From a virus, in the IMG/VR virus record IMGVR_UViG_3300020281_000051, positions 1 through 40,989 of that record: 40,989 nt of DNA; one strand, given 5' to 3'. Within the stretch, counting starts at the first letter, position 1, and the number at the start of each line of letters is the position of its first letter. The translations under genes and the position numbers were made by a program. Of the stretch, positions 1 through 40,989 are shown in pieces. The notes beneath the pieces were generated by a model. That model ran no database searches. It was given only the letters and a program-made list of their open reading frames with translations, and was not told where the DNA came from.

Positions 1-48
1 ATCACCACTTTTGTTGGCTTCATTAATAAACTCTCTAAATGTTTTCAT
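1..48 (-). CDS. Partial CDS, N-terminus of an unidentified protein (runs off left edge)
   Basis: Only the first 16 codons are in the window, reading MKTFREFINEANKSGD. The ATG shares one base with the TGA stop of the 940-aa gene (TGATG), so translation is probably coupled to it. N-termini of the form M-x-TF-xxF-xxEA recur in T4-like cyanophage structural proteins (from memory). INE-A also fits the Leu/Ile-x-Glu cleavage pattern of T4 prohead protease gp21. In T4, gene 17 (large terminase) follows gene 16, but this N-terminus does not identify itself as gp17. Confidence 0.6.
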   Translation of the reverse strand, partial: MKTFREFINEANKSGD

Positions 49-2870
49 CAGTTACAATTCCAGCGACGGAGTGCTTTATTGATTCTGGAGTCTGGATCTC
101 TTGCAGTTTTTGCAGAGGTCAGTCTCTTCTTCATACCTTTCATTCTGGAGCAGAATGAAGATCTACGCTTAGCATCTTTAGATCCCTTCTTAAGTTCAGA
201 AGGTTTCTTGGTGACCGCAGTCTTCAGTTTAGAACCTGGGTTCTCTTTACGATAAGCGTTGACTGCTTTCTGACTAAGACCATCGGTCTTGTCCTTACGA
301 TTGACAGACTGCCAATCCTCATTCTTTGCCTTTCTTTCATTGTCGATATTGTAATCAACGCCACCATGCTTGAGACGTTGCTTCAAGGTAGAGGGACCAT
401 ACTTGTCTTGCTTATGGCGAACCATACGCTTATAACGATCAAATTTGTCATTACCTTGCTTATCATACTTTGGTGCTGCTTCATCTACTTTTGATAAATC
501 ACCAAATTTTTCGCGATGCTTTCTCAAAGGTTCAGAGTTCTTACGATACTCCTTAGCAGACTCTGGTTTTTCTCCTGGATTAGTATTTAACTTTCTCTCA
601 GAAGACTTCTTTTTGAGATCAATTGCTTCATTTTTATCAAACAAAGGTTTGCCGTCTTTACCTTTTAAAGTGTAGACACCTTTCTTGTTTCCACCTTTGC
701 TTGGTTTTGCATAAGCAGATCCAGCATCAGAATCTTTTCCGCCATGAGACGCAAAACGATTCTCATCTACTTCAACCTCTTCATTCTTGGGACGACAGTC
801 ATTTACGAGTTTGCCACCCTTCATCTTCATACCCACCTTTTTGTGGGTCTTCCAGCAAGCACGTTCTTCATCCGCCTGTAGTTTGGCAGCGATTGCCATC
901 TGACGACGCTTCTCTTTGGACTTGCCTTTGAATTGAGGAGCATCAGAATCATAGAAGTCGTCAATGACTTCTCCCATGTCTGCCTTCTTAAGATTTAACT
1001 TTTCACCTAATTTATTATCTTTTGCACCCTTTGCCATTCTATCGGCAATGGTTCTCTTTAGTGCTTTTTGCCTTTGACCCTGAGGGTTTGCTCTTGCTGC
1101 TGCAGCTGCTTTACGATCTTCATCAGATCCAATCAGTGCATCAATACCTGCTTTTGCTCTATCATCACGGCGCTCTTGTGCTGCCGCTTTTCTATCTGCT
1201 CGTGCTTGACGCTTTTGTGCTTCTGCTTTGGAGATCTTACCCCTCTGTGTCGCTTTTGGACGAGGAGTTGCCTCATCCAGTTCAGACTTTCCCAGGCGAT
1301 CCTCCTCTTCAGTTGCCATCTTATATCCTGCCTTAGCAGCTTTGCCTGCGGTCTTTACACCAGAAGAGAATCCTTTGCCAAATTCTCTAGCACCTTTACC
1401 AACTTTTGAAGCAATCTTCTTGGTAGTTTCAATGTCACTTTTTGCTCGTGCCATTGCTTTTTTGTGACGGTCCATTCCCTTAAGAACCGCTCTTGCAACA
1501 CCATCTAATGCAGATTTCTTTTTAGGTTGTTGCTTCTTAGCAGTTTCTGCTGCTGCTTTGGTTTTTTCTGCAGATGGTTTTTTCTTTGCTGCTTCTCTAG
1601 CATCAATTTCTGCTTTTACTTGATCATAAGACTTAGCACCTTTACGTGCTTTCTTTGCTGCTCTTGCTTCTGTCAGATAAGTATCTGCAGACAGACCTTC
1701 TACAAAAGATACGAATTGATCAAGACCAAGTTCTTCAATAAAGATATCTACACCATCTTCATTGATACCCTCGTTAAAAAGATATTCTGCAGCGATGTCT
1801 GCTAATACCTCTTCTTTTTTGGTTTTGTTGCCCCAGTTCTTAGCACCCTTTTTACGACACTTAACTAATGCACCAGAAGCATATGCACTTGGCCAAACAC
1901 TGTAGCGTGCTTTTACCTTGTGATAGCAAGCATCCTTCTCACCTGCCGCCTCATCTACTTCTTCTTCAGAAAGATTGGGGCAGCACTTTTGTCCATGAAC
2001 AGCACAATCTTCACCCTTAGGAGTTCCTGCACATTCTGCCCCTTCTTTTTGAACTTTTAAAAGAGGACTATTAATTGGTGCATAGTTGCTTGGAAGATCA
2101 GTTCTTGAGAACGATGCTACTCTTCCGCCTGGATAAACTTTTTCAATCTCCGCTTGAATCTCTGTTCTATTTGGCATTTTTGCCTGAGGGAAGAACATTT
2201 TAATCATCAAGGATCTTCCTCTCCACAGAACTACAACTGCAAGAAGATTGCCATATTCGGCAGGAAGTCTGATTGCCTCATCAACTTGAACTTCTTCATT
2301 TGCTTTGACGCAATTTGGATATCTCTTACCAAACATAGTCTTCATTCCCTTCTTTTTATATCCTTTCCAGCATTTTTCAACAATATCTTCTGGTTTGATG
2401 AGATCAACTACTTCCATAAATTTGTTACCAAAAGCATCTTCAATAGAGAGGGATTCATTAGTTCCACCACCGTTACCACCATTACCACCATTACCACCTT
2501 CTCCACCTTCTACAGGTTTATCAATACCAACCTCTTCTGGTTCGCGACCACCGCCACCAAAGCGTGCAGTCATCTTCAAACCCTCAGGTAGTTTCTTACA
2601 CTTCTTATCAGTGTAGCAGTAGTACATACCCTTACCACACTTCTCTTCACCGAGGATGACATCAACAAGTTTGATACCAGGTACAACTTCTTCTTCAGAC
2701 ACTTTTTTCATGTCTTGAGTACGTCCAGGAAGAGCAGGACCTTTACCTTTCTTCTGCATCATCTTCGCAGCAGTTCTTCCCTCAACGCCACCAGCGTCTG
2801 CTCTATTCTGAAGTTTCTTATCTCTCTCGGAACCCTTCTTCGCGTTAGGGTTGATTTCAAAACTAGGCAT
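48..2870 (-). CDS. 940-aa lysine-rich, Cys-motif mosaic protein; possible internal head or virion protein
   Basis: No enzymatic domain was recognised. The protein is very rich in Lys, Glu, Ala and Arg and looks largely helical or disordered. It carries spaced Cys motifs: YCYTDKKC (about 84-91), CWKGYKKKG...C (167-187), a four-Cys stretch (280-297), CYHKVKARYSVWPSAYASG...C (315-338), a second CWKTHKKVG...C (672-692), and a C-terminal SFCSRMKGMKK...RRWNC (906-939). These resemble short modules scattered over T4-like cyanophage and other phage proteins (recalled, not searched). A glycine-rich linker spans about 104-136. Several LxE/VxE-A tripeptides (VDEA at 196, 305 and 795, LTEA at 399, LDEA at 531) resemble prohead-protease sites. 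It lies just after gene 16 behind its own late-type promoter. A packaged or prohead-core role is inference. ATG start, 20 bp from the gp16 stop. Confidence 0.85.
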   Translation of the reverse strand: MPSFEINPNAKKGSERDKKLQNRADAGGVEGRTAAKMMQKKGKGPALPGRTQDMKKVSEEEVVPGIKLVDVILGEEKCGKGMYYCYTDKKCKKLPEGLKMTARFGGGGREPEEVGIDKPVEGGEGGNGGNGGNGGGTNESLSIEDAFGNKFMEVVDLIKPEDIVEKCWKGYKKKGMKTMFGKRYPNCVKANEEVQVDEAIRLPAEYGNLLAVVVLWRGRSLMIKMFFPQAKMPNRTEIQAEIEKVYPGGRVASFSRTDLPSNYAPINSPLLKVQKEGAECAGTPKGEDCAVHGQKCCPNLSEEEVDEAAGEKDACYHKVKARYSVWPSAYASGALVKCRKKGAKNWGNKTKKEEVLADIAAEYLFNEGINEDGVDIFIEELGLDQFVSFVEGLSADTYLTEARAAKKARKGAKSYDQVKAEIDAREAAKKKPSAEKTKAAAETAKKQQPKKKSALDGVARAVLKGMDRHKKAMARAKSDIETTKKIASKVGKGAREFGKGFSSGVKTAGKAAKAGYKMATEEEDRLGKSELDEATPRPKATQRGKISKAEAQKRQARADRKAAAQERRDDRAKAGIDALIGSDEDRKAAAAARANPQGQRQKALKRTIADRMAKGAKDNKLGEKLNLKKADMGEVIDDFYDSDAPQFKGKSKEKRRQMAIAAKLQADEERACWKTHKKVGMKMKGGKLVNDCRPKNEEVEVDENRFASHGGKDSDAGSAYAKPSKGGNKKGVYTLKGKDGKPLFDKNEAIDLKKKSSERKLNTNPGEKPESAKEYRKNSEPLRKHREKFGDLSKVDEAAPKYDKQGNDKFDRYKRMVRHKQDKYGPSTLKQRLKHGGVDYNIDNERKAKNEDWQSVNRKDKTDGLSQKAVNAYRKENPGSKLKTAVTKKPSELKKGSKDAKRRSSFCSRMKGMKKRLTSAKTARDPDSRINKALRRWNCN

Positions 2871-2890
2871 CTCTAGAAAACACTTTTTTT

Positions 2891-3313
2891 CTATTTATCT
2901 TCATTCAGATTTTTAGCTTGCTGCTTGAGCATTTTTGATAACTCTGCAGTGGATCCGAAGAACATTGCATTATTGGTCACATTTGTAGGACCTTTTTCAT
3001 CTGCATCCAAGTCCTTTAATTTTTTCTGAAGATCAAGTAATTTGTCAGTTGCATCCGCAACATTTTTGATCAACTGTCCGACTACTTCAAATTGCCTTGC
3101 TTGCCCACTGTCTTGAGCAAGTTCTAGTGCAGTATCTAACGCCTCTTGTCCCTTCTCAATGATGGAATAGAGGTTACCTCTTGTGTATTCATAATCCTTA
3201 GTTACATCTTCAGATTCTGAAGGTTTTGTTATTTCCTTCTTCTCCTTCTCTGGTTTTACAATCTCCGCTTCCACGTCAAATGTATTGTTAAGGTCTTGAA
3301 ATTTATCTTTCAT
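2891..3313 (-). CDS. 16: Terminase small subunit (gp16-like)
   Basis: This is the small terminase subunit, which recognises concatemeric DNA and regulates the gp17 motor during head filling. After a charged N-terminal tail of about 45 residues, the core aligns with T4 gp16: TRGNLYSIIEKGQEAL parallels the RRNMHFQQQMLMDA segment. An Ala/Leu-rich helical hairpin follows, and NVTNNAMFFGSTAELSKM parallels T4 NIQNATVFMGSPTELMDE. Length (140 aa) is near T4 gp16 (164 aa). I chose the ATG at 3313; an in-frame TTG lies 6 bp upstream at 3319, inside the gp15 stop. The gene sits immediately after gp15, in the T4-like order 13-14-15-16. The last codons double as a late promoter for the next gene. Confidence 0.88.
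   Translation of the reverse strand: MKDKFQDLNNTFDVEAEIVKPEKEKKEITKPSESEDVTKDYEYTRGNLYSIIEKGQEALDTALELAQDSGQARQFEVVGQLIKNVADATDKLLDLQKKLKDLDADEKGPTNVTNNAMFFGSTAELSKMLKQQAKNLNEDK
2892..2900 (-). promoter_or_regulatory. T4-type late promoter (GATAAATA) overlapping the gp16 stop codon
   Basis: The minus strand reads GATAAATAG, close to the T4 late -10 consensus TATAAATA and to the NATAAATA form described for cyanophages. Its ATG (2870) lies about 22 bp downstream. The final TAG is the gp16 stop codon. It would drive the 940-aa gene separately from the upstream operon. Confidence 0.55.
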
Positions 3314-3315
3314 AA

Positions 3316-4290
3316 TCAACCACTAAATCCAAAGTTATCACCAGATTCAATCAAATCATTATCTGCCTCTGTAATTAAGTAGACTGCAGTTCCACCAACG
3401 TGTTCAGTAGCATCAGTTCTGTACATACCTCTAGATACAGTTAGATCATTACCATCCTTTTTCTTGATGAATAAAGTCTCATCGTCAAGAGTGATATAAG
3501 ATCTAACAGGTACATTAGAAGCATCATCTACTTTAATGACACCTGTTCCCACTAAAATGTTTTCAGATATATTAGTAACAATAGTTCCACTGTACGCCTT
3601 TGTTGCTATTGGTTTTTGATATACAAGATCTCTTCTTGCATCTGGACTTGGATCTCCACCTGCAACACCAATAGAGACTCTCGTAATGATGTCTCCTTTG
3701 CTTTCTGGAACAGGTCCAAAGAGATGTGTTTTAGCACTAAACTTCAAAGTATAAAGTAAAACTCTTCTTGAAGTAAAATCACCATCATAATTATCCTCAA
3801 AAGATACTGATTCTAATGTGATGGGAATATCTCTTTTTTCTCCGATAGATTCAACTAAATCAATCGTGAGATTAAAATTTGGTTGAAAGTAAGGTAAAAT
3901 TTGTTCTATAATCTGAAGAGCATCATCATTTAAGAGTGTCATAATAGACAACTCAAAGTCCATATTGTATGGAACAGGATGATACATTTTACGAATTTCT
4001 TTAGCATCTCCAGTTAAAGAAGTTGCAAAATGTTGAGTTGATGCTAACTTTCTAGTAGAGTCATATGAGACTCCAGTAAACTCAAACGACATTCTTGGCA
4101 AACTAATTTGAATTGGTTTATTCAAATCTGGTTGCTGTTCAAGACGTGCTAAAAACTTTTGAGTAGGACCATATGCCAAAGGAACTTTGATAATCTCGTT
4201 ACCATCCCTATTGATTTCAATATTATTGAATAATGTTCCAAACGCAATCACCGTCTTTCTAAAAATTTGGTGATAAAAATGATCAAACAT
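3316..4290 (-). CDS. 15: Tail sheath stabilizer / tail completion protein (gp15-like)
   Basis: T4 gp15 forms the hexameric terminator ring that caps the tail tube and sheath and joins the tail to the neck. The N-terminus MFDHFYHQIFRKTVIAFGTL matches T4 MFGYFYNSSFRRYATLMGDL, and QIIEQILPYFQPNFN (126-140) is nearly identical to T4 QIVEQILPYFQPHFN. At 324 aa it is longer than T4 gp15 (272 aa). The extra C-terminal part (about 248-305) is a small module with ITLDDETLFI and LTVSRGMYRTDATEHVGG, also found in other proteins of this window (see findings). A good Shine-Dalgarno AGGAG, overlapping the gp14 stop, precedes the ATG. Confidence 0.93.
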   Translation of the reverse strand: MFDHFYHQIFRKTVIAFGTLFNNIEINRDGNEIIKVPLAYGPTQKFLARLEQQPDLNKPIQISLPRMSFEFTGVSYDSTRKLASTQHFATSLTGDAKEIRKMYHPVPYNMDFELSIMTLLNDDALQIIEQILPYFQPNFNLTIDLVESIGEKRDIPITLESVSFEDNYDGDFTSRRVLLYTLKFSAKTHLFGPVPESKGDIITRVSIGVAGGDPSPDARRDLVYQKPIATKAYSGTIVTNISENILVGTGVIKVDDASNVPVRSYITLDDETLFIKKKDGNDLTVSRGMYRTDATEHVGGTAVYLITEADNDLIESGDNFGFSG

Positions 4291-4301
4291 TGTCTAGACT
4301 C

Positions 4302-5705
4302 CTACGGATTACCAAATGGATTAGATTCACTAAAATCAAGTATCTTATCTGCTTCTAATTCAATGGTATTGTTTTGTGCAAATCCATCTTCTGGAATGTT
4401 AAATTTATTTAGGTCAATATTAGCGTAAGCAGCTCCACTAGATTGTCCTATGATAGATTCACCAGATATAAACTCTCCAGTAATATCTTTTAATTTAAGT
4501 ACTTGAGTAACTGCATTCCAGGAATTTACCCTTGCAGTTGCACTACTTGCTGAACCAATAACATCTTCATTGGTGAGGTATGTACCATATCCAACATTTT
4601 GTGTTGGTCCAGCAATTCTAATTTCAGGAACACCTTCAAAATATCCTCCAGCATCATCAACAATTAGAGCAGTCACCTGACCTAATGTATTAATTCTTGC
4701 TCTCACTCTTGCATCTATTGTTGTACTTGCAATACCTGGTGCAACAACAGTAACTGTTGGAATGCCAATATATCCGCTACCACCACTGGTGATTGTGATG
4801 ATACCAACTGCATCGTCCGCTAATTGTGCAATAGCAAATGCTCCAGATCCTCCTCCACCATGGAATGTTACTCTAGGTGCTACAGTATAACCAGATCCAG
4901 GATTAGCAATTTCAATCCTCTGAACTCTACCTTTATCTGGACTTGGTTCGCAAAGATCAACAATACCATCTATCATTGATGCAATACCAACAGCAGTTAC
5001 ACCTCCACTGGGTGCTGAAGTAATTGCGACTCTGGGAACAGATTCATAACTTGCACCACGTCTACTAACAATAATATTTCTAACCGCACCATCTGGAATT
5101 AATGATGTGATTGCTGTTGCAGTAGAACCAACTCCAACCATATTGAAAGTCTGTACATATCCAGCATCAATAACATTGTCATCGATTTCAGAGATACCAG
5201 TATCAATCTCTTCATCGTTGTATGCAAAGAGTTCTAATCTAAGTTCATAAACATAATTCTTCTGTAACTGCCAGAATGGTTTTTCGTGCTCTACATACTT
5301 AATTTCAAACAACCTATCTCCCAATGGGAAGTAAACCAAATCACCCTCCTTGGGTCTGGTTGTTAATTTGGTTTTATCTATAGTTGCTATTTGTTGTTGA
5401 ACTACAGATTCATAACGTTCCTTTGATATTATTAACGTTAAATCATCTACTTCCTGAACACCAAATTTTGATAACAGTGTTCCAGCTCCACTAAATCCTT
5501 CGTAGGTATCAACGTAAGCTTCCAAAGGAATTGCCGCACTAAACTCTGAGCGAGACACTTCTTCCATAACAGTTTTTTCATTTACATATACTCTGGGAAT
5601 ATAGTAAATTTCTACACCGAACATTTTTAGTTGTTCGTTTACTAAATCTTGGATTAAATTTTGTTCCCCAGAGGAACCGTGTAAAAAGAATGGATTTAGT
5701 GCCAT
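4302..5705 (-). CDS. 14: Neck protein (gp14-like) enlarged by Gly-Tyr repeat modules
   Basis: T4 gp14 works with gp13 in the neck connecting the packaged head to the tail. Residues 1-180 (starting MALNPFFLHGSSGEQ, with YYIPRVYVNEKTVMEEV) have the gp14 pattern known from T4-like phages. Length is 467 aa against 256 in T4. The difference is a central and C-terminal insertion of G-x-GY repeats (around residues 217, 270, 309 and 353, with patterns such as NPGSGYTVAPRVTF) plus a GESIIGQSSGA module (376-430). These modules recur in gp8, gp7 and the DUF4815 protein. The ATG at 5705 is chosen over an in-frame TTG at 5717 that would overlap gp13; it leaves a 4-bp gap. Confidence 0.92.
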   Translation of the reverse strand: MALNPFFLHGSSGEQNLIQDLVNEQLKMFGVEIYYIPRVYVNEKTVMEEVSRSEFSAAIPLEAYVDTYEGFSGAGTLLSKFGVQEVDDLTLIISKERYESVVQQQIATIDKTKLTTRPKEGDLVYFPLGDRLFEIKYVEHEKPFWQLQKNYVYELRLELFAYNDEEIDTGISEIDDNVIDAGYVQTFNMVGVGSTATAITSLIPDGAVRNIIVSRRGASYESVPRVAITSAPSGGVTAVGIASMIDGIVDLCEPSPDKGRVQRIEIANPGSGYTVAPRVTFHGGGGSGAFAIAQLADDAVGIITITSGGSGYIGIPTVTVVAPGIASTTIDARVRARINTLGQVTALIVDDAGGYFEGVPEIRIAGPTQNVGYGTYLTNEDVIGSASSATARVNSWNAVTQVLKLKDITGEFISGESIIGQSSGAAYANIDLNKFNIPEDGFAQNNTIELEADKILDFSESNPFGNP

Positions 5706-5709
5706 TTTA

Positions 5710-6540
5710 TTAACCAATCATGTCTAATGGTGGAAGTTCGTATGTAGAAGACATCTTGTCTATCAGAGCATTTAACTCATTCACACCATCGTCGTAAATT
5801 TGTCTACCATTTAATTCTGTTCCACCAGGAAGTTTTACTCCCTGGAATTTGATTAAGTTCTGACCCCACTGCTTCTTGAGAGCAGCAGTAACATACTTCT
5901 TGAGGAATGAATCACTCCACACTCTGGGAGATTCATTTGGATCAAGAAGTCTATAACAATCAATAACTAAAATATCACCTGGATCAAGAGAAGACCAGTC
6001 CATATCCATGTATAGTCTATCTTGTCTCTGATTAAATCTTATTTGCTTTTGTGTAGTTAATAAGAAGTCAATATCTGATAATTGTCTCTTGACCATAGAA
6101 TATGTCAAAAGTTCAATAGAACTAAAGTGATATAGGTCATTTAAGAACAACTGATATTTGATATTAAACATTCCACTAGAGAGACTACTAGATCCCTCAA
6201 AGTGGAATATTTTAGTAATTCCGATAACTTGTGGAGGAACTTGAATGAAGTTCTCAGTCTCATGGAAGTTATAAGTTCTTCCTGCACTATCTGTAGCAGA
6301 AGTAGTTGCAATACCAACACTTCCCACTTTAGATCTTGCTCTATCAATATCCGCTTGAGTTACTTCATACTTTAAAAAAGTTTGAACAACACCATCAAAA
6401 TGTCGTTCATAAAAATATTGTAAAGAGTCATCAATAATATCATCGATTTGTTCATCGGCAACGTTGATCTCCAGCACAGGAGCACCTAGTTGCCTCTTTG
6501 CGTAGTCAATCAGTCCTTGTCTGCTTGCTGGAGTTGCCAT
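5710..6540 (-). CDS. 13: Neck protein (gp13-like)
   Basis: This is the head-completion/neck protein that caps the portal after DNA packaging together with gp14. It is 276 aa (T4 gp13 is 309). The N-terminus SRQGLIDYAKRQLGAPVLEI, followed by DDIIDDSLQYFYERHFDGV, is the typical gp13 opening in T4-like phages. It lies directly before gp14 in the conserved order. The ATG is preceded by AAGGA about 7 bp upstream and abuts the stop codon of the 71-aa gene (TAAATG), so the two are probably translated together. Confidence 0.93.
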   Translation of the reverse strand: MATPASRQGLIDYAKRQLGAPVLEINVADEQIDDIIDDSLQYFYERHFDGVVQTFLKYEVTQADIDRARSKVGSVGIATTSATDSAGRTYNFHETENFIQVPPQVIGITKIFHFEGSSSLSSGMFNIKYQLFLNDLYHFSSIELLTYSMVKRQLSDIDFLLTTQKQIRFNQRQDRLYMDMDWSSLDPGDILVIDCYRLLDPNESPRVWSDSFLKKYVTAALKKQWGQNLIKFQGVKLPGGTELNGRQIYDDGVNELNALIDKMSSTYELPPLDMIG

Positions 6541-6756
6541 TTACTTGTCCTTGTTTATTAATTGAATTAAGAGATCCTTGATTTCACTGACATCATTTTC
6601 TAATTTATCAAGTCTCTCTCTTTCTTTACCTTTTATCCTTCTCAATCTTTTATAATGATCATAAGATTTTTCATCTTTATTGATTATTGCATTGGAAACA
6701 GTATCCCTTACGAGATAACTGTTTCCTTCAACTTTCAAAAATCTTTGGTCTTCCAT
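6541..6756 (-). CDS. Small conserved cyanophage protein (71 aa), function unknown
   Basis: A 71-aa protein opening MEDQRFLKVEGNSYLVRDT, then a charged basic stretch (YDHYKRLRRIKGKERERL) and a C-terminal amphipathic helix with heptad-like hydrophobics (LDKLENDVSEIKDLLIQL) that could form a coiled coil. It starts one base after the stop of the 2575-aa gene and its TAA touches the gp13 ATG. I recall similar small proteins at this place beside gp13 in marine T4-like phages. Its position in the neck/baseplate operon suggests a minor virion or assembly role, which is inference. Confidence 0.8.
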   Translation of the reverse strand: MEDQRFLKVEGNSYLVRDTVSNAIINKDEKSYDHYKRLRRIKGKERERLDKLENDVSEIKDLLIQLINKDK

Positions 6757-6757
6757 A

Positions 6758-9700
6758 TTATGCTAATGCAATAACTCTGAGGTCTTTGATTCTTGGTGGA
6801 TACGCCTGGTTTGTGGATGTGCCGACAAGTTTGATAGTAAAGTACTTAAATTCTGGTAAACTATCAATACTAAATTCATAATCACGATATACCAGATTTT
6901 GACTTTCTGATGCCAACTTATCAGTCTTTGGAACTCTCTTATCAGGGAGACCATCACTATTTGCAAATTCAATAATCTTACCATTAGTATCTAGATTGTT
7001 GTATCCAGGGAATGGATAGTACAATGGTTCAAGTTCTGGAGTATTACTAATAGAATAGAATGCTCTAATATCATTAAATGTATTCACATATCCAGAGAGA
7101 AGAACTTTTATAGAAGTTGCTGGATTTTCCAACTCAACCTGTTTGTTAGCGTAAATAAACGCTGTAGGATCATCATCAATGTTTGCGGTTCTTCTATCAG
7201 TTGCATAATTCGTGATAGGAGAATTGACTCTGTTTGAGATCAGAACCATTCCAACTCTATCAAGATCAATAACAGGTGAAATGTTATTGTTTGCAGTAGA
7301 TAATGTAAAGGTAAGTTCCATAGACTTATCTGCTGGCAGTCCGCTTGGTTGCTGGAGTTCGTTTACCCTAGAACCAATAATTCTTGCTTCAGGCAGATAA
7401 GTATCTTCTGTCAAGTTGATTGGAGTTGAATCAGTTTGCTCAAATGATAACTCAGTACCATCAATACTGGTTCCGCTGACACCTTTCAGTTCCGCTTTAA
7501 TAGAAGTTCCTGGAAGTGCCATAGTTTGAACAATTGGTCTTACTGCTTCATATTGAATATTTTGTGTAGCAGTAACCTGAGGTCCGCCTTCAGAAGAATT
7601 AACATTAATAAAGAGTTTGGGGAATCCAACACCAGTACTTCTATCAGTACCATTCTTAGATGTATCAACCTTAATATAGTAACTATCAAACGCAATAGAG
7701 CGAGCAACTAAAGCATCTGAGAGTGTATGATCAGTATTAACTCTTCTAAGAGAAATACCACTATTTTCATACTTGCTGATGTTTGATTTATCTGGATAGG
7801 TAAAGGAACCTGTCCCATCAACACCTCTAGTAATTCCTGTCAACTGACCGTTAGAAAGACCAGTGTAAGAAATAATCTCATCATCAATAATTGCATATCC
7901 TGGATTTGTAGATGCAACAGATACATTTTCAAAAGTCTCAAATCCTGCGGTGCTAGCAACACTAATCGATCCAGAATCTGAATTAGTATATTCAGCAGTC
8001 AATGTAGTTGGTCTTCTATCACTTTGAACTCCTTGAATACGGACGATATTGCGAGTATCGTGCATACCATGATTCTTATGCTGTACATTAATATGAAGAC
8101 CATCTCTATCGAGAGATTCAAGTTCAAAATCTGCTACTTGGATATCATTTGAAGCAAGTGATACCATAGTAGTAATTCCTGTTGTAGGACTTACATATTG
8201 AAGTGGTTTTGCAGCATTCAATTCAAAGTCACCTTGAACATTTTCAAGGAACAATTCATTAATACCATTAACTGAAGTCAGAGACAATTCAAGGTTTCTG
8301 CCGAGAGACTGACTTCCAACAGAGTCAACGAGGAACACATCACCAACTCGATAACCAGATCCTCCATTGTTAATGGTTGCCGCAATAGCAACACCGTTAG
8401 TACCACCAGAAGCACCAATTGTGATATCGGCAGTAGCATTTCTTCCTCTACCAGAGAAAGTTCTGAGTGCTACATTACTGAAAGTAAGTTGAGTACCATT
8501 AGACGGAGTATATCCAATACCAGCATTAGTAATTGTCAGATTACCAGAGGCAGAACCACCAGCACCAACATAATCACCACTAGCATTAGTATTCTTCTGA
8601 ATAATAGTGTTACCTTCAACAAAGTTTGTCGTGTTGACAATATCATTTGTTGTAACAACCAAAGATCTTGAATTGAACTCAAGAGGATCTTGAACAAGAG
8701 TAGCGATCTGATTATTACCTAATCCCAACTCTGGGTTATAGAAGGATACAGTAGCAGTATCATCAAAACTAGCAGTATAAAGACGGAATTTCATGTCTTC
8801 ATATTGACTAGGAGTCCAAGTAGAACCATTCTGAGATTTAAACAGAGATCCGAGGTGTGGTTGTGAAGACACAATTACTTGTCTAGACTCTGGTTGCAGA
8901 AGAGTACTCACATCGACTTCACCCATTCTAGAGATCCAAGCAGTGTACTCATGAGAGTTAGAGAGCAGGACAATAGCGTGCTCTGCTTCACCATTCAGAT
9001 AAACTGGGGATGGGAAAGTAACTTTGGTTGGAATGCTTGCATCATGAGTTTCAATTACATCTGCAGGGTCAAGAATTACTTCACCGAACGGATAGATTTG
9101 CTCAGATGGCACACCTGCATTCATTGGACGCAGTTGAACGATCAGTGGCAAAACTGGATCCTTCGTTCTAATGAAGATATCAACCTCTGTAATGAATGAA
9201 CCTGGATCATCTGCAAGTGAGAATGACTGTGCAAGGGGATCCTTACCTCTACGACGACGTGGCGGTCTGGGTGGACGCCTGGGCGGACGTGGTGGTCTGG
9301 GCGGACGCCTGGGTGGACGTGGCCTTGGTCTTCTACGTCTTCTTCTAACGGGTCTTCTACGTACCCTACGCACACGTCTAACAATCGTTGGACGGCGAAT
9401 GACAACTCTTCTTCTTCCACCACCACGTCTTGGTGGGTTGGGTGGAGCAGAAGGTGTAGGACGTGGCGGTGGTGGTGGCGGTGGCGGTGGGGGAGGAGGA
9501 ACTGGTAGTGGTGTTGTACTAGTTTGAGTGGAGTTAGTTGACGTTCTAGTTACTCTTATATCAGTTGCTGGTTGAGTTTCAGAGGCAGCAACTCTCTCAA
9601 ATCTGGGACTTCTAGTAGACCTAATGGTCTCTTGCATATTGTTTATTGTACCAGAAGCAAAGTAAGATTCTTCGCCAGAGGTATCAGTAAGACCAGCAAT

Positions 9701-12700
9701 TTGACTGTTTGTAGAGTTACTAGTCAATCTAAAGATTTTAGTACCAACTTCAAACTGAGGATTGGTTGATACATTTGGGTTTGGAATAAAGAATGTTCCA
9801 AGAACTGTACCAGCAGTATCGGTTACCAGTTTAACTGCAGTGACTTCTGCTTCACCAGAAGCACCACGCAATCTCATACCTTGCGTAATAAATCCTGTAT
9901 ATAGGGATTGATTACTCTCTGCAAGAGATCTAGTATCTACATTAAGAATTACAGAAGAACTAGAATAGTTTTCTGGAATCGTATAGTTTTCATCATATGG
10001 ACTGGTAGTGAATGTGTCTGTTGGTGCCGTAATCGGACCATACTTATGATTAGACTGGGCAACCCTAAACGAAATTCTTGGTTGAGTTGCACCAAGAGCA
10101 GCACCAGTAATTGTACCAGTGACTCTTTCTCCAACATTGAATGATCCACTGATCATTCTAATCTCTATCAGTTTTGGTACGACATATCTGTTTACATCTG
10201 TACCATCAAAGAATCCATAAAGTCTTGTTCTTGGTTTGAATCTCTTACCTGTGAACTCAACATTACGTGATCTCATAAATGGAACCACGTCAGTGCTTAC
10301 AACTCTATCGCCTTCATTTCTAGTTTGTACTTGCTCAGATACTCTAAGTTGCTCACCAGTTCTAGTACGAGTACCAGTTCTAGTTGTTGTAGTGGTAACT
10401 GTAGTTCTTGTGTTGTTTGTTTGAACTAATGTATTTCCTCTATTTTGGACAGAAGAACCAGTAACAACAGTTTCCGATTGAGAAGTGGATCTACTTCCAG
10501 TCCAGGTTGTTGCCCAAGCACCCCATCTAGCAGGACCAAGACCAGTTTGAGCATCATAACCTGCAAATTCTAATTGAAGTCTTGTTTGAGTGTAGTTATC
10601 TACTTCAATTCTTTGTGGTTGTAATCTAACTTGGTCAATCCAAATATCAGATGCTGGGAATAGTTCAATATTACCAGTGTAAGATACAACGAGATATGGA
10701 ACCACATTCTCAACTCTTGTTGCGAATGGTTGCTCAATTTCAAGTTCGGAGAAGTAATTAATAGTCAATAACTGACCAGTTCTTCTAAAATTGGATCCAA
10801 TTAAATCATCAACTAAGGCAGGATCTGATATGACAGAAGTAGTTCCAATTCCAAGCAGAGATCTAGATCCAACAAGAAGATCAACTTCAGTTGTAAAGTG
10901 TGATGGTCTTAATTCTTGATTTACTGGATCAATTGCATTAGTGACTCTACCACCTTGCAATTGATTTGTTCTAGTTGTAAAGTTATCTACAAATATACCA
11001 GACTTAAATCTTGTTAGACCAGTATCGTCAGTTATATTAAGAGCATCGGTCTTTGCCTCAAGCAGAGATAGTGCAGTATAATACTCAAGATTTTCAATTC
11101 TATCTTCTAAGAGAGCAATGTCTTGCATTCTATATCTCTTATGAGATTTTAGAGATATAGATAGATTTTCAGCATTACACAGATAGGGTGGTAATCTAAC
11201 TGTACCGACCTCTAGTGCATTCTCCAATGCAATTGGAGGGAGAGGAGACTCTGAAGGAACACCTTCCAGAAGTTGGAATCCACCATCAGGTTTAAAGTAG
11301 ATCTTATCTATTCTTGGAAGATAATAAGAATAATCAATAAGAATAGATTCGTCAGACGCTAGAATATTCTTAGCAGAGTTTGTTCCATCACCAAAAACTC
11401 TTGAATTAAATTCAAATGGAGATGCTGTAGTCGAGTCTGGATCAAACTGAGTAACTCTTGGTCTAATGTCAATAACGTCAGTTGCTCTAGTATTATTTTT
11501 AATAATAGGCAGTTCACAATAATTTAATTGATTATATGATTCAATAGTAGTAATATCACCTTCTGTACTATCAGTATACTCTGCTGACTGGAAAACAATT
11601 CTTAGAGATTTTTTGGGATCTTTAGTTCCTGTTCTTCTGATTAGTCTAGAATAATCAAGAATAGTGTCACGTTGACCAGAATCTAAAGTATATCTATTAA
11701 GAATATTGTTGTCACCTGGAGTAAAATCATTAATTGTTGCTGTGATACCAGTAGTCTCTGAGAGAACAGATTCTCCGTTCTCAAACTTAATATCATTGAC
11801 GTATACTATATTTAAAATAGAACTTGATTGTCTACCATAAACAATTGCTATGGCACCAGATTTTTGTCCTGTAATTTCTTCACCAATATTGTAATCATCT
11901 GTTTTACCAGTTGGTCCATTTAAATTAAACAATGAAATTGTTGGAAGTTCTGGATTACCAGTATCACTAGATTCAAAGACACCATATACTTTAATTACAT
12001 CTGGTTCTAACAGACAGATTTCTCTATCTTGCACCCTGAGACCATAACCATATGAACCATAGATCAATCCATCATTTAGAGTTGTAGATCCAATACCAGA
12101 AGATACTAATTTGGATTTATTTACAATGATTGAATTTGTTGTTTTTGCCTGCTTGACTTTTGCCTTTACATTGGTCTTTCTAAGAGTTGCAATTAATCTT
12201 GCAGGACCAGACTGTTGTTGCAATCCAAATATTCTTAATTCTTTATTACCATTTGTGAATCTTAACTTATCTGAGGTTAACTCTTCAAAAGATCCATTAT
12301 TGTTAACAAGAACATATCTCTCTTCATCATATGGAAGGAAAGTCTCGTTCTCTCCTGCTTGAATTGTATTAGTTGCATTTGCAGTGAGAGTTACGGTAAA
12401 TTCTTTCTTAATTGTAAGTCTAGATGATTCTAAATTTACAGAAGCAATAAATTCTTTTGGTAACGGAGTATATAAAGTGTTATCGGACGAAGATTGAAAC
12501 TTCGTGTTGAATACTGCAAAATCTGTTGGTGTAATAGTCGATGTCGGAAGACCACCATCATTAATGTTAGATACAGTTGTAACACCGACAATAACAAAAT
12601 TGTTATCATCAATAACTTGTGTAATTTTAGCAAATGTTCTAACACTAGTGCTACCAAGGAGACTATTGGTAAACGCTACCATGTCACCTGGTTTGATCTG

Positions 12701-14485
12701 GTTATTAATTTCAGTGACACTAGTTACTGTTGAGACTCCTGGTGCTGTTCCAGATTTGGGTGAGATAGTTACGCTTGGAAGAGCAAGTCTAGAAGATGCT
12801 TTAGTATCTCCATTGAAGGTAATACCAGTTCCAACAGAACAATAAAGTGACTTTGCATCACCTACACCAAAGGTTGTTACTGCTGTAGATACTCTACCAT
12901 CAGATATACCATTAAAGGATAACTTTTCTCCTTTAAGGAATGTACCTTTAGTTCCATATACTGTAGCAATACCACTAGAACTATTAAATCTTAAGTGTCC
13001 AGTAGCACCACTAGATCCACCTTCAACATAAGTTGGTACGGTTAAGGTTGCTGGATTGTTTAATATAATTTCAGTATATGGTTGAATATCATAGAGGGCA
13101 ATGTCCCACTCATTGAGTTCTGGAGCCAAACTAGAGTATGATCCAGATTCAAGAGCATAATCATATACTCTAGCAACACCAATCTCTCTACCTGCAGGAT
13201 CAGTCGCTACAGATCCAATTCTATCACTTCTGAGACTAATTACAGAAGATGTACTAAATCCAATTCTTGGTGCTCCAGTAACCCTATTAAGAGTCAAAGT
13301 TGGTCCAGTAAAGTAATTTACTGCTTGCTCAGTTAATCTTTTTGTAGTTCTGGTTTTAGGGAAGTCAAGATAATGTATGGTTTTTGAATCACATTCAAAA
13401 CCACGAATGAATGCTTTACCTGGAGATATCTTATAAGTTCCTAAGTCCTCACTAGGTATGTTTTGGTTATATGTTAACTGATCTTTTGTGAATACACCAT
13501 TGTTGCCTCTCATATCATTGAGAGACTCTCTAGCATGAATGGAAAATGGTTTTACATAGAAGTCGCCAGATTGATCATATGTCCTTCTTGCTAACTCCTC
13601 TGCTAATTCATTGTATTGAGTTTTATCAGTAATATGCTGAATATCACCATTTCTGATGATCATTAATTCAGCAAAGTTCTCATTCTTTGTTGCTTCAATA
13701 TCTAATTTATCTAAAGATGCTGAGATTTTTAATCTATCTGCACCAGGTGCAGCATAGTTATTAAATCCTTTTGCGTTATCAGTAAGAGTCGCATCTTGAC
13801 CTGATGTAACAATCTCTTCAAAAATTGTTAATCCAACTCTATAAGATGGGTCATTCTTATGTGCATCTAAGATGAGTGTTTGAGCAGGAACTTTTACGAA
13901 GGTCCCTCTCAAAAAATATACACCTTCACTTAAAAAGATAGCAGATCCAATGGATGTTGCGTTTGTTGGGGCAGTTTTAGTAATTGCCTGACCAGCTTGA
14001 AGAGTTATACCAGTGTCAGCAGTAACTGTGCTTTCTAAAAGAAGAACTTCGTCATCATCAAATACATCTTTTCCAGATACTCCTCCACCAAGATATTGAA
14101 CAAAAAATGTTAGATAATCTCTTTCAGATTCATCTCTTTCGCCGTAGAATACAATTTTTGCTCTTACGTTAGAGTTTTGTCCTATGACAACTTCATTAAT
14201 TAAATCTTCGGCATTTGTATCAACATCTAATCCAAGATATTCATGCTCTACTTCAACACTAGTTAACTCATTATTGTAGTTAATTTGACCAGGGATAACC
14301 ATGGAACCCTCTTTGAAGAGGTGAGTTCCAAGTTGCTCTACTTGATCTTGCAGAATAGACTGTAAAGACGTTAACTCCCTAGCCTGAATCGGCAACCCTG
14401 GTTTGAATAATACCTTATAGTAATTATCTTTCGGATCAAAGTCGTCAAAATAAGGAGATACGTTTAGGTTAGTTTCTTGTGGCAT
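6758..14485 (-). CDS. Large virion structural protein, DUF4815-type (2575 aa), baseplate/tail-fibre associated
   Basis: The N-terminus (SPYFDDFDPKDNYYKVLF, GLPIQARELTSLQSILQDQV, residues 9-50) is the hallmark of DUF4815 proteins, which are large virion proteins in cyanophages. Much of the rest looks beta-rich. Inserted modules include SGA/GE repeats (about 482-527 and 860-918), G-x-GY repeats (NAGIGY, NGGSGY), and an IDDEIISYTG...TRGVDGTG module (about 2168-2240). About 1657-1746 is extreme low complexity: a run of 12 prolines, then dense Arg/Pro (RRVRRVRRRPVRRRRRRP and onward), ending before DPLAQSF. The gene lies between gp8 and gp13, so a tail-fibre or baseplate role is likely but not shown by a T4 homologue. 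AAAGGA lies 3 bp before the ATG. There is no frame break across 7.7 kb. Confidence 0.88.
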   Translation of the reverse strand: MPQETNLNVSPYFDDFDPKDNYYKVLFKPGLPIQARELTSLQSILQDQVEQLGTHLFKEGSMVIPGQINYNNELTSVEVEHEYLGLDVDTNAEDLINEVVIGQNSNVRAKIVFYGERDESERDYLTFFVQYLGGGVSGKDVFDDDEVLLLESTVTADTGITLQAGQAITKTAPTNATSIGSAIFLSEGVYFLRGTFVKVPAQTLILDAHKNDPSYRVGLTIFEEIVTSGQDATLTDNAKGFNNYAAPGADRLKISASLDKLDIEATKNENFAELMIIRNGDIQHITDKTQYNELAEELARRTYDQSGDFYVKPFSIHARESLNDMRGNNGVFTKDQLTYNQNIPSEDLGTYKISPGKAFIRGFECDSKTIHYLDFPKTRTTKRLTEQAVNYFTGPTLTLNRVTGAPRIGFSTSSVISLRSDRIGSVATDPAGREIGVARVYDYALESGSYSSLAPELNEWDIALYDIQPYTEIILNNPATLTVPTYVEGGSSGATGHLRFNSSSGIATVYGTKGTFLKGEKLSFNGISDGRVSTAVTTFGVGDAKSLYCSVGTGITFNGDTKASSRLALPSVTISPKSGTAPGVSTVTSVTEINNQIKPGDMVAFTNSLLGSTSVRTFAKITQVIDDNNFVIVGVTTVSNINDGGLPTSTITPTDFAVFNTKFQSSSDNTLYTPLPKEFIASVNLESSRLTIKKEFTVTLTANATNTIQAGENETFLPYDEERYVLVNNNGSFEELTSDKLRFTNGNKELRIFGLQQQSGPARLIATLRKTNVKAKVKQAKTTNSIIVNKSKLVSSGIGSTTLNDGLIYGSYGYGLRVQDREICLLEPDVIKVYGVFESSDTGNPELPTISLFNLNGPTGKTDDYNIGEEITGQKSGAIAIVYGRQSSSILNIVYVNDIKFENGESVLSETTGITATINDFTPGDNNILNRYTLDSGQRDTILDYSRLIRRTGTKDPKKSLRIVFQSAEYTDSTEGDITTIESYNQLNYCELPIIKNNTRATDVIDIRPRVTQFDPDSTTASPFEFNSRVFGDGTNSAKNILASDESILIDYSYYLPRIDKIYFKPDGGFQLLEGVPSESPLPPIALENALEVGTVRLPPYLCNAENLSISLKSHKRYRMQDIALLEDRIENLEYYTALSLLEAKTDALNITDDTGLTRFKSGIFVDNFTTRTNQLQGGRVTNAIDPVNQELRPSHFTTEVDLLVGSRSLLGIGTTSVISDPALVDDLIGSNFRRTGQLLTINYFSELEIEQPFATRVENVVPYLVVSYTGNIELFPASDIWIDQVRLQPQRIEVDNYTQTRLQLEFAGYDAQTGLGPARWGAWATTWTGSRSTSQSETVVTGSSVQNRGNTLVQTNNTRTTVTTTTTRTGTRTRTGEQLRVSEQVQTRNEGDRVVSTDVVPFMRSRNVEFTGKRFKPRTRLYGFFDGTDVNRYVVPKLIEIRMISGSFNVGERVTGTITGAALGATQPRISFRVAQSNHKYGPITAPTDTFTTSPYDENYTIPENYSSSSVILNVDTRSLAESNQSLYTGFITQGMRLRGASGEAEVTAVKLVTDTAGTVLGTFFIPNPNVSTNPQFEVGTKIFRLTSNSTNSQIAGLTDTSGEESYFASGTINNMQETIRSTRSPRFERVAASETQPATDIRVTRTSTNSTQTSTTPLPVPPPPPPPPPPPPRPTPSAPPNPPRRGGGRRRVVIRRPTIVRRVRRVRRRPVRRRRRRPRPRPPRRPPRPPRPPRRPPRPPRRRRGKDPLAQSFSLADDPGSFITEVDIFIRTKDPVLPLIVQLRPMNAGVPSEQIYPFGEVILDPADVIETHDASIPTKVTFPSPVYLNGEAEHAIVLLSNSHEYTAWISRMGEVDVSTLLQPESRQVIVSSQPHLGSLFKSQNGSTWTPSQYEDMKFRLYTASFDDTATVSFYNPELGLGNNQIATLVQDPLEFNSRSLVVTTNDIVNTTNFVEGNTIIQKNTNASGDYVGAGGSASGNLTITNAGIGYTPSNGTQLTFSNVALRTFSGRGRNATADITIGASGGTNGVAIAATINNGGSGYRVGDVFLVDSVGSQSLGRNLELSLTSVNGINELFLENVQGDFELNAAKPLQYVSPTTGITTMVSLASNDIQVADFELESLDRDGLHINVQHKNHGMHDTRNIVRIQGVQSDRRPTTLTAEYTNSDSGSISVASTAGFETFENVSVASTNPGYAIIDDEIISYTGLSNGQLTGITRGVDGTGSFTYPDKSNISKYENSGISLRRVNTDHTLSDALVARSIAFDSYYIKVDTSKNGTDRSTGVGFPKLFINVNSSEGGPQVTATQNIQYEAVRPIVQTMALPGTSIKAELKGVSGTSIDGTELSFEQTDSTPINLTEDTYLPEARIIGSRVNELQQPSGLPADKSMELTFTLSTANNNISPVIDLDRVGMVLISNRVNSPITNYATDRRTANIDDDPTAFIYANKQVELENPATSIKVLLSGYVNTFNDIRAFYSISNTPELEPLYYPFPGYNNLDTNGKIIEFANSDGLPDKRVPKTDKLASESQNLVYRDYEFSIDSLPEFKYFTIKLVGTSTNQAYPPRIKDLRVIALA
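9261..9320 (-). repeat. 30-bp tandem repeat encoding Arg/Pro low complexity
   Basis: Two head-to-tail 30-bp units (9261-9290 and 9291-9320) differ only at a few wobble positions and encode repeating PPRPPR units in the DUF4815 protein. They lie in a GC-rich patch (about 9240-9520) inside an AT-rich gene. Arg is coded mostly by CGT/CGC/CGA here, unlike the AGA-rich neighbours. Slippage or unequal exchange could change its length. Confidence 0.8.
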
Positions 14486-14491
14486 AATCCT

Positions 14492-16075
14492 TTAGAATTG
14501 CAAAATAACTTTGATATCTTCTCTTTGGTTCACAGACCTAAGAATGGAGGGTCTGTTATCTACATACAGTACTGTTCCAGAATATTTTTTGATCTCTGGA
14601 TCTGCAAGACCATCAATAAATGTCTGACCCAGGTAGTATGTTTTATTATTTATGACGGTACTAATACCTGGATTGGTGTCATCTCCAAATCCATCATCAA
14701 TGTATAATTCTTTAGATCCACCACTAATTTTAAGTGATCCACCCGATATAAATCCAGCAGAAAATTCATTCAATTGTAATCCATAAGTTGGATTTGCTCT
14801 CTGTGTACCATCAGTGTTAAAACCAACTAAAGATCTATCTTGCCAATATTTTAAAACACCAGTTTCTGCATTATATGAGACAACTCTTCCAACGGCAGTT
14901 ACTCCAGTACCAACTGTTTGTGTAATTACGGCATTTTGTTCAAACGTTGTTGTTTTATAATCATCTTGGTTTGGTGGTAATCCTTTAAGAACAATTCCAT
15001 ACAAAGCACTAACTCTATCCTCAGTAAGAACTACATTGGACTCAAAACCCTCTGGATTCTCAACTATTCCAATTCTTGCTACGTTAGTTCCAGTAACAAA
15101 GTCTGGGTTTTGTTCATTATTTTCAATTCTAGAATAAATTAGAACGTTTGTTGAACCAAGTTCTTTGTAAATATCATATCCATGACCACCTTGAGGTGGT
15201 ATGATAACATCAAAAGTAGGAGTGGTTGATCCAACGGGAACATTACCACCAATCAAGTCTACTGTACCATATGTATATCCACTACCACCACTAGAAATTG
15301 TAACAGATTCAACCTTTGAATCATTGTTGATAACGATAGTACACTCTGCTCCAGTTCCGTCACCCCTGATAGGAACTCTAGAGTAAGTAGTGTTAGCAGG
15401 ACCTACAAGATAACCTCTATTTGTAATGGTAATTTGCTTTAATTGACCACTAGTAGTTGCGTTAGATCTAACTGCTTGATATTCTGAATTAGTTTCCCAA
15501 TCAACTGGAAGAGGAATAAAGTTCAAAGAGTCAAATTTAATAATATCACTAGGACTAATTGTGTAAAGATATTTCCAGAGATAACCATCACCACTAGTAC
15601 CAGCAACTCTTGGTTCTAAATCAGTGAATCTTGGTTCATCAAGAGATGGTCTTCCATTTGGATTTTCTGGATCCGCACCATTACTAAGGCAAATATAAAC
15701 TCTAAATTCACTGTTTACAATAAAATAATTTGATGCGTAAAGACTTGTTTTATTTGATGGTTTGGATAGATTATTTCTATTTACATCATGTCTGTAGGCG
15801 TCGTAAATTGTAGCAGATGCCCACTGTATTTTTCTAACCACAGGACGAACATCATCTGCACCAATTTTTTTTAGTGCAACCATAGTATCATAATAAAAAT
15901 TATTGTCATCAAAACAATCTCTTGGAGCAGGAGGAGAAGTGTCCCAAGTAGATGCAACTTCCGTTGCATTAGGTAGTCCTAAAAAAGTGTAATATGACTT
16001 GTTGGGATCTCTAACTTTTTCAATAAAGTTTCTAGCGTTATTAACTCTCAACAAGTCAGTTATAATAGCAGCCAT
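14492..16075 (-). CDS. 8: Baseplate wedge protein (gp8-like)
   Basis: T4 gp8 is a dimeric baseplate wedge component bound to gp10, gp7 and gp6. Here GDGYLWKYLYTISPSD (162-177) matches T4 GDGYVWEYLFEIPPDV, and the C-terminus YVDNRPSILRSVNQREDIKV matches T4 YMENRPPIIMAMDQTEEINI. Length is 527 aa against 334 in T4. The extra central part carries a GGSGY repeat (263-267) and a TAVGRVVSYNAETGVLKYW segment, modules shared with gp14 and gp7. A late-type promoter lies about 27 bp upstream and overlaps the gp7 stop. I see no clear Shine-Dalgarno before the ATG. Confidence 0.93.
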   Translation of the reverse strand: MAAIITDLLRVNNARNFIEKVRDPNKSYYTFLGLPNATEVASTWDTSPPAPRDCFDDNNFYYDTMVALKKIGADDVRPVVRKIQWASATIYDAYRHDVNRNNLSKPSNKTSLYASNYFIVNSEFRVYICLSNGADPENPNGRPSLDEPRFTDLEPRVAGTSGDGYLWKYLYTISPSDIIKFDSLNFIPLPVDWETNSEYQAVRSNATTSGQLKQITITNRGYLVGPANTTYSRVPIRGDGTGAECTIVINNDSKVESVTISSGGSGYTYGTVDLIGGNVPVGSTTPTFDVIIPPQGGHGYDIYKELGSTNVLIYSRIENNEQNPDFVTGTNVARIGIVENPEGFESNVVLTEDRVSALYGIVLKGLPPNQDDYKTTTFEQNAVITQTVGTGVTAVGRVVSYNAETGVLKYWQDRSLVGFNTDGTQRANPTYGLQLNEFSAGFISGGSLKISGGSKELYIDDGFGDDTNPGISTVINNKTYYLGQTFIDGLADPEIKKYSGTVLYVDNRPSILRSVNQREDIKVILQF

Positions 16076-16101
16076 TGGGGGTGACGGTCTTTTTCTATGA
16101 T

Positions 16102-16110
16102 CTATTTATC
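16102..16110 (-). promoter_or_regulatory. T4-type late promoter (TGATAAATA) overlapping the gp7 stop codon
   Basis: The minus strand reads TGATAAATAG, in which TGA is the gp7 stop. The gp8 ATG lies 27 bp downstream, giving a short leader. It would let gp8 and following genes be expressed independently of the 13.85-kb gp7 gene. Confidence 0.55.
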
Positions 16111-19100
16111 ATGAAATGTAACCCTTATATTTTATTGGATTTTTTCTCCTTATAATTGGATTAGTTCCAATACCAGACTGACTAGTTCCATTAGTTGCTG
16201 CAAACTCTTTACGCTTAGTTCTTACTGGCAAACCAATCTTACCAAAACTATAAGTTCCGTAGAACGCTGTTGTTGCCAGACCAACAACATTATTAGAACC
16301 AGCACTCTGAAGAGCAACGACCACAGTAGATACTGTGGTTCCAAATCCAACAGTTGTTCCAAGACCATTAATTCCTGCGGGAATTACTGCTTGCTTTGTG
16401 GAAACACTAATACATTCATATACCATGTCTGCATGTAATGTTGATATTCCGATTACAGATCCATCAGAACCAAGAGATGTCTGGGAGGCACCAACAAAGT
16501 TTGTATTATTTAACTGGAAGAAATCTCCAGGTTGAATTGTTGTAAGAGGAATATCCAAACTTCTTCTAATTTCAGAGTCCATTGGAATAAAGAGATCTAA
16601 AGCAACACCAATACTGGTTCCAGCACCTATAGTAGTTGTTCCAACTCCAACTACTAATCCATAATCACCCTGGTAAGTTACAAATTGACACTCTTCATGA
16701 TATCTCACTGGGGGAGCAACTAAAACTTGTGGTGGTTTAATATCAGCAACAGTAAATCTTACTGGCGAACTCAAACGGAATCCTCTCGCAGAAGTTCCAA
16801 GTCCAACATTATCAAAAGTGTCTATGAATAAAATATCACCTGTCTTATAATCTTTTCCACCTTCTTTGACACTGATACTCGCAACATTGAAGTTTATAGG
16901 ACTTATCTCAACATCGGCAACTGCACCAACACCAATACCAGTTTCAGACTTAAGTCTTGCACCAACAAATTTATTTGTACCATCTTCTATAGTTGGTGGG
17001 AATCCTCCACCCTGAGATTTTACAGTTATGGAACTTACTGGACCACTATCATACCCAGTTCCGCCAGCACTTACGTTAATTTGAGTAATTGTTCCAGCAA
17101 CACCAATTTGAGCACCAGCAAGTGCTTGATCCCCAACTATAGGTGCTTGAATAGTTACTTCTGGAGCGGAAGTATATCCATAACCAATATTGTCAACCAG
17201 AACATTTGCAATTGTTCCGTTCACACCAAATACTGCTGTTGCAGTAGCGCCAGCAACTGTATCTGTGATTGCTAATTCAACAATTGATTTTTCTTTTGTT
17301 CCAATACCTTCATATGGATTATCAAAGAATGGGCGAACACTATTTACATATGCAATACTATCGCCAGCACCCACTGTTCTGATAATATTGGTTGTTGGAT
17401 TAATGACTGGTTCATAGTATACTCTATCCTTACCAATAAATTCTGAGTCAATAATTTTGTCAACAGTTTGTTTAGACCAAGTTAAGGGCCTTTCAAACAA
17501 TTCATTTAAGGTAACACCTTGACCAGCATAGTTATTAGTAATAACTTTATCTGCTGCTTTGATTTCCATTACCAATCTAGGATCTTCAGTAAATGTTGTA
17601 GATTGGTTACTATAAAGTTGCAACTCATCTCCAACCTCTACAGAAGGAAGAACATCTACAGTTTGAACGTCAATTGTTTGTGTACCAGTGTACATGAATA
17701 ACTTAGCAGTATCTCCCTCAGTTGAAAATCCAATTGTTCCACCTTTAGGTGCCTCTGTAAATCTAATTGTGCTACCACCAGTGAACTGATAACCTTCTCC
17801 AGGAGTCTGTAGAATATCATTAATAAAAACTAGGAGGTTTGATTGTAAATTAATACCAGAATTTGCTTTTGCAAAGAATGAGATTGGTTCTGCATTCACT
17901 GATAGTGGGAATAATCTTCTTGAACCGTTAAAGAATTGATCAATTTCGTCAAGAACAATAAATTCACCAACATTCCAACCAGAGAATTTAGATTGGAAGG
18001 TAGTTTCAACAGTTAATTCAAATGGTTTGAATGATCCAACACCAACAAATTCATGCTGATATCTTTGACTTTCGACAGATGGACCAGCAAGTATTGTAAT
18101 ACTATCAGAAGTGAATGATGTAATTCCAACAGATTTACCATATACTCTATCTTTAAATGGTCTTGGATATGCTTCAATTCTGTTATAATCATCTAAAGAA
18201 CATTTGAAAAGAAGGGATTCGTTGGCGAGTCTGATACTATTTGCCGTTGTTAAGTTATGAGTTCCAATTGTAAGAACTGATAAACCTGTAGCGGGATCAT
18301 AAGTTGCATCATGAACTGGATACTTAACGAGAGTGCTAATACCAACAAACAGAGTGATGGTATTTGTAGTTGTAGTTGTGATTCCAGTAACAATTCCAGC
18401 GATAGGATCAGTTGATTTTGGATAGAATGTTGTGGTTGAATCGCCATCCATTCCACAAGTAAATCCTAAAGTACCTGTAGCAATACCGACTGTATTTGAG
18501 GTTGTATAAGAGTGACCTGGAATAGTCAGGACCAGTAAACCTGTAGATCCACTATACGTGGCATTAGTTGGAGTAGTTGTTCCGATACCTGTTACGGTTA
18601 CGCTACCTTCAACAGCACTTACAAAAGTATGTGGATAGTCGCCACCAGCAACAACAGGAAGAATTGCGTTGGAAGTCTTAGTTGCAAATGTTGGAATACC
18701 AGTTGTTCCACCAACAGCAACAGTTAGTTGATCTGTGTCTCTGTAACCATAACCAAAATTATTTAATTCAAAGGTTAGTATTTGAGAATCTAAACTTGGC
18801 ACTAAATCAACCGTGGCACCTGTTCCTAGTCCAACAGTTCCTTCTTTATATACAAGAGGCACATTGTAGTAACTTGATGGCGCATCGAATATTACTGGTA
18901 GTTCTTGAGTTACCTTTCCACATCTCTTATAGAAGTGTGTATATGGCGATTCTCCACTATCAATTATAAATGTAAAGTCATCTACAACCTTAATAACTGA
19001 AGTTCCACTTGCAGCAGGATCAGAACCTGTGGGTGAATTATTAATTTGTCTAGGAGCAATAATAATTTCCTCGACTATACCACCTGAACTATAGAATGTT

Positions 19101-22100
19101 GGAACTGTAGTAACTCCAACGTTCAGTTCAAATTCACTATTACTATTAATCTTTGTTACTTGCGTTCCACAGTAAGTTGGATCACTAATTCTTGGATATG
19201 TATGAATTCCAACTCCACCATCTAATGCACAAGTAAATCCTAATCCAGTTAAGGATACGTCAGTTCCAACTTTTAACTTATGTCCGAAGATTAAGTTACC
19301 ACCACTAACATAAGTATGAGGAATGGTTGATACACCAGCATTAAATGTAAGTGTATACCAGTCTGGAGCAGAAATGATACTGAACGTATCTCCAAGAGGA
19401 GAATTTTGCTGATTTCCTGGGAAGATATTTGTGGTAATACCAACCTGAACAACACCACCAGAGACATAAGTATGAGAGATTGTAGATGGTCCAACATTAA
19501 CTGTAAATGAAGTTGTTGTACCGACTGCTTGAACTCTAAAGAAGTATCCTTGAGATCCATCAGGGAACATAGTAGTTGTGAGACCAGCAGTTACTTGCCC
19601 AGCATCATTTTCAACATAAGTATGAGGGATAGTCGATACACCAACATTTAACTCGAATCGATCAGATGCAATTACATTAGTAACTGTAAATGTATTACCT
19701 TGTGTTCCATCTGGGAAGATTGTAGTTGTGATACCAGATCCTCCTGGACAGGAGAATTCAAGGTTATCAAGTCTAATATCGCTACCAATTCCTATAATGC
19801 CAGTAATAGGATCAGAAGTAGTAATTGTAGACAGACCAGTAACATTGTCATACTGGAACTGTGTAATAGTAAACGTCTGTCCATATCCAGTTGCTCCTCC
19901 AACGTTACAACTAAAGATAAGTTCTCTCATCTTAAAGTCATCACCATTGCTGAGTCCATGAGCAGCATCTGTGATGATTTCAGCGACACCATTAGTGTTG
20001 TTGTAATTAAATCCAACAACACCAATAGTATTACCATACCCAACACAAGAAAGTGCTAAACCAGCAAGACTAAAGCTTCTTCCAATAGCAGTCATTGGAA
20101 CAATCTTCATAGGTTCTATTGTGTTTATAGTGGCAATACCTGATACATTGTCATAAGTTAAGTTACTTACAGTAAATGTGGACAATCCAGTAGTAACTGT
20201 CATGATGCCAGTTACATTATCATAAAGAGCATTAGTAACGTCTACTGGTGGATAATAATCGCAAGTAAATGCCGCACCAACAATAGTTACTTGGGAACCA
20301 AGACTTAAATTATGTGCAGTAGTGGTTGTAACTGTAGTTATTCCAGTTACGGAACTATAACCAATATTTGATATCTCTCTAGGTGCGTAGAATACTTGTG
20401 AATTTGTAATTGCTACTCCAGTAACATGACCATCAACAATAGTTGCAATACCAATAGATGTGATGTTTGATTCAATCAAACTTGCAGTTTGTACACCAAC
20501 AGAGACAGTTTGAAGACCAGATCTATAACCAGACCCACTATTACCAATTGCAATAGCAGTGACTGTTCCTGCTGCAGATACAACTGCAGTACCGCCTGCT
20601 GAAACTAATGGTTGTATTCCATATCCTTCTTCAGATGCAACGCTAACAATTACACCACCTTTTGGTGTTTTATTGACGTTAATATCATTATGAATAGATG
20701 GATCTGTAATTTCTCCATTGAATCCAAGAAGTAACTGACCACCACCTGCTTCAAGTTTGTAATCACCTTCAATATTGGTAACTACATTACCAAGACGCTG
20801 AGGACCTTGGAAGATATCATCAATCAAAAGAATAGTATTAGAAGCAACTACATTATCAATATCTGCACCTTCATACTTCAAATAGAATGAAGTATTAATA
20901 CCATTAAACTGTTCTGAAATATCATCATAAACATAGTTATTGTCATATGCATCAGTAAATGTAGTGGTGAACCCTGCACTCAATGCAGATCTTAAGAAGA
21001 TTCTTCCACTAAATCTAGAACTAGTTGTAAGACCTGTATAATCAATTTCATTATTTGATGTGGCAGTAGATCCAAGTCCTACAGGAATATTTCCCCAAGG
21101 TGCTTCACTTAGATGAAGATTATTTTCAACTACACTGTAGTTGCCAGATTGTTTTACAATTTTTGTATTGTTGTTATGAGCAACATCAGTGGTTCCCATC
21201 CACCCTCTTCTCACTGTGAAGGTATTTGTATTGTTGTCAACACCAGCAATCAACATTACCTCATCGTCAATCCTAATCAAATTACCACCAAAGATAGAAC
21301 TGACACCAACTACACTGATAACGGTAGTACCAACCCCAATGGCAGATGCAGTTGCTGTTGTAATTGCAGTTCCCACCATTGGAGACTGAATTGTTCCATT
21401 AATTGTAACTAATAATCTATTATTAGGTTCTAACGATCTAAAGATATGGGTGCTTCCTATTCCAACACCAGTCAATCCAACACCAATTGGATTGAACTGC
21501 AATGCATTTGTTGCTGAAGTGGCGACCCTCACTTTTTGATTATCTTGTTTAATAATCGTAATTCTAGATGGAAGAAGAGTTGTAGTTCCAATTCCAGGTC
21601 CAAAATCGGTTGGAGATATGCTAATAGAATTTGCAGGATTACCATCGGGGGGAACATACTCAACAACTTCTCCACTAACAAAATAATGATTTGTTAAATT
21701 GATGGTTCCTTCACCAACAGATACTTTAGTAGCATCACTACCATCAAACATAATGTTGAAGATATCTTGTGTTTGAGTCTTTATTGGGAACCCACGTCTC
21801 TCACCATCGAATAGATCACTAAAATCATCAATTGTTAAAACTCTGTTTCCAATAAACTCTTGATATTGTGCGAGGAACGGCAAGTTAAATAGGATTTCAT
21901 TAGAAACCAAATTTCCATCAACATCAATAGTTTTTTCTCTACCAATATCAAAATCCTTTACAGTGTTAAGATTTACTGTCTGGGTCAAATCAGAAACTGC
22001 AATAAGAGTATTTAAATTTTGATTTGTAGAAATTCCACTTATGGATGGATCGTAAGAATCTACTGTTAATTCACTAAACTTTTTAAATCCTGCAGTATGG

Positions 22101-25100
22101 TTAAGATTACTTACCAAAGGATTCCACTTATCAAAGGTAATTGGAGATCTAACCGCATATGAGAAATACTGATAGTAATCATTATCATGAAGTCTCTGGA
22201 AAGACTCATTTGTCTTTCCTGTCGATTTTAAGAATCCTTTCTTTGTAATACTATTTGATCTAATCTTATAATTAGCACTTATTCCTTCTACCGAAGAAAT
22301 AATTCCCTTATTTTGAGATGATTGACCAACAATTAAATCATTAGTATCAAAAGGTTGTTTTGATCTTAACTTCAAATATTCATTTCTAAGATCATATGAT
22401 TGTACAATTCCAGTATTACCGTCTTGTGCAGTAACAACCTCTCCTCTTCTAAATGTATCTTTTGCAATTTCAATATCAAACGTTGGGAAGAATGGTTCTG
22501 GAGTTACTGTTCCAAATGAATCAAAAGCATCATAATTACCTGGAATCTCACCTGGAAGAATAAAATCGCTTAAATCATATGTGATAGTCGGCACGTCCCC
22601 ACCATCGAATGAGTTAGCTGTCTCTACAGTAAATAATGCATATCCGTAATTAGCAGAGTTATAACCCCTACCAATGGAAGAATTGTCAATATTGGTATTT
22701 TCTACAATTACCTTATCACCTACTTTGAATGGGAAAGAATCATCATTAGCAAAGGTTACAGCAAAACCAACAGTTACTTTTTTAGAAATATTATTATATG
22801 CAATTGAATCAATTCTAATTCCGTTGGGGTTGTTTACTGGTAAGATTTTTGGAGTTACATTGTAAAGACCTGTGGTATTTCTAATAATTTCAACTTCTGT
22901 TTCACCAACTGTATATTCCAATTCAACTTCTGTATTAACTCTTCCAGTAAAACCATCAAGTACAATTAATTGTGGAGGAATAAAATAATTAGTTCCTGGA
23001 TTTATAATTTTGACAGATTGTAATTTTGATAGAGGTTCAATTTTATATGTGTATGGGAATTGTGCAGAAGGTCTTAAAGTAACATCCGATGGATAGTCAA
23101 AACCAATATCAGTTAATACAACGTCATCAACTCTACCAATAGTAGTGCTTTCTGGTAAAAGAATTGCGTTAGTTCCAGCAATACTGACAACTTCTTTTAC
23201 ATATGGGAGTTTTCTATACCCTCTTCCAATGGAGTCAATACTAACATCTTCAATAGGTCCAATAGCATTTTCGGATGAAGATTTATAAGCTAGTAACGCT
23301 TCAAATTTATCGTACCCAGACCTTTCTGGAGTCTCATTGAGAGTATAACTAAATGTATTAGTTGTTACTCCACTGATAGGTGCAGATATTGTAAATTTAC
23401 TTCTAACAATAGATAATTTATTATTGTTTACAATATTGAATTCATCTCTTAAAATACCCAATTTTGATATCGATGCTCCATTATATGTAATTGGAACCAA
23501 GTTATAATATAATTCATCTGGAACCTCGTCATCAATAATTAATTCAAGTTTAGCTCCTGGTTGCCCTATTACTCCCGATGTTTTTACATCAAAATCACCA
23601 ACACTTCCTTCGGAAGTATAATATTCTGTAGTTAAGTCTGCATCGGAATAGAGGTAAAAATTAAATGCTGGTAGAGAGTTTGCAGTCAAAGAAGGATCCG
23701 ACAAATCAAATATTACCGTAGAATTTCTAGTGCCGAATAATTCTGGATTAATTGAACTAAATTTTCCAGATGATTGAGTTGTAATGTCTATTATCTGAAT
23801 TTCAGTATCAGATGAAATAACTTCATAATAAAAATCAGATAATTGAATAGTATTATCATCAAGAACGATTGCATAATATATTCCACCATTAACCAGTCCT
23901 CCTGGTGGAGATGAAGAAGATAATATGACTTTTTGTCCATTAACAAAATTATGCTGAGTAATATTAAATGTATTCTTATCAACATTAACATCAGCATCAA
24001 CAAAAGTTTTGCTATTAGCAACCATTCTGCGATTTAGGTCATCATAAGCGATTGAAACAGTAGTTTGAATGCCAGCAACTGCTTCAAATGTAATACGATC
24101 CTGATCTAGGAGTCCATGATTAACTTTTGTAGTAACAGTAGCTGTCTTTTTCGATACATCGCCTTCAATTACAGAGATTGCGTTTGTTTGGAAGCTGTTG
24201 AGTTCTGCAGTACCATAATCAACAAAATTAAATAATGCTAATGGTGCTGAACCAACCCCAACAAATCCACCTGTACTGCCTACACCAACTTGCGCTGTTG
24301 AAATTCCAATTATATCTTGATCGTATACGGCAGCATACAACTTATCACCATCGTTTAGTCTATAATCTGTTGTTCCCGTAGATACTTTAATTCCATCGCC
24401 ACTTTCTACACGATATGTGATTAAATCATTTGTAGAAAGAGCATGATTTGGTATATAAAGTCTGTGTGGATTAGTGCTTACTATCTTTCTTTCACTAGGA
24501 CCAGCATCATCAATTAATCTAACTCCAGATTCGTTGGCAGTTCTTAAAATTGCAGAACCCTGAGTTGAATAGTAAGTAGTTCTAACTGTTCCCAATTCTA
24601 CTTGAGCACCCCAAACATATACCGTTGGAGTTGTAAACATATTAATAGATTCGGGTCCAATAGAACCAATTTTCAATCTATGTTGTCCAGCACTAGTAGT
24701 TGCTTGGAAGGAATACCGCCTCCAATCATCGGAAAGAGTCACCTCCATAGAATGATAGGTTAGTCCATCCTCCAAAATTATATGAGTAATTTCTCCACCT
24801 AAAGATCCTTTTAAAAATACAGATACTGTGTATGTATCTGCAGATAGAGAAACTGTGGAAAACTGTAAACCAAATCCATCTGTTGCAATAGTTGTTGACG
24901 CAAATGATACTTTTGCTGCTTCTAAAGAACCATCTGGTGCAGCAGAATCAAAGTAATTAACGGTTCCTGTACCAACACCAACTGTATAATAGTCCCAAGC
25001 AGTTTGTAATGTTGGTGGAATTGGATCTGACCAAATAATTAAATTTTCTGAAGGTGTTATTACTGCTTGTCTTGGATCAAAATAAAGTTCTCTATCTATT

Positions 25101-28100
25101 CTATATTGTGTGGATGTCGTAAATCCACTATTGATAACAATTCTTCTTGGTCTTTCCTGTAAGGCTACTCCAGCAGTATGAGATGTAGATACATTATTGA
25201 TATTGCGTTTAATTGTTACCCGAGAATCATTCGCATTTATACCGACAATTTTTACAAGTTCATTGTCAATTAAATATAAGTCGTTTATATCACATGTTGG
25301 GAAAATAAGATTTCCAGTAACAGAGATATTAGTAACAATACCCGTCTGTCCAGAAGTACCAATGGTCTGACTCAATGTAAGAATATTTGTAGACACACCA
25401 ATGGTATATGTTCCACTAAGTTCCGTAGAAAGAATATTGATGTTTTGAAGAGTGACTACATTACCAGAAGAGAAGTCGTGTGAAGTACTTGCAAATCCAA
25501 CAAATCTACCTTCGACACCAAAAGGTAAAAATTGAACATCTTCAACCGTATTTTGAGTGTATTGAATCTCTTCAACTTCTCTACCTTTAATTGCAGAAAT
25601 TCTAGCAAATGCTCCCGATCCGCCAGTACCCTCACTGTCAAAAAATACACTGTCGCTTACAGTATAGTTATCTCCAGGATTAACAATAAAAAGTCCATTT
25701 ACACCTCCTGGTGTAGCAGATTCTACCCGAGTGAATCCTTCGGTAAAAGCATCGGGTTGAATGAATCCTTTATATTTTGTTCTTGGATTGAGAAGACCAA
25801 GACATCCAGTATAACGTATCCAATCAGTTTCATTGATATCAAAAAAGTCCAAATTGGATTGTTGATCAAAATTCCAATCAATAATTCTATTTTTAAATGT
25901 TGGTCCGATTACATATGGGAAGATTGGTTTTAAGAAACCATTAAATGGACCACTAGAATCTGGAATAGAATTAACAGTACAGAAGTATGCATAAACTCCA
26001 TTCGGAAATTCTGGTGTTTTACAATATCTTCCATTATGAAAATCTAAATCTCCATCACCAATATATTTGTAATCTTCAATAAAAGTACCAGGTGCAAAGT
26101 TTGTTGTGGAAGGTCTTTCGGCATCAATCTGCAGTGCCCAACTACTTTCAAGTCTTTTTACTGTACCACCCTCTTGATTTGCATATCCATATGGACCATA
26201 AATTGGATTACCATCATAAGCCCATCCAACAATTGGAGAGTGATATTTTAATGAATTGCTAACTAGATCATTATCAATATCATCTCTGTAAATTGTATTA
26301 CCTTGTTGATCAATAGAAGTTGATAAGAGTTTTCTTCTTAACTCTCTTCCTGCATATGAATGTGTATATTGTAATCCTCTATTTAATGTTAACGCAGGTA
26401 TTAAAATACCGTCATCCACATTAATTTTTTCTGCTTGAAATGTTCTTTCAAGATTATTAATCGTGAAAGATTTTATAATTGCAGTAAATTGTGCATTTGA
26501 TCCAGTCGGAATAACCTGTACAAATGTATTATTTGGATTATATCCAGATCCACTGTCAAGAATAATAGTTTGTATGATTTTTCCATCTTCAATAACAGGC
26601 ACAACAAGAGCACCAGAACCATCACCTAAAACTTTAATTTCTGGTGGTGAGTTATATGCTGTACCACTATTATTAATAACAATATCAAGTAGTCCACCAT
26701 CTGTAGTAACAATAGGTGTCAACTGTGCATCTTTACCTGCCAATAAATTAAACTGTGGTTGGCGATTATAATTTAAAATTTCTTCAGATCCATAATTTGA
26801 ACCCGAGTTTTTAAGAGATACTGAAATAATTTCTCCAGTAAATACGGGTTGTATTTTAGCATCAAAATTTTGAGATGCTGAAGTTGTAATTCCTAATGGT
26901 GCTTCTAGTTTTACAGTTATAGGTCTATATCTGTATTCATGTGTTCCAGTTCCAGAATCAGTTATTTTTACATATCTACTATTAATATAATTGTAATCTG
27001 CACCTATGGTTGAACCAGTACTAACAGAAATAAGTTCAGATAATCTAAAACTATTTTCGTCAATAACCTTTACATAATACTCTGATGTGGAAGAAATGCC
27101 TGAAGGTAGTGATGAATTGCTGTGATGAGTAATGTTGACAATTTCCTTATCAACATAACCATGCTTCTTAGAATTAATCCTACTATCAAAAATATCATAA
27201 TCTGTTGATTTTACAAATATGGTTTTATTTGTGTAACCACTACCACCATCAGTTACTTCAACTGATCCAACCACATTCTTTTTACTAAAAGATACAATTC
27301 TTTGAAGACCGTCCCCATAAGAGGAAAATCCTACAGTATTAATACCGATAATTGCATCATCATAAGTGTTGTGTAATTTTATAACTACATCATCAACTTT
27401 TCTTACAAAGTAAATTGAATTATCTACTAAACCTTTGATATTATCTTGCCCATCAGTTTTATATACAACTTTCTCAAAATCTCTAAATTTGTGGAATGTA
27501 CCAAATCCAATAGAATTTTCATTTACATTAACATTTTGATACAGACTGCCTGCGTTAAAAGTTTTTTCGTGAGTTACTTTTGTTAACTTGCACTTTGCAA
27601 CAGCACCCGTACCATTTCCCCCAGAAATAGTAATTTTTGGTTCTTCAAGATAGTCAAATCCTTTATCAATGACATTGATTCTCGTCAGTGATCCTCTAAC
27701 ATTACAAACACCTTCTGCTCCAGTTCCAATACCTACCGTTGCTGCAGTAGAATCATCGCTGTCTTCTATTTCTAAAACTGGAGGATTTATGACATCATAA
27801 TTTTTATCACCTGGAGAGGAAACTACAATTTCTTGAATCGGACCATTGTATAAAGTATCAGATGATTTGTAAGAACTGACTTCAACGCCATTCAAAAACA
27901 TTCCTATTCCACCTGGTGAAATGGGGATATCTTTTTCATCTTGTGATTTGGAAACGGGTTTTTTGAACTTTCTTATGATATCTTGAGACAATAAAGATAG
28001 ACCTTTATTTCTAGTCAATTCAAATTTATTGTTAAAAACTGTTCCAAATACGCTAACAAATATTCTACTTCTTATATTTGATCTACTTGTAGCAAGTCTT

Positions 28101-29959
28101 ACTGTAGATGCATTAACTTTGTATATGAAGTATTGACCTTCAGCAATGTTTAAACCAAAATTATTATTGTAACTATAATAGACTGAATCTCCAGTTATAA
28201 ATGCATTTGTTCCAATATTAATATCTTTTCCAGCAAACTGACCACTAAAGGTTACAGAAAGATCTTCTGCCTCAACTGGAGTATTATAGTAATCTGGTAT
28301 AGATGGAGACACTACATAAGCGGCACTATCATTTTCTCCTTCTTGTGCAATGTATACATTCTGAACATTGGCAGAGATATCTTGTAAGTATTGATTTGTT
28401 GTAGAGCTTCCTTTTGATATTCCCTTTCTAATGCTATACTTGACATTTACCGTATCAATTTGGGATGTTAAGTTAATATCAAATACATTTTTATCTGATA
28501 CTGCAATTACAAAGATATCATATTGAGATCCATCAGATCCTGTTACTGTGCCAATATCTCCTAATGTAAAAATATTCTCATCAAAAGTAGTTACTCTGTA
28601 CTGTGCAGCACCATTAAGTTTAATTGCAACTTGCACCATAGACTCAATTTCATATTCTGGTGCTGCATTGACTATCCAACTAGTTACTGCTTGATCCTTA
28701 CTATCTCCACCAATTGATACAATTTGAACCTCATCACCATTTTCATAGTAATAAGAATCTTCTGATTTATATCCAAGTTCTCCTAAAACACCACTAATTC
28801 TTACTCTGATCTGTTCTTCATTTTCTTTAATAGAATATGCATAATCTGGAGTTGTAACTTCTTCATTCAAGTTAAGTGCGACTGGACACTCTAGTCCAAA
28901 AAATTGAGTGGCACTTTTTTTAGTATATGGAATTTCATACCTGACATTATTATCAAAAACTACAACAGTACCCTCTGGGGTAAAACCTAAAGTTGAATCA
29001 ACATCAAGATAAGTTTGTCCAACACCAACTGGATTTGTTATTTTTGTTTTGGGGTGAACCGAGAATTCAAAAGTTTCTAATTCTGGGTTATAATCTAAGC
29101 TTAATTTAAAATACTCTTTACCATCTCTAATCAAACTTTCAACATCAGTGATAGTTCCTGTTGCTTTTGGAATAACTGATGTTTCATCTTGGAATAGTGT
29201 TCTATTCACCAAGTCATTCGGATCTCCCTGTAAAGATTGGACAACCAAATCTCTAGTAATTCGATAATCTGCGTCAGAAGGTTGAATTAAGAAATCTCTT
29301 GGTTTTACAACTTGTACGTCAGTACCAAAAATTAACTTAAATAAGACATTAAAAGATCTATTAGATCCTTTTGAATTATAAAAATCTTTTAATCTAGCAA
29401 CAACATTTTTTTCATTGATTTCGGAGTAAAAATCAAGATTGTCAAAACCTGGTGCATATTGACGTTTATATTTTTTGTAAAGTTCCGCTAAAAATAAAGA
29501 ATTTATGTTGAAGACAGTGCTATCCACATCATGTGGAGATTTAACAGTTTCCACAAACCCAATATCTGCAGAATCATTATCAAAGTATGATGTAATTCCA
29601 GAAAAACCTCTACTACAACCTTCAAAACTAGTTGAGGTCTTGGTTTTATAAAAAATTAATTCTTCACCAATTTGAATAATTGAATTTCTATCAGGAAATC
29701 CTTCAGTGGAAGATACTTTTACAGAACTAGTGGTAAAACCAACATCACTTGTTGTTTGAGTGCTAAAAGTAAGTTCTGATAGATTATTTAATTTTACATA
29801 TTCGTCAATATTATTGATAATGTCCAAGCAACCACCAGGACTTTCTAGACCTTTGTAGTATTCTTCTAAAAATCCAACAAACTCTGGATATGTATCCCTC
29901 ACATACTCAGGAACTTGACCTGAGACTAAGTTAAAAATATTTACTCTGCTTTTTTTCAT
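16109..29959 (-). CDS. 7: Giant baseplate wedge protein gp7-like (4616 aa) with YHYH-type segment and tandem beta modules
   Basis: T4 gp7 (1032 aa) is the wedge initiator contacting gp6, gp8 and gp10. Residues 175-217 here (NEKNVVARLKDFYNSKGSNR, then SFNVLFKLIFGTDVQV) align with the C-terminal part of T4 gp7 (RDAVARFFESRSYDFYSTKG, SYKFLFKVLYNEEVEI), and PEFVGFLEEYYKGL (25-38) parallels FEAFCEAYIQYL. The other roughly 4300 residues are added. They include an RG module (79-120), many G-x-GY repeats, a YHYH-type segment (about 1235-1360: GWAYDGNPIYGPYG, FHNGRYC, GVYAYFCT, FPYVIG), another RG module near 2890-2920, and a tandem array (about 3180-3960) of YDNVTG...LxFxC...STIPHTYVSGG units. It lies between gp6 and gp8 exactly as in T4. 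AGGAA precedes the ATG, 4 bp after the gp6 stop. No frame break is visible. Confidence 0.88.
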   Translation of the reverse strand: MKKSRVNIFNLVSGQVPEYVRDTYPEFVGFLEEYYKGLESPGGCLDIINNIDEYVKLNNLSELTFSTQTTSDVGFTTSSVKVSSTEGFPDRNSIIQIGEELIFYKTKTSTSFEGCSRGFSGITSYFDNDSADIGFVETVKSPHDVDSTVFNINSLFLAELYKKYKRQYAPGFDNLDFYSEINEKNVVARLKDFYNSKGSNRSFNVLFKLIFGTDVQVVKPRDFLIQPSDADYRITRDLVVQSLQGDPNDLVNRTLFQDETSVIPKATGTITDVESLIRDGKEYFKLSLDYNPELETFEFSVHPKTKITNPVGVGQTYLDVDSTLGFTPEGTVVVFDNNVRYEIPYTKKSATQFFGLECPVALNLNEEVTTPDYAYSIKENEEQIRVRISGVLGELGYKSEDSYYYENGDEVQIVSIGGDSKDQAVTSWIVNAAPEYEIESMVQVAIKLNGAAQYRVTTFDENIFTLGDIGTVTGSDGSQYDIFVIAVSDKNVFDINLTSQIDTVNVKYSIRKGISKGSSTTNQYLQDISANVQNVYIAQEGENDSAAYVVSPSIPDYYNTPVEAEDLSVTFSGQFAGKDINIGTNAFITGDSVYYSYNNNFGLNIAEGQYFIYKVNASTVRLATSRSNIRSRIFVSVFGTVFNNKFELTRNKGLSLLSQDIIRKFKKPVSKSQDEKDIPISPGGIGMFLNGVEVSSYKSSDTLYNGPIQEIVVSSPGDKNYDVINPPVLEIEDSDDSTAATVGIGTGAEGVCNVRGSLTRINVIDKGFDYLEEPKITISGGNGTGAVAKCKLTKVTHEKTFNAGSLYQNVNVNENSIGFGTFHKFRDFEKVVYKTDGQDNIKGLVDNSIYFVRKVDDVVIKLHNTYDDAIIGINTVGFSSYGDGLQRIVSFSKKNVVGSVEVTDGGSGYTNKTIFVKSTDYDIFDSRINSKKHGYVDKEIVNITHHSNSSLPSGISSTSEYYVKVIDENSFRLSELISVSTGSTIGADYNYINSRYVKITDSGTGTHEYRYRPITVKLEAPLGITTSASQNFDAKIQPVFTGEIISVSLKNSGSNYGSEEILNYNRQPQFNLLAGKDAQLTPIVTTDGGLLDIVINNSGTAYNSPPEIKVLGDGSGALVVPVIEDGKIIQTIILDSGSGYNPNNTFVQVIPTGSNAQFTAIIKSFTINNLERTFQAEKINVDDGILIPALTLNRGLQYTHSYAGRELRRKLLSTSIDQQGNTIYRDDIDNDLVSNSLKYHSPIVGWAYDGNPIYGPYGYANQEGGTVKRLESSWALQIDAERPSTTNFAPGTFIEDYKYIGDGDLDFHNGRYCKTPEFPNGVYAYFCTVNSIPDSSGPFNGFLKPIFPYVIGPTFKNRIIDWNFDQQSNLDFFDINETDWIRYTGCLGLLNPRTKYKGFIQPDAFTEGFTRVESATPGGVNGLFIVNPGDNYTVSDSVFFDSEGTGGSGAFARISAIKGREVEEIQYTQNTVEDVQFLPFGVEGRFVGFASTSHDFSSGNVVTLQNINILSTELSGTYTIGVSTNILTLSQTIGTSGQTGIVTNISVTGNLIFPTCDINDLYLIDNELVKIVGINANDSRVTIKRNINNVSTSHTAGVALQERPRRIVINSGFTTSTQYRIDRELYFDPRQAVITPSENLIIWSDPIPPTLQTAWDYYTVGVGTGTVNYFDSAAPDGSLEAAKVSFASTTIATDGFGLQFSTVSLSADTYTVSVFLKGSLGGEITHIILEDGLTYHSMEVTLSDDWRRYSFQATTSAGQHRLKIGSIGPESINMFTTPTVYVWGAQVELGTVRTTYYSTQGSAILRTANESGVRLIDDAGPSERKIVSTNPHRLYIPNHALSTNDLITYRVESGDGIKVSTGTTDYRLNDGDKLYAAVYDQDIIGISTAQVGVGSTGGFVGVGSAPLALFNFVDYGTAELNSFQTNAISVIEGDVSKKTATVTTKVNHGLLDQDRITFEAVAGIQTTVSIAYDDLNRRMVANSKTFVDADVNVDKNTFNITQHNFVNGQKVILSSSSPPGGLVNGGIYYAIVLDDNTIQLSDFYYEVISSDTEIQIIDITTQSSGKFSSINPELFGTRNSTVIFDLSDPSLTANSLPAFNFYLYSDADLTTEYYTSEGSVGDFDVKTSGVIGQPGAKLELIIDDEVPDELYYNLVPITYNGASISKLGILRDEFNIVNNNKLSIVRSKFTISAPISGVTTNTFSYTLNETPERSGYDKFEALLAYKSSSENAIGPIEDVSIDSIGRGYRKLPYVKEVVSIAGTNAILLPESTTIGRVDDVVLTDIGFDYPSDVTLRPSAQFPYTYKIEPLSKLQSVKIINPGTNYFIPPQLIVLDGFTGRVNTEVELEYTVGETEVEIIRNTTGLYNVTPKILPVNNPNGIRIDSIAYNNISKKVTVGFAVTFANDDSFPFKVGDKVIVENTNIDNSSIGRGYNSANYGYALFTVETANSFDGGDVPTITYDLSDFILPGEIPGNYDAFDSFGTVTPEPFFPTFDIEIAKDTFRRGEVVTAQDGNTGIVQSYDLRNEYLKLRSKQPFDTNDLIVGQSSQNKGIISSVEGISANYKIRSNSITKKGFLKSTGKTNESFQRLHDNDYYQYFSYAVRSPITFDKWNPLVSNLNHTAGFKKFSELTVDSYDPSISGISTNQNLNTLIAVSDLTQTVNLNTVKDFDIGREKTIDVDGNLVSNEILFNLPFLAQYQEFIGNRVLTIDDFSDLFDGERRGFPIKTQTQDIFNIMFDGSDATKVSVGEGTINLTNHYFVSGEVVEYVPPDGNPANSISISPTDFGPGIGTTTLLPSRITIIKQDNQKVRVATSATNALQFNPIGVGLTGVGIGSTHIFRSLEPNNRLLVTINGTIQSPMVGTAITTATASAIGVGTTVISVVGVSSIFGGNLIRIDDEVMLIAGVDNNTNTFTVRRGWMGTTDVAHNNNTKIVKQSGNYSVVENNLHLSEAPWGNIPVGLGSTATSNNEIDYTGLTTSSRFSGRIFLRSALSAGFTTTFTDAYDNNYVYDDISEQFNGINTSFYLKYEGADIDNVVASNTILLIDDIFQGPQRLGNVVTNIEGDYKLEAGGGQLLLGFNGEITDPSIHNDINVNKTPKGGVIVSVASEEGYGIQPLVSAGGTAVVSAAGTVTAIAIGNSGSGYRSGLQTVSVGVQTASLIESNITSIGIATIVDGHVTGVAITNSQVFYAPREISNIGYSSVTGITTVTTTTAHNLSLGSQVTIVGAAFTCDYYPPVDVTNALYDNVTGIMTVTTGLSTFTVSNLTYDNVSGIATINTIEPMKIVPMTAIGRSFSLAGLALSCVGYGNTIGVVGFNYNNTNGVAEIITDAAHGLSNGDDFKMRELIFSCNVGGATGYGQTFTITQFQYDNVTGLSTITTSDPITGIIGIGSDIRLDNLEFSCPGGSGITTTIFPDGTQGNTFTVTNVIASDRFELNVGVSTIPHTYVENDAGQVTAGLTTTMFPDGSQGYFFRVQAVGTTTSFTVNVGPSTISHTYVSGGVVQVGITTNIFPGNQQNSPLGDTFSIISAPDWYTLTFNAGVSTIPHTYVSGGNLIFGHKLKVGTDVSLTGLGFTCALDGGVGIHTYPRISDPTYCGTQVTKINSNSEFELNVGVTTVPTFYSSGGIVEEIIIAPRQINNSPTGSDPAASGTSVIKVVDDFTFIIDSGESPYTHFYKRCGKVTQELPVIFDAPSSYYNVPLVYKEGTVGLGTGATVDLVPSLDSQILTFELNNFGYGYRDTDQLTVAVGGTTGIPTFATKTSNAILPVVAGGDYPHTFVSAVEGSVTVTGIGTTTPTNATYSGSTGLLVLTIPGHSYTTSNTVGIATGTLGFTCGMDGDSTTTFYPKSTDPIAGIVTGITTTTTNTITLFVGISTLVKYPVHDATYDPATGLSVLTIGTHNLTTANSIRLANESLLFKCSLDDYNRIEAYPRPFKDRVYGKSVGITSFTSDSITILAGPSVESQRYQHEFVGVGSFKPFELTVETTFQSKFSGWNVGEFIVLDEIDQFFNGSRRLFPLSVNAEPISFFAKANSGINLQSNLLVFINDILQTPGEGYQFTGGSTIRFTEAPKGGTIGFSTEGDTAKLFMYTGTQTIDVQTVDVLPSVEVGDELQLYSNQSTTFTEDPRLVMEIKAADKVITNNYAGQGVTLNELFERPLTWSKQTVDKIIDSEFIGKDRVYYEPVINPTTNIIRTVGAGDSIAYVNSVRPFFDNPYEGIGTKEKSIVELAITDTVAGATATAVFGVNGTIANVLVDNIGYGYTSAPEVTIQAPIVGDQALAGAQIGVAGTITQINVSAGGTGYDSGPVSSITVKSQGGGFPPTIEDGTNKFVGARLKSETGIGVGAVADVEISPINFNVASISVKEGGKDYKTGDILFIDTFDNVGLGTSARGFRLSSPVRFTVADIKPPQVLVAPPVRYHEECQFVTYQGDYGLVVGVGTTTIGAGTSIGVALDLFIPMDSEIRRSLDIPLTTIQPGDFFQLNNTNFVGASQTSLGSDGSVIGISTLHADMVYECISVSTKQAVIPAGINGLGTTVGFGTTVSTVVVALQSAGSNNVVGLATTAFYGTYSFGKIGLPVRTKRKEFAATNGTSQSGIGTNPIIRRKNPIKYKGYIS
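19308..19626 (-). repeat. Direct repeats in gp7 encoding HTYV units
   Basis: The plus-strand word ACATAAGTATGAG occurs at 19308, 19464 and 19614, spaced 156 and 150 bp (multiples of three). Each copy sits in a longer similar context coding for STIPHTYV or STISHTYV followed by a Gly-rich turn. The spacing defines repeat units of about 50-52 aa. Diverged copies continue on both sides, for example DYPHTFVS near 18620. Confidence 0.75.
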
Positions 29960-29963
29960 ATTC

Positions 29964-31868
29964 CTAGAGTCTTATGTATTGTCCGTTAAGGTAGCTGGAA
30001 GAAGAAATATATTGTGATCCAGAAAGATCAATTCCTGAGGAAATTACATCTGATACCATTTGTATGGATGATAAAGATGTATCTAACTGAAGATAAAGGT
30101 CCTGTAATCCGATAATATCATTAGACTGTGATAATGAAGACAGTTCAATAATCGGATCTCCAAATTTTGTTTTAGAAGTTGCTGATATTTCTAAGGAGTT
30201 TATTCTTATTTCCCCTTTTTTATAATCAATTGTTCCAATATTGTCACGAACAACAACTGGTTCTCCCGTTGAATCTAATTTAAATAAGAATACAGTGCCA
30301 GTATCACTATCGCTAGGTGCATCTGATATATAGACAGTTCCCGAGATACCAGGAACTGAGAATCCACTACTTTTTATATTATATCCATCATCATTTTTAA
30401 TGTAAAATTTGTTACCAAAACAAACTTCATATTCTGATGGATCATTTATTATTATTTTAAAATCTCTTCTAATAGCAACGTTTGTGATATTAGAAGTTAT
30501 TGCATTTGAAGAATCGTCTATCAACTTCAAAAATTTACTGTATTTGAATCTAGAACCATATCTATTTAACTCATCAGATTTAGCAAAAGATTCTACATTT
30601 TTTTGAACTAGCGCCCTAATTTTTGAAGAATCACCAAGGTTTTGGTTGTAGTACACATTAGATTGATACTCAATGTAAAGATACTTGAGATCAATAAATT
30701 CTGGAATAATTCCAGCAACAGCATAATTCCTTAGAGACGTTTTAATATTGTCTTTTACTATATTTGGTAAATATGATCCATTTTTTGGTTTTACTGTAAT
30801 AAAAACTTTTCCATACTTTGGTGGATCAAGTTCTTCCCCACCGAACACGGATACAGAATCTGCTTCTGGATATATTTTGGGTATTAACGCTTCGTAATCA
30901 GATGCTGTAACCGCTCTATTCTGAGATGCATAGACTCTAGGAGCAAGTTTTTTAATGGATTCGACTGATTCTATAGCAGCACCATCTCCCGCCGCTTCTA
31001 CGGTCGTTACGAGGGGTGCTATGACCTTTACTGGACTACCATTGTTATCAAAGAATCTACCAGAGAATCTAAATGAATCAATTCCATTTCCTTTTTCACC
31101 GTTAGTAACAACATAATTGACAATGATAAAATTATCATTCTTTAACTTACTTCCGAAAGATCCATCACCAAAAAGTAATTCATATCTTTGATCTTCGATC
31201 TCATTGATGAAAAATACATCATCAGTTGGTTTAACATCAGTTAAATTATTTGCAAACTTATATACTCTTGTTATATTACTATTCTTACTTTCTCTTACTT
31301 CTACTCTAATCAGATTAGTATCAATATTTGGATTCTGTAGAATAAATCTTTGATTTTTATTATTGCTATCTACAACAAAAGTATTTTGTACGTATGCTCC
31401 TTCATAGATATCAACACCATCAAAGGACACTAGACCTTGAGACACTGGAGACGTTATATCTTCAGGAATAGAGTACACATAACTACGACCACCAAACGTC
31501 ACCGCAGAGGTCGCTACAATGCCCTTACGGAGCGTTACCGACACTGGGTTAGTAGAGAATGACGATAGATCAATATAAAACGATATAGACGCTCTGGACG
31601 CTGTTACAGATCGTGGAAGATATCCAAGATTTCTTGCTAACGATACAACATTCTCTCTCAATGTTGCACCATCTAAGAATACCTCATTACTGAGCATATT
31701 AGCATTATATGCACTAATATAAGTGTTATATGCTAATGTATCTAAAAGTACAGTAAAGTTAGATCCTTCAAAATCATAGTCAGTAAATTTGCCATCTGCC
31801 CGCAGATAGCTCTTTATTGATGCTTTGATTTCGTTAAAATCTAAAGAGGCTACGTTGACTAGTGACAT
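29964..31868 (-). CDS. 6: Baseplate wedge protein (gp6-like)
   Basis: T4 gp6 is the structural core of the wedge and forms the iris dimer ring around the baseplate hub; it belongs to the J/gp47 family. The protein has 634 aa (T4: 660). The opening FNEIKASIKSYLRADGKFTD, then TVLLDTLAYNTYISAYNANM and FLDGATLRENVVSLARNLGY, are characteristic gp6 blocks. The ATG directly follows the gp25 stop (TAAATG), in the wedge operon order 25-6-7-8. Confidence 0.94.
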   Translation of the reverse strand: MSLVNVASLDFNEIKASIKSYLRADGKFTDYDFEGSNFTVLLDTLAYNTYISAYNANMLSNEVFLDGATLRENVVSLARNLGYLPRSVTASRASISFYIDLSSFSTNPVSVTLRKGIVATSAVTFGGRSYVYSIPEDITSPVSQGLVSFDGVDIYEGAYVQNTFVVDSNNKNQRFILQNPNIDTNLIRVEVRESKNSNITRVYKFANNLTDVKPTDDVFFINEIEDQRYELLFGDGSFGSKLKNDNFIIVNYVVTNGEKGNGIDSFRFSGRFFDNNGSPVKVIAPLVTTVEAAGDGAAIESVESIKKLAPRVYASQNRAVTASDYEALIPKIYPEADSVSVFGGEELDPPKYGKVFITVKPKNGSYLPNIVKDNIKTSLRNYAVAGIIPEFIDLKYLYIEYQSNVYYNQNLGDSSKIRALVQKNVESFAKSDELNRYGSRFKYSKFLKLIDDSSNAITSNITNVAIRRDFKIIINDPSEYEVCFGNKFYIKNDDGYNIKSSGFSVPGISGTVYISDAPSDSDTGTVFLFKLDSTGEPVVVRDNIGTIDYKKGEIRINSLEISATSKTKFGDPIIELSSLSQSNDIIGLQDLYLQLDTSLSSIQMVSDVISSGIDLSGSQYISSSSYLNGQYIRL

Positions 31869-32270
31869 TTATCGTGACGGTAGTAATACGAACTGCAATT
31901 GTTGGGCTTGAGCATCAATTCCAACGATAAAATACTTTATTGTCACATCCATTTGACCTAGATCATAATTTGGAACTACTTTTACTAATTCTAATTCAAC
32001 TCTAGGTTCATTCTCTTTAATTACAATTTCAATTTCATCTTGTAAACTCTTTGCAGTAAAAAAGCTTATATTTTCAAATAATAATCTATTGACAGCACAA
32101 CCAAAATCTGGATCAAAAGGTTTTTCTCCTTGTATGGTCAAGACCAGATTTTGAACCGCTCTTGATATTGCATATTCATTTTTCAAAATAACTAAGTCTC
32201 GCGTCAAAGGATTTCTCTTTAACGTGAGACTTATATCTCTAAATCCTATACTAGTGCGATCAAGCGGCAT
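31869..32270 (-). CDS. 25: Baseplate wedge protein (gp25-like)
   Basis: gp25 is a small lysozyme-fold-like sheath-initiator component of contractile tails that binds gp6 and gp53 and has no catalytic role. At 133 aa it matches T4 gp25 (132 aa). It has the conserved IQGEKPFDPDFGCAVNRLLF block, with N-terminal DLVILKNEYAISRAVQNLVL. The family EPR core motif is present (residues 88-90, in KENEPRVELE). It is the first gene of the wedge operon and is preceded by a late-type promoter. Confidence 0.95.
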   Translation of the reverse strand: MPLDRTSIGFRDISLTLKRNPLTRDLVILKNEYAISRAVQNLVLTIQGEKPFDPDFGCAVNRLLFENISFFTAKSLQDEIEIVIKENEPRVELELVKVVPNYDLGQMDVTIKYFIVGIDAQAQQLQFVLLPSR

Positions 32271-32299
32271 GATATTTATTAAATGTTTGCCTTATCACT

Positions 32300-32309
32300 T
32301 ATTTATCAC
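32300..32309 (-). promoter_or_regulatory. T4-type late promoter (GTGATAAATA) upstream of gp25
   Basis: The minus strand reads GTGATAAATAAG ending about 29 bp before the gp25 ATG, in the 53-bp gap after the 58-aa gene. The position fits a late promoter for the wedge operon. A second AT-rich word, AATAAATATC, lies right at the ATG, too close to act as its -10. Confidence 0.5.
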
Positions 32310-32323
32310 ACTTTTTATGAACT

Positions 32324-32500
32324 TCAGTCTTCCAAACGCTCCAGATAATCGGTCTCTGGAGAGTGAAGTTCTTCTTTCTGCTTTGCACGACGTTTTCTTG
32401 CTGCCATATCGAGATATTTGTCACTATCAACCTCTGTAATTAGGGTCATTCCCTCTTCAATGAAGATTTCTCCCTTATCGACCTTGTGATAATTGCCCAT
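32324..32500 (-). CDS. Small protein (58 aa), function unknown
   Basis: A 58-codon frame opens MGNYHKVDKGEIFIEEGMTL and continues with a basic patch (AARKRRAKQKEE) and an acidic end (YLERLED, then TGA). It has the strongest ribosome-binding site in the window, AAGGAG followed by an A-rich spacer before the ATG, which supports it being real. It sits between the 234-aa gene and gp25. No domain was recognised. Confidence 0.8.
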   Translation of the reverse strand: MGNYHKVDKGEIFIEEGMTLITEVDSDKYLDMAARKRRAKQKEELHSPETDYLERLED

Positions 32501-32548
32501 TTTTTGCTCCTTAGTTGAATTTTGGAACTTTTAGAGGGGTTACTATCC

Positions 32549-33253
32549 CTATTGTGTATCAAGAGGTCTGTTTTCTTGTGATTTGTAGGTCTCAATACCC
32601 TCTTTTTCACGTTCTTTTGCTGTTTTCCAAAAATATTCTTCCTCACGACCCATACCAAGTCGATCAAAACCGTTCTCAACCGAGTAAAATTCTGTAGAAA
32701 CCTTAAAATCGGGCATTTTTGGTTCTACAGGAGTTAAACTATTGTCAAAAATACGCATTCTGTTGTTTGGATACAGTGCATACTGCCCATTTTCGAGTTC
32801 AATGAGGTTGTGTGACTTGTGCTCAGCGGGATTTTCGCTTGTTGCATAGTCAATAACATCAGGATCTTGATGATAATTGTCTATTGTGCAAATATATGTG
32901 CCTTTTTGTATTCCATGGTCTCTAGTATATAGTTCAAAGTCCATCGACCCAATAAATTGTTTACAAATGGAGACAACGCCATAATCCATACAGTTCCAAA
33001 ACTGTAAATTTGGAAGATTCATGTCTGGATCTGGTAAAACAGGATCAGAGAGAAACGCGCTGATAGGCAGTTTATCATACATTGCTGCATATTCAGGCAA
33101 ATACGTCTCAAAATAAAAAGCACGTCCAGGAATCGACTTTGCCGATACCCAGACGCCTTTAACAAACTCACCATGCCCAAATTGGTGGTCGGTAAGGTAT
33201 TCTTTACGAACCCAAACTTCTTGAGATGGGAGATTGCAGATTAAAGCTGCCAT
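32549..33253 (-). CDS. Conserved-looking cyanophage protein (234 aa), function unknown
   Basis: No catalytic motif was recognised. The sequence opens MAALICNLPSQEVWVRKEYL and is rich in aromatic residues (VSAKSIPGRAFYFETYLPEY, NCMDYGVVSICKQFIGSMDF). Its charged C-terminal tail (GREEEYFWKTAKEREKEGIE) is probably helical. I recall similar proteins near the baseplate wedge genes of marine T4-like phages, but no function. The upstream gap contains a GTAAATA late-like box and the short inverted repeat AGTAGTT-TTT-AACTACT (33257-33273) in the putative leader. ATG start; no clear Shine-Dalgarno. Confidence 0.85.
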   Translation of the reverse strand: MAALICNLPSQEVWVRKEYLTDHQFGHGEFVKGVWVSAKSIPGRAFYFETYLPEYAAMYDKLPISAFLSDPVLPDPDMNLPNLQFWNCMDYGVVSICKQFIGSMDFELYTRDHGIQKGTYICTIDNYHQDPDVIDYATSENPAEHKSHNLIELENGQYALYPNNRMRIFDNSLTPVEPKMPDFKVSTEFYSVENGFDRLGMGREEEYFWKTAKEREKEGIETYKSQENRPLDTQ

Positions 33254-33275
33254 AACAGTAGTTTTTAACTACTAC

Positions 33276-33283
33276 TATTTACC
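33276..33283 (-). promoter_or_regulatory. Late-type promoter variant (GGTAAATA) overlapping the stop of the 48-aa gene
   Basis: The minus strand reads GGTAAATAGT 23-30 bp before the ATG of the 234-aa gene. The TAA is the stop of the upstream 48-aa gene. It departs from GATAAATA at one core position, so confidence is lower than for the other late boxes. Confidence 0.35.
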
Positions 33284-33425
33284 GTCCTTGTCCTCTGTAA
33301 CGCTTTTTAGCCGAGTTACGCGAGGTGGCAGCATATTTTGTATGCTGTCCGCTTCCCTGACGAGTTTTTTTCGGGGTAGACTCGATGAACTGAGTGCCCA
33401 AAAGGGACTTTTTAACTTTTGCCAT
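33279..33425 (-). CDS. Small basic protein (48 aa), function unknown
   Basis: A 48-codon frame opens MAKVKKSLLGTQFIESTPKK and continues TRQGSGQHTKYAATSRNSAKKRYRGQGR as a basic, Gly/Ser/Thr-rich tail. It has about 12 Lys/Arg and one Glu, so nucleic-acid or ribosome contact is possible, which is inference. I recall nearly identical small proteins in marine T4-like phages. It starts 5 bp after the stop of the 50-aa gene. Confidence 0.8.
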   Translation of the reverse strand: MAKVKKSLLGTQFIESTPKKTRQGSGQHTKYAATSRNSAKKRYRGQGR

Positions 33426-33430
33426 AATAA

Positions 33431-33583
33431 TTACTCAATAGGTTCTAGTTCAAGATCGGAAGGTTCAAAGTCAGCACCTTCATAGTACTGCATAGCAAGT
33501 TCTTGAAGGATTTCTGCTGCTTCATCAAAAGGGATGTCAGAGTAAATCTTACGTCCCTTACATTTGATATTAACTCTTTGCAT
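33431..33583 (-). CDS. Small acidic protein (50 aa), function unknown
   Basis: It opens MQRVNIKCKGRKIYSDIPFD, then EAAEILQELAMQYYEGADF and an acidic tail ending LELEPIE. The pattern is a short beta hairpin, a helix and an acidic end. The ATG at 33583 lies one base after the TGA of the glycosyltransferase gene. The open frame extends further upstream within that gene, but the extension is only its shadow. Confidence 0.78.
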   Translation of the reverse strand: MQRVNIKCKGRKIYSDIPFDEAAEILQELAMQYYEGADFEPSDLELEPIE

Positions 33584-33584
33584 A

Positions 33585-34370
33585 TCAGATAACACGGGTT
33601 TTCTCGTGACCGACACGAATACGAGGGTCACACCAGGTTTCAACACCTGCTTCTTTAGCATCCAGACAGAAGGAGACATCTTCTCCGCACATATCTTGAA
33701 CACCGCCAGATTCAAAGACCTGCATCTTAGGAGCGAACCAAGGATACTCAAGACGCTCAAAGACACCCTTACGGATCATAACCCATCCAAAACCAGTGTA
33801 GTCCACGGTGAATGGTTTACGACGCTTTGCCATGGAATCGACAGTCTCATGATTCATAACACCACCGTTCTTGCGGAAGTCTTCTTCATCAAGCCAGTGA
33901 GCAACAGAGGTAGTCATCCCATCTTCGGTGGCATACCAACCAGCTGCGATCTCTCGCTCAGGTTGCTCGTTTCCGTCTTTGTCTGGACCAGGAACTGCGA
34001 GATCACAGAGTTGCCAGAATTTTTCAGTGTTGAATACAATATCATTATCAATCCAGAGTTGATAATCATAAGGAAGTTTACCATCCCAGGGGATCTGATT
34101 AGGACCACGCAGAACATTTGCTCCAAGGCACTTGCAACGTGCAAAGTTAACCATAGAGGAATAATCCTGAGAGATCTGAATGGTCATTTGGTTCTGCACC
34201 AGATCAAAGCAGAGTTGAACAAACGACTTCAGGAACGTGTAAGAACAATTCCTACCAGGAAGGCAGAATACAATCTGCTTACCCTTCATACGTTCTTTGA
34301 TGGCCTGATAGTCCCACTCTTCTTTTGGTTTAGTAGGTGCTGATGCTTTTACAGTAAATCCTTTTGCCAT
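33585..34370 (-). CDS. Putative GT-A-fold glycosyltransferase (261 aa)
   Basis: This is a probable nucleotide-sugar-dependent glycosyltransferase. KQIVFCLPGRNCSYTFLKSF (31-50) looks like the first beta strand and donor-binding loop. QLWIDNDIVF (104-113) carries a DxD-type metal motif, D108-x-D110. CGEDVSFCLDAKEAG (228-242) fits the ED motif near the catalytic base, and VGHEKTR has the C-terminal His (255) often ligating the metal. The substrate is unknown; candidates are virion glycoprotein, phage DNA or host glycan. It is followed at a 1-bp gap by the 50-aa gene, within a string of tiny genes next to the tail operon. Family assignment rests on motifs only. Confidence 0.75.
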   Translation of the reverse strand: MAKGFTVKASAPTKPKEEWDYQAIKERMKGKQIVFCLPGRNCSYTFLKSFVQLCFDLVQNQMTIQISQDYSSMVNFARCKCLGANVLRGPNQIPWDGKLPYDYQLWIDNDIVFNTEKFWQLCDLAVPGPDKDGNEQPEREIAAGWYATEDGMTTSVAHWLDEEDFRKNGGVMNHETVDSMAKRRKPFTVDYTGFGWVMIRKGVFERLEYPWFAPKMQVFESGGVQDMCGEDVSFCLDAKEAGVETWCDPRIRVGHEKTRVI

Positions 34371-34418
34371 GAGTTTAGATTTTTTTCAGTTCAATTATAA
34401 CAGATTATGTATGTAATG

Positions 34419-34583
34419 TCAATACGAAGCATCGGCAACCACAGTGTAGTCAACCGTAAGTTCTTCATATTCATACCGTGTTTGATCGATGTTCCTCCAT
34501 ACAACTAAGAAGTCTTCTTCGCTTAATTTAGCATATTCAACCTTATTCTCTTTGTCGTAGATATGGTAAATCTTTGTATCCAT
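34419..34583 (-). CDS. Small acidic protein (54 aa), function unknown
   Basis: It reads MDTKIYHIYDKENKVEYAKL, then SEEDFLVVWRNIDQTRYEYE and ends TVVADASY. The alternation of charged and aromatic residues suggests a small alpha/beta fold. It starts 6 bp after the stop of the 42-aa membrane protein gene, suggesting co-transcription. A start codon, a clean frame and an operon-like position support it; no homologue is certain. Confidence 0.72.
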   Translation of the reverse strand: MDTKIYHIYDKENKVEYAKLSEEDFLVVWRNIDQTRYEYEELTVDYTVVADASY

Positions 34584-34589
34584 TATTAC

Positions 34590-34718
34590 TTAATTCGTTA
34601 ACAGATTATATATGATTGCAAGTAGAAATCCGAGGGGTACGAGCAGTACCTTTGGATTACGGATAACCAAACCTACAAAAATAACTCTCCACATATTCCA
34701 ATAAGGTTTTTGTGACAT
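34590..34718 (-). CDS. Small membrane protein (42 aa)
   Basis: It starts MSQKPYWNMWRVIFVGLVIR and continues NPKVLLVPLGFLLAIIYNLLTN, giving one or two hydrophobic segments (about 12-19 and 24-40) around a basic turn. A single-pass or hairpin inner-membrane protein is likely. The ATG at 34718 is chosen; the open frame extends upstream only as the shadow of the divergent plus-strand gene. It is the first gene of the minus-strand small-gene run and stands back to back with the 297-aa gene. Role unknown. Confidence 0.65.
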   Translation of the reverse strand: MSQKPYWNMWRVIFVGLVIRNPKVLLVPLGFLLAIIYNLLTN

Positions 34719-34757
34719 AACTAGTTGTTCAGTTATCCAATCACAGTATAGCATATA
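34719..34757. promoter_or_regulatory. Divergent intergenic region (39 bp) between two start codons
   Basis: The two ATGs point away from each other across 39 bp. The minus strand has TATACT near 34742-34747, a plausible sigma70-type -10 for the small-gene run. The plus strand has AT-rich words (GTATAG, TATAAT), but the TATAAT overlaps the plus ATG, so that promoter would need to start upstream. No Shine-Dalgarno is evident on either side. Assignment is weak. Confidence 0.3.
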
Positions 34758-35651
34758 ATGGATATTATCAACGGTAAATACGCCAAATGTCATGGGGTGT
34801 TTAAGAAAAAGGATGTCGATGAAATTCGTAAACAAGTTGATTGGCAGTTTGAAAATAACTTACATCCACATTGTATTGCTGAACAATCCTATAAGAAGCA
34901 AGGTGAGTTCTTTAAAAGTCCTACAACAACTGAGAGCTTTATCAATTGTCATGGTCTGATGACTTCTGGAGAACCTCAGATGTATCCATATGACATAGAG
35001 ATCTGGAATACCTTCACAGTCACTATGTGTCAAAAGGTTAGAAAATATTTGGAAAAAACTAATCCAAAACTTTTGGAAAGACAATGGGAATACAAAGAAC
35101 CTTGCATTAGTGGTTATAGCGTCTTCCCTCATTCAGTCTATGCAATGAAGTGGAGTTCTACAGAGAGATTCCGTAAACATCGTAAACTCTCCTTCTCAAA
35201 TCATGATTACCCTCTGCATTGGTCTGGTGGATATAGATTGAAACTCACCAAGGATATCAAATACAAAAATGATAAATTCATAAACGTTATATACTACCTC
35301 GACAAAGGTACGAAGTTTATCACAGACTCTCAAAGAAAGGATCTCAATATCTTCGATGGGGGCACCGTAGTAAAACCCTCCAAAAATTTTAGAACCGTTC
35401 AAAATAATAAAATCTTCAAAGATGAAAGTGAGAATAACTCCGCATTTATCTTCACAGATCATGAATGGTCATTAGCAGGAGAGAATCTTACCGCTATTGT
35501 CTTTACCTTCGCAATCTTCTCCGAGAATCGTCATTCTAGTTGGATGTATCCTAGAGTGGTAGACTATGAGAATCGCATGAAGCGTCGTTGCAAAAACTCT
35601 ATAGCAGTCTCTCAGTACATCTTATCTGAAACTGGTAAGATTCATAAGTGA
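34758..35651 (+). CDS. Unidentified 297-aa protein, the only plus-strand gene of the window
   Basis: No family was recognised. The opening is MDIINGKYAKCHGVFKKKDV. The middle and end have a strand-rich pattern: HWSGGYRLKL, KFINVIYYLDKGTKFI, FDGGTVVKPS, SAFIFTDHEWSLAGENLTAI, VFTFAIFSEN. This loosely recalls the double-stranded beta-helix of 2-oxoglutarate/Fe(II) oxygenases, but the HxD...H...R set cannot be placed with confidence. The protein is basic with many Lys and aromatic residues. It is flanked by a divergent short intergenic region and two plus-strand terminators, so it is its own transcription unit inside a minus-strand late region, like an inserted moron gene. ATG start, no visible Shine-Dalgarno. 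Confidence 0.8.
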   Translation: MDIINGKYAKCHGVFKKKDVDEIRKQVDWQFENNLHPHCIAEQSYKKQGEFFKSPTTTESFINCHGLMTSGEPQMYPYDIEIWNTFTVTMCQKVRKYLEKTNPKLLERQWEYKEPCISGYSVFPHSVYAMKWSSTERFRKHRKLSFSNHDYPLHWSGGYRLKLTKDIKYKNDKFINVIYYLDKGTKFITDSQRKDLNIFDGGTVVKPSKNFRTVQNNKIFKDESENNSAFIFTDHEWSLAGENLTAIVFTFAIFSENRHSSWMYPRVVDYENRMKRRCKNSIAVSQYILSETGKIHK

Positions 35652-35722
35652 TGGGTGTGGACTATTAATCAATCGTTGTTCAGACGAGAGCGCCCAGACA
35701 CCCTCTTTATATATCGACCCCT

Positions 35723-35752
35723 TCGCTCAAAAAATTTTGGGCGAATTTTTTT
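35723..35752 (+). terminator. Rho-independent terminator after the 297-aa gene
   Basis: Arms TCGCTCAAAA and TTTTGGGCGA pair over 10 bp (one G-U) around a tiny A/T loop and are followed by TTTTTTT. It lies 72 bp after the plus-strand gene. Confidence 0.7.
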
Positions 35753-35792
35753 ATATGCAATCGAAATCACTCGCTCGATCTGTCACCTCTGT

Positions 35793-35816
35793 AGGTTAGG
35801 GTAGTTAACCTTTTTT
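35793..35816 (+). terminator. Second plus-strand terminator
   Basis: AGGTTA / TAACCT form a 6-bp stem around a 7-nt loop, running directly into T6. It follows the first terminator by 40 bp, making a tandem stop for the plus-strand transcript. Confidence 0.6.
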
Positions 35817-36067
35817 AATCGGGGGGGGGGCAGGGGCACACATTAGTATATCTTATCATACCCATAGACTGCCATAACGAATGCTAATCAGTGCCAATGG
35901 ACACTCACGAATGTGGCACACACTGCCGAAACCCACTGCGCCGCAAGGGATCTCAGCGACTGTGCCAATCCACGAACTGCCATTGTTTCATTATATAACG
36001 CAACAGTGCCACAAATATATCTGTCCACCCCTCCAAAACTGTCACATAATGAAATATAAAGAAAGAC
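35817..36067. other. Non-coding stretch with G10 run and recurrent TGGCA/TGCCA motif
   Basis: No convincing gene. It starts with ten consecutive G (35821-35830). Between 35870 and 36011 the word TGCC(A/G) occurs six times on the plus strand (starting 35870, 35892, 35924, 35963, 35978 and 36007), mostly in the context ACTGCCA or CAGTGCCA, plus one inverted TGGCA at 35914. A 71-codon plus-strand open frame (35881-36096) runs into the minus-strand terminator and is not convincing. The region could hold a structured RNA or protein-binding sites. Confidence 0.5.
35986..36054. repeat. 9-bp inverted repeat TTTCATTAT ... ATAATGAAA
   Basis: The arms at 35986-35994 and 36046-36054 are perfect reverse complements separated by 51 bp. 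They are AT-rich and enclose the last TGCCA copy. A binding-site pair or a long-range stem is possible. Confidence 0.55.
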
Positions 36068-36094
36068 AAAAAAAAGCGACCCATAAGGGTCGCT
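36068..36094 (-). terminator. Rho-independent terminator of the 227-aa/126-aa operon
   Basis: AGCGACCC / GGGTCGCT form a perfect 8-bp GC-rich stem with a 4-nt loop, followed on the minus strand by an eight-base T run. It lies 33 bp after the 126-aa gene stop. Confidence 0.85.
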
Positions 36095-36126
36095 GATCTG
36101 TGGAGAATTCTGTGGAATCTGTGGAA

Positions 36127-36507
36127 TCAGAGCGCCTTTAATAGGTGCGCCCAGTACGGGATCCCTCTATAGGTTGCCGCCCTGGGGGTGACCCATTGTC
36201 CGTTGATCAGGGTCGCCAGCGCATAAGGTTCGCCGCTAGGGGTTCTCCAGACTGTTACGGGTTCCCCTGTGACCCGATTGTGGGTTTTAGCGATCTCGAC
36301 CGCTTCCGCAAGGTCGCAGCACCAGTCGCACTCATACCAATCAACCTGATGCGCCTGAGCAGGCATCACAACAAAATGGCAGACCCTGGCGCGGTTCAGA
36401 TCGCTTAGCGCCTGCAGTTCGGTTCCTTTCGGTTCCATTGTTTCCATAGTGGGAGAACTGTTGTTCGGATCCATTCTGCCAGATCTCGATTGATTGGCAA
36501 GGGTCAC
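36127..36507 (-). CDS. Protein of 126 aa, function unknown, coupled to the HhH-like gene
   Basis: It contains a Cys pair region WYECDWCCDLAEAVEIAK (about 57-74), then VTGEPVTVWRTPSGEPYALA and INGQWVTPRAA, a small beta-rich end. The start is GTG at 36507, overlapping the upstream stop as GTGA with AAAGG about 7 bp before it, so it is translationally coupled. An internal ATG at residue 12 (about 36474) is the alternative. The GC-rich codon use fits the rest of the right-hand region. No known domain was recognised. Confidence 0.72.
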   Translation of the reverse strand: MTLANQSRSGRMDPNNSSPTMETMEPKGTELQALSDLNRARVCHFVVMPAQAHQVDWYECDWCCDLAEAVEIAKTHNRVTGEPVTVWRTPSGEPYALATLINGQWVTPRAATYRGIPYWAHLLKAL

Positions 36508-37187
36508 ACGAGACCTTTATGGATGCGCCTGTAAGCGACCCAGGTGATCGCTTGCATCTGTCCTGGGGTGATTGTCTCCTTTGTAACGCCTGAGGCGATC
36601 TCAGCGGCGCGACAATAATCCGCCTGAATGTTTCTAAAGGTCTTAGAACTTATCGAGGGAACTTCTGTCACACTGCTGACACTTCCGTTCCAAATGTTAA
36701 AAGCATGTCCGTCAATACAGGGCGACTCAGTGTTTCCGTTGTGGAGAATGTTTAGGTAAAAAGCAGTAACTTTCTGCCCCTTCAAAATGTTACAAATAGC
36801 GTCGGAATCTAGGTCACCCATAAGGATCGCGATTGCCTTTGCTTTGTTCTTCTTAAAGGTGCAAACTTTCACCTCAAAAGGATCAAGATCGGCACGGATT
36901 GCCTTTGCTAAATTCTCACAATCAATGCAATTTCTTTCCCACTTATTGTTTGGAGATATTGCCGCCATTGCGCCTGCGATCTGCTCAGGTGAGAATTGAT
37001 ATTCTGCGGCAATTCTTTTCACAATTCCGTGGGCGTTAGAATACCAATCCATGCCGATCTGGCGGTCTAAAATGTTCGCTTGGAAGAACATTCCTAGGAT
37101 CGCGTTGTGGGATGCCATGGTGAGAACCGTTGCGGGAGAAGGGGTCTGGCGGGGCAAGGTGTGAAGAACCCTCGCCCTGTTGATCAC
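36504..37187 (-). CDS. HhH-GPD DNA-glycosylase-like protein (remote), 227 aa
   Basis: Residues 48-86 (WYSNAHGIVKRIAAEY, AGAMAAISPNNKWERN) and 131-165 (ICNILKGQKVTAFYLNIL, CIDGHAFNIW) match a pattern I recall in many phage proteins of unknown function. The order ILKGQKVTAFYLNIL then CIDGHA resembles the helix-hairpin-helix and catalytic Lys...Asp arrangement of Nth/MutY glycosylases (GVGRKTA...VDTHV). K139 would correspond to the catalytic Lys and D159 to the catalytic Asp. No Fe-S cysteine cluster is visible. If real, it would act on damaged or modified DNA; this is inference. The longest frame starts at GTG 37187; ATG at 37118 (MASHNAILGMFF) is an equally good start. Confidence 0.72.
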   Translation of the reverse strand: MINRARVLHTLPRQTPSPATVLTMASHNAILGMFFQANILDRQIGMDWYSNAHGIVKRIAAEYQFSPEQIAGAMAAISPNNKWERNCIDCENLAKAIRADLDPFEVKVCTFKKNKAKAIAILMGDLDSDAICNILKGQKVTAFYLNILHNGNTESPCIDGHAFNIWNGSVSSVTEVPSISSKTFRNIQADYCRAAEIASGVTKETITPGQMQAITWVAYRRIHKGLV

Positions 37188-37357
37188 AAGGTAGGCGGGA
37201 TTGACCGACCGCGCAACGGGTCAATTCCGAAGAGATTCTGAGTCTTCCTTTCGTGACATCCACGCAACAAAATGTGAATTAAAGGTTGCGTTAAGTGTTA
37301 TTAACTTGCGCTTGACGTTCTGGCGGCGGGTGATAGGTGATGCTGATCAAATCTTAT
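37188..37357. other. Intergenic sequence, nothing identified
   Basis: This 170-bp stretch upstream of the 227-aa gene should contain its promoter, but no box stands out. Small frames in it are short and lack ribosome sites. It passes into the inverted repeat that begins at 37358. Confidence 0.4.
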
Positions 37358-37413
37358 TGAGAATGAGAATCAATTGCATTGCACCCACCACAGACTCTTG
37401 CAATTGATTCTCA
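37358..37413. repeat. 15-bp inverted repeat with Fur-box-like left arm
   Basis: TGAGAATCAATTGCA (37364-37378) and its exact complement (37399-37413) flank a 20-nt loop. The left arm is preceded by another GAGAAT, giving TTGAGAATGAGAATCA. This matches 11 of 14 defined positions of the 7-1-7 Fur-box model TGATAAT-N-ATTATCA. There is no U tract, so it is not a simple terminator. It lies 17 bp beyond the stop of the 70-aa gene. Confidence 0.6.
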
Positions 37414-37430
37414 ATATCAACAGGACAATC

Positions 37431-37643
37431 CTACGACTGTCCTATGTGACGCTTAGGCAACTGGACCAACCAATCGGCATCGCCCATCAGATCGACCCAG
37501 AAGTGATTGCCACGGTTGGCAGAAGTGAGGAACAACCGATCCCCATGATCCTGCTCAACAATGCACACGGGATTCCGTGACATTAAGTTACAGAATCTGT
37601 TCTTCGCTTTAGAAGACAGGGGTTTAACTGATGCTACGCGCAT
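37431..37643 (-). CDS. Small conserved cyanophage-type protein (70 aa), function unknown
   Basis: It opens MRVASVKPLSSKAKNRFCNL, then MSRNPVCIVEQDHGDRLFL and SANRGNHFWVDLMGDADWLV. I recall closely similar small proteins (KPLS-KAKNRF..., NHFWVDL...DADW) in marine T4-like phages, with no assigned function. The ATG at 37643 fits that N-terminus; the open frame extends a further 21 codons upstream without support. A minus-strand terminator 27 bp upstream separates it from the KTSC-like gene, so it needs its own promoter, which is not visible in the short gap. Confidence 0.75.
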   Translation of the reverse strand: MRVASVKPLSSKAKNRFCNLMSRNPVCIVEQDHGDRLFLTSANRGNHFWVDLMGDADWLVQLPKRHIGQS

Positions 37644-37669
37644 GGGTAAATCCGTGAAAAAAACCGAAG

Positions 37670-37692
37670 AAAAAACCGTGTGAATCACGGTT
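37670..37692 (-). terminator. Rho-independent terminator (minus strand)
   Basis: AACCGTG / CACGGTT form a perfect 7-bp stem with a 5-nt loop, followed on the minus strand by T6 and then a second T7 run. It ends transcripts arriving from the KTSC-like gene to its right. Confidence 0.75.
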
Positions 37693-37726
37693 CCCATACT
37701 ATACATGATCCTGTGTGAGAGGGAAG

Positions 37727-37749
37727 ATCTATCAAGAGAATTGATAGAT
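37727..37749. repeat. 9-bp AT-rich stem-loop ATCTATCAA / TTGATAGAT
   Basis: The arms are perfect with a 5-nt loop (GAGAA), followed on the plus strand by TTTT. It could be an operator or an RNA hairpin. It lies between the minus-strand terminator and the GC-rich repeats further right. Confidence 0.5.
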
Positions 37750-37777
37750 TTTGATACAGTATGAGAACTGTGATTGA

Positions 37778-37838
37778 GATGTGCGCGTTATCGCCCGCGT
37801 CTAGTCGAGATTTCTGACGCGCACATCTAGTCGAGATC
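37778..37838. repeat. 11-bp inverted repeat interleaved with a direct repeat TCTAGTCGAGAT
   Basis: GATGTGCGCGT (37778-37788) and ACGCGCACATC (37817-37827) are perfect reverse complements. TCTAGTCGAGAT occurs at 37800-37811 and again at 37826-37837, one copy in the loop and one beside the right arm, touching the stop of the KTSC-like gene. There is no U tract. Related CTCGWCKAG words occur at 40007-40045. Confidence 0.65.
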
Positions 37839-38048
37839 TCAGACCGCGACTTTCTGCAGAGTTTCTGCCTTGATTTGCTCGTTCACAAAACGACCTTTGC
37901 TCACGGCAGAATTGAAGGCAGTGCAGAACTGCTCAACATCCGAGACAGAATAGGTGTACTCGCGACCACCAGTGAAGGTGACGAGCACGTTACCATCAGC
38001 AGTGGTGCTGAGGGACTGGATGGCGCTAGAGGTAAAAGCGTTGATCAT
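37839..38048 (-). CDS. KTSC-like small protein (69 aa)
   Basis: The opening MINAFTSSAIQSLSTTADGN, then VLVTFTGGREYTYSVSDVE and SAVSKGRFVNEQIK, fits the KTSC domain layout: a strand with SSAI, a G-x-x-Y-x-Y hairpin, then a helix and S-x-G-x-F-N-x-x-I. KTSC proteins are short, common in phages and bacteria, and of unknown biochemical function. Cyanophage versions with the same NAxTSSAIQSL start are familiar to me. ATG start; the upstream region is A/T-rich without a Shine-Dalgarno. Confidence 0.8.
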   Translation of the reverse strand: MINAFTSSAIQSLSTTADGNVLVTFTGGREYTYSVSDVEQFCTAFNSAVSKGRFVNEQIKAETLQKVAV

Positions 38049-38113
38049 AATTAAAAAAAGCGATTGAATGTTGATGTGTTTTGAGCGGGATGCATCACCC
38101 CCGCTTGTTATCC

Positions 38114-38356
38114 TTATTGTACAGGCATTAGACCGACAGGTGTCTTCAATTGTGACACTTTGTTAGGTGTCTTTTTTTGCTGTTCCATCCAGCGATCGAA
38201 GTGCCTGATGTCAAACGATTCTACACCATCCATGATCACATCCGTGACCTTTGCCTTAAAGCAGGAGACACAGAATGCCTTGATGCCCCATAGCACGATC
38301 ATAGGATTGACGAACTGGGGGATGCTGATGCGGAGGTTGAAGGTGACGTAACGCAT
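38114..38356 (-). CDS. Protein of 80 aa, function unknown
   Basis: The opening MRYVTFNLRISIPQFVNPMI continues with VLWGIKAFCVSCFKAKVTDV and a polar C-terminus (FDRWMEQQKKTPNKV). The frame starts 4 bp after the stop of the upstream 98-aa gene, suggesting one operon. The hydrophobic middle contains two Cys (CVSC). No domain was recognised. Support is operon position and a clean frame only. Confidence 0.6.
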   Translation of the reverse strand: MRYVTFNLRISIPQFVNPMIVLWGIKAFCVSCFKAKVTDVIMDGVESFDIRHFDRWMEQQKKTPNKVSQLKTPVGLMPVQ

Positions 38357-38360
38357 GGGA

Positions 38361-38657
38361 TCAATAGCGGCGGGAGGTGTTCATGGGGACCATTTTAAAG
38401 TGCTGCCTACGTGGGTGTGCTAGGTCTTCGATCTCCTGGAACCGATCTGCCAAGTGATTAAGTTTCTCTTTAGTTGCCTTACGGCGCTCCCTGCGTGAGA
38501 GTTCTTTGAGTGCCCAATAGATCTCATGCAGGGAATCTTTGCTGAAGTAGACGTAGCAGTTCTCTGCTTCGTGCTCTCTGGTTTGAACGTATCCCATGGT
38601 GGGTGGGTGTGAACTGAACACAGTATTGCTCGGATCAAGGGGGTTAACCGCCCACAT
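38361..38657 (-). CDS. Protein of 98 aa with basic helical C-terminus, function unknown
   Basis: I start it at ATG 38657 (MWAVNPLDPSNTVFSSHPPT). A TTG 39 bp upstream would add 13 residues but would abut a terminator T run. The C-terminal half (YWALKELSRRERRKATKEKL, LADRFQEIEDLAHPRRQH) should be a long amphipathic helix or coiled coil. The alternative frame on the same strand (38420-38815) lacks this pattern. An inverted repeat ACTTGGC...GCCAAGT (38664-38698) lies in the leader and could affect its expression. Confidence 0.62.
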   Translation of the reverse strand: MWAVNPLDPSNTVFSSHPPTMGYVQTREHEAENCYVYFSKDSLHEIYWALKELSRRERRKATKEKLNHLADRFQEIEDLAHPRRQHFKMVPMNTSRRY

Positions 38658-38698
38658 TGTGCCACTTGGCAAACTGGTTTTTTTGATTGACGCCAAGT

Positions 38699-38726
38699 AA
38701 AAAAAGCTCTATGATTGGGGTAGAGC
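38699..38726 (-). terminator. Rho-independent terminator just upstream of the 98-aa gene
   Basis: GCTCTA / TAGAGC form a perfect 6-bp stem with a 9-nt loop, followed on the minus strand by T7. It lies only 42 bp before the chosen ATG of the next gene, so it either ends a short upstream transcript or acts as an attenuator. Confidence 0.7.
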
Positions 38727-38740
38727 CTATGGTCAGTTAC

Positions 38741-38787
38741 ATTATATTTCAATGTGTTGACACACGCTTTCCCCCATGTGCTAGGAT
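38741..38787. promoter_or_regulatory. Sigma70-like promoter boxes on both strands
   Basis: The plus strand has TTGACA (38757-38762), a 19-bp spacer and TAGGAT (38782-38787) with an extended TGC. The minus strand has a perfect TATAAT (38746-38741) without a clear -35. Both lie in the roughly 95-bp gap between two minus-strand terminators. No plus-strand gene follows. Confidence 0.35.
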
Positions 38788-38820
38788 GGAGGTAGAACCT
38801 ATTTTTAGGTAACAAAATAT

Positions 38821-38856
38821 AAAAAAAAGACCCACCCCTCTTCCAAAGGTGGGTCT
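38821..38856 (-). terminator. Rho-independent terminator of the 81-aa gene
   Basis: AGACCCACC / GGTGGGTCT form a perfect 9-bp stem with an 11-nt loop, followed on the minus strand by T8. It lies 48 bp after the 81-aa gene. Confidence 0.85.
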
Positions 38857-38903
38857 ATGGTGTGTGAGTGGGACTTACGGGTCTCCCGTCCCTGCCCAGT
38901 GGA

Positions 38904-39149
38904 TCATACTTCGTCCCAGGAGTCAATCATTTCGGGGTCTTCCTCTTCGGGGTAGTCTTCCTTCAGGATGTCGTAGATCTCATCGATCAGGGCATCGGTG
39001 CGCTCCATGTTGTGGGTCTCTGCAACCCACTCTACAGCATCATGAAGGGCAGGGTCGGTGTCGTCACGGAAGGCGCGGAGACCGCTCTGCCAATCGATGT
39101 CGTAGATCTCACCTGGTGCGTCTTGGATCTCAAGGAGGATGTCGGACAT
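38904..39149 (-). CDS. Acidic protein (81 aa), function unknown
   Basis: It opens MSDILLEIQDAPGEIYDIDW, then ALHDAVEWVAETHNMERTDA and a very acidic C-terminus (ILKEDYPEEEDPEMIDSWDEV). With more than 20 Asp/Glu it could be a DNA-mimic or an inhibitor of a host protein, as some small acidic phage proteins are, but nothing here proves this. It is a single-gene unit with its own terminator. ATG start, no obvious Shine-Dalgarno. Confidence 0.75.
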   Translation of the reverse strand: MSDILLEIQDAPGEIYDIDWQSGLRAFRDDTDPALHDAVEWVAETHNMERTDALIDEIYDILKEDYPEEEDPEMIDSWDEV

Positions 39150-39186
39150 TGTTCTGTGGTGTGAACTGATCTAATCATACATGATC

Positions 39187-39206
39187 GGGGGGCGTTGCAA
39201 CCCCCC
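39187..39206. repeat. GC stem-loop GGGGGG / CCCCCC
   Basis: A 6-bp G/C stem with an 8-nt loop (CGTTGCAA) lies between the wHTH-like gene and the 81-aa gene. No T run follows on either strand, so terminator function is uncertain. Confidence 0.5.
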
Positions 39207-39217
39207 AAATCTTAAGA

Positions 39218-39475
39218 TCACATGAAGACTGCTGCCAGGCGGTCACGCTTGCGGATCTTGCCGCTGGTGATGTGCCACTTGGTACGCTTCAGGGTCTTGT
39301 GGTGCAGTTCCGCCCAAAGCACTCCATCGGATTCCATGTCACACATGATGGCGTGGATGGTTCCCTTGTGGCGTCGTGGGTCCAGACCAAGAGACTTGAC
39401 CAGTTCACTACAGGTGCTGGGTCCGTTGTTGATGAGAGCAGAGCGGACCTTGGTGCGGATGATTGATGCGAGCAT
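39218..39475 (-). CDS. Winged-helix DNA-binding-like protein (85 aa)
   Basis: From ATG 39475 it reads MLASIIRTKVRSALINNGPS, then CSELVKSLGLDPRRHKGTIH and AIMCDMESDGVLWAELHHKT, ending with a basic tail. This is the winged-helix pattern: a first helix, helix 2 with S/T-C-S-E-L, a recognition helix (RRHKGTIHAIMCDM), and a hydrophobic GVLW strand into the wing. It could regulate phage or host promoters; this is inference. A TTG at 39499 would extend the protein to 93 aa. It is encoded on the minus strand; plus-strand frames over it are shadows. Confidence 0.7.
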   Translation of the reverse strand: MLASIIRTKVRSALINNGPSTCSELVKSLGLDPRRHKGTIHAIMCDMESDGVLWAELHHKTLKRTKWHITSGKIRKRDRLAAVFM

Positions 39476-39542
39476 GTCATTGGTGGGTGACTTGAACAAT
39501 CAAACAATAACACGGAGGCGACCCCTGACAACGGGTCAAACC

Positions 39543-39755
39543 TTAAGATAAAATGTACTTATATTCGAGTTGCTTAATACACCATCCAGAGGCACATGTC
39601 AACTCCTCTAACAAATCTTCATCATCACTTGCATCCCACGTCGTTCCGATATAGGATGAAGGTAGACTCTCTTCTGTCTCCTCCTGGTCCTTTGGTGTCC
39701 AGTCGTCATCATCCAGACTGCAATCAAATGCAATATCCGTGATAAGATACTTCAT
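39543..39755 (-). CDS. Acidic protein (70 aa), function unknown
   Basis: It opens MKYLITDIAFDCSLDDDDWT and continues through an Asp/Glu-rich middle to EELTCASGWCIKQLEYKYIL. I recall a similar K-Y/F-L-I-T-D-I-x-F-D start and TGWCIK-type end in cyanophage small proteins. The fold looks like one strand, an acidic loop, a helix and a final strand. Its ATG overlaps the 77-aa gene stop (ATGA), so the two are coupled. Confidence 0.75.
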   Translation of the reverse strand: MKYLITDIAFDCSLDDDDWTPKDQEETEESLPSSYIGTTWDASDDEDLLEELTCASGWCIKQLEYKYILS

Positions 39756-39985
39756 GACGCCTCCTGTGGTGTGTCACCATATGTTACCTTAACACCATCA
39801 TCCTCTAATAACTCAGGATAATAATCTTCTGCTTCTGTGATTAGTTCTTCTAATGTATAATCATCGAAGTTACCATTCAAACTATCATAAACGTACTGTT
39901 CCATTGTCTTCCAATCCATCCCATCGATGATGTTCTGGATCATTGCTTCTTGCAACTTGTCACGATCAATGATGTTGTCAGACAT
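39752..39985 (-). CDS. Acidic protein (77 aa), function unknown
   Basis: It opens MSDNIIDRDKLQEAMIQNII, then DGMDWKTMEQYVYDSLNGNF and TLEELITEAEDYYPELLEDD. It is mostly helical and acidic. The DWKTMEQYVYDSL..YTLEEL block recurs, in my memory, in small cyanophage proteins. The ATG at 39985 is chosen; the longer open frame upstream runs through a CAT/GAT-rich spacer and the 45-aa gene without support. It is coupled to the downstream 70-aa gene through ATGA. Confidence 0.75.
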   Translation of the reverse strand: MSDNIIDRDKLQEAMIQNIIDGMDWKTMEQYVYDSLNGNFDDYTLEELITEAEDYYPELLEDDGVKVTYGDTPQEAS

Positions 39986-40006
39986 GATGATGAATGATGA
40001 TGATGT

Positions 40007-40045
40007 GCTCGTCGAGATTTGATGATGATATGCTAGACGAGATCC
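40007..40045. repeat. Repeated CTCGWCKAG motif between the 45-aa and 77-aa genes
   Basis: GCTCGTCGAGATTT (40007-40020) and GCTAGACGAGATCC (40032-40045) are near-copies 25 bp apart. They match TCTAGTCGAGAT found twice at 37800-37837 with a 26-bp spacing. The core is a near-palindrome. The spacer here is GATGAT-rich. Confidence 0.55.
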
Positions 40046-40170
40046 TCCGCTAATCCATAGTCGAGAGTCACTTCGAGATCTGCACACCGTGCCTCGATAA
40101 GACCCCACACTTCGGCAGGGTCCAGGTCCAGGGCTTCAATCCAGAAGTCGATTCGTTCCACTGCGTTCAT
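40033..40170 (-). CDS. Small acidic protein (45 aa), function unknown
   Basis: It reads MNAVERIDFWIEALDLDPAE, then VWGLIEARCADLEVTLDYGL and ends AEDLV before TAG. The ATG overlaps the upstream stop as ATGA, which makes it credible despite its length. The pattern is a short amphipathic helix pair. The CTCGWCKAG motif overlaps its last codons. Confidence 0.68.
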   Translation of the reverse strand: MNAVERIDFWIEALDLDPAEVWGLIEARCADLEVTLDYGLAEDLV

Positions 40171-40448
40171 GCTGCCTCCTGTGACTGTAGCATAACTTGC
40201 TCCTCTACAACCTCATCAACACATTCTTGAATGACTTGATAGATGTAGTCAATGTTGCCCACATCATCAAAGATTCGTCCTAGCACTTCGGGATCTTCTA
40301 CATGGTCATCATAGGAGATCTCACCGTGCTCATCCTTCAGGTGACAGTCTTCCTTGGTGTAAATCCATGCTGCACAGTATGCAGTTTCACCCTGTTGTTC
40401 GATGAGAGTGTTGACTCTATCTTTCAGTTGCTGGAGTGTGTAGTTCAT
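40167..40448 (-). CDS. Small acidic protein (93 aa), function unknown
   Basis: It opens MNYTLQQLKDRVNTLIEQQG, then ETAYCAAWIYTKEDCHLKDE and a C-terminal helical part (IDYIYQVIQECVDEVVEEQV). I recall a similar YTL-xx-LKxRVxxLIxxQG start in cyanophage and Synechococcus small proteins, without function. It is joined at both ends by ATGA overlaps (with the 179-aa gene upstream and the 45-aa gene downstream), so these three form one translational unit. Confidence 0.78.
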   Translation of the reverse strand: MNYTLQQLKDRVNTLIEQQGETAYCAAWIYTKEDCHLKDEHGEISYDDHVEDPEVLGRIFDDVGNIDYIYQVIQECVDEVVEEQVMLQSQEAA

Positions 40449-40954
40449 GCTGCCACCGTGGTGAGTGTGGGTTCCTCACGAATCATATCATACTCTACGG
40501 TGTTTGTGTCACCCCATCCCAACTTCCAGCACTGCCATCCCCAACCAGGAGAGAACAGGTAGCACCATTCCTCACCCAGGGTGTCATCCAGGAACTCATC
40601 AAATGTGGATACCATGATCTCCACTTCTTCACCGCGTTCGGTGTAGTATTGTGGTCCTGGTTCTTCCTTCTCAATATCCATCATCCAGGAACCATCAGGG
40701 TGCTCCATGTAGATGACCTCTTTGGTCCCGTCTGCCTTGATGATCTGACGCTTGAGCGGTGCAGAATCCCAGGTTTGCGTGGTACGCAGGGAAGACATCC
40801 CGCCCCCATCGATTAATTCCTGGACCTGCTCCTTGGTCTTGTAGTACTCCTTCAGGATCCGTCCGTTGTTCTGGATGTACCCATCGTAGTGGCAGTACAC
40901 GCTGATGATCTGGTCAGGTGCGATTCTGAGTCCGATGCGGGAACGAGTGCCCAT
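40445..40954 (-). CDS. Conserved phage protein opening MGTRSRIGLRI (169 aa), function unknown
   Basis: MGTRSRIGLRIAPDQIISVY, then CHYDGYIQNNGRILKEYYKT and ELIDGGGMSSLRTT, is a pattern I know from many phage and bacterial proteins (T/S-R-S-x-I-G, SVYCHxDGY, NGxxLxxHY, LIxxGxxSSL). Function is unknown. The second half is acidic and Trp/Tyr-rich (PGPQYYTERGEEVEI, EEWCYLFSPGWGWQCWKLGW). The start at 40954 fits this family. An in-frame ATG 30 bp upstream (40984) near the window edge cannot be excluded. It is the first visible gene of the ATGA-linked trio. Confidence 0.82.
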   Translation of the reverse strand: MGTRSRIGLRIAPDQIISVYCHYDGYIQNNGRILKEYYKTKEQVQELIDGGGMSSLRTTQTWDSAPLKRQIIKADGTKEVIYMEHPDGSWMMDIEKEEPGPQYYTERGEEVEIMVSTFDEFLDDTLGEEWCYLFSPGWGWQCWKLGWGDTNTVEYDMIREEPTLTTVAA

Positions 40955-40989
40955 GAGTCCGTGGTGGTGAACTGCAACCATCATGCCCC

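Follow-up and report, generated by a model that had tools for sequence, protein, structure and literature searches.

Genomic setting of the locus

The window (the whole stretch of DNA analyzed here) is a 40,989-base record of a marine virus of the T4-like cyanophage type (Kyanoviridae), and its nearest annotated relatives include S-SM2 and S-SCSM1. Family searches placed gp8-, gp6- and gp25-like baseplate genes on the minus strand, together with phrog_1574 and a gene bearing a ferredoxin annotation (phrog_3704). The order around the site of interest is gp6, gp25, phrog_3704, phrog_1574, small ORFs, a slot, a conserved intergenic element and a small-gene region; the slot is variable and lies at the right-hand edge of the structural region of T4-like cyanophages. 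In the window, the slot is occupied by a plus-strand gene, P0001, and the following features were delineated (L numbers denote related contigs).

33585-34370, minus: phrog_1574 gene, the left syntenic anchor, with a weak glycosyltransferase-like match (PHROG search)
34419-34583, minus: small ORF (MDTKIYHIYD...), left neighbor conserved in L205-L208
34590-34754, minus: small hydrophobic ORF forming a divergent pair with the plus-strand gene; L244 homologue 81% identical
34745-34753, minus: extended -10-like box TGCTATACT of the leftward operon, directly left of the insert (consensus only)
34753-35650, plus: inserted block of 898 bp relative to the empty sites of L103 and L130, with AT common to both junctions
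34758-35651, plus: CDS P0001, 297 aa, divergent 2OG-Fe(II)-oxygenase-like (predicted double-stranded beta-helix) protein, assigned from the ORF, codons, dN/dS, homologues and fold
35722-35752, plus: intrinsic terminator T1 with a 10 bp stem, 4 nt loop and T7 tail (-11.8 kcal/mol)
35743-35818, strand not given: Kyanoviridae intergenic element, which holds the proposed second terminator
35790-35805, plus: invariant 16-nt core of the element, TGTAGGTTAGGGTAGT (minus strand, ACTACCCTAACCTACA)

A second contig, L001, is identical to the window from 28758 to 36078 apart from one indel in a G-run, so that a single-contig chimera is unlikely at the locus. Past 36078, the two abruptly become ~25-30% divergent (window 36075-36130; L001 7340-7400) at a point that coincides with a minus-strand intrinsic terminator (36094-36075); this break likely represents a recombination breakpoint between the structural and small-gene regions. 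The GC content climbs sharply, up to 0.58, at 36100-37300, where a gene pair including DUF7178 (PF23802, phrog_3842) is located that produced no blastn match in phage records. Elsewhere in the window, two giant minus-strand ORFs of 4616 and 2575 aa (16109-29959 and 6758-14485) lie among the baseplate genes and are probably giant gp7/gp10-type baseplate or fiber proteins of this phage group. A perfect TTGACA-17-TATAAT promoter with a TG extension precedes the phrog_1574 gene (34422-34394, minus).

A plus-strand gene under purifying selection

P0001 is a real gene under purifying selection. Its ORF opens with ATG and, at 297 aa, exceeds the longest ORF (198 codons) obtained when the region was dinucleotide-shuffled 2,000 times. 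Among the six frames, its own scores best on codons (0.008 per codon, the yardsticks being 0.041 for a true neighboring gene and -0.34 for the antisense ORF of the same neighbor), and its codon usage fits the phage's own signature. The dN/dS is 0.19 against the closest homologue, in L244, and 0.11-0.19 across three independent family pairs. The initial annotation of a lone plus-strand gene holds: all tested ORFs with family matches are on the minus strand, and 34758-35651 is the sole long plus-strand ORF that is not antisense to them.

Presence, absence and probable exchange at the slot

The same annotation, which took the layout to be that of an inserted gene, is borne out by comparison with related contigs. 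L103 and L130 share the flanks of the window and lack the gene, and the junctions correspond to the start and stop codons, the insert comprising the ORF plus about 4 nt. The L103 junction reads AGTATAGC|ATGGGTGTG, against AGTATAGC-[insert]-ATGGGTGTG in the window; the longer reads are ...AGTATAGC|ATGGGTGTGAAC... and ...AGTATAGC-[898 bp]-ATGGGTGTGGAC..., respectively. Thus, the window and L244 are filled, L103 and L130 are empty, and L205-L208 are filled with a 36% identical allele. The gene was either gained or lost precisely from start to stop.

Despite purifying selection, P0001 has diverged far more than the neighboring proteins. The silent-site divergence between P0001 and its L244 homologue (dS 1.03) is roughly double that of the neighboring genes (0.51-0.52), and P0001 and P0002 are 36% identical, against about 90% for the adjoining phrog_1574 product in L205. 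We read these contrasts in dS and identity as allele exchange at a fixed slot.

In other contigs (L003, at -757..-104 of its element, L083, L171, L101 and L125), the cargo of the same slot, judged by eye from translations, includes minus-strand genes for 2OG-Fe(II) oxygenase-like proteins, an HNH-like gene, an SGNH-like pair and an unrelated plus-strand ORF. The latter ORF, in L125, was considered as a P0001 relative and rejected, as it encodes a different and apparently unrelated protein.

Expression signals

The gene was initially credited with two tandem terminators of its own, of which one stood. T1 (35722-35752) has a counterpart in L244 (-12.6 kcal/mol) with the pairing kept through G-U compatible changes, is absent from the empty-site contig L103, and is probably the gene's own terminator. 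The second (35790-35816) lies in the element, which is conserved in cyanophages lacking P0001, and the hairpin there is not preserved. Because the insert ends at the stop codon, neither proposed terminator is within the inserted unit.

The initial annotation also proposed independent, perhaps early or host-directed, expression, for which T1 is a credible gene-specific signal. Upstream of P0001, no convincing plus-strand promoter was detected, the sigma-70-like matches being weak, and the late NATAAATA motif was not found on the plus strand. The start codon of P0001 is just right of the minus-strand -10-like box TGCTATACT, which is conserved as TGCTATAAT in L205/L208, and 3 nt separate it from the start of the small minus-strand ORF at 34590-34754. 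A near-symmetric TATA box common to both directions is possible but speculative.

A conserved intergenic element

About 295 cyanophage records match the core TGTAGGTTAGGGTAGT, and the P0001 gene is missing from nearly all of them; the element was annotated as "none" in nearly all the rows shown for these records. Of the loci retrieved, 179 contain the core; since this very motif was used to retrieve many of them, the unbiased evidence is the set fetched with phrog_1574. The core occurs once per genome in all four complete genomes checked, in one of them with a mismatch, and in the loci examined the element lies to the right of the phrog_1574/gp25 block. A T-run follows ~6 nt downstream of the core (positions +21 to +24 are at least 96% T), often succeeded by a G/C-rich run.

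Several identities for the element were rejected. As a terminator, it lacks a maintained hairpin (no conserved hairpin was detected in the element), and where the gene is lacking, plus-strand terminators (in 14 of 138 loci) are no commoner than in the shuffle background. There is no GC-skew extremum at the element in S-ShM2 or S-SM2, as would mark a replication origin; by inspection, the core is GTA-N8-TAG with an invariant N8 rather than the NtcA site GTA-N8-TAC, and the repeat spacing is wrong for a Pho box. Rfam produced no match in the window, and a string search of the literature with the core retrieved no phage paper. The remaining candidates are a leader or promoter of the leftward operon, an RNA-processing or pairing site, and a packaging or replication site. 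Possibly a more interesting discovery than the gene, the element is a candidate site of regulation or processing that is simple to test and would serve an entire virus family.

Homologues of P0001

P0001 had been described as belonging to no recognizable family. Indeed, no library names it: no match was found in Pfam, NCBIfam, PHROG (E < 0.1) or PDB, or in phage records by tblastn. Relatives nevertheless exist. Direct searches gave nothing usable, and the homologues were reached by inspecting the equivalent locus of related contigs. Exact-peptide searches retrieved only the near-identical contig L001 and nothing from bacterial genomes, and a scan of genome contigs for the pattern GYxVFPHS produced 37 chance-level stretches with no clear relative among them.

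The L244 copy shares 72% protein identity with P0001 in the same slot and orientation. A 230-aa homologue was identified in L133/L205 (E about 1e-26), and from it further homologues in L206, L207 and L208, such that L205-L208 carry four ~36% identical copies, again with slot and orientation unchanged. In the window, L244 and L205-L208, the gene is always on the plus strand, flanked on one side by a small gene of the minus strand and on the other by the conserved element. A third clade (L235/L236/L237/L298 and others) sits in a psbD-talC-zwf-gnd-HNH cassette (names read from translated ORFs) and is codirectional with it; hence, it is the slot rather than the family that accounts for a lone, reversed gene. 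The family HMM (A3) produced no match in S-SM2, S-ShM2 or Sf-FS3, where the family is either absent or beyond reach, and a string search of the literature found no description of the family.

Predicted fold and probable link to 2OG-Fe(II) oxygenases

Even for the P0001-family relatives, Pfam gave no match. The L208 member matches phrog_274 (E=7.7e-4), whose members in S-SM2, S-ShM2 and Sf-FS3 are Pfam 2OG-FeII_Oxy_3/_5 proteins, and the A3 HMM matches the cyanophage 2OG proteins of L252/L254/L220 at 0.003-0.006, barely above noise. A clade-3 protein matches S-SCSM2R_18 with E=2e-3 in the search of phage records and 2e-10 by BLASTP as a single comparison; this isolate protein looks canonical (P-H-V-H ... 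YYIQNPDKEYGT ... FFDGSKIMHCG), and Pfam gives it no score. With hhalign, the family aligned to cyanophage 2OG profiles at only 42-60% probability. The real score exceeded those of nearly all column shuffles, but 2 of the 60 A6 shuffles were spuriously high over 4-10 columns, and the profile comparison is thus noisy at this depth.

Structure prediction with AF2, using the family members alone as input with no 2OG sequences added, yielded a model that was coherent, though of low confidence (pTM 0.54, mean pLDDT 47); a single-sequence model (pLDDT 34) was discarded. The predicted fold is a jelly-roll, and the leading PDB, VIA-align and BFVD matches are 2OG oxygenases. The top Foldseek rows against PDB were OkaE, FtmOx1 and P3H1, none reaching E 0.001 and with TM about 0.35. 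In BFVD, the first-ranked match had E=8.2e-4, and most leading rows were 2OG oxygenases, several from cyanophages. The best VIA-align match was 3bvc (Z 10.0 over 161 residues), and prolyl hydroxylases dominated the list. The early guess of a double-stranded beta-helix enzyme accordingly divides: the fold is upheld, given that the best PDB and BFVD matches of the model are 2OG-Fe(II) dioxygenases and that the P0003/phrog_274 links agree; the term "enzyme" is doubtful because the H-x-D/E...H triad is absent. That P0001 belongs to a rapidly evolving branch within the superfamily of 2-oxoglutarate/Fe(II) dioxygenases (double-stranded beta-helix proteins), of which cyanophages carry many copies, is well supported; the branch is divergent and probably non-canonical, and P0001 is not a proven oxygenase.

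Iron site and possible function

Neither P0001 nor P0002 contains an H-x-D/E motif anywhere, and no H-x-D/E...H iron triad, as expected of the superfamily, is conserved in the family alignment. Among the charged, Cys and His positions, only H65, H125, D28 and D166 are invariant, and these could form an unrecognized metal site. The distal His and the 2OG-binding Arg/Lys are not conserved across the family; clade 3 retains a His where S-SCSM2R_18 has the distal His. Since neither the facial triad nor the Arg/Lys that usually binds 2OG can be recognized, we infer either partner or ligand binding or a remodeled metal site.

In the most likely account, P0001 is auxiliary cargo open to exchange, and its product is a remodeled, probably non-canonical 2OG-oxygenase-like protein. 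The cargo occupies the variable slot as an ORF-sized unit, present or absent at exact boundaries; it would be transcribed rightward, opposing the minus-strand operon, with the transcript stopped by T1 ahead of the conserved element. The predicted protein would probably act during infection, binding a partner or ligand as a pseudo-oxygenase or using a remodeled metal site. We hold this account as a whole, that is, slot cargo, an oxygenase scaffold without a recognizable triad and a rightward transcript ended by T1, with reasonable confidence. A bolder version, in which phage-specific pseudo-dioxygenases use an iron-less 2OG scaffold to bind a cyanobacterial target and are swapped start to stop beside a universal single-copy cyanophage control element, is put forward tentatively.

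In the main competing account, the protein is a catalytically active 2OG/Fe(II) oxygenase whose metal ligands are unusual (such as the conserved H65, H125 and D166 or, within the P0001 clade, H154-W-S and H235) and whose substrate is a protein, nucleic acid or lipid of the host or phage. The predicted model does resemble active dioxygenases, His and Asp residues are invariant over the clades, and the clade-3 His coincides with the distal His of S-SCSM2R_18; nevertheless, the lack of H-x-D/E in P0001 and P0002 and the variation of the distal His and 2OG-binding Arg/Lys make such activity unlikely.

It appears highly improbable that P0001 functions in the virion or in its assembly and lies on the opposite strand by chance: baseplate genes are close by, but there is no virion-family match, the fold is oxygenase-like, the gene comes, goes and is exchanged among close relatives, and one clade resides in a metabolic cassette. 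Homology to a late virion protein, specified beforehand as the refuting observation, did not turn up. An artefact, either a spurious ORF or a chimeric contig join, might be suspected from the composition shift near 36,000 and the divergence of the second contig after 36,078; given the essentially 100% match of L001 across 28758-36078, the same arrangement in L244 with its 72% protein identity, the ORF length and the dN/dS, its probability is close to nil, and both forms are refuted by L244 and L205-L208.

Comparison with known cyanophage systems

Cyanophages carry up to 24 2OG-Fe(II) oxygenase genes per genome, the viral functions of which, according to a paper on such a genome, had not been specifically investigated (PMC9602691); these numerous genes are thought to be exchanged mainly inside the phage gene pool (PMC9602691, PMC9964418, PMC3037559). 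Like the cyanophage oxygenases of phrog_274 (PF13640, PF13759), P0001 has a predicted double-stranded beta-helix, is cargo in variable slots, and shows the IYYL/IYYVN strand motif followed by GT as well as terminal F-x-F strands. Unlike them, the family has no H-x-D/E, no 2OG Arg/Lys, no distal His outside clade 3 and no Pfam score, and P0001 has a long insert and extra C-terminal helices around 264-297. The structural matches to the 2OG-oxygenase-like proteins 3bvc/2rg4 and the prolyl hydroxylases PHD2 and P4H, the best in VIA-align (Z about 8-10 over 146-180 residues), come with 3-12% identity, and the active-site triad is unmatched in P0001. Retention of the fold and loss of the iron site under purifying selection suggest that part of the cyanophage 2OG expansion acts without oxidation, and the relatives with and without the gene provide a clean presence/absence pair for testing.

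Hyperplastic regions with cargo genes are known in T4-like cyanophages (PMC2984593). The P0001 slot resembles such hypervariable or hyperplastic regions (PMC2984593, PMC3037559) in that auxiliary-type cargo is exchanged between conserved modules, but differs from the published g15-g18 region (gp17-gp18) in lying beyond gp25 and adjoining the conserved intergenic element. Clade 3 is 25% identical over 143 aa to S-SCSM2R_18 (PQ898602, a hypothetical protein of a Synechococcus phage) and shares with it the motifs CW-x-SF, NPD-x-x-YGT and EN...FD...H; unlike the P0001 family, S-SCSM2R_18 keeps a canonical-looking H-x-H and distal His, and its locus is between ssb and gp53.
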